Of a DNA stretch of 64,000 bases, positions 1-64,000 are shown piece by piece (positions within the stretch are counted from its first letter, which is position 1; the number at the start of each line of letters is the position of its first letter). The position numbers were made by a program, and so were the translations under genes. The stretch is from Clostridia bacterium (GTDB lineage: Bacteria > Bacillota > Clostridia > Oscillospirales > Acutalibacteraceae), in contig JAGAJB010000012.1 of the NCBI GenBank assembly GCA_017626295.1, forward strand, positions 62,001-126,000. The letters run 5' to 3'. Below the pieces are notes generated by a model, which saw only the letters and a list, made by a program, of their open reading frames with translations, was not told the DNA's origin and searched no databases.

Positions 1-428
1 AGGGCGGTTGCGTAGGCGGAAGTTTAACTGCCGAAAACCCCTTTATTGCTAAAGCAAGGCTTATGAAACTGAGAAAATACAACCCTGTTTCCTGTAACCA
101 TCTTCCCGTAAAAGAAATACCCGAAGAAATGCTTTGCAATATGCCCATTGAACCTTGCGATGACGTTATGAAACTTGCTGATAACGTACAGGAAGCAATG
201 GCAAGAATGGCAAGAATGAAAGAACTTTTAAAAACTTTCCCCGGTCTTGACTGCGGAACTTGCGGTGCTCCCGGTTGCAAGGCACTTGCCGAAGACGTTG
301 TACGAGGTTTCACAACCGAGCACGACTGCGTTTTCAGAGCAAGGGAAGAATTACAGGATATTGAAAACACCGAACAACTTGAACGCATTATCCCTGCACC
401 CTTCAGAGATACATTAAAAAAGGACTGA
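1..428 (+). CDS. [Fe] hydrogenase large-subunit C-terminal-domain/4Fe-4S protein, 3' end only
   Basis: The reading frame is open from base 3, so the gene begins before the window; the first ATG (63) is internal. The first codons read GGCVGGSL followed by NPFIAKAR, typical of the end of the iron-only hydrogenase large-subunit C-terminal domain. The tail has a CGTCGAPGCKALAEDV motif and a later Cys, matching the C-x2-C-x4-C Fe-S domain (PF04060 type). Proteins of this kind sit with DRTGG and PHP genes near NADH-dependent [FeFe]-hydrogenase operons in Clostridia and are thought to be sensory or electron-transfer partners. The two downstream genes fit that cluster. Sensory role is inference; the family call is strong. 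Confidence 0.85.
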   Translation, partial: GGCVGGSLTAENPFIAKARLMKLRKYNPVSCNHLPVKEIPEEMLCNMPIEPCDDVMKLADNVQEAMARMARMKELLKTFPGLDCGTCGAPGCKALAEDVVRGFTTEHDCVFRAREELQDIENTEQLERIIPAPFRDTLKKD

Positions 429-433
429 AAAAT

Positions 434-766
434 ATGACAGTTGATAAATTACAAGAAAATCTAGGGCTTACATATTTATGTTGCGAAGATATTGCCCCAA
501 CTAAAGAAATCGACGGTTGTTACTGTGGCGATTTATTAAGTTGGGTAATGTCAAGAGCAGAGCCGGGTAATATCTGGCTTACGGTTATGGGTAACATCAA
601 CTCCATAGGTGTTGCGGTGCTGGCAGATATTTCCTGTATCATTCTGACGGAAAATGCCGCCTTGGACGAAGATGCAAAAAAGCGTGCAGAAGAAAACGAT
701 GTGGTTATTCTCACAACCCATAAAAACGCTTATCAACTTGCAAGCGAAATATCACAGATAATATGA
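434..766 (+). CDS. DRTGG-domain protein
   Basis: A 110-aa protein starting 5 nt after the Fe-S protein and overlapping the PHP gene by 4 nt (ATGA), so translationally coupled. The sequence has the small alpha/beta DRTGG fold pattern: a conserved GCYCGDLLSW segment, a hydrophobic strand ending IILTEN and a second ending VVILTT. DRTGG modules occur as sensory or ligand-binding domains and as stand-alone proteins in hydrogenase-associated clusters of Clostridia. The ligand is unknown. Family call rests on motif layout and context. Confidence 0.75.
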   Translation: MTVDKLQENLGLTYLCCEDIAPTKEIDGCYCGDLLSWVMSRAEPGNIWLTVMGNINSIGVAVLADISCIILTENAALDEDAKKRAEENDVVILTTHKNAYQLASEISQII

Positions 767-1473
767 AGATTTCATACGACTTCCATATTCACTCCTGTTT
801 AAGTCCTTGCGGTGACAATGATATGACACCGCAGAACATTGTGAATATGTCAAAAATAATGGGCTATGACGCCATAGCCCTTACGGACCACAACACTTGC
901 AGAAACTGCCCCGCAGTTATGAAAGCAGGTGAAAAAGCAGGTCTTACGGTAATTCCCGGTATGGAGTTATGTACCTCGGAGGAAGTTCACATAGTTTGCC
1001 TTTTTCCCCATATTGAAAAGGCATTGGCCTTTTCCGATTACGTATATTCCACTTTGCCCCCTGTAAAGAATAAACCAAACATTTTCAGTGACCAGATTAT
1101 TTGTAATGAAAATGATGAAGTTACGGGTAACGAAGAAAAGTTACTTATAACCGCAAGCACAATCAGTTGCGCAAAGGCAGTGGAAACCGTAAAAAAATAC
1201 GGCGGGATATGTTATCCCGCACATATTGACCGTTCTTCATTCAGTATACTGTCAAACTTAGGTATGATTGACGAAAGTTTCGGTTTTACCTGTGTTGAAA
1301 TTTTTGATATGGCAAAAGAACAGGAACTGAAAGAAAAACATCCCTATATTAACACTTTAAAAATCATATCAGACTCCGATGCTCACTATTTAGAGAAAAT
1401 GCGTATTCCCGAATATACTATTGATGTTAACGAAAACAGTATCAGCGGAATTTTCGAATATTTTGAAATGTAA
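763..1473 (+). CDS. PHP-domain metal-dependent phosphoesterase
   Basis: A 236-aa PHP protein. Metal-binding motifs are visible: FHIHS near the N-terminus, ALTDHNT near residue 40, PGMELCT near 66, a PAHID motif near 150 and a C-terminal SDAH. These match the TrpH/YciV-like PHP family, which hydrolyses phosphoesters such as 3',5'-bisnucleotides or RNA ends with divalent metals. It is the third gene of the hydrogenase-associated cluster and overlaps the DRTGG gene. Its substrate is not known; the genomic link to hydrogenase genes is recurrent in Clostridia. Confidence 0.85.
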   Translation: MKISYDFHIHSCLSPCGDNDMTPQNIVNMSKIMGYDAIALTDHNTCRNCPAVMKAGEKAGLTVIPGMELCTSEEVHIVCLFPHIEKALAFSDYVYSTLPPVKNKPNIFSDQIICNENDEVTGNEEKLLITASTISCAKAVETVKKYGGICYPAHIDRSSFSILSNLGMIDESFGFTCVEIFDMAKEQELKEKHPYINTLKIISDSDAHYLEKMRIPEYTIDVNENSISGIFEYFEM

Positions 1474-1487
1474 AAGGAGTTGAAAAA

Positions 1488-2975
1488 ATGCCCGATTCTT
1501 CACAAACAACCGTAAGGCGTTACGTCAGTAAGAAAGAGACTATCGCCTACGTTCTTAACGACGTAGCGGCAAGCCTTAATATTGATGATTACAAAGAGCG
1601 TTATATATACGACGTTGTTAATATCGACTTTAATCTTTTAGCCATTCAAAACGTTGTTTCTACCGCTTGGGACTCCGTAAACGACACCTTTATCGGCGTT
1701 TTGGTTGACAAAACCCGAACGCGATGGGGTAAATTCAGACCATACATAATTTTAGGTGAAATCCCCTTAACCGTTCTCGGTATGTGGTATTGGCTCATTC
1801 CGTTTCTTTTCCCCGATACTCCCGGTGATTATTTACCTAAATGGATTTTTTATTTCGCAATGAGCGTCATTACCGAAACCGCCACCACCTTTACGGCAGT
1901 TGCAAAAACAGGTTATCTTTCCACCATAACACCCGAGCCGCTGGAACGATCGCGACTGATAGCCACCGCAAACGTTGCCTCGCACCTTGTTGAAGATTTA
2001 CCGAAGCAACTTTTCGGTATTATTTACGACCTTGTTGCAAACAAGAAACTGGTTATAAAACTCCCCAGACTTTTCGCAGGATTCGGTATAGTCTGCGCGG
2101 TAATTTCCGCAGCATTTGCCTTATACTTTGTAATGAATTCCCGCGAGCGTGTTTCACAGTCTATTAAGCAACCCTCGGTAAAACATTGTTTCAAGGCTAT
2201 CGTGCGTAACAAACCTATGTTATGTTATCTTTTATCCTCTTTCTTATCGGGTTTCAGCATAGGTAAAAGCAGAACAAACTTCTATATTGATGTTTTAGGC
2301 TCAGTTACCTGGAAAACCATAGTCGGTATTCCCGCATTCCCTGTTAAATTTATCAGTTACAGTTTTGTAGAGCCTTTGAGAAAAAGATTTTCCACAAAAG
2401 CCTTGTGGATTCTGGAAGATGCCTGGACGGATATGCTGTGGCTCACAGTTTTCGGCATAGGCTCAATTAAAGGAAACTTCCAGAAGAAAGCAGTTATACT
2501 TCCCATAATGGCTATTGAAGAAATATTTGAAATGTGTGTTTACGGTTTAAGGCGAGTTATCCCTGCGGAAATCAAAAACGAAGCACTTGACTACTCCGAA
2601 TGGAAGCACGGTTACCGTTCCGAAGCCATGACAGGCGTTTCAATGGACCTTATTTCAAAACTGCAATCCGCAGTTATGAGTGGTATCAACAATGTTGTAA
2701 TGGGTAAAATCGGCTACATTCAAGGTAAAGAAATCGGTACACAGACCGATAAAACAAAGTGGTGGATATTCGCTTTAGGCACGGGAATCCCCATTATTTC
2801 ATCTTGCCTTGGCATTATACCCAAGTTCTTCTATCCCCTTTCAGCAGAAAACAGGAATAAAATGTACGAGGAACTCAGCGAACGCAGAATTGCAATGGCA
2901 GAATTTATGAAAACTGCCACACAGGAAGAAATCGATAAAAAAGCAGAAGACCAACTTAACGGTATATTTGATTAA
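1488..2975 (+). CDS. GPH-family (MFS) sugar:cation symporter
   Basis: A 495-aa polytopic membrane protein. The early motif WDSVNDTFIGVLVDKTRTRW followed by GKFRPYI is the signature of the glycoside-pentoside-hexuronide:cation symporter family. About 12 hydrophobic segments are visible. Start chosen at 1488 because AAAGGAGTT lies 6-7 nt upstream. It sits 14 nt after the PHP gene and ends in a strong terminator, so it may be co-transcribed with the hydrogenase-associated genes or use its own promoter. Substrate cannot be inferred; GPH members move oligosaccharides, glucuronides or melibiose-like sugars with Na+ or H+. Confidence 0.88.
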   Translation: MPDSSQTTVRRYVSKKETIAYVLNDVAASLNIDDYKERYIYDVVNIDFNLLAIQNVVSTAWDSVNDTFIGVLVDKTRTRWGKFRPYIILGEIPLTVLGMWYWLIPFLFPDTPGDYLPKWIFYFAMSVITETATTFTAVAKTGYLSTITPEPLERSRLIATANVASHLVEDLPKQLFGIIYDLVANKKLVIKLPRLFAGFGIVCAVISAAFALYFVMNSRERVSQSIKQPSVKHCFKAIVRNKPMLCYLLSSFLSGFSIGKSRTNFYIDVLGSVTWKTIVGIPAFPVKFISYSFVEPLRKRFSTKALWILEDAWTDMLWLTVFGIGSIKGNFQKKAVILPIMAIEEIFEMCVYGLRRVIPAEIKNEALDYSEWKHGYRSEAMTGVSMDLISKLQSAVMSGINNVVMGKIGYIQGKEIGTQTDKTKWWIFALGTGIPIISSCLGIIPKFFYPLSAENRNKMYEELSERRIAMAEFMKTATQEEIDKKAEDQLNGIFD

Positions 2976-2981
2976 AGAAGA

Positions 2982-3018
2982 AACGGACAGTTCATTAAAC
3001 GAACTGTCCGTTGTTTTT
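2982..3018. terminator. Rho-independent terminator between convergent genes
   Basis: Perfect 12-bp stem (AACGGACAGTTC and its complement) with a 7-nt loop, followed by GTTTTT on the plus strand. It ends the GPH transporter transcript and lies just beyond the stop of the convergent FN3 gene. Confidence 0.9.
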
Positions 3019-6000
3019 AATATTTATCTATGCAAGTCAGACCCGAATAGAACCAACTTCTGTAATTACCGTAATAAGCGCGCACCGTATAGGTGTATTT
3101 ACCGCCTAATTGTGCAGTTTTATCAAGGTAAGTTACGGTGTTACTGCCTTTAACAGTACCTATCTGAACCCAGTTACCGTTATCGGTTTTTCTGAAAATA
3201 AAGTAACCTGTTGCCCATTTAACCGGTTTCCATTTAACGCTAATGCCGGATGCATAACTTGTTGCTGAAACGAGTTTAGGTGCTGCAAGGTAAACAGTAG
3301 CCCAACCGTTTCCGTTGTAACCTGAAAGCGTTTTGGAACTGTATGCCCTTACGGTGTATCTGTATGTAGCACCGTTAACAACTTTTGTATCGGTGTAAGA
3401 GTTTTTAGTAACGGTTGCAATTTTTGTCCAAGTAGTTTCCCTGTTCGCTTTTCTGTAAACGTAGTAACTGCTTGCACCCGAAACTGCATTCCAGTTCAAC
3501 TGCACGCTGTCAATTCTGTTAGCGACGGTTACCGTGGGAGTAAGTACACACTTAACTGATTTACCGACGGTATTGTAATAGGAAATACTTGAGCCGTTAA
3601 CTGCTCTTACAGTATATGCGTATGTAGATTTATTTTTAACGTTAGTATCTCTGTAAGAGTTTGACGTTACAGAACCTACGTAAGTCCAGGTTTTAGCACC
3701 GTCAACTTTTCGGTAAACGTAGTATTTTGCGGCTCCCGAAACTTTATTCCATGATACTGTCACAGCACCGTAAGTGTTAGAAACCGATGTTATCTTCGGT
3801 ATACTTAAATACTTAGTTCTCCAACCTGCAGTATTATAACCCGAAAGAATCTTTCCGTTATATGCTCTGACTGTATATGTATAATCAGTACCGCTTTTAA
3901 CGTTCTTATCGGTATAGTAGTTGTTTGTTACAATTGCTATACGGGTCCAGTACTTTGCATTTCCTGCTTTTCTGTAAACCCAATAATTCTGAGCCTCGGA
4001 ATTAACGTCCCATTTAAGATAAATACCGCTTGCTGAATTGGAATGAGCGAGTTTCGGAGCAGTAACGTATGTGATTCCTCTTGCGTTATACGTACTTATA
4101 CCTGTATCATTAACTGCTCTTACAGCGTAGTAAATCAACTTTCCGTTAGTAGCACCTGTATCTGTATAAGTAAGTTCATCAGCAGAAACCGTAGTAACAA
4201 GAACCCAGTTTTCGCCGTAGATTTTACGGTAAACATTATATTTCTGTGCACCTTCAACTGAATCCCAGGAGATTGTTACACCTGTATAAGCGTTACTTAT
4301 ACTTGTAATACTCGGAACAGAAAGGAATGTATTTACCGCAGGTGCAGAATCAACGCTTGTTTTTTCAAAATCAACTGTTTTTACAATATAATTATACGTC
4401 TTACCTGCCACAACTTTTTTATCCGTGTATGACAAGGTTTCACCGTCAACGTCGGCAATCAGCATTTTTCGGGAAACGCTACCGCCTTCGTATCTGTAAA
4501 TTTTATAACCGATTGCACCGTTAACCGCAGACCAACTTACCGTTGTACAGTCAGCACCGTTTACGGTTTTAATTGTTTCGGGCGGTGCTATGTAAGTGAG
4601 TTCGGGTGCATTGTTAGTATCAACAACACCGCGGCTTTCGTTGATTATTACTGCAACCGCATAGGAATAAACTTCAGCACTTTTAACGTTTTCATCAAGG
4701 TACTCAACCTCATTGACTGTTGCTATCTGAGACCACTCGCCGTTTGTGTTTCTGAAAACTGCGTAAGCATCGGCTCTGTCGCGGGGTTCCCAGGTAACTT
4801 TAATGCCACCCTCACAAAGTTCGGGTGTTGCAATACCCATAGCACCAAGTCTTAAAATAGAAGCAGTACTGTTACCTACTAAACTTTCGCCCTTGGGGCT
4901 TACAGCCTTAACTGCGTATACGTAAGTTTCTTCCCAAAGGACATCTTTGTCGATATATTCCAAGGAATCTGTTGCGCTGACATCGGCAAGTTTAACAACG
5001 TTACCGTTAAGGTCAGCACGCATTACTTCATATTTTGTTGCACCGTTCACGTTAAGCCAGGTAACCTTAATACCTTCAATAAGGTTTTCTGCTGCAGTAT
5101 TTTCAGGTGCTTTAATGTAATAAACAGGCTGAGAAGCAACCTTTGCACCCTCTGATACGGAAATCATTGGGCAAACAGCGTATACATACTCTGTACCGCT
5201 TGCAGCACTTGTATCGCTGAAAGAAAGTGTTCCGCCGTCAACAGTACCGACCTTAATCCAGGTAGATTCTGCGGGGGTTTTACGGTATATTGAGTAACCC
5301 GTTACACCGTTTACGCCCTTCCATTCAACTTTAACCGCATTTCGCTCAAGGGAAAGTTCAGTAACCTCAGTTGAGGGAACGCGTGTAATAGTGTACCCTG
5401 TTACACTGTATGCACTGTCACCGCTATTAGTACAAGCCTTGACTGAATAAGTGTACGGCTTACCCGCTGTTACATTATTATCAACAAAACTATTTTGGGC
5501 AACTTGAGCATACTCAAGAAGTTGTGCTTCTACGCCAACCGCTTTTCTGTAAACAATATAATGCGTTGCATTGGGGTGGGCATCCCATTTTATTTCAATA
5601 CCTTTAAGGGTATTGGAAACAGAAGTTATTCCGGGGGATTCAATATATGTTATACTCATTCCCAAATCGGAAGTAACACTTGTAAATGAATCCGTTGCAG
5701 AGTTCACATCATATTCGTATGTAACATCGTCAACAACCGTTGTATCTTTATAAGCAGTACCTGCAGAGAAAGTTCTTCTGGCAATTTCTTTCCACTCTGT
5801 TTCCCCCGTCTGACGGCGAAGAAGAATATAGAAATCTGCACCTAAAGTTTCACTCCACTTAATTTCAACACCGCCTACCGCATTTCTCAATGATGTTACA
5901 ACAGGCTTTTCAACATATTCGCAAGTAACACCCACAGCATCATAAAGACTTATGCCGTAGTTGTTAAAGGCTCTTACTGTGTATGTATAAACTGTACCGC

Positions 6001-6721
6001 TTTTGAGTCCTGTGTCAACGAATTCGGTTACTTCTGCACCGACTTCCCCTACACTTTCCCAGGTTGAGTAGGGTGATGTGCGTCTGATTTCATAACCGAC
6101 AGCACCTTCTACGGACTCCCAGGAAACTTTAAGACCGTCCGCATGAGGAACAACATCTTTAAGTACAGGTTTTGCAAGGGTGGAAATATCCGCAAACTCC
6201 GCAATTAACTGAAGTCCGTCTGCAACAGTTATATTTTTATCGTGTTCGGAAGTAGAATAGTATTCTTTACAATAAAATCTTACACTTGTTGTGGGTCTGC
6301 TTTCGTCAATAACCTCAAACTCCATATTGAAGAATGTAAGTGCTTCGGTTGTTGATACCGACATAGTATTCATATACGCAATTGAATATATGTCGGGGTT
6401 ATCTTCGCATACACCGTATGCGTATGTACCCGCAAAATTTTTGACAGTGCCCTCCTCTGCAGTCGTTCTTTCTGCAGGGGCACAATTTGTAGGTTTTAAA
6501 ACCGAACTGTCATATTCAACCGCAAGTATAATACCGCCGATACCTTTCTGGTCTTTGGTAACACTTATGGAATAGTTAAGTGTATTATCCTCAATAGCCT
6601 CTCCCTTAACGGAAAAAAGAGTTTTTACATTGTATGCAGCAAGCGTATCCACCGCTGACATACTGAAAAACGATATACACATAACTATACAAAGAAAAAC
6701 GGATAAAGATTTCTTTAGCAT
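3017..6721 (-). CDS. Secreted cohesin-like domain plus 12 FN3 repeats (paralogue 1)
   Basis: A 1234-aa exported protein with a Lys-rich start, hydrophobic core and AYA-like cleavage region near residue 28. Residues about 30-165 resemble a cohesin-type beta domain (VEYDSSVLKPT, then IAYMNT). The rest is about twelve 85-90-residue fibronectin-III-like repeats, each with a W in strand B, YxVYRK, and YTYTVRA near the end. No LPXTG motif, dockerin or SLH domain is seen, so anchoring is unexplained. ATG start with AGGAGG 5 nt upstream. It is the last and one of the two longest of three paralogues in a row. Probable role is cell-surface adhesion or scaffold; this is inference. Confidence 0.85.
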   Translation of the reverse strand: MLKKSLSVFLCIVMCISFFSMSAVDTLAAYNVKTLFSVKGEAIEDNTLNYSISVTKDQKGIGGIILAVEYDSSVLKPTNCAPAERTTAEEGTVKNFAGTYAYGVCEDNPDIYSIAYMNTMSVSTTEALTFFNMEFEVIDESRPTTSVRFYCKEYYSTSEHDKNITVADGLQLIAEFADISTLAKPVLKDVVPHADGLKVSWESVEGAVGYEIRRTSPYSTWESVGEVGAEVTEFVDTGLKSGTVYTYTVRAFNNYGISLYDAVGVTCEYVEKPVVTSLRNAVGGVEIKWSETLGADFYILLRRQTGETEWKEIARRTFSAGTAYKDTTVVDDVTYEYDVNSATDSFTSVTSDLGMSITYIESPGITSVSNTLKGIEIKWDAHPNATHYIVYRKAVGVEAQLLEYAQVAQNSFVDNNVTAGKPYTYSVKACTNSGDSAYSVTGYTITRVPSTEVTELSLERNAVKVEWKGVNGVTGYSIYRKTPAESTWIKVGTVDGGTLSFSDTSAASGTEYVYAVCPMISVSEGAKVASQPVYYIKAPENTAAENLIEGIKVTWLNVNGATKYEVMRADLNGNVVKLADVSATDSLEYIDKDVLWEETYVYAVKAVSPKGESLVGNSTASILRLGAMGIATPELCEGGIKVTWEPRDRADAYAVFRNTNGEWSQIATVNEVEYLDENVKSAEVYSYAVAVIINESRGVVDTNNAPELTYIAPPETIKTVNGADCTTVSWSAVNGAIGYKIYRYEGGSVSRKMLIADVDGETLSYTDKKVVAGKTYNYIVKTVDFEKTSVDSAPAVNTFLSVPSITSISNAYTGVTISWDSVEGAQKYNVYRKIYGENWVLVTTVSADELTYTDTGATNGKLIYYAVRAVNDTGISTYNARGITYVTAPKLAHSNSASGIYLKWDVNSEAQNYWVYRKAGNAKYWTRIAIVTNNYYTDKNVKSGTDYTYTVRAYNGKILSGYNTAGWRTKYLSIPKITSVSNTYGAVTVSWNKVSGAAKYYVYRKVDGAKTWTYVGSVTSNSYRDTNVKNKSTYAYTVRAVNGSSISYYNTVGKSVKCVLTPTVTVANRIDSVQLNWNAVSGASSYYVYRKANRETTWTKIATVTKNSYTDTKVVNGATYRYTVRAYSSKTLSGYNGNGWATVYLAAPKLVSATSYASGISVKWKPVKWATGYFIFRKTDNGNWVQIGTVKGSNTVTYLDKTAQLGGKYTYTVRAYYGNYRSWFYSGLTCIDKY

Positions 6722-6762
6722 AAATCCTCCTGAAAAATAAGTTACAGTCTATTTATAACTTA

Positions 6763-6789
6763 ATCCCTCGCGCATACGCGCGAGGGGAT
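6763..6789. terminator. GC-rich hairpin between paralogues 1 and 2
   Basis: Perfect stem CCCTCGCGC/GCGCGAGGG with a 4-nt loop in the gap between the two FN3 genes. A T-run follows only on the plus strand, so on the minus strand it is a weak terminator or an mRNA stabiliser/attenuator that could lower expression of the downstream paralogue. Confidence 0.55.
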
Positions 6790-6793
6790 ATTT

Positions 6794-9700
6794 TTAATAA
6801 CGGTCTTTACAGGAAATACCTTTAGTATTATAAGAACTCAAAGTATAACCGGAGCAAGCCCTTACGGTATATGTATAAGTAACGCCTTTTTTAGCTGTTT
6901 TATCAACGAATGTTGTACTGTTAGTACCCTTCATAACGCCAACTCTGGTCCAGCCTGATCCTGCAGTTTTACGGTATACATAATAACCTGTTGTACCCTT
7001 AACAGGATCCCACTTAACGTAAATACCGGATTTGTAACTCACCGCACTCTTGAGAACCGGGTTTGCAAGACGTTTAATTGTAAGACCCGTTGTATCAAAG
7101 CCACTGTAATAACCGTTTACTGCAATTACTGTATAGATGTAGTAGTTACCGCTTGCGTTAACTATGCCCTTATCTGTATAGTATGTATTTTTGGTTGAAC
7201 CTACAAAGTACCAGGACATTGAGCCGCCTCTGCGCCTGTAAACTTTGTATTCTGTTGCACCCTGAACGGCATTCCATTTAACATAAATACCGCTTGCAGC
7301 GTTGGAAACACCTGTGAGTTTCGGTGCAGCAACATATTTGATGTTTTTGCCTGTTCTGTCAAAATCACTGAAATTTCCATTTACTGCAATTACTGTGTAT
7401 CTGTAATACACACCATTTGTAACCTTTGTATCAATATAGCTATTCTTTGATGAATAACCGATATATGACCAGGATGCAGCACTGCCTGCTTTACGGTAAA
7501 CTCGATAGCCTGTTGCACCTTGAACGGCACCCCAACTAACGCTTACACCTTGTTGTACATTTGCAACTTTTGTAATTTTAGGTGTAGGAAGATAAACAAG
7601 AGAAACACCATCTTTATCGAAATCACTGAAACTACCGTTTACAGCGATTACTGTATAAGCGTATTTTGTACCGCTTGCAAGTTTTGATTTATCAACAAAA
7701 GATGTTCCTGCGGAATATCCTATGTAACCCCATGCACCGCCAACTACTTTTCTGTATACTCTGTAACCCACTGCACCGTCAACAGGCTCCCAGGATACAG
7801 AAACACCTGCATTGGTATTAGCGGCTTTCGTAAGGTCGGGTGTTTCTACGAAGGTAACTGATTTACCTGTATCATCATATCCGCTGTTACCGCCATCAGA
7901 AGTAATAGCATTGATAGTATATGAATACTTTTCACCACTGAATACAGTACCGTCAGTGTATGTTGTTTCTGTTACTGTTGTGAAATATTCCCATTCAGTA
8001 TTATATTCATCTTTACGGTAAATTTCGTATTCTACCGCATCATCAACAGGTGTCCAGGAAAGCGTTACACCGGGTAACACGTTTTTAATGGTTGTAATCT
8101 TAGGACAACCGAGTCTTGTTATTTCGTAATTATCTGAAATGAAACTGTTAAGGTCTGTTGATGTTGCGTAAACTCTGTAATTATAAGTTGTATCGCCTTC
8201 AACATCCAAATCAATATAAGTTGTTTCTTTTGCACCAAGTGTTGCAATTACTTCAAATACACCGTCTGTTTCTTTTTCAATTACGTAACTCTGTGCGCCA
8301 CCAACAGGTGTAACAGTAATCTTAATACCGTTTGCTGCATTCTTAACAGAGAGTACGGGAACTGCGAGATACTTAACCTGTGCAGGTTCTGCGGTCATTT
8401 CAGCAATATTGTTGCCGTTATATGCTTTTACCATATAATCATAAGCAACACCGCTTTCGATACTTGTATCTGTATATTTATTTGTGCTGACTGTTGCTAC
8501 CTTTGTCCAGGATACAGCGCCGGAAGTTCTTCTGTATACATAGTAACCATCTGCTTTTGAGAGTGCGCTCCAGGTAACTTCTGCACCATTTTTAACTGCA
8601 TTAGCAGAAATGGATGTAACTGTACCGAAATACATACCTTCAACGCCGTTGGTGTTATATGCGCTTTCAAAATCGCCTTTTACTGCACTTACTGTGTATT
8701 TGTAGTATGTACCGTGAACTGCATTTTTATCTACATAAGAGAGGTCTGTTACATTTGCGATTTCTGTCCAGTTTGTTTTACCTGCAACTACGCGGTAAAC
8801 TTTGTAACTTTCAGCGCCCTGTACCTGTTCCCAAACAACACGGATACCTTCGCTGATGGTTGAAACCGAACTGATTTCGGGTGCAGAAAGGTATGTAAAT
8901 GCAACTTCTGCTTCGTAACCGCCAAAGCCTGTTGCGTTTTCTGCACAAACAAAGTAAATGTAATCTGTACCGCTTACAACATCTGTATCAACATAATTGG
9001 TTGATGAAGTTTTACCGCACTCTATCCAAATACTGTCATCAACAGTTCTGCGGAAAACAGAATAATTGCTTGCACCGTTTACCGCACCCCAACTGAGATA
9101 AACACCGTTTGCTTTATTGCTTACTTCGTTGACAGATGTTTTTCCGAGTCTTGTGATAACTGAAAGTTCTTTTTTAGCACTACTGATGTCACTTGCAACT
9201 GCCTGAATTCTGTAAATATACTTACCGTCAGCAGTAACATTTTCATCCATATAACAGTTGTCCTCACCTGCTGCGATCTCAGCGATAACACTGTATTCGC
9301 CGCCCACAACTTTCTTTTCAATAACATATTTTTCTGCGCCGCCTACTTCTTCAAAGTAGATTTCGATACCGTCAAAAGAGTTTGAAACAGTTGTTTCGGG
9401 GACAGCAATAAACTTAACTGAAGCGGGAGCACAAGACATATCTGCGGAATATTTTCCGCTGATAGCCTTTACTTTATAGTCGTATACTACGCCGCTTGAA
9501 ATTGATTCGTCAATATATTCGGTGGGTGTAACAGTTGTTACCTTCTGCCAGTTTGCAGTAACATTAAGTTTTCTGTAAACTTCATAACTTGTAGCGCCGT
9601 CAAGTGCACTCCAGGTAATTTTAGCACCGTTTTCAACTGCAACTGCATCAATATAGTCAATAGAACCAAAGTTCATACCTGCAAGACCTGTTTCGTCATA

Positions 9701-10483
9701 CTCTGTTGAGCCGAAACTGTTTGCAGAAGAAACTGTGTAATAATACTCAGTACCTTTAACTATATTATTGTCAATATACTCTGTTGACGCACCTATATCT
9801 GAACTAAGTAAAGTCCATGCAGATGCACCTGCTTCTTTACGGTAAAGAGTGTAAGATGTAGCACCAACCGATTCAGACCATACAACTCTGAGGCCATCGT
9901 TAACAGAGTTTACTTCTGTTACCTGAGGCATCGAAAGAGTGTGGAAAGAATGTGTGCATATTGACTGGAGTCCGTCAGTTGCCTTTTTTATATCGTTTTC
10001 ATCGTTACCGTCGTCAGTAATAAATTCCGAACATACGAATTCAACGGAAGTCATAGGACGTTCTTCTGAAATCGCACGGAATTTTATTACAAATAAGTCT
10101 GCACCGCTGTTGCCGATAGTGAAACCGTTGGCATTCATATATGCAAGAGCACAAACTCCGGGCTCATTATACACAAGTCCTGTTTCATACACACCGGCAA
10201 CATTTTCCACAAAATCGCCGTCTGCATTATAGGAACCTGCTGCGTGGCTTTCAACAACTTCAAGAACAGAAGCGTCGAAAGCAACCTTGACAATAGCACC
10301 TGTAACCTTGGTGTGACCCGCAGTAAGTTTAACTGTATAAGTTATTTCATCATTTAAATACTCACTGTTGGTTACTTCAAAAATTGCTTCAGCGTCACCT
10401 GCTGCATAAACCTGACCTGCTGTGGCAGTATAGATTGATACGCACATTATTACGCAAAGCACTAAAGATATAAATCTTTTCAA
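6794..10483 (-). CDS. Secreted cohesin-like domain plus 12 FN3 repeats (paralogue 2)
   Basis: A 1229-aa exported protein with the same architecture as its neighbour: signal peptide ending near VYAAG, a cohesin-like N-terminal domain (VKVAFDASVLEVV, later LAYMNANG), then about twelve FN3-like repeats. Repeats 9-11 are nearly alike (YTVIAVNG, then F/SDFD), suggesting recent internal duplication. The start is a TTG codon at 10483 with GGAGGAGT just upstream; no ATG fits better. No anchor motif is seen. Likely transcribed after paralogue 3 and before paralogue 1. Confidence 0.85.
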   Translation of the reverse strand: MKRFISLVLCVIMCVSIYTATAGQVYAAGDAEAIFEVTNSEYLNDEITYTVKLTAGHTKVTGAIVKVAFDASVLEVVESHAAGSYNADGDFVENVAGVYETGLVYNEPGVCALAYMNANGFTIGNSGADLFVIKFRAISEERPMTSVEFVCSEFITDDGNDENDIKKATDGLQSICTHSFHTLSMPQVTEVNSVNDGLRVVWSESVGATSYTLYRKEAGASAWTLLSSDIGASTEYIDNNIVKGTEYYYTVSSANSFGSTEYDETGLAGMNFGSIDYIDAVAVENGAKITWSALDGATSYEVYRKLNVTANWQKVTTVTPTEYIDESISSGVVYDYKVKAISGKYSADMSCAPASVKFIAVPETTVSNSFDGIEIYFEEVGGAEKYVIEKKVVGGEYSVIAEIAAGEDNCYMDENVTADGKYIYRIQAVASDISSAKKELSVITRLGKTSVNEVSNKANGVYLSWGAVNGASNYSVFRRTVDDSIWIECGKTSSTNYVDTDVVSGTDYIYFVCAENATGFGGYEAEVAFTYLSAPEISSVSTISEGIRVVWEQVQGAESYKVYRVVAGKTNWTEIANVTDLSYVDKNAVHGTYYKYTVSAVKGDFESAYNTNGVEGMYFGTVTSISANAVKNGAEVTWSALSKADGYYVYRRTSGAVSWTKVATVSTNKYTDTSIESGVAYDYMVKAYNGNNIAEMTAEPAQVKYLAVPVLSVKNAANGIKITVTPVGGAQSYVIEKETDGVFEVIATLGAKETTYIDLDVEGDTTYNYRVYATSTDLNSFISDNYEITRLGCPKITTIKNVLPGVTLSWTPVDDAVEYEIYRKDEYNTEWEYFTTVTETTYTDGTVFSGEKYSYTINAITSDGGNSGYDDTGKSVTFVETPDLTKAANTNAGVSVSWEPVDGAVGYRVYRKVVGGAWGYIGYSAGTSFVDKSKLASGTKYAYTVIAVNGSFSDFDKDGVSLVYLPTPKITKVANVQQGVSVSWGAVQGATGYRVYRKAGSAASWSYIGYSSKNSYIDTKVTNGVYYRYTVIAVNGNFSDFDRTGKNIKYVAAPKLTGVSNAASGIYVKWNAVQGATEYKVYRRRGGSMSWYFVGSTKNTYYTDKGIVNASGNYYIYTVIAVNGYYSGFDTTGLTIKRLANPVLKSAVSYKSGIYVKWDPVKGTTGYYVYRKTAGSGWTRVGVMKGTNSTTFVDKTAKKGVTYTYTVRACSGYTLSSYNTKGISCKDRY

Positions 10484-10522
10484 TCTGACTCCTCCTAACT
10501 TATGTCAACTGTGTATTTACAA

Positions 10523-12463
10523 TTACCGTTTTATCTTCAAACCTGTTGTATCATATCCGCTGAAAATATTATTGAATTTAGCCCTTACGGTGTATGTGTA
10601 GGTAACACCCTTCTTCACGTTTGTATCAGTGAAAGACGTGCCCTTTACCGTTGTTACATACGTCCAGGTTTTAGCGTTACCGACTTTGCGGTAAACCTCG
10701 TAATAACCTACGCCGTAAACTAAATTCCAATTTACTGTAATACCTTTTGATGCATTAGTGATTTTAGTAAGTTTCGGTGTGGTTATGAATTTTGTATAAA
10801 GACCTACGGTGTCATAACCGCTGTATACGTTGTTTTTGTTAACTGCAATTATGGTGTAGTAATAATGGTAACCGGGCTTTGCGGTTGTATCTGTGTAATA
10901 AGTTGTTGTAACAGTTTTAATGGGTGTCCATTTTTTATCGTTAAGACCTTTTCTGTAAACTCTGTAACTTGTTGCTCCGCCTACGGCACTCCATCTGAAG
11001 TACGCACCCTTTGCGGAGTTAGAAATGCCTAAAAGTTTAGGTGTCTGCACGTAATTGAAATACTTACCTACATAAGCACTGCTGCCGTTGTCACCAAAAG
11101 CACGTACTGTGTAAGAAACACCTTTATTGGAAATCGCAGCAGAATCAATATAACTTAATGTAGAAACATCTGATATAACGTCAGCACCGTCTATAACGGC
11201 AATAAGGCTATAACTCTTTGCACCGTAATATTTACGGTAAACCTTGTAACTTGTTGCTCCGGCAACTTTGTTCCAGGTAACCTTTGCGCCGCCTGTAACG
11301 GAAGCAACGTTAACGGTAGGTGCTTCGTAGAAATAAAGATTTGCATATCTGCAAACCGCACTTGAACCGAGTGTAGTAAACACACGAACTGTGTATTCGT
11401 AATGTGTACCGCTTACAAGGTCTGCAGAATCAACATAAGACGTCACACTGCTTGGCACAGTATTAAGTCCTACCCAAGCAGTTCTTGTTCCGTCCGCATT
11501 GATTATTCTTCTGTAAATTCTGTAGTTTGAAGCGCCGCTTACCGCAGTCCAGTTGAGTTTAACACCCTTAGCCTGAACTGTTGCGGTCATTCTGTCAGGT
11601 GCTTTAACGTAAACACCTGATATTGTGCCTGCATAAGCGGAGTCTACACCATCCGCATTAAAGGCACGTACCGAATATCTTGAAACTTCATTTGCAACTG
11701 CAGTTTTGTCATCAAAATAATTCTGAGTTGCAGAAATATCGCCATCCAAAAGAACGGATTTGCCATTTACAACTTTATAAATCTGGTAACCTGTTGCACC
11801 TGCTGTGGGTTCCCAAGTAACTCTTAAACCACCGTCAATTGAATAAACGCTGGTGTGTTTTGTTTTATTAAGGGTTGAGGTTGTGTGTGTATAGAACAAC
11901 TGAGGGTTTGTGTCGTCCTTGGGAATATTGAGTGCTGAATCAGTGCTTTCTAACTGAGCACAATAAAACTTAACCGCGGTTTTCGGACGTTCTGGAGAAA
12001 TTGCTTTGAATTTAAAAACCATAAACGGTTTATCTGCAGATCCGGTTTCATAAGAATTCATAGATATATATGCCACCGTACACATATCGTCGGAACCGTT
12101 AACCATACCTGATACATATACACCGGGAACAGAATATGTTTCATCGCCGTAGTTATCTTTCTTTACATATGCACCATCATTTTCAAAAATATATCCGTCA
12201 TCCTCCGTGGTTCCAGAGTCGCCGTCTGACCAATACATAACAGGTTCAAGCACTGCAGAGTCAAACTTGATTTTGATAATAGCACCTGCAAGAGAAACAT
12301 TCTTTTTAAGGTAAACCGTGTAGGTTATGCGGTCATTCTCAAAACCGTTTGATTTTATGTACATTGCATCGTTAGCATCCGCTGCGCCTGCGACTACACC
12401 GCAAACCGAAAAAATCGAAAACAGCATAACTAAACAAAGTACAAGAGAAATACTTCTTTTCAT
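10523..12463 (-). CDS. Secreted cohesin-like domain plus 5 FN3 repeats (paralogue 3)
   Basis: A 646-aa exported protein: signal peptide, cohesin-like domain (IKIKFDSAVLEPV; later TVAYISMN) and five FN3-like repeats ending in GYDTTGLKIKR, the same end as the repeats of the longer paralogues. The domain has an extra acidic, Gly-rich loop near residues 70-100 absent from the other two. ATG at 12463 with GAAAGGAAG upstream. First gene of the minus-strand trio. All three end directly after an FN3 repeat, so any binding to the cell must be through the repeats or the cohesin-like domain. Confidence 0.85.
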   Translation of the reverse strand: MKRSISLVLCLVMLFSIFSVCGVVAGAADANDAMYIKSNGFENDRITYTVYLKKNVSLAGAIIKIKFDSAVLEPVMYWSDGDSGTTEDDGYIFENDGAYVKKDNYGDETYSVPGVYVSGMVNGSDDMCTVAYISMNSYETGSADKPFMVFKFKAISPERPKTAVKFYCAQLESTDSALNIPKDDTNPQLFYTHTTSTLNKTKHTSVYSIDGGLRVTWEPTAGATGYQIYKVVNGKSVLLDGDISATQNYFDDKTAVANEVSRYSVRAFNADGVDSAYAGTISGVYVKAPDRMTATVQAKGVKLNWTAVSGASNYRIYRRIINADGTRTAWVGLNTVPSSVTSYVDSADLVSGTHYEYTVRVFTTLGSSAVCRYANLYFYEAPTVNVASVTGGAKVTWNKVAGATSYKVYRKYYGAKSYSLIAVIDGADVISDVSTLSYIDSAAISNKGVSYTVRAFGDNGSSAYVGKYFNYVQTPKLLGISNSAKGAYFRWSAVGGATSYRVYRKGLNDKKWTPIKTVTTTYYTDTTAKPGYHYYYTIIAVNKNNVYSGYDTVGLYTKFITTPKLTKITNASKGITVNWNLVYGVGYYEVYRKVGNAKTWTYVTTVKGTSFTDTNVKKGVTYTYTVRAKFNNIFSGYDTTGLKIKR

Positions 12464-12676
12464 TAGATTTGTCTTCCTTTCAAATTAACATTTTTAATAA
12501 AATGTTTCGTCGGGTAAATCATTTGAACACAGTTCACCCGATGATAATAGTGTACATAATAAATATAACACAAAAAGCCGTTTCGTGTCAACGAAAACGG
12601 CTTAAAACTAAATGTAAAAGTAACCAAAAAATATATAGATTTTTTATACACTAAAAATAAAAAGTTTTAACAATTT

Positions 12677-13147
12677 TTAAACAGCAAGCCTGTGACGAAC
12701 ACTGAAAAGAACATCTTCTTCCTCACGTTTCAATTCTTTTACGGATACGCTGACAATATTGCGTACAGTACCGCCCGAAAGGGAAATCCTCACCCTTAAT
12801 GCATCCTTAGCCTTGCGGGCATTTCTGCCGTCACCGAACACAATGCAGTCTATGTCCTTATATCTTAATTCGTGTTTGGTGATAAATGCGGAAATTTCCG
12901 GCGGTATCTCCCCCAAGTATTCATCACAAGCAAAAATAATTTTGTCAAACGCATTGAAATCAACGTCATATCCGCCGATTGAAGAAAATCTGCGGGCTCT
13001 GTTCACACCGAAATATCTGCTGAAAGAAGAGCGTTTTACAGAGTTTCTCAGTTCAATTGCCACAGTGTCGTTTTTTCTTAATGCACTTTCATTACAAAGT
13101 GCGTTTACGGTATCATCCTCGGAACAGTACACAAATAAAGTCTTCAA
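12677..13147 (-). CDS. Unknown small alpha/beta protein
   Basis: A 156-aa soluble protein I do not recognise. It begins MKTLFVYCSEDD like a flavodoxin-type Rossmann strand and has hydrophobic strands (DKIIFACDEYLGEIPP; DCIVFGDGRNARKAKDAL), so a flavodoxin-like fold is plausible, but no FMN loop is convincing. Start is TTG at 13147 with GAGGTG 6 nt upstream. It stands alone between the FN3 trio and the divergent metallophosphoesterase. Real by codon pattern and RBS. Confidence 0.6.
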   Translation of the reverse strand: MKTLFVYCSEDDTVNALCNESALRKNDTVAIELRNSVKRSSFSRYFGVNRARRFSSIGGYDVDFNAFDKIIFACDEYLGEIPPEISAFITKHELRYKDIDCIVFGDGRNARKAKDALRVRISLSGGTVRNIVSVSVKELKREEEDVLFSVRHRLAV

Positions 13148-13356
13148 ATCAACACCTCACATTTCGTAAAAAAGAACAACATCTTGTTTAATTTCGCGCA
13201 AATCACATCTATATATAGTATAGCATAAATACAACAAAAAGTCACTCTTTTCGACAAAAAAGGCAAATATCTACCTCTTGCACAAAACCGACCACAACCC
13301 TTTGTGTATATTAGCAAAAACCTGTAATTTCATCCCCAATATATACCAAAAAACAG

Positions 13357-13385
13357 TTGCAAGACACAGTCTTTTGTGGTAGTAT
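13357..13385 (+). promoter_or_regulatory. Sigma-A type promoter for the metallophosphoesterase
   Basis: TTGCAA (13357-13362), a 17-nt spacer and TAGTAT (13380-13385), about 37 nt before the ATG at 13422. Confidence 0.5.
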
Positions 13386-13421
13386 TATTGGCAAATATAC
13401 ACCAACAAAGAAGGTATTTAT

Positions 13422-14597
13422 ATGAAACCCGTACGCACGTTCATTCAGCAGAACGGAATAAGAGCCTGCATCAAAATTGAAAAACCTATTTATGATTTAA
13501 CCAAAGGAAAACTTGCAAGAAACCGTTTCCTTTCTTCGCTTGATATTCCCTATGTGGGAACGAGTGTGAAAATCATAAAAGAAAACGACACATCAACCTT
13601 TATTGCTAAATTCAATGCTGACGGCTCTTACGACAACAGCGATTTTAAAATCCTGACTTTTACCGATTTACATATGGATGAGGATTACGATTTAAACGAT
13701 AAAACTCTCCAACTTATGATAGATAATATCCGCGACGTTAAGCCCGATTTAGTTATCTTCACAGGTGACTGTATCTGCGCAAAATATCAGCAGATAGATG
13801 CTATACAGTTCGGTCAGATGATGGAAAAAATCGGTGTTTACTGGGCTTATGCTTTCGGTAATCACGAAGCACGCGCAGAAAAGGAATATTTCAAATATCT
13901 TATCTTCAAAAGCCTTTCCGATTTCCCCCACTGTCTTTCAAAATTCGGCGACCCGAGTCTTTTCGGTTACGGCAACTTTATAATCAATATTATGGATTCC
14001 GAAACCGAACTCCGACAGAGCCTTGTTCTGTTTGATTCGGGCAGAGATATGTGCGAACCGCATATATCTCGCGACAAAGTGCCTTTCGGTCCCGATGACG
14101 GCTACGACTACATAAAACCCGGTCAGATTGAATGGTATAAAAAAGAAATCACCACATTAAAAAATAAATACGGCAAAGCAAAATCAATGCTTTATATGCA
14201 CATACCGATTCCCGAATACAAAGAAGTATTTAAAACCGAGAAAGAACCCGACGGCTCTTACGCCCCCACAGGCAAAGCAGAACTTCTTTACGGCGTTCAG
14301 TATGAAAACGTAGGCTGCGCACCCTACAACAGCCACCTTTTTGACGCTATGAAAGAAATGGGCGCACAGGCAATATTCGCAGGCCACGACCACGTTAACG
14401 ACTGGGCAGCAAAATACGAGGGAATCTGGCTGGTTTACACCCAGGCAGGCGGTTACAATTGCTACGGTATGGGAAATTTTGACAACAGATTTTTCTGGGA
14501 AGAAAAAGACTGGCTTCAGGGTTCAACACTCACAACCATAAAACCCGACGGCACAATTACTTTGGAACAGAAGAAAAACTCAAGATTTTTAAAGTAA
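13422..14597 (+). CDS. Calcineurin-like metallophosphoesterase (cytosolic)
   Basis: A 391-aa protein without signal peptide or membrane segment. All blocks of the dinuclear metallophosphoesterase fold are present: TDLHMDE (D-x-H), FTGDCI, FGNHEA, MHIPIPE and AGHDHVND. Layout resembles Dcr2/purple-acid-type phosphatases. Start at 13422 has GAAGG 8 nt upstream and a good promoter. It is monocistronic, followed by a small inverted repeat and a terminator. Substrate is unknown; the window holds three enzymes of this superfamily. Confidence 0.88.
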   Translation: MKPVRTFIQQNGIRACIKIEKPIYDLTKGKLARNRFLSSLDIPYVGTSVKIIKENDTSTFIAKFNADGSYDNSDFKILTFTDLHMDEDYDLNDKTLQLMIDNIRDVKPDLVIFTGDCICAKYQQIDAIQFGQMMEKIGVYWAYAFGNHEARAEKEYFKYLIFKSLSDFPHCLSKFGDPSLFGYGNFIINIMDSETELRQSLVLFDSGRDMCEPHISRDKVPFGPDDGYDYIKPGQIEWYKKEITTLKNKYGKAKSMLYMHIPIPEYKEVFKTEKEPDGSYAPTGKAELLYGVQYENVGCAPYNSHLFDAMKEMGAQAIFAGHDHVNDWAAKYEGIWLVYTQAGGYNCYGMGNFDNRFFWEEKDWLQGSTLTTIKPDGTITLEQKKNSRFLK

Positions 14598-14850
14598 TAT
14601 CCCTAATTCACAATTTGTTCACCGTTTATTTTAAATTGTTCACAAGTTTTTCATACACAATTAAATAATATAGTTTATAGTGTAATCAACAGGACGGGAT
14701 ATAAAAAACTCGTTCTTGTTGATTGCACGTTTTCATTCCTATCTCCTTATTTCCATATTTACCCCTAAGAAAAACGCACCCGCGAAAGCAGGTGCGTTTT
14801 TCGTTTTATCAAACCCATACTCTTGAATGTTCTGATGAATTTATTGTATC
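14598..14850. other. Non-coding stretch with inverted repeat and AT-rich start
   Basis: No credible gene. After the phosphoesterase stop comes an AT-rich stretch with a TATAGT-like box near 14672, then a gapped inverted repeat (14680-14696 against 14711-14728, core AATCAACA/TGTTGATT), then the terminator at 14770. Together these could be a short RNA of roughly 100 nt or just the 3' end of the upstream mRNA. Confidence 0.35.
14770..14806. terminator. Bidirectional terminator
   Basis: Stem AAAACGCACC/GGTGCGTTTT with a 10-nt loop, flanked by A and T runs so that it can act on both strands. Confidence 0.85.
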
Positions 14851-14884
14851 ACTCACTTTAGAGAATCTCACCCAAATCGGAAAG
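14843..14884 (-). promoter_or_regulatory. Remnant promoter related to the barnase promoter
   Basis: This 42-bp stretch aligns without gaps to the barnase-operon promoter at 16431-16472; by my hand count 33 of 42 positions match, including the TACAAT -10 box (14843-14848, minus strand). Here no toxin gene follows, so it looks like the left-over upstream part of a lost cassette. Confidence 0.45.
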
Positions 14885-14959
14885 GTTTGGTATAATTTCA
14901 GAAAATATGTCGAAGATGTAATTGCAAACAGTTTGAAACACTTGACCTTTTAATGAAAT

Positions 14960-15080
14960 ATTTTTCTTGCGAAAAATGTGAAATAAAATTCGCCTTAATA
15001 CATTTGCGAGCAAATATTTCATAGCGTAGCTATTTCACGTTACGAAGTAATATTTCACTCGACGCAAGGCGAATTTTATT
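14960..15080. repeat. Hairpin array, ATTTCA-spaced type
   Basis: A cluster of short perfect hairpins: ATTTTTC/GAAAAAT (14960-14977); then a 15-bp stem AATAAAATTCGCCTT (14982-14996) with AAGGCGAATTTTATT (15066-15080) that encloses three smaller hairpins, ATTTGC/GCAAAT (15002-15015), ATAGC/GCTAT (15021-15033) and TTAC/GTAA (15040-15050). The small ones are separated by ATTTCA-like spacers. Each stem has a different sequence but GA, GAA or GTA loops. It lies directly downstream (minus strand) of a tRNA-Ala 3' part and its terminator. Confidence 0.75.
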
Positions 15081-15081
15081 G

Positions 15082-15111
15082 AAAAAACCACTTCCGAAGA
15101 AGTGGTTTTTT
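15082..15111 (-). terminator. Terminator after tRNA-Ala 3' part (copy 1)
   Basis: Perfect 13-bp stem AAAAAACCACTTC/GAAGTGGTTTTTT with loop CGAA, one base from the CCA end of the tRNA fragment. Symmetric, so it can work on both strands. Confidence 0.85.
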
Positions 15112-15112
15112 C

Positions 15113-15194
15113 TGGTGGAGACGGTCGGGATCGAACCGATGACCTCTTGAATGCCATTCAAGCGCTCTACCGAATTAACGGGTAGACATCCCCC
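15113..15194 (-). pseudogene. tRNA-Ala(GGC) 3' part joined to an att-like arm (copy 1)
   Basis: Minus strand. From the CCA end (15113-15115) inward there are a normal acceptor 3' strand, T-arm (GGTTCGATCC), variable loop and anticodon arm with GGC anticodon (Ala). At GGTAGAGC (core 15164-15171) normal tRNA sequence stops and is replaced by a 23-nt arm (15172-15194) related to the island ends. The arm still supplies a GGGGATG acceptor 5' strand that pairs fully with CGTCTCC, including a G3-U70 pair, but the D-arm lacks the normal GG loop. I read it as a recombination junction; function as a tRNA is doubtful. Confidence 0.7.
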
Positions 15195-15203
15195 AAAGAA
15201 CAA

Positions 15204-15541
15204 TCAATCAATATAATAAATATCTTTGCCGTCTTGAATTTTTATAATAATACTATCACAAAACTCATTATCATAGTTATGTTTAAATCTGTAAAGAATT
15301 CTTTTTAAAATTGCAATATCATTCTCTGCTTCTTCGCCAAATACCTTTCTCAATTTCTCCAGTCCTTCAAAAACAATATTAACTTTACTACCATACATAT
15401 CAGTCAGGCAATCCCAAAAAGCGTCCAATTGTTACCGAAATAATCCGAGAAATCCATAGCTGTCGTAATGATTTCGAACATATCGTATATGCCTTTTACA
15501 TCTTTGAAATCTATTGTATATTTTTGTATTTGATTGTCCAT
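15204..15541 (-). pseudogene. Frameshifted barstar-family immunity gene
   Basis: The start ATG at 15541 has GAAAGGAT upstream and codes a barstar-like beginning (MDNQIQKYTIDF, then DFSDYFGNN). Near 15429 one base seems missing: the expected barstar motif LDAFWDCLTD continues in the next frame down to 15204. The two halves together make a barstar-sized protein (about 112 aa) with both barnase-contacting Asp of the LDxFWD motif. As the sequence stands translation stops soon after the shift. It is the third gene of the barnase/barstar unit; its stop lies 9 nt from the att-like arm. Confidence 0.75.
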
Positions 15542-15556
15542 ATATTATCCTTTCGA

Positions 15557-15847
15557 TTATGACAATATTTCGTATTCAAAAAAACACCCGTATCGCTTTT
15601 GTTCTTCTTTTACATCTTCAAGGATTTGAATTATCTTTACAAAATACTCTTGTAAATCTTTTGCCATAGTTTCAGAACCAATAATCGTTGCTTTGAAGAA
15701 ACGGGGTTCAGTCATTAAATCCCAAAAAGCATCCAAATTTCTTCCATACCACTCAGGGAAATCAAATGCAATTCTTATTCTTTCGTGAAAATCTCGTATA
15801 TATTTACAATCAGTTAAATCCAATGCAATTTTCTCTATCTCATCCAT
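15557..15847 (-). CDS. Barstar-family RNase inhibitor
   Basis: A 96-aa intact barstar homologue. The hallmark helix is present as WYGRNLDAFWDLM, with the two Asp residues that contact barnase. Barstar blocks barnase-type ribonucleases by covering the active site. ATG at 15847 with AGGGGTGAT 6 nt upstream, 16 nt after the barnase stop, so it is the partner antitoxin or immunity gene of that toxin. A second, frameshifted copy follows. The inhibitor stays intact while the toxin gene is broken, as expected for a decaying toxin unit. Confidence 0.88.
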   Translation of the reverse strand: MDEIEKIALDLTDCKYIRDFHERIRIAFDFPEWYGRNLDAFWDLMTEPRFFKATIIGSETMAKDLQEYFVKIIQILEDVKEEQKRYGCFFEYEILS

Positions 15848-15863
15848 TATATATCACCCCTGT

Positions 15864-16387
15864 CTAAACAATTTCATAAAATCTTCTGTAATGGTCATAT
15901 GTAACGAAAATCAATCCGTCATTTGAGTACAATATTCGTTGTTTATTCCTTTTTCCGGAAGTATAATTTATATCAGCTTCATACCATGTTCTTCCTGTTG
16001 GTAAGTGCTCATTGTAATTCTTGTAAATGCCTCTTGTTATCATTACTCCTGGTGCAACCCTTGATAAATCTTTTCCGAATCGCCATCCTAAAGCAACAGC
16101 TTCTTCAATAGTGATATAATACTCCGGCAAAGATTTAAAACAAAACAGATGAAAATCTGCTCCATCTTGCTTTTTGTCAGTTGCCGTTCCGTGTAATATA
16201 GTTTTCACTTTTTCTACAAAGCAACGACAATGTGGAGCCATACTTTTAGTTTAATTACTTTATCAGGAACTGATAAATGATAGATGTGACCATGCTCTTT
16301 ATCACAATCCACACAAACCTTAAGGTCATCCTCACTCAACCTATTTTTCCATTTAGTACTTTCTCCGTAAATATTTATAATTATTAT
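15864..16387 (-). pseudogene. Barnase-type ribonuclease, apparently frameshifted
   Basis: The intact 3' frame (15864-16241, 125 aa) has a full barnase domain: YYITIEEAVALGW, then GRTWYEADINYTSG, QRILYS and TYDHYRRF. The Glu (EADINY), Arg (RILYS) and His (DHY) catalytic residues of barnase are all present. Upstream, in another frame (about 16245-16387), is a CVDCDKEHGHIY segment after a GGAGAGG site; this and the APHCRC just after the shift match the Cys/His linker that precedes barnase domains in phage head-type toxin proteins. The two parts need a one-base shift near 16245, and no ATG follows the RBS in frame, so the gene looks degenerate. Alternatively a short protein starts at 16241. Confidence 0.75.
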
Positions 16388-16430
16388 CCTCTCCTTTGTG
16401 TTTTTGCAGAACATTTGTTCTACAAACGGT

Positions 16431-16459
16431 ATTGTAACACACGTTTTTGAGAATTTCAA
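16431..16459 (-). promoter_or_regulatory. Promoter of the barnase/barstar unit
   Basis: Minus strand: TTGAAA (16454-16459), 17-nt spacer, TACAAT (16431-16436). A related copy lies at 14843-14884. Confidence 0.7.
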
Positions 16460-16520
16460 CCCAATTGGAAAGTTTTTTATTTTTTATAAATTGCGGAAGA
16501 GTTGTAGAATTAATTTCCGT

Positions 16521-16735
16521 TTGTGCGTAGCACAATTTCGTTACTGTAAAAAATCACGGCGAAGCCGTGTATAGCATCAATTCCAAAGGAATTGCATATC
16601 ACCAAAACGTAGTTTTGTATATCATCAAGCCGACATAAATGCACACCTAAAGGTGTGATGAGATACAAATGCGACTTGTCGCATTTGATGATATACACGC
16701 TAAAGCGTGATGATATACCAAGCCTGTCGGCTTGG
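16521..16735. repeat. Hairpin array, GATATAC-spaced type
   Basis: Eight short perfect hairpins in a row, each different: TTGTGC/GCACAA (16521-16535), CACGGC/GCCGTG (16555-16569), AATTCC/GGAATT (16579-16593), CAAAAC/GTTTTG (16603-16617), CACACCT/AGGTGTG (16642-16657), CAAATGCGAC/GTCGCATTTG (16666-16687), CACGCT/AGCGTG (16696-16709) and CCAAGCC/GGCTTGG (16718-16735). The later spacers repeat GATGATATAC. Loops are 2-4 nt (GTA, GAA, AAA, TT, AA). There is no coding potential. It is not a CRISPR array because the hairpins differ and the spacers, not the stems, are conserved. Confidence 0.8.
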
Positions 16736-16740
16736 ATAAA

Positions 16741-16770
16741 AAAATTCCAAGTCCGAAGACTTGGAATTTT
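16741..16770 (-). terminator. Terminator after tRNA-Ala 3' part (copy 2)
   Basis: Perfect 13-bp stem AAAATTCCAAGTC/GACTTGGAATTTT with CGAA loop. It has the same position, stem length and loop as the copy at 15082, but a different stem sequence. Confidence 0.85.
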
Positions 16771-16771
16771 T

Positions 16772-16852
<81 letters not shown>

Positions 16853-16861
16853 AAAAGAGCT

Positions 16862-17704
16862 TTAGCGTTTGTAAACAGTTTTTCCCTTGGGTTTAAATTT
16901 CCTTATGCCATCGCTATCTTGTTGAAAAACTATAACTTTGTCAAAACTACTTCTATCTCCAGATTTTATTGCTTTTCGACAAACATTAAAAGTACTTTCG
17001 GGATTTGTTGTTGCAAAAATATTTATAGTTTTGTATGTATTTTCATTTTCTTTGACTGCATTAATAACAGCATCAACGAATTTATTACTATAATATCTAC
17101 AGTTAACTAATTCTTTATCTCTTGAAATCCATATTGTTGGATTACCTTTTTTATTTTGTGGTAATTGCTTTTTTTCAATAGGATACGTGTCTGCAATGAC
17201 TATATTAATTTCATTTGATACTACCGTCATATTTCGCTTATCCTTGGTGAATTTTATATCTTCATGAGTTTCAATGTTTTCCCAAAAATATTCTTTAAAT
17301 GTATCATTTAAGACAAGTTTAAACTGAAGGTGTATAGGGACTAATACCAAATTGCATTTTTCATATCCTAAAACTTTAGAACAAAACCAATACCAAAAGA
17401 AAGGATAATCCTTATAAGTATTTCCATGATTAAAAGAAACATCCTTATTAAATTTCCTCATTAAAAACAATACTGTGATAGAAAAAGCAAAACCGATCGC
17501 AATATTACCATAAGACCATAATATCACAAGTAGATTATGCTTTATATCTACACTTACAGTATCATCAGGTGGTGTAAATAGTCCGGTAAAGTCCAATATT
17601 ATTGGTAGTAGAAAAGCTATTACTATGATTATAATCTGTGATATTGGTCTAGCATTCACTACTATTTTCTTGCAAAAATTTTTCATTCCAATCAACCATT
17701 CCAA
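16862..17704 (-). CDS. CBASS effector: two-TM protein with SAVED-like C-terminal domain
   Basis: A 280-aa protein ending the CBASS operon. Two transmembrane helices (about residues 20-43 and 60-82), then about 200 soluble residues. The end (INIFATTNPESTFNVCRK, later DKVIVFQQDS) resembles the last strands of SAVED cyclic-oligonucleotide sensors, so a Cap14-type TM-SAVED effector is my best guess; a different sensor domain is possible. On binding the CD-NTase product such proteins damage the inner membrane and stop phage growth. Its start overlaps cap3 by 56 nt; MKNFCKK 18 nt later is an alternative. The stop is 9 nt from the island arm. Confidence 0.65.
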   Translation of the reverse strand: MEWLIGMKNFCKKIVVNARPISQIIIIVIAFLLPIILDFTGLFTPPDDTVSVDIKHNLLVILWSYGNIAIGFAFSITVLFLMRKFNKDVSFNHGNTYKDYPFFWYWFCSKVLGYEKCNLVLVPIHLQFKLVLNDTFKEYFWENIETHEDIKFTKDKRNMTVVSNEINIVIADTYPIEKKQLPQNKKGNPTIWISRDKELVNCRYYSNKFVDAVINAVKENENTYKTINIFATTNPESTFNVCRKAIKSGDRSSFDKVIVFQQDSDGIRKFKPKGKTVYKR

Positions 17705-18167
17705 TCAATATAGGTTTAATTTGCTTTTTATTCATTTCCCAAATCGCAATCTGTTGTCTGCCAATAATAAAATGATATTGTTTATCCATTGGATGCTCTT
17801 TAGCAATTCTTTTCCAGTTTTTCAAATCAATAATCGAATACCGTGGAACATCTTCCGGATGAGTATGCCATTCACCTACGTATGCATATATACCATTAGT
17901 ATCTCTATATAATTGATTATAAAAATCTATATGACCTTCATCTTTCCTAATATATCTGCATCGGGTTCTAATATCATTTGGCAAAGGTGTGCTAATGTGT
18001 TCTATAATTAAATTTGAATCACTAATATTTTCCCGACCTACTAATATTCCACCAGCTTCGGTGTCACTATGGGTGAATTGTATATATTGTCGCATTATTT
18101 GTAAAAGTGTATTATTTACTTTTATTTTTCGTTTATTGGTTTCTAAGATCACTGCAACACACACCAC
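17649..18167 (-). CDS. cap3: CBASS Cap3, JAMM-family deconjugating peptidase
   Basis: A 172-aa protein with the JAB/JAMM zinc-peptidase motif EWHTHPEDVPRYSIID (H-x-H-P, then S-x2-D) and an upstream Glu in the LIIEH strand; AGGILVGR is the usual preceding turn. In type II CBASS Cap3 cuts the bond that Cap2 makes between the CD-NTase C-terminus and its target. A GTG start at 18167 overlaps cap2 by 35 nt, which fits tight operon coupling. The role follows from the family and from its position between cap2 and the effector. Confidence 0.9.
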   Translation of the reverse strand: MVCVAVILETNKRKIKVNNTLLQIMRQYIQFTHSDTEAGGILVGRENISDSNLIIEHISTPLPNDIRTRCRYIRKDEGHIDFYNQLYRDTNGIYAYVGEWHTHPEDVPRYSIIDLKNWKRIAKEHPMDKQYHFIIGRQQIAIWEMNKKQIKPILIGMVDWNEKFLQENSSEC

Positions 18168-19851
18168 ATTCGTTGTTTATAAAATCACTACCATTAATAA
18201 TCTCGACAGTTTCTGTTTGCTTTAAATATCTATTAGAAACTTTATACCCTTGTTCAATAAAATATTGAGGATTACCTTTTGATGATATTATAAGATTTTC
18301 GGATGTTTTTCCAGAAAATATATCTTGTATTAAATCTAAACACATACATACCGTACGTAATGACACTGAGTTACCATATGGAATATACGTATCTGCACAA
18401 CCACCAATACTTTGGGTAATATCTTGGTTAGGTTCACAATAGGTGGTTCTGTCATACAGTGGTTTTAGATTATCGTCTTTTTTAAAAAGACAATTATAAC
18501 ATCCAGCATTACCATATTTAAAATGTGCAACATGATTACCTATACCTAAAACTTCATTCCATGCATATATAATAGGCACGGAAATTTGATGTTTATAAAT
18601 ATATGAATTCAACCATCTATTAACATTATGATTACCTGTTGCAGAAATTATTAAATCATAGTCTAGTAGATTTATTTCGTTATTAGATATCCCATTTTCT
18701 ATTTTTTCTACTGAGGTTATTAAGGAAGTTTCGGGAATATTTTTCTCTATTAAATCTTTTAAAGCAACACTCTTGTATTGTGTTAAATATTTTAGGCCAA
18801 GAATGTGCCTGAATATATTTTCTTGGCGAAGTTTATCATTATCAACAATAGTTATTTTTTCATATCCAGATTTTGCCAATTCGTTAACAAGATATCCACC
18901 AACAGAACCACAGCCTATAACTAATATTCTCTTTTCATGCAAATTAAATTTACTGAAATTAGTTCTAGTCATAAGAAAAGTTTTGTTTAGTATGTTTATA
19001 TAAACCGGTTGAACTTCATTCGTTTTTTCAAATGAGAAAGAAATTTTATTATCTATTATATTACCAGTTAAATAAAAACCCACATAATTCTTGGTTCCAT
19101 CAGGTTGTTTTAATAAAAAAACAATAAGTTTTTCTCTGCTAAGTTTTCTTAAAATTGATGCAGCTACATTGTATGGTACTAACTTCAATAATTTATTTAA
19201 AAAATCTACAGAAACTTTATTGCGTATATCAGGTGGATAAATATAATCTTTTGCATCTAAAACAAAATATGCAGCGTTAAAAAAAGTTCCTGAATCAATA
19301 TTCCATTGGTTTAATCTTTCTTGAGTTTCACAAACAAATAATATGGAGCTGTTTTTCGTTTTATTTTTTCCAAAAGTAAATTTAATAACAGCGTTTTTTT
19401 CGTCTTTGGGTAAAACAAAATAACATGATTTTTCTTGTGGTAGTTGAATCCAGTATGATTCAAATTCGTCAATAAAATCTTTTTTGTTTGAATCTGTTAA
19501 TCCATCAAGTAAAATCTTCTTAGCTCTCTCTATAGATTGTTCTACTAAACCTACTAAGTTGTGTTCAATCAACAAACCTTCTGTTTTAAACAAACAAATT
19601 TTGCCAAAAACATCCACATGGGGGATGAAATTAAAATTATTATAATTCTTGATATATATATCAATTAATTCGGTTGTCCAATTATTTGGTATACATATCA
19701 ATATTGGAGTGCTGCAAACTTCTTTTATGATTAAATCACACTCAAAAATACCCCAATAATCATGATTATTAAACTGTTTACATGTATTAATGTGTAAATT
19801 TTGTATTTCTGCAAGAGTTGATAACATTAATTCTACATCTTTTAAAGGCAT
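18133..19851 (-). CDS. cap2: CBASS Cap2, fused E2/E1 ubiquitin-like conjugating enzyme
   Basis: A 572-aa protein. The N-terminal ~200 residues fit an E2-like domain, the middle has a linker, and from about residue 300 there is a ThiF/E1 adenylation domain with RILVIGCGSVGGYL and TIVDNDKLRQENIFRH (nucleotide-binding loop and Asp). A later CADTYIPYG segment holds a candidate E1 Cys. In type II CBASS this enzyme conjugates the CD-NTase C-terminus to cellular targets and primes cyclic-nucleotide synthesis. It follows the CD-NTase stop by 6 nt. Confidence 0.9.
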   Translation of the reverse strand: MPLKDVELMLSTLAEIQNLHINTCKQFNNHDYWGIFECDLIIKEVCSTPILICIPNNWTTELIDIYIKNYNNFNFIPHVDVFGKICLFKTEGLLIEHNLVGLVEQSIERAKKILLDGLTDSNKKDFIDEFESYWIQLPQEKSCYFVLPKDEKNAVIKFTFGKNKTKNSSILFVCETQERLNQWNIDSGTFFNAAYFVLDAKDYIYPPDIRNKVSVDFLNKLLKLVPYNVAASILRKLSREKLIVFLLKQPDGTKNYVGFYLTGNIIDNKISFSFEKTNEVQPVYINILNKTFLMTRTNFSKFNLHEKRILVIGCGSVGGYLVNELAKSGYEKITIVDNDKLRQENIFRHILGLKYLTQYKSVALKDLIEKNIPETSLITSVEKIENGISNNEINLLDYDLIISATGNHNVNRWLNSYIYKHQISVPIIYAWNEVLGIGNHVAHFKYGNAGCYNCLFKKDDNLKPLYDRTTYCEPNQDITQSIGGCADTYIPYGNSVSLRTVCMCLDLIQDIFSGKTSENLIISSKGNPQYFIEQGYKVSNRYLKQTETVEIINGSDFINNECGVCCSDLRNQ

Positions 19852-19857
19852 AATCGT

Positions 19858-20916
19858 TTAGACTCCCGATGCACTGGTTCTAGAAATATATTCAACTTGT
19901 TTTTTTGATGCAGTTTCTTTTTCAGGTACCGGGAAAGAGTCACCGAAAATTTTACGCAACTGAACACACTGCTCTACTTCATCAACTTCGGCTTCAACAC
20001 TTTCTAAATCCGCTATTAATGAATCTACTTTTTCCTTGAAATCTGTCATATAATTATTAGTCATCTTCCTAAAAATATTAACATTATTTTCAAACTTCAG
20101 TGTGCTTGGTAAATTATATTCTATTTTGTAAAGTTTTCTACCAGTATCAGATGTACCAACATAGACAAACAAAGTTTTTAATTCCTTCAAAAACTTTAGT
20201 AATGCATCAAAATCATTGTATGAATCTTTTTTTGTTAAAACATCATATGTTTTAGAAACCTCAAACATCTCAACAGCTATTAATGTAATACCAATACTAG
20301 GTGGTTCAGCATTTCCTGTATTACTAAATCTCTTGTTTTTCCACCTTTTTAAGTATCTTATAATACGTCTAAATTGTTCTCTATCATCTTTATGGTCATC
20401 ACCATAATACTTTTCACTTACATAATCAACCAATCCAACAGGATCAGACTTTTCCCAACAAGTTTCGTCTGATTCACTACTTTTACCCCGAGCAAGAAAA
20501 AGTTGACTACTAGTATCGTCCTTGTCTTCATATGTGTATACTACTAAATCAACATGGTACGCCGCTTCACCATCTTTCTTATATGTAACGGTTACACATG
20601 GCTTTTTTATTGTCGCTCCATAATCAGTATGGTTTTTCAATAATTCGTAAATAATATTTTTTAACTCCATGGGGGTGTAATCTTTACTATTAGCATTGAA
20701 TCTAAGACCAACATCAATATCATATTCTTTATCTAAAGGTTCTACACCCAAATTCATTTTATAACTACCTTGATTGTATTCTGAAAATGAAGGCAAATCA
20801 TCAGAGTTTCTTAATATGCCTAATAATATATCTCTTTTCTCTTTTAATTCACTTTTAACGTCAAAATCCATTTTTATTGTGTCATTAAACTCAATAAAAT
20901 ATTTTTGTAAACTCAT
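19858..20916 (-). CDS. CD-NTase (cGAS/DncV-like nucleotidyltransferase) of type II CBASS
   Basis: A 352-aa nucleotidyltransferase. The signature is visible: QGSYKMNLGV (G-S), EYDIDVGL (D-x-D) and YHVDLVVY (third acidic residue), followed by a helical OAS1-type C-terminal half. It should make a cyclic di- or trinucleotide on phage infection to switch on the membrane effector downstream. The tail ends SASGV; the C-terminus is the site used by Cap2. ATG at 20916. First gene of the four-gene operon. The exact product cannot be read from sequence. Confidence 0.92.
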   Translation of the reverse strand: MSLQKYFIEFNDTIKMDFDVKSELKEKRDILLGILRNSDDLPSFSEYNQGSYKMNLGVEPLDKEYDIDVGLRFNANSKDYTPMELKNIIYELLKNHTDYGATIKKPCVTVTYKKDGEAAYHVDLVVYTYEDKDDTSSQLFLARGKSSESDETCWEKSDPVGLVDYVSEKYYGDDHKDDREQFRRIIRYLKRWKNKRFSNTGNAEPPSIGITLIAVEMFEVSKTYDVLTKKDSYNDFDALLKFLKELKTLFVYVGTSDTGRKLYKIEYNLPSTLKFENNVNIFRKMTNNYMTDFKEKVDSLIADLESVEAEVDEVEQCVQLRKIFGDSFPVPEKETASKKQVEYISRTSASGV

Positions 20917-21052
20917 TATAAAACACCCACTTATTAAAGTTTTTATTTTTGTGATCTTGCTAAATAATATCCATATATAATTATGTACTCAATAATATTA
21001 GTTGTCAAGCAATAACCTATTAGACATTTATTTAGCAGCGTGTGTACGATTA

Positions 21053-21832
21053 TTATAATTTTTGAGAAACTATTTTGTATATACAGTAGTTCTTATTGTT
21101 TTCAATATCTTCCGTAAATTCATCAAAAGTAAACGTTAAACGAAATATTTCACTATATGCTTTTCCAGCAATATCTTGAAAAGAAATTTCCAAGTCTAAA
21201 GATAAGGGTTCGTTTATTTCATATTTAGCCAAATCAACTAACATTGGTGCAATGGGGTTTGGAAGATAGAAAAAAATTTTTGTATTGTTTTCGGTTACAG
21301 GTAATATATATGGACAATACATGGAGTCCAAATCAACGGAATAGTCCGTAGTTTTTTCAGGATATGTATTTAATACCCATATGCTATCTAGTTTGCTATT
21401 TCTATATTGAAAACTATAATTATACAAGTAAGGTTTTCCATGTAAAAGGGTATTACCGTTAAATTCATGAAAACTAACATATGGTTTTAACATGTCCATC
21501 AAGGAATAGTAAGCCTTTTCCACACTTTCATAAACCCAGGTTATTTCGCAATTTTGGGCTGTTCCTACTCCGATGTTATGTATTGGTATACTTATAATTT
21601 GTTCTGAATAAGTAAATAATTCATATTCAGATTCATCTTTAAAAATATGTATTGCTACATCGGAATTTAAACATACAACATTTGGTAATCTCTCTAGGGT
21701 TATCTGATGTAGCAACAATGTTACAGAAATTACAATTGATACTATTGATATTAGAATAGACATTATATCTAACTTGTTATCAGGTGTAAGTTTGCTTCTT
21801 TTGGGAGGAGCTTGTTCTTTTTCTGTACTCAT
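21053..21832 (-). CDS. Single-TM membrane protein of unknown function
   Basis: A 259-aa protein: short basic cytoplasmic N-terminus (KRSKLTPDNKLD), one TM helix (about residues 20-42) and a beta-rich domain beginning LERLPNVVCLNSD. The ATG at 21832 is preferred because GTGAGG lies 9 nt upstream; an in-frame GTG is 15 nt earlier. It is on the same strand as the CBASS operon but 137 nt upstream of the CD-NTase, so it could be an extra defence gene or unrelated cargo. I do not recognise the family. The Ig-like look of the soluble part is only an impression. Confidence 0.6.
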   Translation of the reverse strand: MSTEKEQAPPKRSKLTPDNKLDIMSILISIVSIVISVTLLLHQITLERLPNVVCLNSDVAIHIFKDESEYELFTYSEQIISIPIHNIGVGTAQNCEITWVYESVEKAYYSLMDMLKPYVSFHEFNGNTLLHGKPYLYNYSFQYRNSKLDSIWVLNTYPEKTTDYSVDLDSMYCPYILPVTENNTKIFFYLPNPIAPMLVDLAKYEINEPLSLDLEISFQDIAGKAYSEIFRLTFTFDEFTEDIENNKNYCIYKIVSQKL

Positions 21833-22005
21833 GATAGTATACCTCACACAAAGTATTAATATTCATATGTAAAATGCATCTAAATATATATGACAAAATT
21901 TTGCAAATACTTCAAAAAAATTTTCGGTTTTTACAAAATTCGACTTTTTCCACAAAAAGCAGGTCTTGTTTTTGGGCAAAAGATCAATTCAAGAAATATA
22001 AATAT

Positions 22006-23598
22006 TCATTGCATTTTGTTTTTGTAAATGTTCTCAAAATTAATATTAAACTCAAACTCCAACCGATAACCTTCATAAACATACACTCTGTTTATTATCA
22101 TACTGGCTATTTGCTTTTTAGTTTCAATAGGACTCTCATCAAAAATCTCTGACCATCTGAGTATTCGAGTATAGTTGTTCGTTAATTCCTGTATTTGTAA
22201 TTCACCTTGAGTATAGTTGTTTTGAGTTTCTAAATAACTTTTCTTTGCAATTTCTAACGTTTCTTGAGCTGATATCAAAAGTTCTGATAGTATATCTGCA
22301 TTGTACTTACTTTCACCTTGTATTGATTTTACAACTTCACTTTTCAAGGCATTGTATTCTTTCTCTGCCTTATTCAATTTTGATTTTGCTGCTGATAACT
22401 CAATTTTTAGATTTGACATCTGTTTGTCATGAATATGACTTGCCATTTCCTGTGGTGTCATATCTTTCATTTTATCAAAAATCATATGTAAAACTGCGAT
22501 GACCTTTTCATCCAAGATACGCATAGTGTATCCTGTTTGGCCATCGCAGTTTAATTTTTTTCTTGTCTTATTATAGCAAACGTATCTGACTTTTCTTCTG
22601 TGTACAGATGTACCGTCTGCATGTTTTCGGGTTTCACCGTTGGTTGTTAATGTGAGTCTGCCTTTACAATGTCCACAGAACACATTACCGGATAACAGTG
22701 ATTGACCTGATATATTTAAAGGGATTGTCCTTTCATTGTTTTTTTCATTAGTTCGTAAATTTGTTTGTTTTTGTACTTTATAGAAAGTAGCATCATCAAT
22801 AATTCTTAATTCTTCATACGGTCCAGATATTGCTGAACCATTCTTTAACATACCTATGTTTATATTGTTATGAAGTATATGTCCTACACTTGAATCTACC
22901 CATGTACCACCACTACGAGTTTTATAACCACGTTCATTTAATGTGGTAGCAATCTTCCATCTTCCGTATCCGCTGTTTGCAGATAGGTCGAATATAAGTC
23001 TTACTATAACAGCTTCTTCTTCGTTTATCTCTAATTTATATACTTCATGTTTTCTTTTGTTAACTATACCGCTTTTTACTGCTCTATATCCAAATGGTGG
23101 TATACCACCACGCCATCTGCCATCCATAACCATTTGCTCCATGGCAGTTCTTGTTCTAATTGCAGTTTTTTGGCTTTCACCATCAGCTTGCCAATATCTT
23201 ATGTAGTTGGTAAGTCTATCTGTATGAGAGTCAAAGCGTTGTTCACCTTCATTGACACTCCAAACCTTAATTCCTTGTGAGCAAAGCCATTCTACAATAA
23301 ATGGTGTCTCATCTGATTTTCTTCCCAATCTGTCAAACATAAAAACGAGTAATATGTCAAACAAACCTTTTGCAGCATGCTCTTTAATAAGTTGTATCTT
23401 ATCTCTTTCAGCAGCACTTTTCTTGAATCCGGATACTCCGTTTTCTTGTTCCTCACGAATAATGTCCCAATCCATTTTTTTAGCGAACTCTCTGCAAGCT
23501 TTTCGTTGCATAGGTATATCCGCTAAATTATGTTCATCCATATCAACTTGCTTTGAAGTTGATACACGATATAAACAATATACTCTTTCGCCGGCCAT
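22006..23598 (-). CDS. Large serine recombinase (resolvase/invertase family)
   Basis: A 530-aa protein with N-terminal catalytic domain: YCLYRVSTSK holds the nucleophile Ser (about residue 13), followed by FMFDRLGRK and DRLTNYIR. Next come the recombinase domain (GGIPPFGYRAV; WVDSSVGHILHN), a zinc ribbon starting CGHCKGRL with two later Cys, and a long coiled coil. This is the organisation of TnpX-like transposon recombinases and phage integrases, which join short dyad-symmetric att sites. Start placed at 23598 because AAAGGTGG lies 7 nt upstream. It is the only recombinase in the island and so the best candidate for its movement. Confidence 0.92.
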   Translation of the reverse strand: MAGERVYCLYRVSTSKQVDMDEHNLADIPMQRKACREFAKKMDWDIIREEQENGVSGFKKSAAERDKIQLIKEHAAKGLFDILLVFMFDRLGRKSDETPFIVEWLCSQGIKVWSVNEGEQRFDSHTDRLTNYIRYWQADGESQKTAIRTRTAMEQMVMDGRWRGGIPPFGYRAVKSGIVNKRKHEVYKLEINEEEAVIVRLIFDLSANSGYGRWKIATTLNERGYKTRSGGTWVDSSVGHILHNNINIGMLKNGSAISGPYEELRIIDDATFYKVQKQTNLRTNEKNNERTIPLNISGQSLLSGNVFCGHCKGRLTLTTNGETRKHADGTSVHRRKVRYVCYNKTRKKLNCDGQTGYTMRILDEKVIAVLHMIFDKMKDMTPQEMASHIHDKQMSNLKIELSAAKSKLNKAEKEYNALKSEVVKSIQGESKYNADILSELLISAQETLEIAKKSYLETQNNYTQGELQIQELTNNYTRILRWSEIFDESPIETKKQIASMIINRVYVYEGYRLEFEFNINFENIYKNKMQ

Positions 23599-23661
23599 TA
23601 TTGCACCACCTTTACTTGATTTCGACACAACACTATCACAACAACATTTATATATCCAGCA

Positions 23662-23811
23662 TTATTTTGATAATTTTACAATAGAATTCAACAAACATTC
23701 TTTGATATTTTTTACTAAAACTTCATTCGGTTCCTTTGAGAATTTCAGTGTAATAATAGAACCATCAATCATGGTTGTATAAGTGTTTTCTTGTACCTTA
23801 TGTAAATCCAT
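23662..23811 (-). CDS. TnpW-like transposon-encoded peptide
   Basis: A 49-aa peptide starting at 23811, where GGAGG lies 7 nt upstream; the longer open frame to 23979 has no better RBS. The pattern NTYTTMIDGSIITLKFS followed by KNIKECLLNSI resembles TnpW peptides found next to TnpX-type recombinases in clostridial transposons. Function is unknown. It precedes the recombinase by about 60 nt on the same strand. Resemblance is by pattern only. Confidence 0.5.
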   Translation of the reverse strand: MDLHKVQENTYTTMIDGSIITLKFSKEPNEVLVKNIKECLLNSIVKLSK

Positions 23812-24234
23812 AGCTAACCTCCATGTTTTGAAGAAATACTTGTGAATCTTATCAAGCGGCTGATAGCTACTCAGCTCCACGGGAATCTCACCCTCAGCAG
23901 GTTCTCTGCCAACTGCCCTCATTGGTTGCGACGGTTTTATCACGCTCGACCTGTGACTAAACAGGAGTATCATTATCACTATTACCGGTTATCGCCATAT
24001 CAAAAGCTATTTGATATCTATAGCAACTGTTTATCGCTCCCACAACAGAACAAGATGTTGTTAATAAAACAACATCTGTTCTGTCGGATCCTGGCGCAGT
24101 TCTATTGTGGCTCTTGCCTCTGCAAGAATAATAGCAACGTACTTGATAAAATATCTATTCTGTTGTCAAAGTGCAATCGAGGTTTTAACCCCCTCTACTT
24201 GACAACGGACATTTTTTTAGCTTTTGAGCGGGTA
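23812..24234. other. Structured non-coding region upstream of the recombinase unit
   Basis: No credible gene in this 423-nt stretch, which is locally more GC-rich than the rest of the island. It contains a long bulged hairpin (24045-24084: ACAGAAC with GTTCTGT, and GATGTTGTT with AACAACATC), an overlapping competing inverted repeat (CCACAACAGAAC near 24040 with GTTCTATTGTGG near 24100), and a gapped repeat GTTGTCAA (24162-24169) with TTGACAAC (24199-24206). It could be an oriT, recombinase accessory site or leader RNA. No test of these is possible here. Confidence 0.45.
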
Positions 24235-24690
24235 TCAATTAAAATTTTTTTGAAATTTTTTTCTGATAGCATCTCTTATCTCTTTAACCGTTGAGTAAGA
24301 TAAGTTGTTTTTTCTTGCAAATTCTCGCAACTCCATACCTTCCAATATGCAATTTTTATAAACCAAAAACTGTTTAGGTGTGAGTGTTTTCACAACGGCA
24401 TCAATTTCTAATTGCATAAGGATATGAGTTTCTAAGTCCTTTTCATCTATCAACCACTCACCAGAAACTTCCTCATCTTCAAACACATCGTATGACAAAA
24501 CTGTACCTGCATTGTTACGGGCATCTTCTATAGCCCTGTATATCTTCTTTTCTTCTGCTCTTAAAAATCGCAATGTTTTCAAGTCAACTTCAACGACTTC
24601 CTGAGTTGCACGGATTCTTACCCAATAACGCTTAATGCCATAATCGTTGGTTGTCCATAAATCGTAATCAAAATTTTTATTTTTATACAT
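24235..24690 (-). CDS. Sigma-70 region-4-like regulatory protein of mobile elements
   Basis: A 151-aa protein. The C-terminus has a sigma region 4-type helix-turn-helix: LTPKQFLVYKNCILEGMELR, then NNLSYSTVKEIRDAI. The N-terminal half is variable (DLWTTNDYGIKRYWVRI). Short sigma-like proteins of this kind are common in clostridial conjugative and mobilisable elements. Start at 24690 because AAAGGAG lies 8 nt upstream. It lies on the same strand as the recombinase, upstream of the structured gap, and may control the element's genes. This role is inference. Confidence 0.7.
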   Translation of the reverse strand: MYKNKNFDYDLWTTNDYGIKRYWVRIRATQEVVEVDLKTLRFLRAEEKKIYRAIEDARNNAGTVLSYDVFEDEEVSGEWLIDEKDLETHILMQLEIDAVVKTLTPKQFLVYKNCILEGMELREFARKNNLSYSTVKEIRDAIRKKFQKNFN

Positions 24691-24810
24691 TTTATTAATC
24701 TCCTTTGTTTTGAATTTCTGTTTCAAAAACCGGAGATTACGGATATTTAGTTATGTATTCTTCCCAGTTATTTACCATTTTGTCCTTTCCCTTGTTTCAG
24801 GACAAACGAA

Positions 24811-24844
24811 AAGAAGCCTGACGAAATTAATCGTCAGGCTTCTT
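24811..24844. terminator. Inverted repeat, probable bidirectional terminator
   Basis: Perfect 14-bp stem AAGAAGCCTGACGA/TCGTCAGGCTTCTT with a 6-nt loop, in the gap between the sigma-like gene and the agr unit. Confidence 0.65.
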
Positions 24845-24910
24845 AACTTGGAAATAGAAAAGGAGTAAATTAGCTTCTTTTGTTATCCATTGGAGAACAA
24901 GTTTGTCGAA

Positions 24911-24936
24911 AAATATATCCCTTTCGGGATATATTT
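24911..24936 (-). terminator. Terminator of the agr-type operon
   Basis: Stem AAATATATCCC/GGGATATATTT with loop GAAA (minus strand) followed by TTTCGAC, just beyond the XRE gene stop at 24939. Confidence 0.75.
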
Positions 24937-24938
24937 CC

Positions 24939-25316
24939 CTATAGTTTTTTTAATAATTCGGTCCAGAACTCATCCGAATAATTTAGTTCATCAGCTTTTC
25001 TTATTACTTCACAAGCCGATTCCCTGTTTGAGAGATATATTAAAATATCAACAGGAATATGAACATTAGTATTATTGCGTTGTTGATTATCCTTAGCAGC
25101 AATATCAAACCAAAGTTTTCTTTCTGCACAATTAAGGCGTAGCACATCAGCAAGTTTCACCAAAATCAAATCATTGGGCGGAGCTTTATGACCTTTCTCA
25201 ATGTTGTATAAATATGTATGTGACACACCTGTTTTAGAAGCTAATTCTCGTAATGAGATTTTTTTCTCTTGCCGTTTTTTATCAAAATAAACACCGAATA
25301 GATTAAGTTTCTCCAC
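24939..25316 (-). CDS. XRE-family transcriptional regulator in the agrBD operon
   Basis: A 125-aa protein with an N-terminal XRE helix-turn-helix (ISLRELASKTGVSHTYLYNI, then EKGHKAPP) and a C-terminal helical region (VHIPVDILIYLSNRESACEV). The frame starts at a GTG overlapping agrB by 14 nt. It is the last gene of the agrD-agrB-XRE operon and differs from the divergently transcribed XRE gene at 26271. Probably controls the signalling locus or the mobile element; inference from position. Confidence 0.8.
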   Translation of the reverse strand: MEKLNLFGVYFDKKRQEKKISLRELASKTGVSHTYLYNIEKGHKAPPNDLILVKLADVLRLNCAERKLWFDIAAKDNQQRNNTNVHIPVDILIYLSNRESACEVIRKADELNYSDEFWTELLKKL

Positions 25317-25899
25317 GTTTACCCATTCTTATTTTTTTAAATTTTCCAGCAATAAGTAAAACACCTTCTAAAATCAAGCTTATACAACAAGGAACACAAA
25401 TCGTTTTGATTTTAAAATAAAAAGAAACTATAATTATTGTAACTACAATTATCAAAACTACTTTAGTACGTTTGCAAAAAACTTTTAATTCCGTTTCATC
25501 TAAAACTTTTTCATCAGTATCGATTGGCGCGAAAATAAATATAAATACGGATAAAATAAATGTTATAATTACAAGAACTATAAAATAGAACTCACTAGTT
25601 ATTAAACTCATTATAACTATACTAGCTAGTATACCTAAAGTTGTTAAAAATTCACATCGCAATTCGGTTGATGCATGATAGCCACCAGCATATTGTCTTA
25701 TTATCGTGAACACAACAAAGAAAATCAAGCTTTGTGGAAGCAATCCAAACACTAAGCCCAATAAAGCAGTAATACTTATGAATAAGATGTTGGACAAAAG
25801 AATAAAAACACCATACTCATATAGTTCCAATTCATTTTTTTCTATATGACCGGAATGAATAAAATTTTTTACAATCACTCTCGCAATTTTACTTATCAT
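25303..25899 (-). CDS. agrB: AgrB-like peptide-processing membrane protease
   Basis: A 198-aa polytopic membrane protein. The AgrB motif RQYAGGYHAS contains the catalytic His (residue 75), and Cys82 follows in CEFLTT. Five or six hydrophobic segments are visible. AgrB cleaves the C-terminal tail of the AgrD precursor and forms the thiolactone ring of the signal peptide. It overlaps agrD upstream by 11 nt and the XRE gene downstream. With the divergent LytTR regulator and GHKL kinase it makes a complete agr-type circuit. Confidence 0.92.
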   Translation of the reverse strand: MISKIARVIVKNFIHSGHIEKNELELYEYGVFILLSNILFISITALLGLVFGLLPQSLIFFVVFTIIRQYAGGYHASTELRCEFLTTLGILASIVIMSLITSEFYFIVLVIITFILSVFIFIFAPIDTDEKVLDETELKVFCKRTKVVLIIVVTIIIVSFYFKIKTICVPCCISLILEGVLLIAGKFKKIRMGKRGET

Positions 25900-26041
25900 T
25901 TTTTATTTTACTAAACTGAGAGAGTTGTTTAGGCATTTTAGGTTGATAAACATACACGCAACCTGTTGTATTAGCATTGGTCTTTAACATTTTATTTGTG
26001 ATTGCTACTACAACTTTTTTTGATTTATCCTTAAACTTCAT
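25889..26041 (-). CDS. agrD: AgrD-like autoinducing-peptide precursor (50 aa)
   Basis: A short gene with AAAGGAGG 8 nt before ATG at 26041. The peptide has a basic amphipathic leader (MKFKDKSKKVVVAITNKM), the segment NTTGCVYVY, and the acidic/Pro-type tail QPKMPKQLSQF. In AgrD peptides the Cys forms a thiolactone with the residue four places on, which predicts a ring CVYVY with an N-terminal tail of unknown length. The QPK.P..L tail is typical of clostridial AgrD. It overlaps agrB by 11 nt. Mature ends are predicted, not observed. Confidence 0.88.
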   Translation of the reverse strand: MKFKDKSKKVVVAITNKMLKTNANTTGCVYVYQPKMPKQLSQFSKIKNDK

Positions 26042-26270
26042 AAGATTGCCTCCTTTCAAATAATTTGCTTCACATACAAATTATAACCAAAAATTGTAAA
26101 AATCAACTAAAATGCACAAAACACAATAATAAAGGCACACCAAATTAAATTACGCCTAACACGAAGAAAAGTCTATGGTATATATTTTTTTACATCTGTT
26201 ACAGACTTTTTTCTCCATTGGTTTGTTTTATTGTTAGATGGTATATGTTACCATTTAACAGGGTGATAAA
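26042..26270. promoter_or_regulatory. Divergent promoter region between agrD and the XRE gene
   Basis: A 229-nt gap. On the minus strand a TATAAT box (26080-26085) lies 39 nt before agrD, with TTGATT (26101-26106) at a short 15-nt spacing. A palindromic operator lies near the plus-strand gene. No clear copy of the 42-bp repeat found at 28708 and 35931 is present; only a weak partial match near 26147-26166. Confidence 0.5.
26238..26254. promoter_or_regulatory. Palindromic operator before the XRE gene
   Basis: ATGGTA-TATGT-TACCAT, perfect 6-bp arms, 17 nt upstream of the XRE start codon. Its position suits autorepression. Confidence 0.55.
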
Positions 26271-26600
26271 ATGACAATTGATTATAGTTTAATAGGTTCA
26301 AGAATATGTCAAAGAAGGAAAGAATTAAAAGTCACTCAGAAAAAACTTTCGGAACGTATAAATGTTTCACGCAACCATATATCAGGTATTGAAACAGGCG
26401 ACAAAAGACCTAGTTTAGAAACATTATTAATAATATGTAAGGAATTAGGTATATCGTTAGATTATCTCGTTAGTGGGACAATTTATACTAACATTGATGC
26501 TGAAATAATAGAAAAAATCAAGTTTTGTTCCATCGAAAACAAACAAAGAATATCTAAAATAATTGATGTTTTTTACGAAGAAAATAAACTTGTAAAATAA
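26271..26600 (+). CDS. XRE-family transcriptional regulator
   Basis: A 109-aa repressor-type protein with a complete N-terminal XRE HTH (VTQKKLSERINVSRNHISGI, then ETGDKRPS and LGISLDYLVSG) and a short helical C-terminus. ATG at 26271 with GGGTGAT upstream. It is transcribed away from agrD and followed by a terminator, so it is largely separate from the response-regulator gene. It may act on the palindrome just upstream. Such regulators often gate quorum-sensing loci and mobile elements. Confidence 0.88.
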   Translation: MTIDYSLIGSRICQRRKELKVTQKKLSERINVSRNHISGIETGDKRPSLETLLIICKELGISLDYLVSGTIYTNIDAEIIEKIKFCSIENKQRISKIIDVFYEENKLVK

Positions 26601-26603
26601 AAA

Positions 26604-26649
26604 AACGCATTGTATAATGAATGAAAATTATACAGTGCGTTATTTTTTT
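26604..26649 (+). terminator. Terminator between XRE and agrA-like genes
   Basis: A 15-bp stem (AACGCATTGTATAAT with ATTATACAGTGCGTT, one G-T pair) followed by ATTTTTTT. It lies only 15 nt before the next gene's start codon, so it may also attenuate read-through into that gene. Confidence 0.8.
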
Positions 26650-26664
26650 GAAAAGAGGTGTCTT

Positions 26665-27363
26665 ATGAGAATAGCTGTTTGTGACGATAATAAAGATTAT
26701 CGTGAGTTATTGTTTAATTATGTTAAATTTTATTTTAATGAAAAACATATTCCCTACGAGTGTGAAGAATACAACTGTGGTGAACAATTACTTGCTTCAA
26801 ATCTAAAATTCGATATTGTTTTTCTTGATATTGAAATGAGAGCAATTAACGGAATAAAGGTAACAGAGCAGTTAAATAAGAAAAATAAAAGTACCATAAT
26901 TTTTATAGTCACAGCATATAACAATTATCTTGATGATGCAATGGATTTAAAAGTTTTTCGCTTTATTGATAAACAATTAATAACACCTCAAAGGATATAT
27001 TTAAGTTTAGATAAGGCTCTTGCTCAAATAAATCAAGGTGATATTACAGTGCGCACGATTGATAATGATATTATAAAAGTACGCAAAAATGAGGTTATGT
27101 ATATTGAGGTAACTAGAAGAGAGACAACAATTGTTACTATTGATAGTTGTTATAAATCAAAAGAAACATTGAATTATTTTAAAGAACAACTTACATCAAA
27201 CTATTTTGTTATCCCACACAGCAGTTTCATTGTCAATCTAAATTATGTAAAAAAATATAAACGTGACGAATTTATAATGAAAAATGATGTGAAAATTTAT
27301 ATTTCTCAAAAGAAGCAACCTCAAATTAGAAAGCTTTTTTTTGCATTTACTATGGAGGATTAA
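26665..27363 (+). CDS. AgrA-like LytTR response regulator
   Basis: A 232-aa two-domain protein: receiver domain beginning MRIAVCDDNKDY with the phosphorylated Asp in IVFLDIEMR, then a LytTR DNA-binding domain (DNDIIKVRKNEVMYIEV; FVIPHSSFIVNLNYVKKY). The ATG at 26665 is preferred (GAGGTG upstream) over an earlier in-frame ATG at 26617 that lies inside the terminator. It should be phosphorylated by the kinase encoded next and bind direct repeats near target promoters. The duplicated 42-bp sequence at 28708 and 35931 is the obvious candidate target. Confidence 0.92.
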   Translation: MRIAVCDDNKDYRELLFNYVKFYFNEKHIPYECEEYNCGEQLLASNLKFDIVFLDIEMRAINGIKVTEQLNKKNKSTIIFIVTAYNNYLDDAMDLKVFRFIDKQLITPQRIYLSLDKALAQINQGDITVRTIDNDIIKVRKNEVMYIEVTRRETTIVTIDSCYKSKETLNYFKEQLTSNYFVIPHSSFIVNLNYVKKYKRDEFIMKNDVKIYISQKKQPQIRKLFFAFTMED

Positions 27364-27364
27364 C

Positions 27365-28651
27365 ATGTTGTATAAAACGATTTTTCAAGTGATTATGTTC
27401 GTTGTTGAAGGTTTTATGATTTTCTATTATGGTCAATCCTTATTTAAAACCAAAAAGAACAGCATTACAATTGCTTTGTGGACGTCGGTTATTTATCTTT
27501 CATTTTTGTTGGTTCACCTGAATGCCAATGGACTGATAAATACAATTTATCTTTTACTAATTAATTTCTTGTTGTTATTTTACTTGTTTGATTGCAAACT
27601 TAAGAACGCTATTTTCCATTCATTTATCTTAAGTTTTTTGATGATAATAACGGAGTTTATATCAGTTTCAGTAACATCAATACTTTTCAAAGTAGATTTT
27701 AACACATACACCAACGATCCAAACATGTATATATTAAATGTTGCTTTTAGTAAGATGATATATTTTCTTTTATGTTTATTGATGACTCGTGTGTTTAATA
27801 GGTCTAAAGGGCAGTTTGGTAGTGCTTCACGCTTTTGGATTTTGATAATAGTTCCGATTTCTTCTCTTGCAGCATTAACTGTTCTGTTTAATGCTGCATT
27901 AAACATGAATTTTTCTGAAGCATATAAAATAGCAAGTAGTATTTCTGCTGCATTATTAATTATTTCGAATATTGTTTTATTTTTTATATATGAACGTTCT
28001 ATCCGAGATGCCGCTGAACTTTTAGAATTGAAAGCAGCGGAACAAAAAGCTGAGACTGATAAAACATATTTTGAAATATTGGAGAAGAACAACGACAATC
28101 TAAAAATATTCACTCACGATATCAAAAATCATTTATTGCATATTTCTAATTTAGCCCAAAATGAAGAAGTAACAGATTATATAACTGATTTATGTGGTAC
28201 TGTTACAAATTTTGGCAATTATGCCATGAGCAAAAACAAAACTTTAGATATAATTATAAATAAATATTTATTATTGTGCGAAAGCAAAAAAATACATATT
28301 TATTTTGATACTAAAACCGCAAATCTTGCTTTCATTGAATCACCTGATTTAACCGCTTTGTTAAACAATTTGTTGGATAATGCTGTAGAAGCTGCAGAGC
28401 TCTCTTCTGAGAAAGAAATACTGGTTAAATTGTTCACAAAAAACAATTCAATGCAGGTTATAAAGATTGTTAATTCTTGTAATACAGAACCTAATGCAAA
28501 AAACAATAATTTATTAACAATAAAGACGGATAAAAATTTACATGGTTTAGGTTTAAAAAGTGTAAAAAAAATTGTTAACAAGTACAACGGTAGTTTTGAA
28601 TGGAAATACAAAAAGGACGACAACTTATTTGAGATTTGCATAATTTTTTAG
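27365..28651 (+). CDS. AgrC-like GHKL sensor histidine kinase
   Basis: A 428-aa protein: five to six TM helices in the first ~200 residues, a linker with the phospho-acceptor His (FTHDIKNHLLHIS), and a GHKL ATPase domain with NLLDNAVEAAE (N box) and HGLGLKSVKKIV (G box). The start at 27365 has GGAGG upstream and immediately follows the response-regulator stop. It should sense the cyclic peptide made from agrD. The pair is followed by a terminator and then the RHS toxin gene. Confidence 0.92.
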   Translation: MLYKTIFQVIMFVVEGFMIFYYGQSLFKTKKNSITIALWTSVIYLSFLLVHLNANGLINTIYLLLINFLLLFYLFDCKLKNAIFHSFILSFLMIITEFISVSVTSILFKVDFNTYTNDPNMYILNVAFSKMIYFLLCLLMTRVFNRSKGQFGSASRFWILIIVPISSLAALTVLFNAALNMNFSEAYKIASSISAALLIISNIVLFFIYERSIRDAAELLELKAAEQKAETDKTYFEILEKNNDNLKIFTHDIKNHLLHISNLAQNEEVTDYITDLCGTVTNFGNYAMSKNKTLDIIINKYLLLCESKKIHIYFDTKTANLAFIESPDLTALLNNLLDNAVEAAELSSEKEILVKLFTKNNSMQVIKIVNSCNTEPNAKNNNLLTIKTDKNLHGLGLKSVKKIVNKYNGSFEWKYKKDDNLFEICIIF

Positions 28652-28664
28652 TATAAAAATCTAT

Positions 28665-28712
28665 AAAAAAACCGATTATTTAAGCTTGATTAAAGCTAAA
28701 TGATCGGTTTTT
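28665..28712 (+). terminator. Terminator after the kinase gene
   Basis: Long imperfect stem (AAAACCGAT with ATCGGTTTT outside, AAGCT/AGCTT inside) followed by TTTTT. The T-run forms the start of the 42-bp repeat. Confidence 0.75.
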
Positions 28713-28781
28713 CGTATTTTATGTCGTATTTTTCGTAAGTTGTGCAAAATATCTTTCGCTTTTGGTGTTTATATGTATTAT
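28708..28781 (+). promoter_or_regulatory. Duplicated 42-bp box (copy A) and TATTAT promoter of the RHS toxin
   Basis: Bases 28708-28749 are identical to 35931-35972. The box contains TCGTATTTT twice at a 12-nt period and a third TCGTA. A TATTAT box (28776-28781) follows 27 nt on, at about the same distance as in copy B. The site lies directly downstream of the LytTR regulator/kinase pair, so a regulator-binding site is the natural reading (inference). The RHS start codon is 110 nt further on. Confidence 0.6.
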
Positions 28782-28891
28782 GGAGTTGAAAAATGATTTG
28801 TTTCGAATACACAAAAGGAAGGAGATGAATAATCTATAATTTTACAAAAACAATGCAGGAAAAGATAGAAATTTACGAAAGGATGTAAATT

Positions 28892-31800
28892 ATGAGAAAA
28901 GGTAAAAAAATCTTAGCTATTTTGTTAACCGTACTAACAATAATGGGTGTGTTCTCTTCTGCGACTACAGTTATTGCAGCTGATTTCTCAGAAGCACAGG
29001 CAAGAAAAGCATATTTCAACGAAAATTTATCAGGTTATTTGAAAAGTATTATTAATACTGATAACGCAGTGAAAATTACAGAAGTTGAAGAAGCACAAAA
29101 AATTGAAGCAACAGAAGAAGCTGAAATTGTAACGGCGAATGCAAGAACCAGTACTGTTCAAACATATTCTTCTGATGCAACAAATAACACCACAGAAAAC
29201 GAAACGGATATTGACCACACAAAACTCACTCTCGAGCTTGATGATGGTAGTGAAACTGCATATATGTTTTCTGAACCGGTTAGCTTTATTGATGATAATG
29301 GTGAATTAGTATATAAAGATATTAATATTCAGCCTTTGTCCAATGCGGAGTTGAATTCTCTTGGTTATAGTTATGAAAATGGAGCAAACGATTATAAAAC
29401 GTATTTTGGAGCGAATTCTGCCAACGGTATTATGTTGGTTAATCCCAATAGCAACAGAGTAAGAATTGTTCCTAATAGTTCTATAACAGCGGAAGGTCAA
29501 ATTGTAACTCTTGAAGATGACGGAAAGCAATTTGATGCATTTTTATATAACGGAGTTTACGACTCAAATACATCACTTCGGTATGCACCACAGCTTAACG
29601 GAATAAAAGAGGAAATAATAGTTGCTTCTTATACCGGAAAAACAACATATGAATTTACTCTTTATACAGAAAATGCAGTAGCTGCTATCAACTCTTATGG
29701 TGACATTGAAATCATAGATAAGAATAACCGCAAAATAGTTGATACATTTAAAGCACCTTTTGTTTATGATTCGTCTGAAGGCTTTGACCAAACCTCTGAA
29801 CATTATGCTGACTGCGAATATGGTCTTGAAGAAGTATCAGAAGGTCAATATAATTTAACTATTAGTGTTCCTGCAGAATATCTGTCTGCTGAAACTACAC
29901 AGTATCCTATTATCATAGACCCCACTACATCAAATATATCAATGACATATGATACTTCTGTATATTCAGCCTATAGCACAAATTCGCATAGTTCTAATAT
30001 TACTGCTTGTTTCGGTAGAACTTCCTCTAGCGAATATGGCAGAGGCAGAGCAATGTTCTATTTCAAAATACCGTCTGACATAGAAAAGTATGCAAAAATA
30101 TCTTCTGCTAAACTTTACTTGCGAGAAACAACAGGTCGTACTGATACGATGTATGTAAGACCTTATATAATAACAGATACTTGGAATAACTCTGTTACTT
30201 GGAGTACAAGACCAGCTTATACTACAAGTATCTCATATCCTGGTAAATCCGGACTTGCATTACCAAGAAGAAATATCAACAGTACATCAACAGATGTAAG
30301 TGATAGTAATTATTGGTATGCTTTTAACATAACTTATGCAGTAAGAGCTTGGAAAAGCGGAACTTCAAACCGTGGTCTAATGTTTATTGCAGAATGCGAT
30401 GCTAATAGTGATGATTATCTTTGGAGAGCATTTGCTACAAAAGAACATACAACTTCATCCTATAGACCATATGCAGTCATTAGTTACACTAACGATGCAA
30501 CTGTTCCTAAAATTAGTTCTGTATCTGGTAATCCAACAGCATATACAAATAGTAATGTTACATTAAAAGTTACTGCCACAGATGAAACTTACGGTATTTA
30601 CAGATACAGTTTTGATAATGGTTCAACTTGGCAAGCAAGCAATTCAAAAACATTTTCTTCTAACCAAACAGTTAAAATAAAAGTTAAGGACTATGCAGGT
30701 AATATTTCTGCTACAAAGTCTGTATCTATTACAAAAATAGATAAGACAGCACCATCTGCTACATTCTCTTACGGAGAGGTTACAGATAACTATATGCCTG
30801 TAGATGTTACAATCACATTAACGGATAATTGTAGCCTAAAAAGTTATTCAATTGATGGTGATTCGACATCAATAAGTGGGACAAAAAAAGTTATTACAAC
30901 AGAAGGTGAACCAGGTTTTGAATATACGCTTGTTGTTACTGACACTGCTGGCAATAAAAAGACGTTAACTTACAGTATAGATTATCCATATCCGGATGAT
31001 CTTTCGGAACCTGTTGCACCTGATCTATTTGAAGAAAACGGAACTATTTATGTAAGTTCTCGCTCATTTGATTTTAACGAGGAAACTGATAGCGAAGAAT
31101 ATTTCTTGGTTGATATCGGTCTTTATAGGTATAGTTTTCACGATAAAGATAAGATGGCGGTCGATGTCGTACATACAGAAGATATTACCGTAGAAGCCTG
31201 GTTGGATGACCTTGCTGGTAATATGGGGGATTCCTCAACTATTACCGTTCAAAGTAAAATAGGTGAATATTCAAATTCATACAATGATATTGCATTCGGT
31301 GAAGGGTTGCTGCCTATAGGTTTCGAGCGAACATATTCAAGTAAAAGTGGTTGGTTCTATAATTTTAATGCGGGGCTTTCAACTTACAGAAACGGTTTTG
31401 TATTTACTGATTTTTATGGAGATAAGCACCACTTTATTTCAGATGCAAACGGTGAATACTTTTCCGTTGATGGAGATCAATTAATAGTTGAGAGCGGAAC
31501 AATTGCAGGAAAAACTTATTCCTACAGTCTTGAATACAATTCATTAACTTTGTATTTTGATTCATCAAAAAAACTTGCTGCGGTAGCAGATGAATATAAT
31601 ACTGCGATATACACTTGGAGTGATACTGCACTTACGATTACAAACAAAATAAAATCTGCAGACTCCGATATATATACAAATGCAGTAGTAGCAACAGTTA
31701 GTTTAAATAATGGTAAACCTGTTAGTATAACTGTTGCTCCTGTATCTTCTACGGAAACCAAAACAGTAAGTTATTCTTGGAACGGTAATAACTTAACAGC

Positions 31801-34800
31801 ATTTACAGATGCTTCCGGCACAGTTCATACTTATGCTTATACTGATAATCTGTTGACTAACGATGATGGTATAACTATTGATTATTCCAATGGTAGAATT
31901 AAGCGCATAACACAGAAAAACGGTTCGTTTGTAAAATATACTTATAACGACAATGATGCAAGTATTAATGGTTTTTACGATAATGTGGGTTCAGTTACAA
32001 TTACCGACAGTAAAGGTATTACTGATACATTCTATTATTCCGACGGAATAATAACAAGTGAAAGTGGTTTTAGTTATACAGATGATGCCATATATAATCC
32101 TGAAGCAATCAACAATCAATTAACAACCGATACAATTTCGGATGATTTACATTATTTTGTTGAAGAAGAGCCTGATGATGAATCTGAAGAAAGTGAAGAA
32201 CCCATTGTGGAAGAGACTGAAGAATCCTCCGACCTATATGATAAATATGATGATGGTAGTTATACTTTCTATGAATATGACGAAAGCGGTAGAGTAATTA
32301 CGTCGCTTGAAGTTGCTGCAGGTGCATTAACTGTAACCGACACAACAACATTTGCTGATGCAGAAACAGTAGCAGAATCAAAAACCATTATTACATATGC
32401 CGATGAAACAAGTGAAAATGTTATTGAAGAAATAATACTTGAAAGAACGTCTAGCGGTGAATTGGTAAATTCTCAAAAAACTACTTATTCATATAACGAA
32501 CGTGGCGTTCTTGCTACATATAACACATTTAGTTGGTTGTTTGAGACTTTTTGGTATCCTACCTACAGTGAAGAATATTTTTATAATGATTACGGTGTAA
32601 CTATAAAGGAAATAACAACAATTTATACAACTACTCAAAATAAAGAAACAGAAATGGTTGAAACAACCTCAACAAGTACCACAACTGAATATGTTTATGA
32701 TGCTTGGAATCAGCTTGTTGAAACTGTTACTGATGCTGATACAGAGAACGAGTATAATACCATTTTAGTATATGATGCACTTGGAAGAAACACTTCTGTT
32801 ACTTCAAACGATAATGTGACATTGTATGAATACAATTCTGATGGTAATGTTACTTTATATTCAGAGAATGGTGAAGAAACTGTTTATGTATATGATGACG
32901 GCGGAGATATTCTTTCAAGAACAAATCCTAACGGCTCGGTTGCTTTATATATTTATGACAGTTATGGTAATTTAATCAATCATTCATTTAATGGTTATGC
33001 TTTTACATATAATACTCTTGGAAGTCTCCTTACTGCAAAGAGCGAAAATCAGAACCTTGCCACTTACACTTATTCATCTGATACTAAACAGGAAGTTTTG
33101 TCAGCGAATTTTGGGAACGGACAGTCTGTCTCATATAACTATAATACAGACGGAGAGATAGTATCTGTTAAGCTCGGCAATGATACTAAATATGCTTATG
33201 AACATTTCGAGCAGTCTGACGGAGATGCTATAAAAGAATGGACAGAGTTAACTGACTATGTCAATAGCATTCAAAAGGTTATTGACGAAAATAAAACAAC
33301 TGTTAATGATCTTGACGGAAACTTCGTTTATTCTGTTGAAAATATTGTTTCCGAATCCGATGAAATAACCGGGGAAGCAGTAGCAGTCGGTGATACAGTT
33401 TATTCGATTAATTATGGTGATGTTGCCGATATATTCACTGTGGGCGATACCCAACTTTTCACTAAATCATTTGAAGAAAATGATGATGGGGAGTTATTGT
33501 CTGAAACAATTTCAAATGTATTAACAACCCAATACTGTTACAATAGCGATTCTTCTATCGGAACTTTAGAAAACATCTTAAATGAGCTTACCCTTGAATA
33601 TTCCTATGGTTATAACAGTAAAGGTAATATAACAGCAGAAACACTTACAAGAAAAGCAAAAGGAGATTTAGGAGAAACGGTTGACACTGTCGAAAATGTT
33701 ATTTATATTTATGATAGTAAACAACAGCTTGTTTGTGCTGAAAACAACACAACCAAGTGGGAATATTCTTATGACAACAGAGGTAATATTTTAACTGCTA
33801 AAGAATATGCTGTTTCTGCAGGAACTGATGGCGAAAAAACGTACACCCTGAAAACAGATGGAAACAATACGTTTGCTTATGATACTGATTGGCAGGATAA
33901 ACTTACCACTTTTAATGGTCAAAGTATAACTTATGATGCTATCGGTAATCCTGTATCATACAAAGGTAATACTCTCACATGGACAATGGGCAGGCAACTG
34001 GCTTCTTACGATTCAAATACTTATAAATACAATGAAGATGGCATAAGAACAAGTAAGACAGTAAACGGTGTTAAGACAAACTATTATCTCAATGGAACAG
34101 ATATAATTGAGCAAACCGATGGAACAAATACTCTGCATTTCTATTATGATAATACTGGTGAAATAACCGGTTTTACATATAATGATAATCAGTATTTCTA
34201 TATTAAAAATGCACAGGATGATATCGTTGCTATTGCGGATAATTCAGGCAATGTTATTTCCGAATATGCTTATGACCCGTGGGGTTCAGTTATTTCTGTT
34301 ACAGGTTCAAATACCGAAATCGGTAATCTTAATCCATTCAGATATCGCTCATATTACTACGATTCCGAAATAAATATGTATTATCTCCAAAGCCGTTATT
34401 ACGACCCTGAGATTTGCAGATTTATTAACTGTGATGATGTAAATTATATTGGTGTTAATGAATCCGAAATCAGCTACAACCCATTTGCTTATTGTGAAAA
34501 TGATGCAGTTAATAATAAAGACTCAAGCGGATATGCTATTTCTTATAAGTTTGTTGGTTTTGGAGTTCAGATTTATGCGAATATTGCCAATTTGGCTTGT
34601 GGAATAGAAATTGTTTGGTATAATAGCAGAATTAATACAAAAAAATATAAAAATCCTAATGTTTATTTCTTTGTAGAAGGTACATATGGTAGAAATGGTT
34701 CAACATTAAAAGATATGTTAAACAGTTTCAAGAAGAGACCTGAAAGTGTTTTTAAAAGTGGAAAAATATTAAAAAATATTAGTTTTTCTATATGTTTTTT

Positions 34801-35071
34801 TGCTATATTTGCAGATAACTCTTTTAAAACACCTTTAAATTATGAAGGAGTTTTTACAACTGTTTCAGCAACGGTAAAAAAAGTTAAAGGATATGTATCA
34901 ACCTCAAAACCGAAAGGTTGTTTAAGTGTTGGCGTGGGGTACAGTAATAAGTTGTGGTCAGTATCGGCGAGTGCAAGTTATTATTGGTTAATATCTGGAG
35001 CTTACGGTGTTTTTGGGAATTTACGGAGTCAAGTAAAAAGAAAAACAAATGGCATAAAAGCACCAAATTAA
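28892..35071 (+). CDS. Secreted WapA/RHS-type polymorphic toxin
   Basis: A 2059-aa exported protein. Signal peptide (about residues 1-30); DNRLRE/CBM-like domain (about 350-535, YFKIPSDIEKYAKISSAKLY); Ig-like segments; DUF6531-like start of the RHS shell (near 800, SYNDIAFGEGLLPIGFERTY); many YD repeats (about 960-1750); and the RHS-associated core (RYRSYYYDSEINMYYLQSRY, later YNPFAYCENDAVN). The last ~180 residues after the core are a variable tail, the expected toxin, which I do not recognise. WapA-like proteins kill neighbouring cells by contact. GAAAGGATG precedes the ATG, and a candidate immunity gene follows. Confidence 0.88.
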   Translation: MRKGKKILAILLTVLTIMGVFSSATTVIAADFSEAQARKAYFNENLSGYLKSIINTDNAVKITEVEEAQKIEATEEAEIVTANARTSTVQTYSSDATNNTTENETDIDHTKLTLELDDGSETAYMFSEPVSFIDDNGELVYKDINIQPLSNAELNSLGYSYENGANDYKTYFGANSANGIMLVNPNSNRVRIVPNSSITAEGQIVTLEDDGKQFDAFLYNGVYDSNTSLRYAPQLNGIKEEIIVASYTGKTTYEFTLYTENAVAAINSYGDIEIIDKNNRKIVDTFKAPFVYDSSEGFDQTSEHYADCEYGLEEVSEGQYNLTISVPAEYLSAETTQYPIIIDPTTSNISMTYDTSVYSAYSTNSHSSNITACFGRTSSSEYGRGRAMFYFKIPSDIEKYAKISSAKLYLRETTGRTDTMYVRPYIITDTWNNSVTWSTRPAYTTSISYPGKSGLALPRRNINSTSTDVSDSNYWYAFNITYAVRAWKSGTSNRGLMFIAECDANSDDYLWRAFATKEHTTSSYRPYAVISYTNDATVPKISSVSGNPTAYTNSNVTLKVTATDETYGIYRYSFDNGSTWQASNSKTFSSNQTVKIKVKDYAGNISATKSVSITKIDKTAPSATFSYGEVTDNYMPVDVTITLTDNCSLKSYSIDGDSTSISGTKKVITTEGEPGFEYTLVVTDTAGNKKTLTYSIDYPYPDDLSEPVAPDLFEENGTIYVSSRSFDFNEETDSEEYFLVDIGLYRYSFHDKDKMAVDVVHTEDITVEAWLDDLAGNMGDSSTITVQSKIGEYSNSYNDIAFGEGLLPIGFERTYSSKSGWFYNFNAGLSTYRNGFVFTDFYGDKHHFISDANGEYFSVDGDQLIVESGTIAGKTYSYSLEYNSLTLYFDSSKKLAAVADEYNTAIYTWSDTALTITNKIKSADSDIYTNAVVATVSLNNGKPVSITVAPVSSTETKTVSYSWNGNNLTAFTDASGTVHTYAYTDNLLTNDDGITIDYSNGRIKRITQKNGSFVKYTYNDNDASINGFYDNVGSVTITDSKGITDTFYYSDGIITSESGFSYTDDAIYNPEAINNQLTTDTISDDLHYFVEEEPDDESEESEEPIVEETEESSDLYDKYDDGSYTFYEYDESGRVITSLEVAAGALTVTDTTTFADAETVAESKTIITYADETSENVIEEIILERTSSGELVNSQKTTYSYNERGVLATYNTFSWLFETFWYPTYSEEYFYNDYGVTIKEITTIYTTTQNKETEMVETTSTSTTTEYVYDAWNQLVETVTDADTENEYNTILVYDALGRNTSVTSNDNVTLYEYNSDGNVTLYSENGEETVYVYDDGGDILSRTNPNGSVALYIYDSYGNLINHSFNGYAFTYNTLGSLLTAKSENQNLATYTYSSDTKQEVLSANFGNGQSVSYNYNTDGEIVSVKLGNDTKYAYEHFEQSDGDAIKEWTELTDYVNSIQKVIDENKTTVNDLDGNFVYSVENIVSESDEITGEAVAVGDTVYSINYGDVADIFTVGDTQLFTKSFEENDDGELLSETISNVLTTQYCYNSDSSIGTLENILNELTLEYSYGYNSKGNITAETLTRKAKGDLGETVDTVENVIYIYDSKQQLVCAENNTTKWEYSYDNRGNILTAKEYAVSAGTDGEKTYTLKTDGNNTFAYDTDWQDKLTTFNGQSITYDAIGNPVSYKGNTLTWTMGRQLASYDSNTYKYNEDGIRTSKTVNGVKTNYYLNGTDIIEQTDGTNTLHFYYDNTGEITGFTYNDNQYFYIKNAQDDIVAIADNSGNVISEYAYDPWGSVISVTGSNTEIGNLNPFRYRSYYYDSEINMYYLQSRYYDPEICRFINCDDVNYIGVNESEISYNPFAYCENDAVNNKDSSGYAISYKFVGFGVQIYANIANLACGIEIVWYNSRINTKKYKNPNVYFFVEGTYGRNGSTLKDMLNSFKKRPESVFKSGKILKNISFSICFFAIFADNSFKTPLNYEGVFTTVSATVKKVKGYVSTSKPKGCLSVGVGYSNKLWSVSASASYYWLISGAYGVFGNLRSQVKRKTNGIKAPN

Positions 35072-35085
35072 TAGAGGTGAGTTTA

Positions 35086-35565
35086 TTGGATTATAAAGTA
35101 ATTTATCAATTGGAGGAACCTACATTTTCAATCTTATACTTGATTCCAATCATATTGATAATTGTTACGGTAGCGTTATTGATTAATTCCTTAAGAAACC
35201 AAGAAAAATCTGTATCAAATATTATTTTGTATAGTGCAGGTTTAATTTTATCAATAATTGCAGCTTTATACACATTTATAAGTTCTTATTTTGAGTATTT
35301 AAAATATAATGCTGCGTTAAATAATGGAGATTGTTTAATTGTTGAAGGTATTATTGAGAATTATAATCCTGCAAACATATTAGGTCATGAAACAGAAAGT
35401 TTTGAGGTTTCAGGTGTTAAATTTGAATACGGTAACGAAATTAGTTACGGTTATTCCTATACAGATGGTTTTAATTGTTTTGATGACGGTGATAAAACAA
35501 GGATCACATATTATAATGATAATGGGACTAATGTTATTTTGAAATTCGAAATAAATATGGAATAA
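35086..35565 (+). CDS. Membrane protein, candidate immunity protein to the RHS toxin
   Basis: A 159-aa protein. The likely start is TTG at 35086 with AGAGGTGAG just upstream, 14 nt after the toxin stop; the longer open frame to 34954 lies inside the toxin gene. Two TM helices (LYLIPIILIIVTVALLI and IILYSAGLILSIIAALYTF) precede a soluble beta domain (CLIVEGIIENYNP; ESFEVSGVKFEYG; TRITYYNDNG) of a kind common in small membrane immunity proteins. Position directly behind the toxin tail is the main reason for the call. Confidence 0.65.
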   Translation: MDYKVIYQLEEPTFSILYLIPIILIIVTVALLINSLRNQEKSVSNIILYSAGLILSIIAALYTFISSYFEYLKYNAALNNGDCLIVEGIIENYNPANILGHETESFEVSGVKFEYGNEISYGYSYTDGFNCFDDGDKTRITYYNDNGTNVILKFEINME

Positions 35566-35723
35566 AATATATACCTAAACTCGTTGTATACGATTATTCG
35601 TAATTTAGTTTTTATATATAGTATCACGAAATATAAACTACGTTTAAATTATATATTTTATATTATATATTTTACCTTCTGTTGTTTCTTCTTTACTGTA
35701 TGCTTATTAGCCCACCCGCTATG

Positions 35724-35776
35724 AAAGGGACTACTGTCACCGTGTAGGCGCAGTAGTCCTTTGTTTGTTGTTTTTT
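35724..35776 (+). terminator. Terminator of the RHS toxin/immunity operon
   Basis: Stem AAAGGACTACTG-type (35724-35736 with 35751-35762, one bulge), 14-nt loop, then TTGTTTGTTGTTTTTT. Confidence 0.75.
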
Positions 35777-35891
35777 ATAGTAATAATGTGGGGTATATAA
35801 AATAACCCATTATCATATTTATTATAGTAATAAAATCTTCTTTTCAAAATTTATCAAATACTATCAAACATAAAAAATTATATTTCAAATC

Positions 35892-35935
35892 AAAAACGCT
35901 TATTCGACTTTTTCAAAGTTAAATAGGCGTTTTTT
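35892..35935 (+). terminator. Hairpin and T-run directly before box copy B
   Basis: Imperfect stem AAACGC...ACTTT with AAAGT...GCGTTT followed by T6. As in copy A, the 42-bp box begins within the T-run of a terminator. Confidence 0.6.
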
Positions 35936-36005
35936 CGTATTTTATGTCGTATTTTTCGTAAGTTGTGCAAAAATTCTTTTTAATCTTTAATTTATTATTT
36001 ATTAT
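35931..36005 (+). promoter_or_regulatory. Duplicated 42-bp box (copy B) and TATTAT promoter
   Basis: Bases 35931-35972 match 28708-28749 exactly; TATTAT lies at 36000-36005, 28 nt after the box, against 27 in copy A. The bases after the -10 (ATGAATTTGAATAA) also resemble those in copy A. No gene with an RBS starts in the next ~220 nt. Confidence 0.6.
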
Positions 36006-36011
36006 GAATTT

Positions 36012-36124
36012 GAATAAAAGCATACATAGAATATCTCATTCACCTAAGAACATAATTGTTACATTCATCTAAAATTCAACTTTCCAATAATCGACACACC
36101 GTATAAATCGATGTGTTCTTTTTT
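36012..36124 (+). ncRNA. Candidate small RNA under box copy B
   Basis: The stretch from just after the TATTAT box to a hairpin with T6 (36093-36124; ACACA.CG/CG.TGTGT stem) has no RBS or open frame of note. If the box is a quorum-sensing promoter, its product would be a ~110-nt RNA, by analogy with RNAIII of staphylococcal agr. The terminator stem is modest, so read-through to the subtilase gene is possible. Confidence 0.35.
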
Positions 36125-36232
36125 GTACAAAACATAGAAATTGCTTAAAGACTTATAAAAACGCTAAAAAATTATGAAATATTCAGCTAGAAATATCATA
36201 TACATTTGGGGATTATTTGATTTTTTATAAAT

Positions 36233-37516
36233 GTGTCTTACTATTCCCTAATTTATGAAGTAAAAATGGATGATTTAATGATTACGAACACAAACAAATT
36301 TAACAGTAAACGCTCAAATGAAATTAAGTCTTTTTCAAGTGAAGTTTTTAACTTTATCAAAAACCACAAACAAGATGGCCTTCTTCTTGAGGGTAATCTT
36401 AAATACTTTTCTTCAAAAAGGCTCATAGTTATTAGCAATGTAAAAATCGATACACTCAGTGCAATTGATTATATAGTAGGTTGCGATAATATATACATCC
36501 TGCAATATGCAAATTATGATGACACTTACCGGGCATATATACATTATGTCCAAGATCCTTCTATTATTTCTGTTGAGCCCGACATGGTAATCGAGTTGGA
36601 CAAACCACAACTTTCCAAACAACCGAAACTATCACTGCACGAATCAGAATTAATACATTCCTGGGGTTTTGAATATATAAAATCTAAAGAAGCCTTTGAT
36701 TATATTTTACAGAACAAAACTGTAGATGGTTTACCACAAATGGTTGTTGGTGTAATAGATGATGGTGTTGAAACAGGAAATCCTATTTTCAAAAACAGGC
36801 TCCTGAACGCATATAGTTTTGTTGGAGAATCACCTAATCCATATAAATCTGATATGGGACATGGAGCAAAAGTATGTAGTGTGTTAATGGAAAATACTTT
36901 AGAAAATGTGAAAATTATTTCATATAAGATTTTCTCAGAAAGAGAAACAACATTGTCAATACTACGGTTAGCGGAAATGCAAGCTGAGTTTGATGGTGTG
37001 GATTTTATAAATAGTAGTTATGGTATGTTCGTGAAATTTGAGAGTCGATTACATAAAGCTTTACACATAGCATCAGCTGGCAATGTAAAATGCAATACAC
37101 CGCAGTACCCTGCCGCTTGTGATGGTGTTATATCTGTAGCCGGAATTACTCCGAATGGTGTATTGTCCGACACCTCTACCTACGGAGATTGGGTAACGGT
37201 TGCAGCTCCAAGTGAAAATATTAAACTTCCGTCAATATATGGACTTAATGAATATATCGATTTTAGTGGAACCTCTTGTGCTGCACCATTTGTAACTGCA
37301 ATTTGTGCGATGATAAAAACTCAACATCCAAACTTGAACAATGAACAAATAAAACAGGTTCTATATAATTCTTGTGACACGGCTGATGTTCCGGTTAAGT
37401 ACGGGATTGTTAATATGTTTAATGCCCTTAGTTATTTGGATAACATAACTCAACCTGAAGCAATAAAACGAACTGTTGATTTCACACCAAAAGACCCCGA
37501 ACCAGCTTTAGTTTAA
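36233..37516 (+). CDS. Subtilisin-like serine protease (S8), no signal peptide
   Basis: A 427-aa protein. The first ~125 residues look like an I9-type inhibitory prodomain (ending SIISVEPDMVIEL). The S8 domain has Asp176/177 (GVIDDGVE), His210 (DMGHGAKV), Asn284 (ASAGN) and Ser348 (FSGTSCAAPF), so it should be active. No signal peptide or anchor. Start uncertain: GTG at 36233 or ATG at 36266, neither with a strong RBS. It sits between the Agr/RHS region and the GNAT gene, downstream of box B. Could be an intracellular effector or signal-processing protease; both are inference. Confidence 0.85.
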   Translation: MSYYSLIYEVKMDDLMITNTNKFNSKRSNEIKSFSSEVFNFIKNHKQDGLLLEGNLKYFSSKRLIVISNVKIDTLSAIDYIVGCDNIYILQYANYDDTYRAYIHYVQDPSIISVEPDMVIELDKPQLSKQPKLSLHESELIHSWGFEYIKSKEAFDYILQNKTVDGLPQMVVGVIDDGVETGNPIFKNRLLNAYSFVGESPNPYKSDMGHGAKVCSVLMENTLENVKIISYKIFSERETTLSILRLAEMQAEFDGVDFINSSYGMFVKFESRLHKALHIASAGNVKCNTPQYPAACDGVISVAGITPNGVLSDTSTYGDWVTVAAPSENIKLPSIYGLNEYIDFSGTSCAAPFVTAICAMIKTQHPNLNNEQIKQVLYNSCDTADVPVKYGIVNMFNALSYLDNITQPEAIKRTVDFTPKDPEPALV

Positions 37517-37703
37517 CTGACATATAGCAATTTTCGACAAATCTCGCAACATCATCTTGTGCAAAAAGTAGAAAAGATAAAAATTATAAAAATTTTTTGA
37601 AGTATTCCGCGAAATTTGTCATATATAAGTGGAATATAATTTATTAATAAAGGATAATATCTGATTATCAATAGGATATTTAAGCATACAAGGAGATTTT
37701 ATT

Positions 37704-38726
37704 ATGATGGAAAACTCATACCCAAATGAATTAGTCTATTCTTTAAAAGTTTTCAAATCAAATTGTGATGTGGATTTTTTAAAGGCGATGGACATATATA
37801 GGAACAATATAGTGTGGCAAGAAAAAACCCCTTTACAAGAAATTGCATGGGTAGCAGAAAATTCACACAGATTTCAAACTTCAAAACCTGTACTTTTTGG
37901 TATAACTCTAAATAACACAATAATTGGATATGCAGAAACTGCTTATATACCAAAAACTAAATTTATAACAATAGATTATCTTATTCTTGATAGAAAATAT
38001 AATACACATAGTGCTTTCTATACTTTCCTTATGCTGATTGTAGAATATTTTAATTGCCAAAAATACGATTATGACTTTATAATTACTGAAAAATTGGTGA
38101 AATCACCAAACGGTGAAGGTATTGAAGAATTAGATGAGTTTCAACTAGAGGGATTTAAAGTAATAAATCAGTTGTATATCCAACCCAAGTTGGAACTCAA
38201 TAATACAGATAGCGAACAAGAAGCTGTTTTGCTACTTTATCAAAGAAACGCAAATTCCCCGTACATAAGTAAGGAAACATATTGTAATTTAGTTGAGGCA
38301 TTATATTTTGATTACTATTATGAATGGGATTCATTCTTTTTGAAAGGTGAGAATCAAAAAGCTGAAAACTATAATAGATTAAAAGAAAACTTAGAAAAAA
38401 TCAAAGTTTTCTTAAAAGATGAAGAAATAGAATTGAATGGGTATCCGTTTAAGAAAATATCAAATGAAACCACGATAATACCTTTTAAGGATAATAAAAG
38501 ATTAAAACCATGGAAAGCGCTAATTTTTTTAATTCTTTTTTGTGTTGTTGCTCTAGGAGTAGTTTTAGCACTCAAAAAAATGAATGCTGAAATTATTATT
38601 GTCTGTTTTATTTTTGTTTTATTGCTTTTTGTATGGTTAGCTTTTATAGCTTTATCAGACGAACGAGCACTTGCAATACTTGAAAAAATACCTTTTGTTT
38701 CTAAAATTTTTGAGCAATTAAAATAG
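37704..38726 (+). CDS. GNAT-like protein with two C-terminal TM helices
   Basis: A 340-aa protein. The first ~190 residues fit a GNAT acetyltransferase fold (FGITLNNTIIGYAETAY; ITIDYLILDRKYNTHSAFYT; LEGFKVI), but the acetyl-CoA loop is not the classic R/QxxGxG/A. A linker is followed by two TM helices (LIFLILFCVVALGVVLAL and IIIVCFIFVLLLFVWLAF). AAGGAG precedes the ATG at 37704. It is 187 nt after the subtilase on the same strand; the pair may be functionally linked. I know no defined system with this pair. Confidence 0.6.
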   Translation: MMENSYPNELVYSLKVFKSNCDVDFLKAMDIYRNNIVWQEKTPLQEIAWVAENSHRFQTSKPVLFGITLNNTIIGYAETAYIPKTKFITIDYLILDRKYNTHSAFYTFLMLIVEYFNCQKYDYDFIITEKLVKSPNGEGIEELDEFQLEGFKVINQLYIQPKLELNNTDSEQEAVLLLYQRNANSPYISKETYCNLVEALYFDYYYEWDSFFLKGENQKAENYNRLKENLEKIKVFLKDEEIELNGYPFKKISNETTIIPFKDNKRLKPWKALIFLILFCVVALGVVLALKKMNAEIIIVCFIFVLLLFVWLAFIALSDERALAILEKIPFVSKIFEQLK

Positions 38727-38873
38727 TGACTTTTGTTGTGGTTTAATTTAATTGGGTGCGACAAAAACCAAAAACATTCAAGTGCCTTTGATATACATTC
38801 GATTTTTTGGGGGTGAATCGCAATATAACAGATGTTTTAATAACAATTTTTAATAATCAGGAGTAATAAAATT

Positions 38874-39503
38874 ATGGTAAATGAAAAAATGTCGTTTATC
38901 ATTGTCCTTGTGGGCGTTTCCGGTTCAGGCAAAAGCACATTAAAAAAACATGCTATAGAAAAAATTAGCGATATATCTAATATGATTGCTGTTACCAATC
39001 GTATGGCACGTACAACCGAACAAAATGGAATAGATAAATTATTTTATTCCAACTATGAATTTAATAAAGCAGTTCTATCCGGTGAATTATGTTTGATTAA
39101 TAAAGTATATGGTAACATGTATGCATTTCGTGTTTCTGATTTTATTTCAGGGGGTACATATCTTACGGAATTACATTATAAAAATTACAATGATTTTATA
39201 AATTATAATAGTAATACTGTAAACATATATATTAGACCATCGAATATTATATTTGCTCAGACAGGTATATATTCAAGAGGAGCGACTCAAAAGGAGATCG
39301 ATTCTCGTATTAATTCATTACAACAAGAACATAATACACTAGAACAACTTGCTAAAAATGGTTTTTTTGATTATACCTTTATTAATGACTATACCGATAC
39401 AAGCGTTCAAGAATTTATTGAACTTATAAAAGATATTATAGATAATAGGAGCAACATATATGAAAATAAAAAAAGTACTACCGCGTATAATAACCAAAGT
39501 TGA
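38874..39503 (+). CDS. Guanylate-kinase-like P-loop nucleotide kinase
   Basis: A 209-aa protein with Walker A GVSGSGKST and the guanylate-kinase pattern: TNRMARTTEQNGIDKLFY, then FNKAVLSGELCLINKVYGNM. The later lid region is divergent. It is not the housekeeping Gmk type because the GMP-binding part is altered. First gene of a tight plus-strand operon; the next gene overlaps its end by 44 nt. It could phosphorylate a nucleotide used by the deoxyribosyltransferase-like partner, or regulate it. Role is inference. Confidence 0.75.
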   Translation: MVNEKMSFIIVLVGVSGSGKSTLKKHAIEKISDISNMIAVTNRMARTTEQNGIDKLFYSNYEFNKAVLSGELCLINKVYGNMYAFRVSDFISGGTYLTELHYKNYNDFINYNSNTVNIYIRPSNIIFAQTGIYSRGATQKEIDSRINSLQQEHNTLEQLAKNGFFDYTFINDYTDTSVQEFIELIKDIIDNRSNIYENKKSTTAYNNQS

Positions 39504-41166
39504 TACAACTGCAATCCAAATACATATAAATCATACACGCAAAAAAAAATTGGTGTATACATCCTTTGATGGAGATTACATGCATTTTCTTCAACATATG
39601 TTGAAGTTTACTCAAACTAATGGATATTTACCAATAAATCCGGAATCTGCTTTAGGTTATTATGTTTCAACCACCACACATGGTGGAAGTAAGATACCTG
39701 TGATGAAGGATTGTATTAAAACCGAATCTATTTGTGATGAAATGTGGATATTCAATCCTAAAGATGGGCATATTCCAGAAGGGGTTCTTGCGGAAATGAT
39801 GGTGTGGTTGGAAACAAAAAACACCGGTATAAAGCTCATTCCTTTTTTTGATAAAATGAAAATTGCCCTTGATATCAATACTCCGATTGATCTTTCGCAA
39901 TACACATTTTCTTGTGAAAACATTGAAAGTTATATTTCAAATAGAAAGCAAAGTGATATTGATGAAATAAAAAGTAAACTATTAGATTCATCAAACAATC
40001 AATCTTGTGCATACATTGTTGCAAACTTTTTCAACTACAAACATATTGATTGGGCTCGTTCTTATTGTTACCATAATGGATTCTGTCCGATATCTCCACA
40101 GAACATTATGCCATATTATTTATACAAAACCAGAGCCGAGAAAATTGATCAACAATATTTAATAGATAGACTTACACTCTTGGATAAATGTGATAAATTA
40201 TTGTGGTTCACCAATACAGTGGATTTTGAAAATGAAGTGGATTGTTTGGATGTACTCTCTGCAACTGAACTTTATTATTGGTTTAAGTATAAAAATCCAG
40301 AAGACATCTATATAATCGATTGGAAAGATGCGGGTGTTCCCAAATATACAAATAAAGAAAACTGGGCATTAACAACAACAGAGGTTGAAGAAATAACTAA
40401 CATTAATACAAAGGATGTTACTTTCAGAAAACTAATTCAAGAATATGAAAAGCAGATAAAGGATGAATTTAATATTTTTAAAGGTGATTTATTAGGCAAG
40501 GATGAATGTAATTTTATAAAGAGTGATATGAATGCTTTCCTTTTTGGTTTGATTTCCGATCAGTCTGTAAAAGCGGAACTAGCTTGGTCTTTACCTTATA
40601 GGCTAAAACAACGTTTGGGGCATTTTGATATTCATCAAATAGCTGAGATGCAGATAACTGATTTGGAAAGAGTAATTAAAGACAAGCCTGCGTTACATAG
40701 ATACCCTTCAAATATAGCCAAATATCTTATATTTGCAAGTCAAACATTAATAAATAATTATAATGGTGATGCAAGTAACATTTGGGCTAATGGCGTTAGT
40801 GCAGAAGAAATCGTAAAACGTCTAGAAGAATTTAAAGGCATTAGTCACAAAAAGGCCGCTTTGGGAAGTTTATTGTTAGTGCGTGATCTAGGTGTAGAAA
40901 TAGTAGATAAGGAAAATATTAATTTAGCTTATGATATACATATTCGTAGGATATGTCTTCGTACAGGTTTAATTACCCAAGACTCTCTCAAAAATGTTAT
41001 TGCTGCAGGCAAAAAAATATTTCCTGAATTTCCTGGAAGACTAACATCAGCTTTTTGGGCAATAGGTCGTGACATTTGTAGGCCAAGTGATCCTATGTGT
41101 ACAAGATGCCCTCTTGATAGTGTATGTGATCATAATATTTATTTAGGAGGTGATATACATGCATAA
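39460..41166 (+). CDS. Fusion: two deoxyribosyltransferase-like domains plus EndoIII-type DNA glycosylase
   Basis: A 568-aa protein of unusual build. Two tandem N-terminal domains (about 25-145 and 180-290) resemble nucleoside 2-deoxyribosyltransferase-like/DUF4406-type folds (YTSFDGDY, GYLPINPESALG, CDEMWIFNP; then FCPISPQNIMPYYL, CDKLLWFTN). The C-terminal ~200 residues form an HhH-GPD glycosylase: GISHKKA holds the lyase Lys, AYDIHIRR the catalytic Asp, and CRPSDPMCTRCPLDSVC is a complete C-x6-C-x2-C-x5-C [4Fe-4S] loop. ATG at 39460 with AGGAG. Predicted to remove an unusual base from DNA; the N-terminal domains may bind or process the nucleotide. Confidence 0.82.
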   Translation: MKIKKVLPRIITKVDTTAIQIHINHTRKKKLVYTSFDGDYMHFLQHMLKFTQTNGYLPINPESALGYYVSTTTHGGSKIPVMKDCIKTESICDEMWIFNPKDGHIPEGVLAEMMVWLETKNTGIKLIPFFDKMKIALDINTPIDLSQYTFSCENIESYISNRKQSDIDEIKSKLLDSSNNQSCAYIVANFFNYKHIDWARSYCYHNGFCPISPQNIMPYYLYKTRAEKIDQQYLIDRLTLLDKCDKLLWFTNTVDFENEVDCLDVLSATELYYWFKYKNPEDIYIIDWKDAGVPKYTNKENWALTTTEVEEITNINTKDVTFRKLIQEYEKQIKDEFNIFKGDLLGKDECNFIKSDMNAFLFGLISDQSVKAELAWSLPYRLKQRLGHFDIHQIAEMQITDLERVIKDKPALHRYPSNIAKYLIFASQTLINNYNGDASNIWANGVSAEEIVKRLEEFKGISHKKAALGSLLLVRDLGVEIVDKENINLAYDIHIRRICLRTGLITQDSLKNVIAAGKKIFPEFPGRLTSAFWAIGRDICRPSDPMCTRCPLDSVCDHNIYLGGDIHA

Positions 41167-41833
41167 GTCCTTTCCTATTATTTCTTGTTTATCTAGCTTG
41201 ATCATAAATAGAATTATGACGATTTGTGTTCGCCATTCATATAATACCAATGATTACAATGCTTGTTACAGAAAAAGAGAATACTTGACCAGTTTTGAAG
41301 AAAAGTGCATAGCGCAATTTCTTTCGGTTATCAATAATCCAACACCCAAAATACTTGATGTGGGTTGTGGTTCGGGAAAGCCTTACGACCAATTTTTATT
41401 ATCAAAAAATTGCCAATTAGTCGGGGTGGATATTAGTAAAAAGCAGATAGAACTTGCTAGACTTAATGCACCTTCGGCAAAATATATTAATATCAATTTT
41501 TTACGATATAATACATCAGAAAAATTTGATGGTGTCATAATGCTATATTCGTTATTTCATGTAAGCAGGGAATATCACAGAAGTTTTCTTGAAAAAATAT
41601 ACTCAATGTTAAATGATGGTGGAAAAGTGCTGTTGAATGTTCGGAAAGAAGATAATTTATTAAAATTCCGACATGATTTTTGTGGCAAATCAATGTTCTG
41701 GAGTCATTATGACTATAAAACCTTTAAAAAGATTCTTCGTGAAACAGGTTTTAAGTTTGAATTTTTAGGTGATGAAAAAAACAGTGGTAGTTCTGAAAGT
41801 CATGTGTGGTTGCTCCTCCATAAAAAAAACTAA
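41159..41833 (+). CDS. Class I SAM-dependent methyltransferase
   Basis: A 224-aa protein with motif I ILDVGCGSGKPY, the acidic residue in VGVDISKKQ, and FDGVIMLYSLFHV as motif IV region, typical of small-molecule or tRNA-type Methyltransf_11/25 enzymes rather than DNA methylases. ATG at 41159 with AGGAGG 6 nt upstream, overlapping the previous stop by 8 nt. Part of the kinase/glycosylase operon. Substrate unknown. Confidence 0.82.
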   Translation: MHKSFPIISCLSSLIINRIMTICVRHSYNTNDYNACYRKREYLTSFEEKCIAQFLSVINNPTPKILDVGCGSGKPYDQFLLSKNCQLVGVDISKKQIELARLNAPSAKYININFLRYNTSEKFDGVIMLYSLFHVSREYHRSFLEKIYSMLNDGGKVLLNVRKEDNLLKFRHDFCGKSMFWSHYDYKTFKKILRETGFKFEFLGDEKNSGSSESHVWLLLHKKN

Positions 41834-42049
41834 TGTTGAAATGATGTCGTTCTATGTTAGTGGAGGTATTAACAGTAAAATATTGATATAATCTCTTTAT
41901 TAAAGTAAAAGAATTGTCGTTGTTGCTAGTTTGATGAAAATATAGAATGTTTAGTTGAAACATTATCATTTGTTGATGGTTAAGGATGTACAGTTATAAC
42001 CATTTGTTTAACTTATAATTAGATTATTGTTAGAATTGAGGATATATAT

Positions 42050-43045
42050 ATGAAACCTAAAGTTTTTATTGGTTCTTCTGTAGAAGGATTGGAAATTGCC
42101 AATGCCATTCAAGCTCAACTTGACTATTATTGTGAAGCTACGGTTTGGAAAGATGGTATATTTAAGTTATCAGAAAATGCTCTTGAATCACTAGAAAAAA
42201 CATTGAACAATATGGAATATGGTATTTTTGTTTTTTCTGATGATGATGTTTCCAAAATTCGTGATATAGAAAATCCAACTGTTCGTGATAATGTGTTATT
42301 TGAATTTGGATTGTTTATGGGTAAATTGGGTAGAGAAAAAGTCTTTTTTATCGTTCCAGAGAATGTTAAAGATTTACATCTGCCAACGGATTTATTAGGA
42401 ATTACTACAGGTACATATTTTGAGCGAGATGACGGCAATCTAATATCTGGAGTTAATACTTTTTGTGAAAATGTAAAGAAAATCATAGCATCGTTTAATC
42501 TTAACAATTATGGTTTGATAAAATATGGTATGTTTCAAGACTTTGCGAGTGATATTTCCTTAGCATTAAAACAGAGCGAAAATGTAACCCTATATTTTAT
42601 TCATTCAAGAAGTTGGAGAGAAAATAATCATAATGCAATTATTGATTTTTTGCGAAATGAAAAAAGTAAAAAACTTACAGTTTTTTTGCCTGATTTTTTG
42701 AATGAGAGTCTTATGAATAGTTTTAAAGATAATTTTTCTGACGGGAAATATATACCAAATCTTATAGAAGATGCTGTAAAATTCTTTTTAGAATTAAAGT
42801 CGGACTATCCTGATAAAATAGATATACATTTATATGCTTTTTATCCAACATATTCTTTTTATATGTTTGATAAAACAACTATAATAGCATTATATCCAAC
42901 CACTGATAGAAAGAAAAATGTTCCTACTTTCATGATAAACAATACATCTGGGTTTTATCGATTTGTAGCAGATGATTGTTTAGTTTTAAAAGAAGTATCC
43001 ATTGATATGAGTGAGTCTCATTTGTCAAAAATTAAGGAGGATTAA
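42050..43045 (+). CDS. TIR-like nucleotide-binding protein (CAP12/PycTIR type) with C-terminal domain
   Basis: A 331-aa protein. Residues 1-150 form a TIR-like domain of the PF10137 type: KVFIGSSVEGLEIANAIQ, EYGIFVFSDDD, and the hallmark RDNVLFEFGLFMGKLGREKV. Relatives in CBASS and Pycsar systems (CAP12, PycTIR) degrade NAD+ when activated. The catalytic Glu would be in FEFG. Residues 150-331 (FIHSRSWRENNHNAIIDFL; TFMINNTSGFYRFV) are a domain I do not recognise, probably sensor. It starts 216 nt after the methyltransferase and couples to the Fpg-like gene 3 nt downstream. Confidence 0.82.
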   Translation: MKPKVFIGSSVEGLEIANAIQAQLDYYCEATVWKDGIFKLSENALESLEKTLNNMEYGIFVFSDDDVSKIRDIENPTVRDNVLFEFGLFMGKLGREKVFFIVPENVKDLHLPTDLLGITTGTYFERDDGNLISGVNTFCENVKKIIASFNLNNYGLIKYGMFQDFASDISLALKQSENVTLYFIHSRSWRENNHNAIIDFLRNEKSKKLTVFLPDFLNESLMNSFKDNFSDGKYIPNLIEDAVKFFLELKSDYPDKIDIHLYAFYPTYSFYMFDKTTIIALYPTTDRKKNVPTFMINNTSGFYRFVADDCLVLKEVSIDMSESHLSKIKED

Positions 43046-43048
43046 AGA

Positions 43049-43822
43049 ATGCCAGAATTACCAGATTTACAAGTTATTGCACAAAATTTAGAAAAAATAT
43101 ATGCCGATTGTCGTTTGCAAGACATATACTTAGCAAAATCAGCTAAAGTGAACGCTAGTTTCGAAACATATAAAGAATTGTTAGTAGGTAAAAAAGTTGA
43201 AATGATCTTTAGATTTGGAAAAGAAATTGGCATCGTTTTTGAAGGAGGTCATTCCTTATATCTTCATCTTATGCGAGAGGGAAAATTATTTGAGTCTAAT
43301 GAAGGTATAAAAAATGTGGTTTTGCAGTTGCTTTTTTCTAATGGAAAAATGTTAGTGATGAGCGATTTTATGAAACAAGCAAGGGTTTTTCTTGATCCTG
43401 AACTAACTGATGTCCCTGACCCACTTGATGAACATTTTACAATAGAATATTTTAAGAGTCGCCTTACCGAAAAAAGTAGAACAGCAATTAAGACTTTTTT
43501 GATTGATCAGGATAATATTTTGGGGATTGGAAACGCTTATGCCGATGAAATTTTGTGGCTAACTAAATTATCTCCTTTATCTAAATGTGGGAATCTTCCA
43601 GAAAATGTAGTGCTTGAGTTGTATGATAATATTCGTTGTGTATTAGATAATTCTATACAAAAAATCAAAGAAATCTCTCCTGATACTATATCAGGAGAAA
43701 TAAGAAGTTTTTTGAATGTTCATAACAAGGATAGAAAATTAACACCATCAGGACACGAAATATTAATTAATAAAATTGGTGGAAAAATAACTTATTTTAC
43801 AGAAGAACAGATATTGTATTAA
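43049..43822 (+). CDS. Fpg/Nei-family DNA glycosylase lacking the zinc finger
   Basis: A 257-aa protein. N-terminal MPELPDLQVI carries the catalytic Pro and Glu; GGHSLYLHLMREGKL is the usual HLxM segment; DQDNILGIGNAYADEILW is the H2TH motif. The C-terminal zinc finger is degenerate: GGKITYFTEEQ occupies the GR.T.YC.xCQ position, and all Cys ligands are gone, giving a zincless finger as in some eukaryotic NEIL1-type enzymes. GGAGG precedes the ATG. It closes the operon with the TIR-like gene. A housekeeping MutM would normally keep the zinc ligands, so a special substrate is likely. Confidence 0.88.
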   Translation: MPELPDLQVIAQNLEKIYADCRLQDIYLAKSAKVNASFETYKELLVGKKVEMIFRFGKEIGIVFEGGHSLYLHLMREGKLFESNEGIKNVVLQLLFSNGKMLVMSDFMKQARVFLDPELTDVPDPLDEHFTIEYFKSRLTEKSRTAIKTFLIDQDNILGIGNAYADEILWLTKLSPLSKCGNLPENVVLELYDNIRCVLDNSIQKIKEISPDTISGEIRSFLNVHNKDRKLTPSGHEILINKIGGKITYFTEEQILY

Positions 43823-43974
43823 TTAGCAAATAAAACACATAAAAATTTAATGTATTATATTTTTTTGGTGGTATGTTTTTATAGCCTTTAAAAACCTTTT
43901 GTGTATAATTGTGTTGCAAAAGTTAAATAAAACACTTATACATTTCAGACTATGATTATCAACAGAAAACATAC

Positions 43975-44014
43975 AAACCGACCTACACAATTGAAAAGTG
44001 TAGGTCGGTTTTTT
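43975..44014. terminator. Terminator between the Fpg-like gene and the tRNA
   Basis: Perfect 14-bp stem AAACCGACCTACAC/GTGTAGGTCGGTTT with a 9-nt loop and T-run; serves the plus-strand operon and, read backwards, the tRNA-Ala transcript. Confidence 0.9.
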
Positions 44015-44091
44015 TGGTGGAGCATAGGGGGATCGAACCCCTGACCTCTTGACTGCCAGTCAAGCGCTCATCCCAGCTGAGCTAATGCCCC
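44015..44091 (-). tRNA. tRNA-Ala (anticodon GGC), intact, inside the island
   Basis: A 77-nt cloverleaf including encoded CCA. The acceptor GGGGCAT pairs fully with ATGCTCC, including the G3-U70 alanine identity pair; D-arm AGCTC...GAGC, anticodon arm CTTGA-CTGGCAG-TCAAG (GGC), T-arm GGGGTTCGATCCCC. It lies 25 bp inside the island's right arm and differs in acceptor and T stems from the split host tRNA-Ala, so the island brings a replacement for the gene it breaks. Confidence 0.95.
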
Positions 44092-44115
44092 GTATATTAT
44101 TGTGTTTTGTAGCTT

Positions 44116-44162
44116 GGGGGTGTTTATCTGTTAATTCGCTCTCCCAACTGAGCTACGCCCCC
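44116..44162 (-). pseudogene. Island right arm joined to tRNA-Ala 5' part
   Basis: Plus strand: arm 44116-44137 (inverted copy of 16831-16852, one mismatch), core GCTCTCCC (44138-44145), then the complement of a tRNA-Ala 5' part ending at 44162. On the minus strand this reads GGGGGCGTAGCTCAGTTGGG and continues to AGAGC, a normal acceptor strand, D-stem and D-loop, after which the tRNA is interrupted. Its other part is at 16772-16830. Confidence 0.85.
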
Positions 44163-44447
44163 GTATTTTGAAGTAAGAAGTAATAGTGAATAGTGAAGAA
44201 GTGTGTGCGAGGTATGTTATGCTGTTTTCTTACTCCACTATACTTTTTACCGTTTGAGTATATCATCAAAAGTACTTTTAGTCAAGAAATTTTTACTTTT
44301 TCGCCAATTCCTGTACGGGCAATGATAGCCATAAAATATTTATTGGTTTAAAATACTAAAAATTGTTATAAATTGTTTACAAAATTGTTTTAAATGTGCT
44401 ATACTTGAATATGTCTAAAGTAAATCTTTTTTGAAAGGATTGTTTTT
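44163..44447. other. Intergenic region at the island's right flank
   Basis: No gene. It starts with a short run of GAAGTAAGAAGTAATAGTGA-like degenerate repeats (about 44170-44205) and ends with the promoter of the secreted hydrolase. Confidence 0.5.
44376..44405 (+). promoter_or_regulatory. Promoter of the secreted hydrolase gene
   Basis: TTTACA (44376-44381), 18-nt spacer and TATACT (44400-44405), about 42 nt before the ATG. Confidence 0.6.
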
Positions 44448-46322
44448 ATGAAAAAGTCTAAAAAACTGATCGCGTTACTTCTTGCTGTAGTAATGCTTTC
44501 AAGCACACTTTTAGTGGGCGTAAACGCTATCAACTGGGGCGGTCATACGCCTTATGTCCCCGTTGACGATGACGTACTTCCCACAATTATTGTTCCCGGT
44601 TTGTTCCAGAGTGAAACCAAATATTACGACGAGAACGGCAACGTTGCATTAAATGCAAACGGTGAAGAATATGTAATGCCCTTCTTTATGGATACTACCG
44701 AAGAAATCATTGTTAAGGCTCTTACCGAGGCTCTCGTTCCCATTTCCGAACTTTTGATTAACCAGGAAGATAAAGACCACCAGGCAGCAAACGCTATCGC
44801 CAACGTTCTTTGTGAGGCTTTGATGGGCAAACAAAAACTTGACGAAAACGGTCAGTTTATTAACGACATTCGTGCAACAAAGTACTTCGGCTCTTTCAAC
44901 ACTCTTTCAGCCCATGACCAGGAGACTATTCTTGACCACTTCCCGATGGAATATTATATTGAGCATGCAGGTGCTGATAAACTTTATGTTTTCTCATACG
45001 CTTCATTGGATAATATGATTTCCATCGCTAACAATCTTTACGATTTTATTCAGTTTGTAAAAGAGGATTCCGGCTACGATAAGGTAAATATCGTTCCCAT
45101 CAGCCAGGGTGGTTCCGTAGCAAATGCTCTTATGCAGATTTACAACGAGAAAGACAGATCTCTTGCAGAAGACATCAACAAAATGGTGTTTGCGGTTCCT
45201 GCACTCAACGGTTCAACACTTGTCGGTGAAATTATGGAATACGGTCTTATTGACGAGGATAACGAAATTTATTGCGAAATGATTCCTGCCCTTGTAGGCG
45301 AAGAAAACATTTTAAGTTACGCTATCAACGTATTGTTGCGCATTATGCCCAACGCAGATTTACACGATATTCTTGACATAGTTTTCGATACATTTATCAA
45401 AGATTATGCCGGTTATTCAACTGCACTTTGGGGACTTTGCCCCACCGAAAACTATCCCGGTGCCCGTGAAAAATACCTTATGGCTGAAGGAATGGAAAGC
45501 ATCAGAGAACAGACAGACTGGTACTATCAGTCTCAGCTTGATTCCGATGCAAACATTCTCAAAGCGAAAGCAGAGGGTGTTCAGATTTACGACATTGTTG
45601 ACTACAACGTTCCTCTTTTCCACATTGTTGACTCTTGGGATACAGTACCCGCAGACGGTATCATCCAACTTGATTCAACATCTATGGGTGCTTATAGTGC
45701 AGGTAACAACGTTAAACTTCCCGCAGATTACGTTCCCACTCATTCAAACTGCACAGACCCCCAAAACCACGACCACACAGACCCCAACGGTCTTGTAGAC
45801 CCCTGTACAGGTCTTCTTCCCGAAACAACTTTCTACTTCCTTAACCAATCTCATGAAAGTTCTGCTTCCAACGACGTATTTATGAAACTTGCTTCCGCAA
45901 TTCTTATGGACAGCAATTTCACAAGCGTTCACTCCTATCCCGATGTATTCCCTCAGTTCAATACAGGCAGAAATACAAAGAACTTAGCAAAAGATACTGA
46001 TGAATACAGAGATTATGATACAAGCGCACTCTCTGATGAAGACAGAATTGAACTCGAAGAAGCAATTGCTCAGGTTGATATGATGCTCGATAACACTGTT
46101 GTTAATACAAACGAAGTTCAGGCTGCAAAAACAAGATTCTATAACATCTGCGAAAGAATCGAATGGTTAGAAGAGGAAGCCCTTAAAGATCCCGATGCTC
46201 CCGTAGAAGAAAAAGAAAACACCGTTTACCTTGATTTCAGTTATCTCTTTAAAGATATTCTTCATATTCTCAGCGATGTGCTCTTCCGTTTCTTCGGCGG
46301 CGCAGGATTCAGTGATATGTAA
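44448..46322 (+). CDS. Secreted alpha/beta-hydrolase (lipase/esterase-like)
   Basis: A 624-aa exported protein: signal peptide (KKSKKLIALLLAVVMLSSTL, cleaved near VNA), then IIVPGLFQSE as first strand with oxyanion-type turn, and a nucleophile elbow PISQGGSVAN (G-x-S-x-G replaced by I-S-Q-G-G). Asp and His partners cannot be placed with certainty; HSYPDVFPQF near residue 500 is a His candidate. A helical linker leads to a hydrophobic tail (FKDILHILSDVLFRFFGG). GAAAGGATT precedes the ATG. Host gene, monocistronic, ends in a strong bidirectional terminator. Substrate unknown. Confidence 0.7.
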   Translation: MKKSKKLIALLLAVVMLSSTLLVGVNAINWGGHTPYVPVDDDVLPTIIVPGLFQSETKYYDENGNVALNANGEEYVMPFFMDTTEEIIVKALTEALVPISELLINQEDKDHQAANAIANVLCEALMGKQKLDENGQFINDIRATKYFGSFNTLSAHDQETILDHFPMEYYIEHAGADKLYVFSYASLDNMISIANNLYDFIQFVKEDSGYDKVNIVPISQGGSVANALMQIYNEKDRSLAEDINKMVFAVPALNGSTLVGEIMEYGLIDEDNEIYCEMIPALVGEENILSYAINVLLRIMPNADLHDILDIVFDTFIKDYAGYSTALWGLCPTENYPGAREKYLMAEGMESIREQTDWYYQSQLDSDANILKAKAEGVQIYDIVDYNVPLFHIVDSWDTVPADGIIQLDSTSMGAYSAGNNVKLPADYVPTHSNCTDPQNHDHTDPNGLVDPCTGLLPETTFYFLNQSHESSASNDVFMKLASAILMDSNFTSVHSYPDVFPQFNTGRNTKNLAKDTDEYRDYDTSALSDEDRIELEEAIAQVDMMLDNTVVNTNEVQAAKTRFYNICERIEWLEEEALKDPDAPVEEKENTVYLDFSYLFKDILHILSDVLFRFFGGAGFSDM

Positions 46323-46337
46323 TCATTTTCAACAATA

Positions 46338-46371
46338 AAAAATCAGAACCTCAACAGAGGTTCTGATTTTT
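46338..46371. terminator. Bidirectional terminator between convergent genes
   Basis: Perfect 15-bp stem AAAAATCAGAACCTC/GAGGTTCTGATTTTT with a 4-nt loop. Confidence 0.92.
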
Positions 46372-46376
46372 TTATA

Positions 46377-47141
46377 TTATTTTCCGAGCAACATATTCAT
46401 AAGACCGGGATTATCTGTAATAATACCGTCAACACCTAATTTAATAAGTTTCTTTGCTGTTGATTCTCTGTTTACTGTCCACGGGTTAACCTGTATACCT
46501 GCTCTGTGTGCTCTTTCAACATAAAGTCTTGTTACGCACATATAGAAAGGATGCAAAGCATCTGCTCCTATTTCACGGGCAAAACTTACAGGGTGGGAAG
46601 CGATTTTCACACCGATAAGTTTATCGGGACTGTAAAGAAGACCTGTTTTACAATTCTTATCTATCTTTTTGCATACAACAAGGATTGCAGGGTCAAAACT
46701 TGATATAAGAAGTTTATCAAAAAGACCGTGTTCTTTTACTGCATCAATTGTTTTTTGTGCAAGTTCTGTTCCTGCTTGACCGAAACGCTCGCTTTTAAGT
46801 TCAATATCAAGAACTTTCATTTTGTCGCCCATTTCCTCGCTGAGTGACAAAAACTCATCGAGCGTGGGAATTTTAACGCCCTCAAACTCAGGGCCTTTGT
46901 ACTTACCGAAATCATAAGAACGAAGTTCTTCCAATGTCATATCTTTAATAGCACCTGTGCCATTGGAAGTTTCATCGATTGTGAAGTTGTGGCATATAAC
47001 AGGCACACCGTCTTTAGTAAGATGGATATCTGTTTCAAAACCGTCGCAACCGATTTCCTTGGATTTTCTGAAAGCCTCAATGGTATTCTGGGGTGCTACA
47101 AGGTTAGCACCTCTGTGAGAAATAACATTACAATCGATCAT
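46377..47141 (-). CDS. Glycerophosphodiester phosphodiesterase
   Basis: A 254-aa GDPD/UgpQ-type TIM barrel. ISHRGANLVAPQNTIEAF holds the catalytic His-Arg; GFETDIHLTKDGVPVICHN holds the Glu/Asp metal ligands and second His; LDIELKSE and VNPWTVN are further family motifs. Splits glycerophosphodiesters into glycerol-3-phosphate and alcohol. No signal peptide. Third gene of the mgtE-phosphoesterase-GDPD operon on the minus strand. Confidence 0.93.
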   Translation of the reverse strand: MIDCNVISHRGANLVAPQNTIEAFRKSKEIGCDGFETDIHLTKDGVPVICHNFTIDETSNGTGAIKDMTLEELRSYDFGKYKGPEFEGVKIPTLDEFLSLSEEMGDKMKVLDIELKSERFGQAGTELAQKTIDAVKEHGLFDKLLISSFDPAILVVCKKIDKNCKTGLLYSPDKLIGVKIASHPVSFAREIGADALHPFYMCVTRLYVERAHRAGIQVNPWTVNRESTAKKLIKLGVDGIITDNPGLMNMLLGK

Positions 47142-47151
47142 ACAACTCGCC

Positions 47152-48270
47152 TCACTTTAATAATAATCCTAAACCTACACCTATTGCAGTTGCGCCTAAA
47201 ACACTACCCACAATAAGAGCAACTTTCTTTTTCCACATATCATCTGCATCCCAGATATAGCAGAATTCGTTCCAAAGAGATTTGCCTACAATATCTTCGT
47301 AGGTGAGGAAAAACGTCTCGTAATCCCCTGTTGCTTCATCAATATCAAAAACTCTGACGCCGCGTTTTCTGTTGCCGTAGCAACGGAATGAAGCACAAGA
47401 AGTCTGAATAAAGTCAATTCCGTCAACAACACCTGTAAAACAGTTCTGATGGTCGTGGCCGAAAACTACGGCTTTAACGTCTCCGCACTCTTTAACAGCC
47501 TCCATCTGACCTGTTTTTTTCTCAACGGCTGAAATATATTCACCTAAAAAGCCTTCAACATCGGGTTTTAATCTTATGAACTTGTTATCGGGACCTTTAA
47601 CAGCACCCTCATCCTCTGCATTACATTCCTCTACAAGTTCAAAGGTTTCAAGCATGGGAATGTGTTGGAACATAAGCGAGGGAACGGGATTTCCACCGTT
47701 TTGTTTTTTCAATTCGGCACTTGTTTTTTTATACCATTCTATTGCTTCGGGTTTAATATACTCGAAGCATTTATCTTTCTGTTTATCGTGCCAGGCGGAG
47801 TCAAGCATCCATATATTGAACTTAATTTCCTCGCCGTTTTCCGAATAAACAGGAATATTATAAGTATCACAGTCACCGCTGTCCGTGCCGTCAAGCCCTA
47901 CGTTACAACTGTATGCTCTGTAAAATTCAGCCTGTTCATCTTTTGTAAGGCGGTTACGGTCATCGTGGTTACCGTAAATCATTGCAAAAGGTATTTTTCT
48001 CTGTTCAATGGGTGAAACGAGTTTATCTATGGCTACACCCATTGCCTTTTTTTCGCTCTCTTTATCCTTTACAAAAAGAGGTGTCCACAACTCGCAATCG
48101 TAAAGGTGATTACCTAAAATATTATCGCCTGTAAGTACTACCAAGTCGGGTTTTACATCGTCATAGGCTTTATTGAGCATACGCATCATAGTATGGCGCA
48201 CATGCTGAAGGTCCTGTGCATCGCTGACTTGTAATATTCTGAATTTGCCGTTTTTAAATCTTAATTGCAT
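47152..48270 (-). CDS. Metallophosphoesterase with C-terminal TM helix
   Basis: A 372-aa calcineurin-like enzyme. Blocks: QVSDAQD (a D-x-Q form of the first motif), VVLTGDNILG, IYGNHDDR, FQHIPM and VFGHDHQN. The end has a TM helix (VALIVGSVLGATAIGVGL) after a WKKK positive patch, so it is membrane-bound with the catalytic part probably cytosolic. ATG at 48270 with GGAGAG upstream, 10 nt after mgtE; GDPD follows 10 nt later. The operon suggests phospholipid head-group or envelope-phosphate turnover. Confidence 0.87.
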   Translation of the reverse strand: MQLRFKNGKFRILQVSDAQDLQHVRHTMMRMLNKAYDDVKPDLVVLTGDNILGNHLYDCELWTPLFVKDKESEKKAMGVAIDKLVSPIEQRKIPFAMIYGNHDDRNRLTKDEQAEFYRAYSCNVGLDGTDSGDCDTYNIPVYSENGEEIKFNIWMLDSAWHDKQKDKCFEYIKPEAIEWYKKTSAELKKQNGGNPVPSLMFQHIPMLETFELVEECNAEDEGAVKGPDNKFIRLKPDVEGFLGEYISAVEKKTGQMEAVKECGDVKAVVFGHDHQNCFTGVVDGIDFIQTSCASFRCYGNRKRGVRVFDIDEATGDYETFFLTYEDIVGKSLWNEFCYIWDADDMWKKKVALIVGSVLGATAIGVGLGLLLK

Positions 48271-48280
48271 ACAATCTCTC

Positions 48281-49639
48281 CTATGCCAATGCGGGAATCA
48301 ATGACTTTGCTACACCGAAATAAACAAGCAATGACACCGCATCTACAATAGTTGTAATAAAGGGGCTTGCCATAACAGCAGGATCAAGTTTCAAAACCTT
48401 TGCGACTATGGGAAGAACGCATCCGATAATCTTAGCACAAATAACCGTAGCACAAAGAGTAAGTGCCACTACAAGCGCCACAAGTTTATCTACACCCTCG
48501 GTATGAAGTATCATACCGTCAAGTACCACTATCTTAAAGAAACACGCAACCGCAAGGGATACACCGCAAAGCACAGATACACGTATCTCTTTCCACATAA
48601 CCTTAAAAATATCTTTCGCTTCAACTTCTCCCAAGGAAAGTCCGCGGATTACAGTAACCGAAGCCTGACTGCCCGAGTTACCGCCCGTACCCATAAGCAT
48701 AGGAATATATGCCGTAAGCACGACAAGTCTTGAAAGTGCATCTTCAAAAGATGAAACAATTATACCTGTAAATGTTGCGGAAAGCATAAGAAGTAAAAGC
48801 CAGGGAATACGCACTTTCCACAAGTTCCATACAGATGTTTTAAGGTAAGGTTTGTCTGTGGGGGCGATAGCCGCCATTTTTTGGAAGTCCTCTTCAGCCT
48901 CTTCCTGAATAACGTCAATAGCATCGTCAACCGTTACAATACCAACAATACACTTTTCGTTATCAAGTACGGGAATTGTAAGAACGTCATACTTATTGAA
49001 TAACTGAGCAACTTCCTCTTTATCCGTTAAAGTTGTAACCGTTATGGGATTATCCTCCATAACGTCACTGATAAATTCATCATCGTCGCAAGTCAAAAGG
49101 TCCATTGCACTTACCGTACCGAGAAGTTTATGTTTCTCCACAACGTAGCAAGTGTTCACCGTTTCCGAATGTACCCCTCGCGATTTAATCTTTTTGAGCG
49201 CATCGCCAATGGTCATTGTGGGATAAAGGCTGATGTACTCAAGGGTCATAATACTGCCTGCACTGTCCTCAGGGTAATTAAGCACAGCGTTAATGGCATT
49301 ACGTTTATCCCCTGCCGCTGCAAGCATTCTTTCAACTACGTTTGCAGGCATTTCTTCAATAACGTCAACGGTGTCGTCAATGAACATATCATCCATAATT
49401 GTTTTAAGTTCATTATCCGTAAACGCTTCAAGAAGAACTTGTTCTTCCTCCGGCTCAAGATAGGTAAAAACCATTGCGGCACTCTCTTTGGGAATGAGTC
49501 TGAACAGAAGCACTAACTGTTTATCCTCAAATTCCGGAAGTAAAACCGCTATATCAACCGGATTCATTGTATCAAATATGCTTTTTATGGCTTTATAGTG
49601 TTTTTCTTCTAAAAGCCTCTCAAATACTTCTTTTGTCAT
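48281..49639 (-). CDS. mgtE: Magnesium transporter MgtE
   Basis: A 452-aa protein with the MgtE order: N-terminal superhelical domain (MNPVDIAVLLPEF; EVLLEAFTDNELK), paired CBS domains (DDAIDVIQEE; NKYDVLTIPVLD) and five TM helices containing MGTGGNSGSQASVTVIRGLS, the selectivity region. ATG at 49639 with AAAGGAGG upstream; an earlier in-frame ATG has no RBS. First gene of the operon. The CBS/N domains close the channel when cytosolic Mg2+ is high. Confidence 0.95.
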   Translation of the reverse strand: MTKEVFERLLEEKHYKAIKSIFDTMNPVDIAVLLPEFEDKQLVLLFRLIPKESAAMVFTYLEPEEEQVLLEAFTDNELKTIMDDMFIDDTVDVIEEMPANVVERMLAAAGDKRNAINAVLNYPEDSAGSIMTLEYISLYPTMTIGDALKKIKSRGVHSETVNTCYVVEKHKLLGTVSAMDLLTCDDDEFISDVMEDNPITVTTLTDKEEVAQLFNKYDVLTIPVLDNEKCIVGIVTVDDAIDVIQEEAEEDFQKMAAIAPTDKPYLKTSVWNLWKVRIPWLLLLMLSATFTGIIVSSFEDALSRLVVLTAYIPMLMGTGGNSGSQASVTVIRGLSLGEVEAKDIFKVMWKEIRVSVLCGVSLAVACFFKIVVLDGMILHTEGVDKLVALVVALTLCATVICAKIIGCVLPIVAKVLKLDPAVMASPFITTIVDAVSLLVYFGVAKSLIPALA

Positions 49640-50002
49640 TATCCGTTCCTCCTTTGTTTGTGGCGCAACCGGGAAACGCGCCAACTTTCGCAGAATCAGG
49701 TAACGGGGAAATGCAAATAAAAACTGTGACCTTATACAAACAAACTATATTTGTATCATCGCGTAACAGCACTGTAATTACAGGCTTTACGCACCGCTGT
49801 TTTCATATAAATGCTACTTCGCCCATGTCCGCTACTGCCTGAATCCATTACACTGTCACACTCCTTGTTTTTAAAAAATCGGACTATAAAAAGCCTACAC
49901 TTTAATATAAACCAACCGCCACTCTTTGTCAAGAAAATACACCTAATAAAAAGGATAAAAAAATAGCGGAGTCCGTAACGAACTCCGCCGTAAATGTTCA
50001 AT
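49640..50002 (-). promoter_or_regulatory. Long mgtE leader region, plus terminator of the upstream gene
   Basis: No protein gene. The 200-300 nt before mgtE contain GC-rich inverted segments (for example GGCGC/GCGCC near 49661-49681) and could be a structured leader. I could not match it to the M-box consensus. At the far end (49966-49988) a GCGGAGT/ACTCCGC hairpin with a T-run ends the upstream secreted-protein gene. Confidence 0.35.
49955..49988 (-). terminator. Terminator of the small secreted-protein gene
   Basis: Minus strand: GCGGAGTTCG/CGGACTCCGC stem and then ATTTTTTT. Confidence 0.85.
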
Positions 50003-50560
50003 TTAGCCGAGAAGTGAACCTATAAGTGCCATAACCCACTCGAAAAATGCGAGAAGACCAGTGTACTGAGATGTTCTTCTGTGACCACAAACTTTACAGA
50101 TGTTATCGCCTGCAGTAGCATCTGCACCAAGTGTTGTGTGAGCGCCTTTGTCAGCCTTGCCGTCACAGTCAGCACAATCACGCCAATGGTCTGTACCACT
50201 GTATTTGTAATCGCCGATAGGATTATGATCAATAATGAGAAGCGCTTCGTTTGAGTAAGCGTAACCACCTACTGAGTTAGCAGCAAAATATCTGATGTAT
50301 GCACCGTCATCAAATCTGTCAAGCGGCTCACCGTCATAGGGAATCCAGTCACCACCGACAACTTTAATTTCCCAACCTTGAGCATAAACATTACCATTAA
50401 CTTCAGGAGCATCGATATCAATTACTCTGCCGGGACAAATTCTAACCTTAACAGGAATTTCACTATCAATAGTGGGAATTGCTGCTGCAGATGCGAAGCA
50501 TGAAAATACGCCGAAAAGAAGGCATACACTTAATATTGCAGATAAAACTCTCTTTGTCAT
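50003..50560 (-). CDS. Small secreted protein with hydrophobic C-terminal tail
   Basis: A 185-aa exported protein. Signal peptide (KRVLSAILSVCLLFGVFSCF, cleaved near ASA). The central region looks Ig/FN3-like (WEIKVVGGDWIPYDGEPL), followed by a Cys/His-rich segment (HWRDCADCDGKADKGAH, then CKVCGH) of the type that follows bacterial surface repeats. The last residues, LLAFFEWVMALIGSLLG, are hydrophobic. Start at 50560 or 12 nt earlier. Function unknown; likely cell-surface. Confidence 0.7.
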   Translation of the reverse strand: MTKRVLSAILSVCLLFGVFSCFASAAAIPTIDSEIPVKVRICPGRVIDIDAPEVNGNVYAQGWEIKVVGGDWIPYDGEPLDRFDDGAYIRYFAANSVGGYAYSNEALLIIDHNPIGDYKYSGTDHWRDCADCDGKADKGAHTTLGADATAGDNICKVCGHRRTSQYTGLLAFFEWVMALIGSLLG

Positions 50561-50779
50561 ATCTAAAAGCATCCTTTCAATACTACATTTTTTTATATAT
50601 TACCATTTTTGTAATAAAAATGCAAGTGTTTTAGAGAAAAAGCAAGAAATAAATTAGATAAAATGGGTGAGCAAATCGCAAAAGGCGCGTGCAATAGCCG
50701 ACGGGAGTTGAACACCGCACGGTTTTGGAAGGCAAATTTCCGCACTAACTTCGTCAAAACCCTTGAAATACGACAGACC

Positions 50780-51751
50780 TTAAATCCACCATGCGTCTGT
50801 AAGACCTTCTTTAATTATACATTTTTTAAGAAGTTCAACAGCCTTTTCAAGACCTTCATTCTGACTCATAAGTGAATCTTCGTGCTCAATGGATACTGCG
50901 TAATCGTAACCTACCATACGGAGATTACTGATAACGTCGCGCCAATAACTTTCGCCGTTACCGAAACCGACTGAACGGAAAATCCAGGAACGGTTAATTT
51001 CATCAGCGTATGATTTTGTATCAAGAACACCGTTTACGGATGTATTGATAGCATCAATTTTGGTATCTTTAGCATGGAAATGGAAAATTGCATTTTCTTT
51101 ACCTAAAGCACGGATAACTGCAATGGGGTCCATACCCTGCCAGATAAGGTGTGAAAGGTCAAGGTTTGCACCGATTTCCTTACCGACTGCAGCACGGAGT
51201 TTAAGAAGGCTTTCTGTATTATAAACGCAAAAACCGGGATGAAGTTCAAGCGCAATTTTATCAACACCGTGAGCAGTGCTGAACTTCACAAATTCTTTCC
51301 AATAAGGAATAAGAACTTCATTCCATTGATAATCAAGAATTTCGCCGAAATCATTAGGCCACGGACAAGTTACCCAGTTAGGATATTTTGAGTTTTCACA
51401 GTCACCCGGACAACCGGAAAATGTATTTATTTGATGAACACCGAGTTTTTCAGCAAGAAGAACTGTTTTTCTCATATCTTCATCGAAACTTTTTGCTACT
51501 TCTTTATTGGGGTGAACAGGGTTTCCGTGGCAACTTAAAGCGCTGATTTCAACATTGTATTTTTTAAGAAGTGCCTTAAAATCTTCAAGTGCTTTTTCGT
51601 CATTAAGAAGAATATCCGGGTCAGCGTGTGCTTTTCCGGGGAAACCGCCGCAACCGATTTCGACCATTTCAAGACCTAATGATGAAAAATATTTCAACGC
51701 TTCTTCCAAAGAAACAGTTCCGAGTAAATTTGTTAATACACCGAGTTTCAT
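50780..51751 (-). CDS. Sugar phosphate isomerase/epimerase (xylose-isomerase-like TIM barrel)
   Basis: A 323-aa AP-endonuclease-family-2 type protein. Motifs: MVEIGCGGFP, ISALSCHGNPVHP, KIALELHPGF, NLDLSHLIWQG (metal ligands), AIFHFHAKDT and SIEHEDSLM. Probably isomerises or epimerises a ketose, as in inositol or rare-sugar pathways. AGAGG before ATG at 51751. Fifteen nt after the second isomerase gene on the same strand; with the Gfo/Idh gene it makes a sugar-catabolic set. Confidence 0.87.
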   Translation of the reverse strand: MKLGVLTNLLGTVSLEEALKYFSSLGLEMVEIGCGGFPGKAHADPDILLNDEKALEDFKALLKKYNVEISALSCHGNPVHPNKEVAKSFDEDMRKTVLLAEKLGVHQINTFSGCPGDCENSKYPNWVTCPWPNDFGEILDYQWNEVLIPYWKEFVKFSTAHGVDKIALELHPGFCVYNTESLLKLRAAVGKEIGANLDLSHLIWQGMDPIAVIRALGKENAIFHFHAKDTKIDAINTSVNGVLDTKSYADEINRSWIFRSVGFGNGESYWRDVISNLRMVGYDYAVSIEHEDSLMSQNEGLEKAVELLKKCIIKEGLTDAWWI

Positions 51752-51766
51752 TTTTATACCTCTATT

Positions 51767-52492
51767 TCAGAAATTTTCTTTAAGCCATTTATAACTTCTT
51801 GTAATGTCATCAAGACCGCAAGGTTCGGGGTCATCATTTTCAAGAATTACCCATTCAATTCCGATAGCGTTTGCACCGTCAACAACTTTTTCAAGGTCGT
51901 TTTCACCCTCGCCCAAGGCTTTGGGTTTATGGTCAACACCGTCTTTAATGTGAATAAGAACAATTTTATCTTTGTTTTCTTTGAGATATTCTGTGTTATC
52001 AATACCTGCACAGAAACTCCAATAGGTATCAACCTCAAGTTTACAACCGTCTTCGGAAATAATATCCATAGCATTTTTGCCGTCTTTAATATCTTCAAAT
52101 TCTTCTGTATGGTTGTGGTAGTATGTATCCATACCAAGTTCCCGAGCCTTAACACCCGCAGCACCGAGAACTTCGCCTGTGTGCTTTGCTTCTTCATATG
52201 TTGAATGAGGCGCACCGCCTACACCGATATATTTACAACCAAGGGTTTTGCTGTATTGGAGTGTTTCGTCAAGTTTTTCGGGAAGATAGTCTTCAAGACC
52301 GAGATGTGTACCTACAACCGTAAGCCCTAATTCATCACATCGAGCCTTAAGTTCTTCTGCAGGAAGATTCTGATAGCCTGCGAACTCAACACCCTCAAAG
52401 CCTATTTCTTTAACTTTACCGAGAATATCAAGCAAATCGTTTCCGTTTTCAATATGGTCGCGAACCGAATAAAGTTGTACCGCAAATTTCAT
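51767..52492 (-). CDS. Sugar phosphate isomerase/epimerase, short form
   Basis: A 241-aa TIM-barrel protein of the same superfamily as its downstream neighbour: VQLYSVRDHIENG, FEGVEFAGYQNLPAEEL, YYHNHTEEFE, EVDTYWSFCAG, LIHIKDG and VILENDDPEP carry the metal-binding and active-site positions. AAGGAG before ATG at 52492. It lies between the Gfo/Idh oxidoreductase and the longer isomerase. The substrate is probably an oxidised sugar or inositol derivative; inference. Confidence 0.87.
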   Translation of the reverse strand: MKFAVQLYSVRDHIENGNDLLDILGKVKEIGFEGVEFAGYQNLPAEELKARCDELGLTVVGTHLGLEDYLPEKLDETLQYSKTLGCKYIGVGGAPHSTYEEAKHTGEVLGAAGVKARELGMDTYYHNHTEEFEDIKDGKNAMDIISEDGCKLEVDTYWSFCAGIDNTEYLKENKDKIVLIHIKDGVDHKPKALGEGENDLEKVVDGANAIGIEWVILENDDPEPCGLDDITRSYKWLKENF

Positions 52493-52544
52493 TTATTTTT
52501 CTCCTTGTTATAAATCTTAAATTGGGCAAATTTATATCCTACAT

Positions 52545-52650
52545 TACTTTGAATTAAAATTGTTCAGAGTGCCGTTTTTTAGCGAGTGGTGCTGTATACA
52601 GATACTGCCCCGAGCAAAAAACGGTGCTATGAGAAATTTTAATCAAAGTA
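52545..52650. repeat. 106-bp imperfect palindrome overlapping a gene end
   Basis: Outer arms TACTTTGAATTAAAATT (52545) and AAATTTTAATCAAAGTA (ends 52650); inner arms GCCGTTTTTTAGC and GCAAAAAACGGTGC; centre GTATAC (52594-52599). The right arm contains the last codons and stop of the Gfo/Idh gene. It could act as a terminator or be a MITE-like insert. Confidence 0.65.
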
Positions 52651-53727
52651 GACAGGTTTGCCTGTTTTAGCGGATTCATATATTGCTTCAAGAATTTGTG
52701 TTACGCAGAGTGCCTGGCGGGGAAGAACCACGGGGTCTGTGTCAGTTCTGATAGCGTTTATCCAACTTGATGCTTCCATCTCTGCAGGTGAGCCGTTTTT
52801 CTGACCTTCAAAGAAAGCCGCACCGCCTGCGTTAAGATTCGGTTTTTCAATGCACTGACGCTGATTTTTGATATAGTTAAGACGTGCTTCGTCATTAAGA
52901 GTATCTGCACCGCCCTTGTCACCGCAAATCATATAGCAAGCCTCGTTAGGTTCCGCAATATTAAGAGCCCAACTTGATTCAAGGTTGATAACTGCGCCGT
53001 TTTTCATTTTTATAAAACCAAATGCAGAATCCTCAACTGTGAATTTTTCAGGATCCCACTGACCCCAAGCGTTACCCTGCTCTTTCTGGTCTGCAAGTTT
53101 TCTGAAAGTCTGACCTACAACCATTTCGGGTTCATAGTTATTCATAACCCAAAGTGTCATATCAAGAGCGTGAGTACCGATGTCAATAAGGGGACCGCCG
53201 CCCTGTTCATATTCATTAAGGAAAACGCCCCATGTGGGAACTGCGCGGCGACGGATAGCAAGAGCCTTGCCGTAATAGATTTCACCAAATTCGCCGTTGT
53301 CTGCACACTGTTTAACATAAAGGTTTTCGGGAGTCTGACGGTTCTGATAACCGATAGAAAGTTTTTTTCCTGTTCTTTCAGCGGCTTCGCACATTGCTTT
53401 TGCTTCTTCGTATGTTTTTGCCATAGGCTTTTCACACATAACGTGCTTACCTGCTTCAAGTGAATCAATAGTTATAAAACTGTGAGAACGGTTAGGTGTG
53501 CAAACATGAACAATATCAATGCTTTCGTCCTTAAGAAGTTCCTTGTAATCCTCATAAACTTTTGCATCGGGTGTACCGAATTTTTCAGCGGCTTTTTCTG
53601 CGCGTTCGAGAACGATGTCACAGAAAGCAACCATCTCAACACCATCCACTTTTGAAAGTGCGGGCATATGCTTACCGTTGGCAATACCGCCGCAACCAAT
53701 AATACCTATTTTATAAACTTTATCCAT
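52639..53727 (-). CDS. Gfo/Idh/MocA-family NAD(P)-dependent oxidoreductase
   Basis: A 362-aa protein. The Rossmann motif IGIIGCGGIANGKHM near the start, then VHVCTPNRSH, VMCEKPMAKT (catalytic Lys in EKP) and GGPLIDIGTHALDM (substrate-binding His/Asp). Start at 53727 with AAGGAGG upstream; a longer frame to 53769 lacks an RBS. Oxidises or reduces a sugar or inositol. First of three sugar-metabolism genes on this strand, separated from the isomerases by the palindrome. Confidence 0.93.
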   Translation of the reverse strand: MDKVYKIGIIGCGGIANGKHMPALSKVDGVEMVAFCDIVLERAEKAAEKFGTPDAKVYEDYKELLKDESIDIVHVCTPNRSHSFITIDSLEAGKHVMCEKPMAKTYEEAKAMCEAAERTGKKLSIGYQNRQTPENLYVKQCADNGEFGEIYYGKALAIRRRAVPTWGVFLNEYEQGGGPLIDIGTHALDMTLWVMNNYEPEMVVGQTFRKLADQKEQGNAWGQWDPEKFTVEDSAFGFIKMKNGAVINLESSWALNIAEPNEACYMICGDKGGADTLNDEARLNYIKNQRQCIEKPNLNAGGAAFFEGQKNGSPAEMEASSWINAIRTDTDPVVLPRQALCVTQILEAIYESAKTGKPVYFD

Positions 53728-53874
53728 AAACGGACCTCCTTTTTCATATATAAAGGTTACTTTATACACCTATAATTATATTGCTTTTAATATTTATTTC
53801 AATAGAAAAAGCCAATAAAACAAGCCTTTAAAAATAACAAAAATACAGCCCGATATTTAGGAAAAACACACAAA

Positions 53875-53900
53875 AAAAGACCTCTCCGAAAGGAGAGGCC
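53875..53900 (-). terminator. Terminator of the secreted phosphatase gene
   Basis: Minus strand: GCCTCTCC-TTTC-GGAGAGGTC and T7. Confidence 0.9.
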
Positions 53901-53914
53901 CAATTATTTAATTA

Positions 53915-55432
53915 TCAGAATAAACCACCGATTATCTGGGGAAGAAGTTTTCCGATATAAGTGAAGATAAGTCCGAAGATTTCTGTGAAGAAGTTAGCAA
54001 CTGTACCGTCAAGAGAACCGATGAAGTCTGTGGGAAGTTTTGCATCCTCAATATCACCGTCTTTAACAGTTTTCTTTATAGCGTATTCGTCAACCATTGT
54101 AACTTTCTGAGTATCGTCGTTAACAACGTATGCTCTGTATACAAGGTAGTCACCGTCAACTTCAACGTTAGCGAAGCAACCGCCGGCATTGGGGTTTGTT
54201 TCTACACCGTTTTCATTCTTTTCGGATCTTGTTGTGAAGTAAACATCTGCGCAATCCATAATAGGATCAATGGGATTTTCATTTACGCCGTATCTCTTTG
54301 TACCTGCTGTTGAGGGAAGAATGTAAACAGCGCCGTCGGGGTTAACAGCAAATGTTGTATCAACACCGTTGTGTTTTTCTGTTACGTAAACTGTATCTTC
54401 GCAAACTGCGTCGCCTGCTACCTGCCATGTTCTCATATACATATGGTCGTGGCCGGAAAGAACCATATCAACGCCTGTTTCGTCAACAATTTCGATAATA
54501 GTTTCTCTCATAGCAAGAGTATCGGGTTTGTTGATATTCTTACCTGCAGAATATGCTGCTCTGTGGAGAAGAAGAACTTTCCACTGTGCATCAGAACTTG
54601 TAATATCGTTATAAATCCAGTTTCTCTGTGCTTCTGTCATGGGGTACATATCGTTTGAGTTGAGAACTGTGAAATGAGCATTACCGTAGTCATATGAATA
54701 ATATGTACCGTTAATGCCGTTTGTTGTGCCTTCACCGGGAAGAAGGTTAAATACTGTATCAAACCAACCAACATTAAGTTTATTGGTGATGTTACCTTCG
54801 TGGTTACCTGCAACGGGAACAAGTGTAAGGTTTGTGTTAGCCTTTTCAAATGCCTGACCGTACCAGTTCCACTCGTCGTTTGTGCAGTCATTAACAAAGT
54901 CACCGAGGTTGATAACAAATTCAGCATCTTTATCTTTCTTCATTGCTGCATCCATAACAAGTGCTGCCTGCTGGAAGTTTTCGAGGCTGCTTGCCTGAAC
55001 GTCTGCAATAGCGATGAATGAGAAACTGTCGTCACCGTCGTCAGTAACGAATTTACCTACCTTGCTCCAGATGTCTCTGTCAGCACTACCTACACGGTAA
55101 CGGTATTCTGTACCTTTTTCAAGACCTGTAGCAACAACCTTGTGGCAGAAATAATCTTCCCACTCGGAAACTGTACCGTCAAACTGAATAGCATTATCAA
55201 AGCCTGATGCTTTATAATCTGATACGGGAACTATCTGAATTGCAGTATCGCACTTTTTCTCTGTAAACCAAGTGAAACCGCGCTGAGTCTGTGAATCACC
55301 GTACATTGTGCAGTTGATACGAATTGCGTCGAAACCTGTGTCGCCCTCTGCAGAACCGCTGATACCAATGCAACTGAAAAGCATAATAACTGCGATTAAA
55401 ACTGCAAGAGTTCTTTTTGCTGTCATCTTCAT
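53915..55432 (-). CDS. Secreted purple-acid-phosphatase-like metallophosphoesterase
   Basis: A 505-aa exported protein: signal peptide (RTLAVLIAVIMLFSCIGI), an FN3-like N-domain typical of purple acid phosphatases (RINCTMYGDSQTQRGFTW; GTEYRYRVG), and the metal core IAIADVQA (D-x-Q form), VINLGDFVND, VAGNHEG, LLLHRAAYS and LSGHDHMYMR. The C-terminus ends in a hydrophobic stretch (ANFFTEIFGLIFTYIGKLL). GGAGG before ATG at 55432. Likely frees phosphate outside the cell. Not linked to a nearby operon. Confidence 0.9.
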   Translation of the reverse strand: MKMTAKRTLAVLIAVIMLFSCIGISGSAEGDTGFDAIRINCTMYGDSQTQRGFTWFTEKKCDTAIQIVPVSDYKASGFDNAIQFDGTVSEWEDYFCHKVVATGLEKGTEYRYRVGSADRDIWSKVGKFVTDDGDDSFSFIAIADVQASSLENFQQAALVMDAAMKKDKDAEFVINLGDFVNDCTNDEWNWYGQAFEKANTNLTLVPVAGNHEGNITNKLNVGWFDTVFNLLPGEGTTNGINGTYYSYDYGNAHFTVLNSNDMYPMTEAQRNWIYNDITSSDAQWKVLLLHRAAYSAGKNINKPDTLAMRETIIEIVDETGVDMVLSGHDHMYMRTWQVAGDAVCEDTVYVTEKHNGVDTTFAVNPDGAVYILPSTAGTKRYGVNENPIDPIMDCADVYFTTRSEKNENGVETNPNAGGCFANVEVDGDYLVYRAYVVNDDTQKVTMVDEYAIKKTVKDGDIEDAKLPTDFIGSLDGTVANFFTEIFGLIFTYIGKLLPQIIGGLF

Positions 55433-55591
55433 AACTACCTCCGTAATTATTAAAATAGATTTTCCGGGAAGAGTTCATACTACTACCCATTTTTATTCTT
55501 TTTCATTATACACGCAAATTCCTCATATTTCAATAGCATTTTTAAATTTTACCAATTTAACTATTACAGAGTGTAAATTTTGTTGAAAACA

Positions 55592-55626
55592 TAAAAAACA
55601 GAAAGGACGGTTTTTGCCGTCCTTTC
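55592..55626 (-). terminator. Terminator of the GH38 gene
   Basis: Minus strand: GAAAGGACGG/CCGTCCTTTC stem, 6-nt loop, then TGTTTTTT. Confidence 0.9.
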
Positions 55627-55632
55627 AAAAAA

Positions 55633-58600
55633 TTATTTCATTTTAACTTTGTAGCACTTGATTTCGAAGGGATTGATTTCAAAGTTAAGTGCATTGCCGT
55701 CAGCAATATCAACCGCAACATCATTTCTTTCAAGAAGGTCGCATTCGTAAACCGCTTCAATATCTGCAAAAAGTTTTGCAGAAACTTTGGTACGGCTGCC
55801 TGCTTTTTCTACGAAACGAACGATGTAAGCATCTTCATCCTCGCATTTTTTAACTGCTTCAAGAGTAACGTTCTTGCCGTCAACACTGATGAATGATGCA
55901 GTATCTGCACCGCTTGCGCTACCGCTGATTTCAACGGGAACTGCGGGGTTGTTGATTTCAAGACCTCTTACGAGAGTTTCAGCCTGTTTCCAGTTACCTG
56001 CGTGAGGATAAATTGAATATGTGAAGTAGTGGTCGCCACGATCTGATTTGGGGTCGGGGTTCATAGGAGCCTTGAGAAGAGTGATTATCATTCTCTGTTT
56101 GTCAACCTCATAACCGTATTTACAGTCGTTAAGGATTGATACACCGTAGTTAACTTCACTCATATCAATGAAGTTATGAGCAGAAACCTCAAACTTAGCC
56201 TTGTCATAAGGATTATGACGGTAGTTTGAACTTTCGATAGTTGCATAAGCAATATCACGGGTGAACTTCTGAGCCTTAACATCAACATCGAAGCCGACTT
56301 TAAGAAGTTTTTCCTGTTCATTCCAGTTGATGAATGTATCAAAGTCAACTCTGTCAAGTTCATTGTAGATAATGATATTCTGCTTAACGAGTGACTTGTT
56401 GATAACTTTTTCAATTGAAACAACTGTGAATACATCGCCTGTTGCAATGCCTGTTACCTTACCGGGTTCTGTATCGAACTGACGGTCAACGTAAGAAGCA
56501 ACAATGTCCCAGGCGTCATATTTACCGGGAAGGTCTTCGTAAAGTCTGAATACGTTACCTTTACCTGAAAGAACTTCTCTGTTGTTCTTCTTATCGAAGA
56601 TAGAAACGAGTTCTGCACTTTCATCAAGAACAAGTCTGAAGTTGTCGTTTTCAACAGTGTTGCCAAAAGCACCTACTGCTGTTGCTTCGCTTACTGCGGC
56701 ATCCTTTGTATAATAAATCTTATAACCTACTGCGGGGATGTCCTTAGCAACGAATACGAGTACCTTTGTACCGTCAAGTTTTGTATAAACCTGAGTAGCA
56801 ACTTTGTTACCGTCTGCATCGTAAATTTCAACATCCTTGTAGGGAAGTTCAACTTTCTGTGTTGCAGCAGTACCGAGAGAGTTGAAGAGTGCAAAAGGTT
56901 TGCCGTATTTTGGGGCTCCGTTAACGTTACCTGCAATAACGTTAAGTGCTTCGTCACGAACGCTTTCACCGATAGCAATAATATCATCGTAAATAGCGCA
57001 AAGGTCGCCGAATACTTCCGTGATGTGAGAACCGGGAAGTGAATCGTGGAACTGGTTAGTAAGAATAGCCTGCCAACCTTCGTTGAGTTTTTCAAGAGGA
57101 TACTTATAACCGTATCTCATGGCGATACTTGCGAACATTTCTGCCTGACGGTAGAGGTTTTCCGAGTATCTGTTGAGTTTCTTGAGAAGAGCCTTTGTTG
57201 TATGAACACCGCGGTGCTCTTCAAGGTAAAGTTCATCTTTCCAAGTGGGGATATTATCCTCAGTTGCTTTTGCTTTCATACGTGCAAGAGAATCTTCAAT
57301 CTTGCTTGTCTGAGTTTTTGGAAGACCGGGGAAGTTTTTATAACGTTTAACATACTCAAGCATTTCGGTGTCAACACCGCCGCCGCCGTCACCCCAGCCG
57401 TAGCAGTACATAGATTCGCCGATAGTTTCTTTATCGGTGTACTTTTTCCAGTTAACTTTAAGGGAGTCTGCCTCAACAGTACCGATAAAGTGTGTGGGGG
57501 GAACAATGGAGAATACCTTTGAGCCGTCGGGACCTTCCCACCAGAAAGTATTATACTGCCAGGGGTTAGTGTCATTCCAGATACCCATTTTATGAGTTAC
57601 GAAATATTCAACGCCTGCTTTTTTAAGAATCTGAGGCATTGCGTAACCGTTACCGAAAACGTCGGGAACCCAACAAGTTTTGGGTGTGATACCGAATGTC
57701 TTTTCAGCAAAACGAACACCGTGGAGAAGTTGACGTACAAAAGATTCACCGGAAACAAGGTTACAGTCGGGTTCAACCCACATTGCACCGATGTATTCCC
57801 ATCTGCCCTCTTTAATGCGTTCTTTAACCTGTTTGTAAAGAGCAGGGTATCTCTTTTCCATTTCAATATATGTAGGTGCAGTACTCTGAGAGAAAATGAA
57901 GTCATCATACTGCTCCATAAGACGAAGCATTGTAGCGTGAGTTCTGCCGAGTTTACGGATATACTCTTTATATGCCCACATAAATACAATATCAAGGTGG
58001 GAGTTACCTACAAGTGCAAGTGTACCCTCTGATTTGTATGAAGTGTTGTTATAAACTTTCTCTTTAAGAATCTTCTGAGCTTCGCGAAGACCTGCTTTGA
58101 ATTCTTCGCCGTCAAGGTCAAAGTTTACGTAAGTAAACGCCTCTTTAAGCGTTGCTCTGATAAGTTCCTGAAGTCCTGTATCGTGAACAGGCATAAAGAG
58201 TGCATTGAATACAGCCTTGAAATCCCAATAAATTTCTTCAATTTCGGGGTCAACAACGCCGATAAATGAGCAAGAAAGAGTTTTTACGGTTGACTCGTTT
58301 GAGTGCCATACATAATATGACTCAATGTCAACGTCGTAGTGCTCATCACCCTTAGCGCAGTCTGTAAGAAGAACAGAGTTTCTGAAGGGGTCAAGACCCT
58401 GATAAGGCTCACCGTTAAGAGTAAGAAGTGAGTCGCCGCCGAAGTATACGTTAAGAGTTACTTTTTTACCCTTGAAACGTTCGGGCATATCAAAGGAGTT
58501 TTTGAAGAAAGCACTCCAACCGTTGTTACCCCAACGGTCGCCAACGTTAAGTTCTTTCCATTCATCATAAAGGAATTCATAATCGTCAACACCTTTATAA

Positions 58601-58809
58601 ATGCATTCCTTCATTTTCCATGCAGGAATGGATTCAATATCGGTGTAAATTCTCTTTTTAAGGTTTTTGATTTTAAGCGCCGCAACATCGTCAAAAGAGA
58701 AAATACCTCTCTGTTTGCCTTTTGTGGCATCGCGCCAATCATCAACATGGGCATCCATAGCGTCAAGAGCCGCTACTGCATCCATATTTTTAATCTCAGC
58801 CAAAGCCAT
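55633..58809 (-). CDS. GH38 alpha-mannosidase
   Basis: A 1058-aa cytosolic glycosidase. After an N-terminal beta domain (GWSAFFKNSFDMPERFKGKK) the catalytic domain starts with GNSHLDIVFMW (metal ligands His271, Asp273) and has the nucleophile Asp383 in WVPDVFGN; middle helical and C-terminal beta domains follow (YDAWDIVASYVDR; NWKQAETLVRGL). Size and order fit bacterial/vacuolar-type class II alpha-mannosidases. No signal peptide, so it acts on imported mannosides. AAAGGA is only 2 nt from the ATG at 58809; the ATG at 58785 is possible. It is divergent from the GPH transporter. Confidence 0.93.
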   Translation of the reverse strand: MALAEIKNMDAVAALDAMDAHVDDWRDATKGKQRGIFSFDDVAALKIKNLKKRIYTDIESIPAWKMKECIYKGVDDYEFLYDEWKELNVGDRWGNNGWSAFFKNSFDMPERFKGKKVTLNVYFGGDSLLTLNGEPYQGLDPFRNSVLLTDCAKGDEHYDVDIESYYVWHSNESTVKTLSCSFIGVVDPEIEEIYWDFKAVFNALFMPVHDTGLQELIRATLKEAFTYVNFDLDGEEFKAGLREAQKILKEKVYNNTSYKSEGTLALVGNSHLDIVFMWAYKEYIRKLGRTHATMLRLMEQYDDFIFSQSTAPTYIEMEKRYPALYKQVKERIKEGRWEYIGAMWVEPDCNLVSGESFVRQLLHGVRFAEKTFGITPKTCWVPDVFGNGYAMPQILKKAGVEYFVTHKMGIWNDTNPWQYNTFWWEGPDGSKVFSIVPPTHFIGTVEADSLKVNWKKYTDKETIGESMYCYGWGDGGGGVDTEMLEYVKRYKNFPGLPKTQTSKIEDSLARMKAKATEDNIPTWKDELYLEEHRGVHTTKALLKKLNRYSENLYRQAEMFASIAMRYGYKYPLEKLNEGWQAILTNQFHDSLPGSHITEVFGDLCAIYDDIIAIGESVRDEALNVIAGNVNGAPKYGKPFALFNSLGTAATQKVELPYKDVEIYDADGNKVATQVYTKLDGTKVLVFVAKDIPAVGYKIYYTKDAAVSEATAVGAFGNTVENDNFRLVLDESAELVSIFDKKNNREVLSGKGNVFRLYEDLPGKYDAWDIVASYVDRQFDTEPGKVTGIATGDVFTVVSIEKVINKSLVKQNIIIYNELDRVDFDTFINWNEQEKLLKVGFDVDVKAQKFTRDIAYATIESSNYRHNPYDKAKFEVSAHNFIDMSEVNYGVSILNDCKYGYEVDKQRMIITLLKAPMNPDPKSDRGDHYFTYSIYPHAGNWKQAETLVRGLEINNPAVPVEISGSASGADTASFISVDGKNVTLEAVKKCEDEDAYIVRFVEKAGSRTKVSAKLFADIEAVYECDLLERNDVAVDIADGNALNFEINPFEIKCYKVKMK

Positions 58810-59022
58810 CGTCCTTTCTTAAACCAGAAATTAAAACAAGACATAACTTCCGATTTTATTTCTAAATAAGTATAGCACCATAAATTGTAAATGGCAAGTG
58901 GGAAATGGGAAAATTAGTTCCGTAACTCCTCACTCCTAACTCCTAATTAAAATTAACTATTGCTTTACCACACCGTAATACTGTATAATAAGTATAACTT
59001 CAGCAAGAAAAAGGTGAAAGGT

Positions 59023-60465
59023 ATGAAATACATTGATAAAAAAGAGCGACTGAACTTTTACGTCGGTCTTTCAGGTCAAAACATAGTTTACTCATTTATA
59101 GGTGCGGGATTTTTCACCTATTTTATGACGGATATTGCTCTGTTTCCTGCGGCGGTTGTATCTGTTTTACTAATTCTTATGAAGGTCTGGGACGGTATAA
59201 ACGACCCGCTTATCGGCTCCATTGTTGACAGACATTCCTTCAAAAACGGCGAAAAACTTCGCCCTCTTCTTCGCTATACTCCTCTCCCCGTCGGTATTTT
59301 TACAGTGCTTATTTTCCTTGTTTTTTCCACAAAAGAAGATTTGCTTTGGTTACGTATTGCATACTTCATAATTATGTACATAGGTTGGGATATAAGTTAC
59401 ACAATACAGGACGTAGCGATGTGGGGCATTACTGCATCCGTATCGCCCAACAGTGACGAGCGTGATAATTTTGTAAAATGGGCTCGTACGGTAGGCTCTT
59501 GCGTATATGGTGTTTTCAGCGCTCTCATACCTATGGCAATTGAAATGGTGGCAAATGCAACGAAAAGCAAAATGGCGGTTGTCACACTTGTTTTTGCAGT
59601 AATATTAGGTATGGGTGGGGCAATGATCAGTGCAAGAGCATATAAAGCACAGGAACGCGTTCTTGTTAAGCCCGAGAATCAGCAAAAATCAATTTTTGAA
59701 AGTTTTTCACTTCTTTTCAAAAACAAAATGCTAATGCTTGTAACCCTCTCTAACCTTTTCGGCGCATTGGGTTTCGGCGGTCAACTTACAGTTTACTTTT
59801 TCAAATACAAAGTTCCCACAGATTTCCTTGGTGCAGACAGTATCATAGGTGCTTTAGGACTTACCACTATTTACGGTGCAATTACATACGGACCTCAATT
59901 TATCGGTATGATATTCGCAGATAAAATCAAAAAACTTTTCAAAGGCTATGTAAACGCCCTTATATTTATGCAAGCGCTTAACATTGTAACAAGAGTAATC
60001 GCTTTTGCTATCGGTTTCGAGGGCATAAACCTTTGGATAGGTATGATTCTTATGGCAATCGGCTGTATTCCCATGGGCGCCGCAAGTATTGCGCAAACCT
60101 CCATATTCTGCGACAGTATCGATTATATGGAATGGAAAACAGGCAAACGTATGGAGGGTGTTACATTCTCAATGCAGACGTTCTTCACAAAAGTTTCAAG
60201 CGGTATCACCGCAGGTCTTGCAACACTTGCACTTTCAGCCTTAGGATATGTTGCGGTTGATGACTCCGCCGCAACGTTTATCGGTACACAGACTGCCGCA
60301 TTTGACACTTGGATATGGCCCTTATTTATGCTCACTCCTGCAATAGCAAGCCTTCTTTATATAATCCCCTTGCTCTTCATAAGATACACTCCCGAAAAGA
60401 GAGCACAGGTTGAAAAAGAACTTGCCGAAAGACGAGCAACAATAAAAATGCAAAATGCAGAATGA
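59023..60465 (+). CDS. GPH-family (MFS) sugar symporter
   Basis: A 480-aa, 12-TM protein with WDGINDPLIGSIVDRH in the first loop, RPLLRY after it, and DYMEWKTGKRMEG near the C-terminus, all marks of the GPH family. Start at 59023 (AAGGTGAAAGG upstream). It is transcribed away from the GH38 mannosidase and lies upstream of a second GH38 gene, so manno-oligosaccharide or a related glycoside is the likely substrate (inference from context). Confidence 0.92.
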   Translation: MKYIDKKERLNFYVGLSGQNIVYSFIGAGFFTYFMTDIALFPAAVVSVLLILMKVWDGINDPLIGSIVDRHSFKNGEKLRPLLRYTPLPVGIFTVLIFLVFSTKEDLLWLRIAYFIIMYIGWDISYTIQDVAMWGITASVSPNSDERDNFVKWARTVGSCVYGVFSALIPMAIEMVANATKSKMAVVTLVFAVILGMGGAMISARAYKAQERVLVKPENQQKSIFESFSLLFKNKMLMLVTLSNLFGALGFGGQLTVYFFKYKVPTDFLGADSIIGALGLTTIYGAITYGPQFIGMIFADKIKKLFKGYVNALIFMQALNIVTRVIAFAIGFEGINLWIGMILMAIGCIPMGAASIAQTSIFCDSIDYMEWKTGKRMEGVTFSMQTFFTKVSSGITAGLATLALSALGYVAVDDSAATFIGTQTAAFDTWIWPLFMLTPAIASLLYIIPLLFIRYTPEKRAQVEKELAERRATIKMQNAE

Positions 60466-60519
60466 AAAATGCAAAATTTCGGGGCAAAGCCGATTTTAAC
60501 GCTTAATCTCTTCAAATGT

Positions 60520-60564
60520 AAAAATGAAACTGATTAGAAAAAACACCTAATCAGTTTCATTTTT
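60520..60564. terminator. Bidirectional terminator
   Basis: Perfect 18-bp stem AAAAATGAAACTGATTAG and its complement, 9-nt loop. It ends the transporter transcript and overlaps the stop codon of the convergent small gene. Confidence 0.92.
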
Positions 60565-60729
60565 CGTTTCATACAACGGATAAACTCTGTCGACCTCTCC
60601 ACCGCTTATATAGATATTCTCTGCTTCTATTTGACCTTCTTTGAGAATTTCTTTAAGTTTATCAATATCACTTTCCCGTAAAGCGGTTGTTATAACATTG
60701 AATAATCTGTAATACATTTGCTTATACAT
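60547..60729 (-). CDS. Small conserved-type protein of unknown function
   Basis: A 60-aa acidic helical protein (MYKQMYYRLFNVITTALRES; LKEILKEGQIEAENIYI). Start at 60729 is chosen for GAGGTGAG upstream. Similar short proteins occur beside ribbon-helix-helix genes in Clostridia, as here with the divergent gene at 60843. Function unknown. Confidence 0.6.
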   Translation of the reverse strand: MYKQMYYRLFNVITTALRESDIDKLKEILKEGQIEAENIYISGGEVDRVYPLYETKNETD

Positions 60730-60842
60730 AATCTCACCTCTGCTCAAAACACATTATATCACAGTTGTACATGTTTTGCAATACATTCGTAATGCATAAA
60801 ATATATAAAATAATATATATAATTATGGCTGAGGTGAAAATA

Positions 60843-61019
60843 ATGAAACAATTCAAAATCCCTTCTGTACCACCCACTACCAACAAATGTATCCGTTTTC
60901 CTAATGATGTTATCGAAGGTGTCGAAGAAGCAATAAAAGGCAAACAATGCACATTTACCGCTTTTGTTATTGAGGCTGTAAGGGTTGCACTTGATAACTT
61001 GAACGAAGGTAATAAATAA
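60843..61019 (+). CDS. Arc/ribbon-helix-helix-like small DNA-binding protein
   Basis: A 58-aa protein: short strand TNKCIRFPNDVIEGVEEAI followed by two helices (CTFTAFVIEAVRVALDN), the RHH pattern. ATG at 60843 with GAGGTG 7 nt upstream; the earlier in-frame start lacks an RBS. Divergent from the small helical protein, so they may form a regulated pair or a toxin/antitoxin-like unit, which I cannot confirm. Confidence 0.7.
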   Translation: MKQFKIPSVPPTTNKCIRFPNDVIEGVEEAIKGKQCTFTAFVIEAVRVALDNLNEGNK

Positions 61020-61148
61020 ACTTTTAACCGTCTGTTTTATGGCGGTTATTTTTTATATTCTGATTACATTTTTAAAAAATATGATTTACTTAACGAAATC
61101 ATTGTGGTAATATAGATATAATTATGTAATTTGGAAAGGATTTTCTAT

Positions 61149-62144
61149 ATGTTACTTGACAAAACACTTTATATCCCCGACTTGGGCGAAGTGGGTGCGG
61201 ACAGCGGTTTCCACCTTCTTCCCGCTACCGAGAACGGAAAATTCGTTGCAGGTAAAAACGGCGTTGAGTTCGTTGTTGCAACAGGCGACAACAAGGTTGA
61301 GTTCGTAAGTTTCGGTACTCACACACTTGCTTGCGTTAAATCTGCAATTGCGTACCCTGTTTATTATCCCGTATACCCCGTTAAAACAGAGTACCCCTTA
61401 AACGCAGTTCTTATGGACCTTGACGGTACAACCGTAAGAAGCGAAGAATTCTGGATCTGGATAATCGAAATGACCACCGCAAGTATGCTCGGCAACCCCA
61501 AATTCCAACTTGAAGAAGCGGATATTCCCTTTGTTTCGGGCCACTCTGTTTCCGAACATCTTCAGTATTGTATCGATAAATACTGCCCCGGCGAATCACT
61601 TGAAAAAGCAAGAAACTTCTATTTCGAACATACCCACAGAGAAATGGAAGAAATTATGGCAGGCAGAGGCAAAGACGGTGCTTTCACTCCCACAGAGGGC
61701 GTTAAAGATTTTCTTCTTGAGTTAAAAGATATGGGCATTAAAATAGGTCTTGTTACATCCGGACTTTATGAAAAAGCCTGGCCCGAAATCCTTTCTGCAT
61801 TCAAAACACTTGGTATGGGCGACCCCAAAGACTTCTACGATGCAATTATTTCTGCAGGTTTCCCCTTAAGAAAAGGCAGTGTAGGTACTCTCGGTGAACT
61901 CTCCCCCAAACCTCATCCCTGGCTTTACAGCGAAACTTCAATAGTTGGCTTAGGCGAGGCATTTGCTGACAGAAACCGTGTTATCGGTATTGAGGACAGC
62001 GGTGCAGGTGCTTGCTCAGTAAGACTTGCAGGTTACACAACCATCGGTATTGCAGGCGGTAACATTGAGTCAAGCGGTACAAAGGCAGTATGCACACACT
62101 TCTGTCAAAATTTTGAAGAAATAATGAAAATAATTAAAGGATAA
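61149..62144 (+). CDS. HAD-superfamily phosphatase/phosphomutase-like protein with N-terminal extension
   Basis: A 331-aa protein. The first ~85 residues (TLYIPDLGEVGADSGFHLLP) form an extra domain of unknown role. From there a HAD domain of the beta-phosphoglucomutase type: VLMDLDGTTVRSE (nucleophile Asp), VTSGLYEKAW (motif II), KPHPWLY (Lys) and GIEDSGAGACS (motif IV). ATG at 61149 with AAAGGA upstream. It is 12 nt before the second GH38 gene, so it probably dephosphorylates or isomerises a sugar phosphate from that pathway. Confidence 0.88.
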   Translation: MLLDKTLYIPDLGEVGADSGFHLLPATENGKFVAGKNGVEFVVATGDNKVEFVSFGTHTLACVKSAIAYPVYYPVYPVKTEYPLNAVLMDLDGTTVRSEEFWIWIIEMTTASMLGNPKFQLEEADIPFVSGHSVSEHLQYCIDKYCPGESLEKARNFYFEHTHREMEEIMAGRGKDGAFTPTEGVKDFLLELKDMGIKIGLVTSGLYEKAWPEILSAFKTLGMGDPKDFYDAIISAGFPLRKGSVGTLGELSPKPHPWLYSETSIVGLGEAFADRNRVIGIEDSGAGACSVRLAGYTTIGIAGGNIESSGTKAVCTHFCQNFEEIMKIIKG

Positions 62145-62156
62145 GGAGATATATTT

Positions 62157-64000
62157 ATGGACAACAAAGATAAAATCCAATGTCATTTTATATCCAACAC
62201 CCATTGGGACAGAGAATGGCGTTTCTCAGCACGCAGAACTCAGTATATGTTGGGTTATATGCTTGATATGCTTCTCGATATTCTCGACAAGAATCCCGAT
62301 TACAAGCATTTCCACTTAGACTCACAGACAATGCCTATTCAGGATTATCTTGAAGTTTACCCCGAAAAGAAAGAAAAACTTCAGAAATACATAAAAGAAG
62401 GCAGAATTGCTGTCGGTCCCTGGTTCTGTCTCCCCGATGAATTCACGGTTGGCAGTGAAGCACTTATCAGAAACCTTCTTCTCGGTCACAAAATCGGTAA
62501 AGAAATGGGTGGTATCAGCAAAACAGGTTACTCACCTTTCGGCTGGGGTCAGATTTCACAGTTACCTCAGATTTATGACGGTTTTGATATTCACTTCGCA
62601 TCATTCTACCGCGGTATCAATGAATACAAAGCACCTAAATCAGAATTTTTCTGGGAAAGCCCCGACGGAACACGCATTTATGCATCCCGTCTTGCAAAAC
62701 GCCCCCGTTACAATATCTGGTATGTTGTTCAGCGTCCCGTTTACTTTAATCAGACTGATGAAAACAACCGTGATATGCTCTGGAACGACAACAACGGTGT
62801 ATTCAAATTCATAGACCGCGACTGGAAACTTGACTATCAGTACACCCATCCTTTCTACGAGTATCATAAAGAAAACGTTAAGGCTCGTGCTGAACAGGCT
62901 ATGAAAGAGCAGGATAACGACTGGACAACAAATCACCGTTTCTGGTCTATCGGTCACGACTCCTCCTGCCCCGACGAGCGTGAAGTTCAACTTGTTAAAG
63001 ACCTTAACGATTCACTTCCCGAAGCAGAAGTATTCCACAGCACCCTTAAAGAAATGGAACAGGGTATTATCGATAACTTCAAAGAAGATTCCCCCGTACT
63101 CAAAGGCGAAATGCGTGACCCCTATACAAAGGGCAGCGTAAGTGAACTTTGCGGTTGGATTCTTTCTGCAAGAACATACATCAAACAGGAAAACTTCGAC
63201 ACCGAAAGACGCCTTATAAACTATGCAGAGCCTATGGCTATCTTTGCATCTCTTTCAGGCGCACCTTATCCTCAGAATTTCATTGACCTTTCATATAACT
63301 ATCTTCTTCAGAACCACGGCCACGACAGCATCGGTGCTTGCGGACGTGATGTTGTTTACGAAGACGTTATGTCACGTTACAGACAGGCAAGAGAACTTTC
63401 AATGTGCGTATTTGAACGTGCATTTATGGATATTGCAGGTGACATTAACCTTAAATCTTTCAGCCGTGACGATGCTGCGGTTGTAGTATTCAACCCCGCA
63501 CCTTTCAAGAGAACTGAAACTGTTAACCTCAGACTTGAAATTCCTGCAGAATGGAAAGCAGACAGTTTTGAAATTCTTGACGAAGACGGAAACGCTATCA
63601 AATACCAGGTTATTTCCACTAATAAAGAAAACGCTCAGATTATACAGAACCCCAACGATACTGCAAACGTTCTTCATACACAACAGTATCTTGTTGCAGC
63701 GGAAGTTTATGACATTCCTGCAATGGGTTACAAAACATTCAAAGTCCGTCCTCTTTACAACGTTCGTGCTACAACACCCGTAACGCTTGTTAAAACAACA
63801 AACGTTATGGAAAACGAATATCTTAAAGTAAGTTTCAACCACAACGGTACATTCAACGTTATCGACAAAGAAAGCGGTAAAGAGTTCAAAAACCTCGGCT
63901 ACTTTAAAGACAGCGGTGAAATCGGTAACCCTTGGCAGCACGTTGCCCCCGAATGTGACGAAACATACACAACACTCGGCGAACAGGCAAACATCACACT
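62157..64000 (+). CDS. GH38-family glycosidase, 3' end outside window
   Basis: Open frame of at least 614 codons from ATG at 62157 (AAGGAG 7-8 nt upstream). The N-terminus ISNTHWDREWRF carries the His-x-Asp metal pair of GH38; GPWFCLPDEFTVGSEALIRN and HGHDSIGACG-type segments follow. At the usual nucleophile position the sequence is GYSPFGWGQISQ, so the Asp of the P-D-x-F-G motif is replaced by Phe; the downstream mannosidase gene on the other strand keeps it. This is a GH38 subfamily with a different catalytic layout or an altered activity. Likely co-transcribed with the HAD gene. Confidence 0.85.
   Translation, partial: MDNKDKIQCHFISNTHWDREWRFSARRTQYMLGYMLDMLLDILDKNPDYKHFHLDSQTMPIQDYLEVYPEKKEKLQKYIKEGRIAVGPWFCLPDEFTVGSEALIRNLLLGHKIGKEMGGISKTGYSPFGWGQISQLPQIYDGFDIHFASFYRGINEYKAPKSEFFWESPDGTRIYASRLAKRPRYNIWYVVQRPVYFNQTDENNRDMLWNDNNGVFKFIDRDWKLDYQYTHPFYEYHKENVKARAEQAMKEQDNDWTTNHRFWSIGHDSSCPDEREVQLVKDLNDSLPEAEVFHSTLKEMEQGIIDNFKEDSPVLKGEMRDPYTKGSVSELCGWILSARTYIKQENFDTERRLINYAEPMAIFASLSGAPYPQNFIDLSYNYLLQNHGHDSIGACGRDVVYEDVMSRYRQARELSMCVFERAFMDIAGDINLKSFSRDDAAVVVFNPAPFKRTETVNLRLEIPAEWKADSFEILDEDGNAIKYQVISTNKENAQIIQNPNDTANVLHTQQYLVAAEVYDIPAMGYKTFKVRPLYNVRATTPVTLVKTTNVMENEYLKVSFNHNGTFNVIDKESGKEFKNLGYFKDSGEIGNPWQHVAPECDETYTTLGEQANIT

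Follow-up and report, generated by a model that had tools for sequence, protein, structure and literature searches.

Base-excision immunity is known from Brig1 (PMC11078745) and Brig3 (PMC13160076), for each of which passages in the respective report give a proven mechanism. According to the same passages, the two are homologues related to uracil-DNA glycosylases, and the action proposed for them proceeds through AP sites in phage DNA (PMC11078745, PMC13160076). Base-excision restriction enzymes are described, in part of a further source, as excising a base unless it is properly methylated (PMC10273834). In the literature searched we found neither base-excision defence by HhH-GPD or Fpg enzymes nor a TIR-Fpg pair.

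The locus studied here lies in a 64,000-nucleotide stretch of DNA from a Clostridia bacterium (the window; contig JAGAJB010000012.1, positions 62,001 to 126,000). An earlier note had described it as five tightly packed genes forming one module. We confirmed the five ORFs as real and found three genes with overlapping reading frames, a 216-bp gap and a two-gene unit. Unit A comprises a kinase, a fusion of repeats with an HhH-GPD domain, and a methyltransferase; unit B comprises a TIR gene followed by a gene for a zincless Fpg.

38874..39503, + strand: unit A gene 1, divergent NMP kinase (guanylate-kinase family match)
39460..41166, + strand: unit A gene 2, 568-aa fusion of repeats and HhH-GPD (44-bp overlap with gene 1)
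41159..41833, + strand: unit A gene 3, small class-I SAM methyltransferase (listed ORF from GTG 41150)
41834..42049, no strand: 216-bp gap between units A and B
42050..43045, + strand: unit B gene 1, Cap12/PycTIR-type TIR with an unclassified C-terminal domain
43049..43822, + strand: unit B gene 2, Fpg/Nei-type glycosylase of the zincless kind (3 bp past the TIR stop)
44015..44091, - strand: tRNA-Ala, right edge of the AT-rich island

All five genes lie in an AT-rich island (GC of 28-34% versus 38-41% outside) that also contains a complete CBASS. This CBASS is located 21 kb from the TIR gene, on the other strand, and has its own 2TM effector. Promoter-like matches around the 216-bp gap were no commoner than in shuffles, and candidate consensus promoters were rejected (32 found versus 41.8 expected). 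A search of the DNA of units A and B against plasmids gave no useful match.

The TIR-Fpg pair recurs in G237, a genome of the same family and another genus, in the same order and with the same 3-bp spacing (65% identity for TIR and 55% for Fpg). When the window was compared with 19.5 kb of the G237 locus at E<=1e-3, DNA similarity was confined to 42044-43813, which covers both genes and nothing else. Only unit B thus resembles, at the DNA level, the single other locus found to carry it, and the five genes do not make up one tightly packed module. Changes at codon positions 1/2/3 amount to 0.26/0.19/0.53 in TIR and 0.36/0.21/0.55 in Fpg, a third-position excess such as would appear under protein-level selection. 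Gabija genes lie downstream of the pair in G237, one for a UvrD-type helicase and one for GajA (680 bits). A class-I methyltransferase precedes the pair, with a 376-bp gap containing a stem-loop in between; it shares 98 residues of common fold with the window methyltransferase (35%) and is non-orthologous. The kinase and HhH genes are absent from the 19.5 kb of G237. The pair is known from these two genomes only, and Fpg adjoins the TIR C-terminal domain in both cases (2/2).

The TIR domain occupies residues 4-123 of its protein and contains E85 within LFEFG, a glutamate being the catalytic residue of TIR domains. Its match to the CAP12/PCTIR TIR family (PF10137, E 1.1e-31; PADLOC effector, 150.8 bits) and the retention of E85 uphold the earlier assignment to the CBASS/Pycsar effector family; the NCBIfam score is 134 bits of the 450 required, and the best PDB match is 9lmq. 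The C-terminal domain (approximately residues 159-331), considered as a possible STING-type or cyclic-nucleotide sensor, is unclassified: Pfam gave nothing below E 0.2, and no match came from PDB, from viral contigs or, at E up to 0.1, from plasmids. Among 197 genomes of the order it was detected only in its own (G237 is not among the genomes listed), and its predicted structure is of low confidence (pLDDT 49). The TIR protein has matches in 33 plasmid records, one of which (H44) was examined; at distant TIR loci we inspected 1.5-kb flanks.

The Fpg protein matches the family's N-terminal (E 6.7e-13) and H2TH (E 1.6e-20) domains and keeps P2, E3, K58 and the H2TH motif GIGNAY, at 109 bits of the 203 required for fpg. 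Zincless Nei-type members have a finger without cysteines. The window protein likewise merits the label zincless: its only cysteines are at 21, 180 and 197, none of them in the finger region, and the four-cysteine zinc finger is absent. A TIGR00577 search, which was positive in 8 of 14 controls, detects no Fpg but this one in the genome (96% complete). Its closest zincless relatives in phages and plasmids adjoin repair genes, with LigD and ExoIII annotated at L022, ORFs that we take to be UmuC/UmuD-like and SRAP-like at L057, and a presumed SRAP-like ORF at L058. These neighbours therefore point to repair.

In unit A, the kinase belongs to the Pfam guanylate-kinase family (E 1.3e-10; 75 of the 160 bits required by TIGR03263) and keeps the P-loop GVSGSGKST from residue 14 as well as R43 and R46. 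Alignment with the host gmk, a normal copy of which is encoded elsewhere in the genome, indicates that the P-loop and the two arginines are retained and the remaining GMP contacts replaced, taking the acceptor-site positions to be the Ser/Tyr/Glu/Thr contacts of guanylate kinases. The description guanylate-kinase-like thus stands at the level of the family. Fifteen plasmid records matched the kinase at 22-25% identity; these matches were rejected, those with such an annotation being guanylate kinases.

The fusion protein begins with two tandem repeats (residues 28-130 and 182-295, 24% identical), which had been read as deoxyribosyltransferase-like domains. The repeats do exist, but none of the comparisons confirmed that identity. 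There was no Pfam match at E<10, the best PDB match was no better than E 0.4, a profile-profile comparison with a deoxyribosyltransferase-type profile (hhalign) aligned 11 columns at P 0.07, and the PHROG deoxyribosyltransferase (NDT) match reached only E 0.071. The predicted fold is of low confidence (pLDDT 31), and PF14359 and PF05014 were searched solely for a comparison family. The likeness to NDT, DNPH1 and DUF4406 is one of sequence pattern only. The repeats had no match in phages and plasmids at E up to 1, and among 150 genomes of the family they were found in their own genome only; a decayed repeat-glycosylase fusion is present in Clostridium peptidivorans.

Residues 344-565 of the fusion form an EndoIII-type HhH-GPD domain (E 2.4e-6; TIGR03252, 92 of 136 bits) with K464, D492 and cysteines 540, 547, 550 and 556; the Lys, the Asp and the four Cys are invariant across five aligned HhH rows, the window among them. 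Both this domain and Fpg, which by their sequences would be two unrelated glycosylases, retain the residues known to be catalytic, as had been suggested. The window HhH glycosylase belongs to a sparse family whose N-terminal parts change among relatives: the window protein has tandem repeats, G158 what look by eye like repeats of another kind, L027 a stretch matching DUF4357, and L028 none. The lysine is absent in the two most distant relatives, L064 and L025, the latter also lacking the cluster region. We recognised defence-type genes near three of the seven relatives examined. G158 carries a type III restriction gene (966 bits) at a distance of 3.7 kb on the upstream side and, directly downstream, a PDDEXK_4 gene; in G958 the gene directly after HhH encodes a STAND-like NTPase that weakly matches endonuclease effectors; and in G920 a nucleotidyltransferase/HepT pair is located 3.9 kb away. 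No defence gene was recognised at the other four (C. peptidivorans, L027, Brachyspira and a Rhizobium plasmid), where ORF lists or annotations were inspected by eye rather than searched in full for families. The Rhizobium relative, which is short and lacks the lysine and cluster region, lies beside a thymidylate-kinase-family gene. Matches to the fusion in 75 of 394 genomes of the order were rejected as evidence: except in its own genome and in G158, the matches reach E 1.4e-7 at best and fall mostly on residues ~480-565, the part in common with ordinary endonuclease III. The fusion also has a 52-residue viral match in L021, and HhH profiles found nothing useful in viral contigs. A phylum search gave G1207 as a third HhH match.

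The third gene of unit A does encode a methyltransferase, as proposed (class-I family match, E 2.4e-15), and its better start is ATG 41159, which is preceded by AGGAGG. The protein contains neither a [DNS]PP[YFW] motif nor a PC motif and is therefore, by motif, not a DNA methyltransferase. DNA-methyltransferase profiles of PADLOC (MTase_II, 8.4e-6) and PHROG (2.8e-5) match weakly and only over the SAM-binding part.

Given these comparisons, we propose that the locus consists of two independent cassettes centred on base-excision-repair enzymes, adjoining in a mobile defence island and operating by the mechanisms outlined below, a reading to which we assign a probability of about 0.4. We infer the anti-phage function of both from context. 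In unit B, the target of Fpg in invading DNA would be an abnormal base, or the AP product of that base, which it binds or excises; this state may then be relayed through the TIR C-terminal domain, switching on the TIR NADase and stopping the cell. In unit A, the HhH-GPD protein, of the lysine-bearing lyase type, would remove a non-standard base from the DNA of an invader and nick at the excision site. Recognition or processing of the matching modified nucleotide might fall to the N-terminal repeats and the kinase with its altered pocket; the methyltransferase would be accessory, with a non-DNA substrate. Somewhat doubtful, in our view, is a stronger version, in which TIR-Fpg is a stand-alone immune system of two genes whose repair-type Fpg senses non-standard bases in invading DNA, or creates AP sites at them, and in this way activates a Cap12-like NADase by means of a new C-terminal domain, beside a second system built from an HhH-GPD/4Fe-4S glycosylase with exchangeable N-termini and a kinase of altered specificity.

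The suggestion of the earlier note that modified bases are detected or excised in defence fits the context (the CBASS of the island, Gabija in G237, and restriction- and STAND-type neighbours of HhH relatives), but not in the form of one system. In that form, the kinase, repeat-HhH protein and methyltransferase would detect or excise modified bases with help from Fpg, leaving TIR as the last line. The five genes do share a strand, 4.95 kb and one island, and the TIR-Fpg pair of G237, too, follows a class-I methyltransferase gene, although the match between the two methyltransferases is limited and the G237 gene stands 376 bp from TIR. We found no second five-gene set around relatives located through the fusion protein, TIR and Fpg (searches for the kinase covered its own genome, plasmids and viral contigs, those for the methyltransferase the loci of these relatives). 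What recurs are sub-sets, TIR with Fpg and, in decayed form, repeat with HhH; at the latter locus, in C. peptidivorans, none of the other genes of units A and B is present. The genes proposed as a set thus co-occur elsewhere in part, and their full order was seen at none of these loci. We rejected a five-gene unit on the grounds that TIR-Fpg exists elsewhere without kinase and HhH and that the common DNA stops at two genes. As stated, the idea of a single system that ends in TIR as its last line is unsupported, because the one other genome pairs TIR with Fpg and has neither kinase nor HhH beside them; we regard it as improbable.

Plain DNA repair is the main rival to the defence reading. Fpg and HhH would be cargo mending oxidised or alkylated bases of the host or the element, with TIR an unrelated neighbour. 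The translesion-polymerase-like, SRAP-like, LigD and ExoIII genes beside zincless Fpg relatives are in line with this, and TIGR00577 detects no other Fpg in the genome; therefore, the window Fpg could simply serve repair. However, the 3-bp pairing of TIR and Fpg has been kept across 35-45% protein divergence with nothing else in common, and HhH relatives with changing N-terminal parts lie near restriction-type and STAND-like genes; we consider this explanation unlikely. Still less probable is a toxin-antitoxin-like pair, in which Fpg on the TIR C-terminal domain restrains the NADase until it is titrated away by phage DNA ends, by AP sites or by an inhibitor from the phage. The two genes are coupled, the toxin-class enzyme has a private C-terminal domain and Fpg stands alongside in both genomes, but the toxin gene comes first and Fpg retains the residues known to be catalytic, for which an inhibitor alone would have no use. 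In the least probable alternative, the kinase, repeats and methyltransferase of unit A would serve to make or edit a modified nucleotide for the DNA of the element, or a small compound, with HhH as proof-reader. The altered base pocket of the kinase and the nucleotide kinase gene beside the Rhizobium relative would suit such a role; that relative, however, is the short protein described above, the window methyltransferase has no DNA-methyltransferase motif, and no other modification gene was recognised beside unit A.

If two defence cassettes are indeed present, base-excision immunity would have arisen from HhH and Fpg folds besides uracil glycosylases, making two further classical DNA-glycosylase folds anti-phage weapons or sensors. 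A repair enzyme would then be coupled directly to a suicide switch that acts by NAD depletion, and base-excision immunity, described to date as an attack on the phage DNA itself, would be linked with abortive infection. Unit B would also offer a clean two-gene system for finding the triggering phage base.

Like the base-excision restriction enzymes, as portrayed in part of their source, the locus combines a glycosylase with a methyltransferase in a mobile setting (PMC10273834), but by motif it has no cognate DNA methyltransferase. With Brig1 and Brig3-BapA it shares the placement of DNA glycosylases in defence islands, and passages on Brig3 place its two-gene operon in an island together with a CBASS (PMC13160076). 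The window enzymes differ in matching HhH-GPD/4Fe-4S and Fpg/H2TH, a distinction drawn from model matches rather than direct comparison with Brig, and those parts of the reports that treat the Brig operons describe no TIR partner (PMC11078745, PMC13160076). Unit A resembles TIGR03252 and endonuclease III in its HhH with lyase Lys and Asp and its 4Fe-4S cysteines, and departs from them in its fusion to two tandem repeats and its few close relatives. The TIR domain, with its Glu in place, is like Cap12/PycTIR of CBASS and Pycsar, but no cyclase adjoins it in the window (neighbours Fpg and methyltransferase) or in G237 (Fpg and the non-orthologous methyltransferase), its C-terminal domain is unmatched and its partner is Fpg. 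That partner has the Fapy N-terminal and H2TH domains, P2-E3 and Lys of Fpg/MutM, and is set apart from them by its coupling to a TIR gene.

Open reading frames were listed at all five positions between 38874 and 43822 that the earlier note had read as one candidate defence module, and ahead of each lies a purine-rich stretch that could bind ribosomes. Family searches assigned the products to the guanylate-kinase family, HhH-GPD, class-I methyltransferase, Cap12/PycTIR-type TIR and Fpg. Scores fell well under the NCBIfam cut-offs for the kinase (75 bits versus 160), HhH domain (92 versus 136, TIGR03252), Fpg (109 versus 203) and TIR protein (134 versus 450); these proteins are divergent family members. 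The genes fall into two units, A and B. An AT-rich island runs from about 15 to 45 kb (28-34% GC versus 38-41% outside, in 3-kb steps), and the two units occupy its right end.

16862-20916, - strand: complete CBASS operon, same island (PADLOC: 2TM effector 287, E1-E2 616, cyclase 363 bits)
38874-39503, + strand: unit A, kinase
39460-41166, + strand: unit A, repeat-HhH fusion protein (568 aa)
41159-41833, + strand: unit A, methyltransferase
42050-43045, + strand: unit B, TIR protein
43049-43822, + strand: unit B, Fpg
44015-44091: tRNA-Ala, near which the island stops

The kinase and fusion genes overlap by 44 bp, and the methyltransferase start overlaps the fusion stop, ATG 41159 being a better start than the listed GTG. 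A gap of 216 bp separates unit A from the TIR gene, and the Fpg gene starts 3 bp past the TIR stop. Elsewhere in the window, two near-identical tRNA-like stretches (15115-15190 and 16774-16850, within a 118-nt repeat at 88%) gave no tRNA call from ARAGORN and are possibly remnants of stacked insertions. The island also holds a quorum-sensing-like set (25303-28651: AgrB-like gene, LytTR response regulator, GHKL histidine kinase). A 2059-aa protein with an RHS-repeat match (28892-35071, + strand) had no PADLOC match at E<=0.001. At 36233-37516 (+ strand) lies a gene for a protein of the subtilase family, which PADLOC matches weakly to IetS types; just downstream of it comes a 340-aa ORF without significant family match.

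Unit B occurs as a unit of its own. TIR protein matches were found in 9 of 295 genomes of the order and 15 of 341 of the class (own genome included in each), and the one whole-length match, at 65% identity, lies in G237, a genome of the same family and another genus. There the next gene encodes an Fpg of equal length, 55% identical to that of the window and likewise spaced by 3 bp. Against 19.5 kb of this locus the window gave a single DNA match (E<=1e-3; 42044-43813, 67.7%), confined to the TIR and Fpg genes, with most changes in third codon positions in both; since TIR-Fpg DNA alone is shared, the grouping of all five genes as one set is not supported. Outside the window, 23 distinct TIR relatives were compared (21 genomes plus loci L056 and L024, most loci with 1.5-kb flanks); one of them has a relative of the window Fpg in its locus, and it is also the sole one with the window's TIR C-terminal domain. 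That domain received no family assignment in Pfam, viral-contig and PDB searches; a low-confidence predicted model alternates strands and helices. Downstream of the G237 pair follow a 260-aa ORF, the GajA gene (680 bits) and a helicase gene of UvrD type. A methyltransferase gene upstream of it was not counted as a shared part, because its similarity to that of the window is limited to 98 residues of the common fold (35%) and it is separated from the TIR gene by a 376-bp gap containing a stem-loop.

Close relatives of the unit A HhH protein are sparse. The fusion protein has one convincing relative beyond its own genome in 394 genomes of the order. A pattern scan of genome_contigs gave 89 matching stretches, 3 of them HhH relatives; at E<=1e-12, 398 phylum genomes yielded 4 with such a relative (own one included, G1207 the weakest), and HhH profiles found no relative in viral contigs. 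In a five-row alignment including the window, the known catalytic residues Lys and Asp are invariant, as are the four cluster cysteines. The lysine is missing in the two most distant relatives, at loci L064 and L025 (a Rhizobium plasmid), and the latter protein stops short of the cluster. The N-terminal parts differ: the G158 relative carries two other repeats (judged by eye), that of L027 has a DUF4357 match under its cut-off, and that of L028 has no extra part. Clostridium peptidivorans (L026) has an intact 255-aa HhH ORF, 64% identical to the window's, preceded by a decayed piece that matches, in two frames, the window's second repeat (70% over residues 233-252, 49% over 255-320), so the repeat-HhH fusion is not confined to the window's genome; no convincing match to the other four window genes was found at that locus.

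Three of seven HhH relatives (G158, G958 and G920) have defence-type neighbours, partly judged by eye.

G158, directly downstream of HhH: PDDEXK_4 gene
G158, 3.7 kb upstream: type III restriction gene (966 bits)
G158 (L041, 8178-10626), directly upstream: possible uracil-glycosylase-like ORF (TIGR04274, only E 0.075)
G958, directly after HhH: 1606-aa STAND-like NTPase (AAA_22, E 1.5e-7; NACHT and NB-ARC weak)
G920, 3.9 kb from HhH: nucleotidyltransferase/HepT pair
L027, upstream, overlapping HhH by listed starts: HTH-type ORF

The G958 NTPase has weak endonuclease-effector matches in PADLOC, and its overlap with HhH depends on the listed TTG start being real. No defence gene was recognised near HhH in L025, L026, L027 or L028. 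On the L025 plasmid, a thymidylate-kinase-family gene is directly followed by the short HhH relative (4177-5465).

The P-loop and two arginines are conserved in the unit A kinase, but other residues stand where guanylate kinases have their Ser, Tyr, Glu and Thr contacts with GMP; a normal gmk is present elsewhere in the genome. By eye, the two fusion repeats resemble the deoxyribosyltransferase/DUF4406 pattern, and the sole support that tests of the earlier deoxyribosyltransferase-like label yielded was a match to PHROG at E 0.071.

We consider both units most likely to be base-excision-based defences. The analysis shows the gene anatomy, that the known catalytic residues are present, that unit B occurs separately, and the gene contexts described here; we infer substrate, trigger and phage protection. 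In unit A, the HhH protein would excise a base and then nick the DNA; in unit B, Fpg would gate the TIR NADase. A restriction-modification role for unit A is disfavoured, as inspection of the methyltransferase found no DNA-methyltransferase motif IV and its weak DNA-methyltransferase profile matches are confined to the SAM-binding part. The strongest facts against defence both fit plain DNA repair: zincless Fpg relatives at L022 (a Dyadobacter plasmid), L057 and L058 lie in repair-gene contexts, and TIGR00577 finds no Fpg besides the island copy in the window's own genome (assembly 96% complete). The L022 plasmid carries two tandem Fpg genes (6932-8585), kin of the window's zincless one, near LigD and ExoIII.

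Defence by DNA glycosylases is already known. It is established for Brig1 (PMC11078745) and Brig3 (PMC13160076), which are described as related to uracil-DNA glycosylases, and Brig2 is mentioned as identified through a homologue search with Brig1 (PMC13160076). Among the papers listed by searches of literature that mostly excluded subscription papers, none described defence glycosylases of the HhH-GPD or Fpg families, and none a TIR-Fpg pair. Whereas Brig1 and Brig3 are uracil-DNA-glycosylase relatives, the glycosylases of the window belong to the HhH-GPD and Fpg families, and it is these versions, as putative defence glycosylases, together with the TIR-Fpg pair, that appear to be new here.
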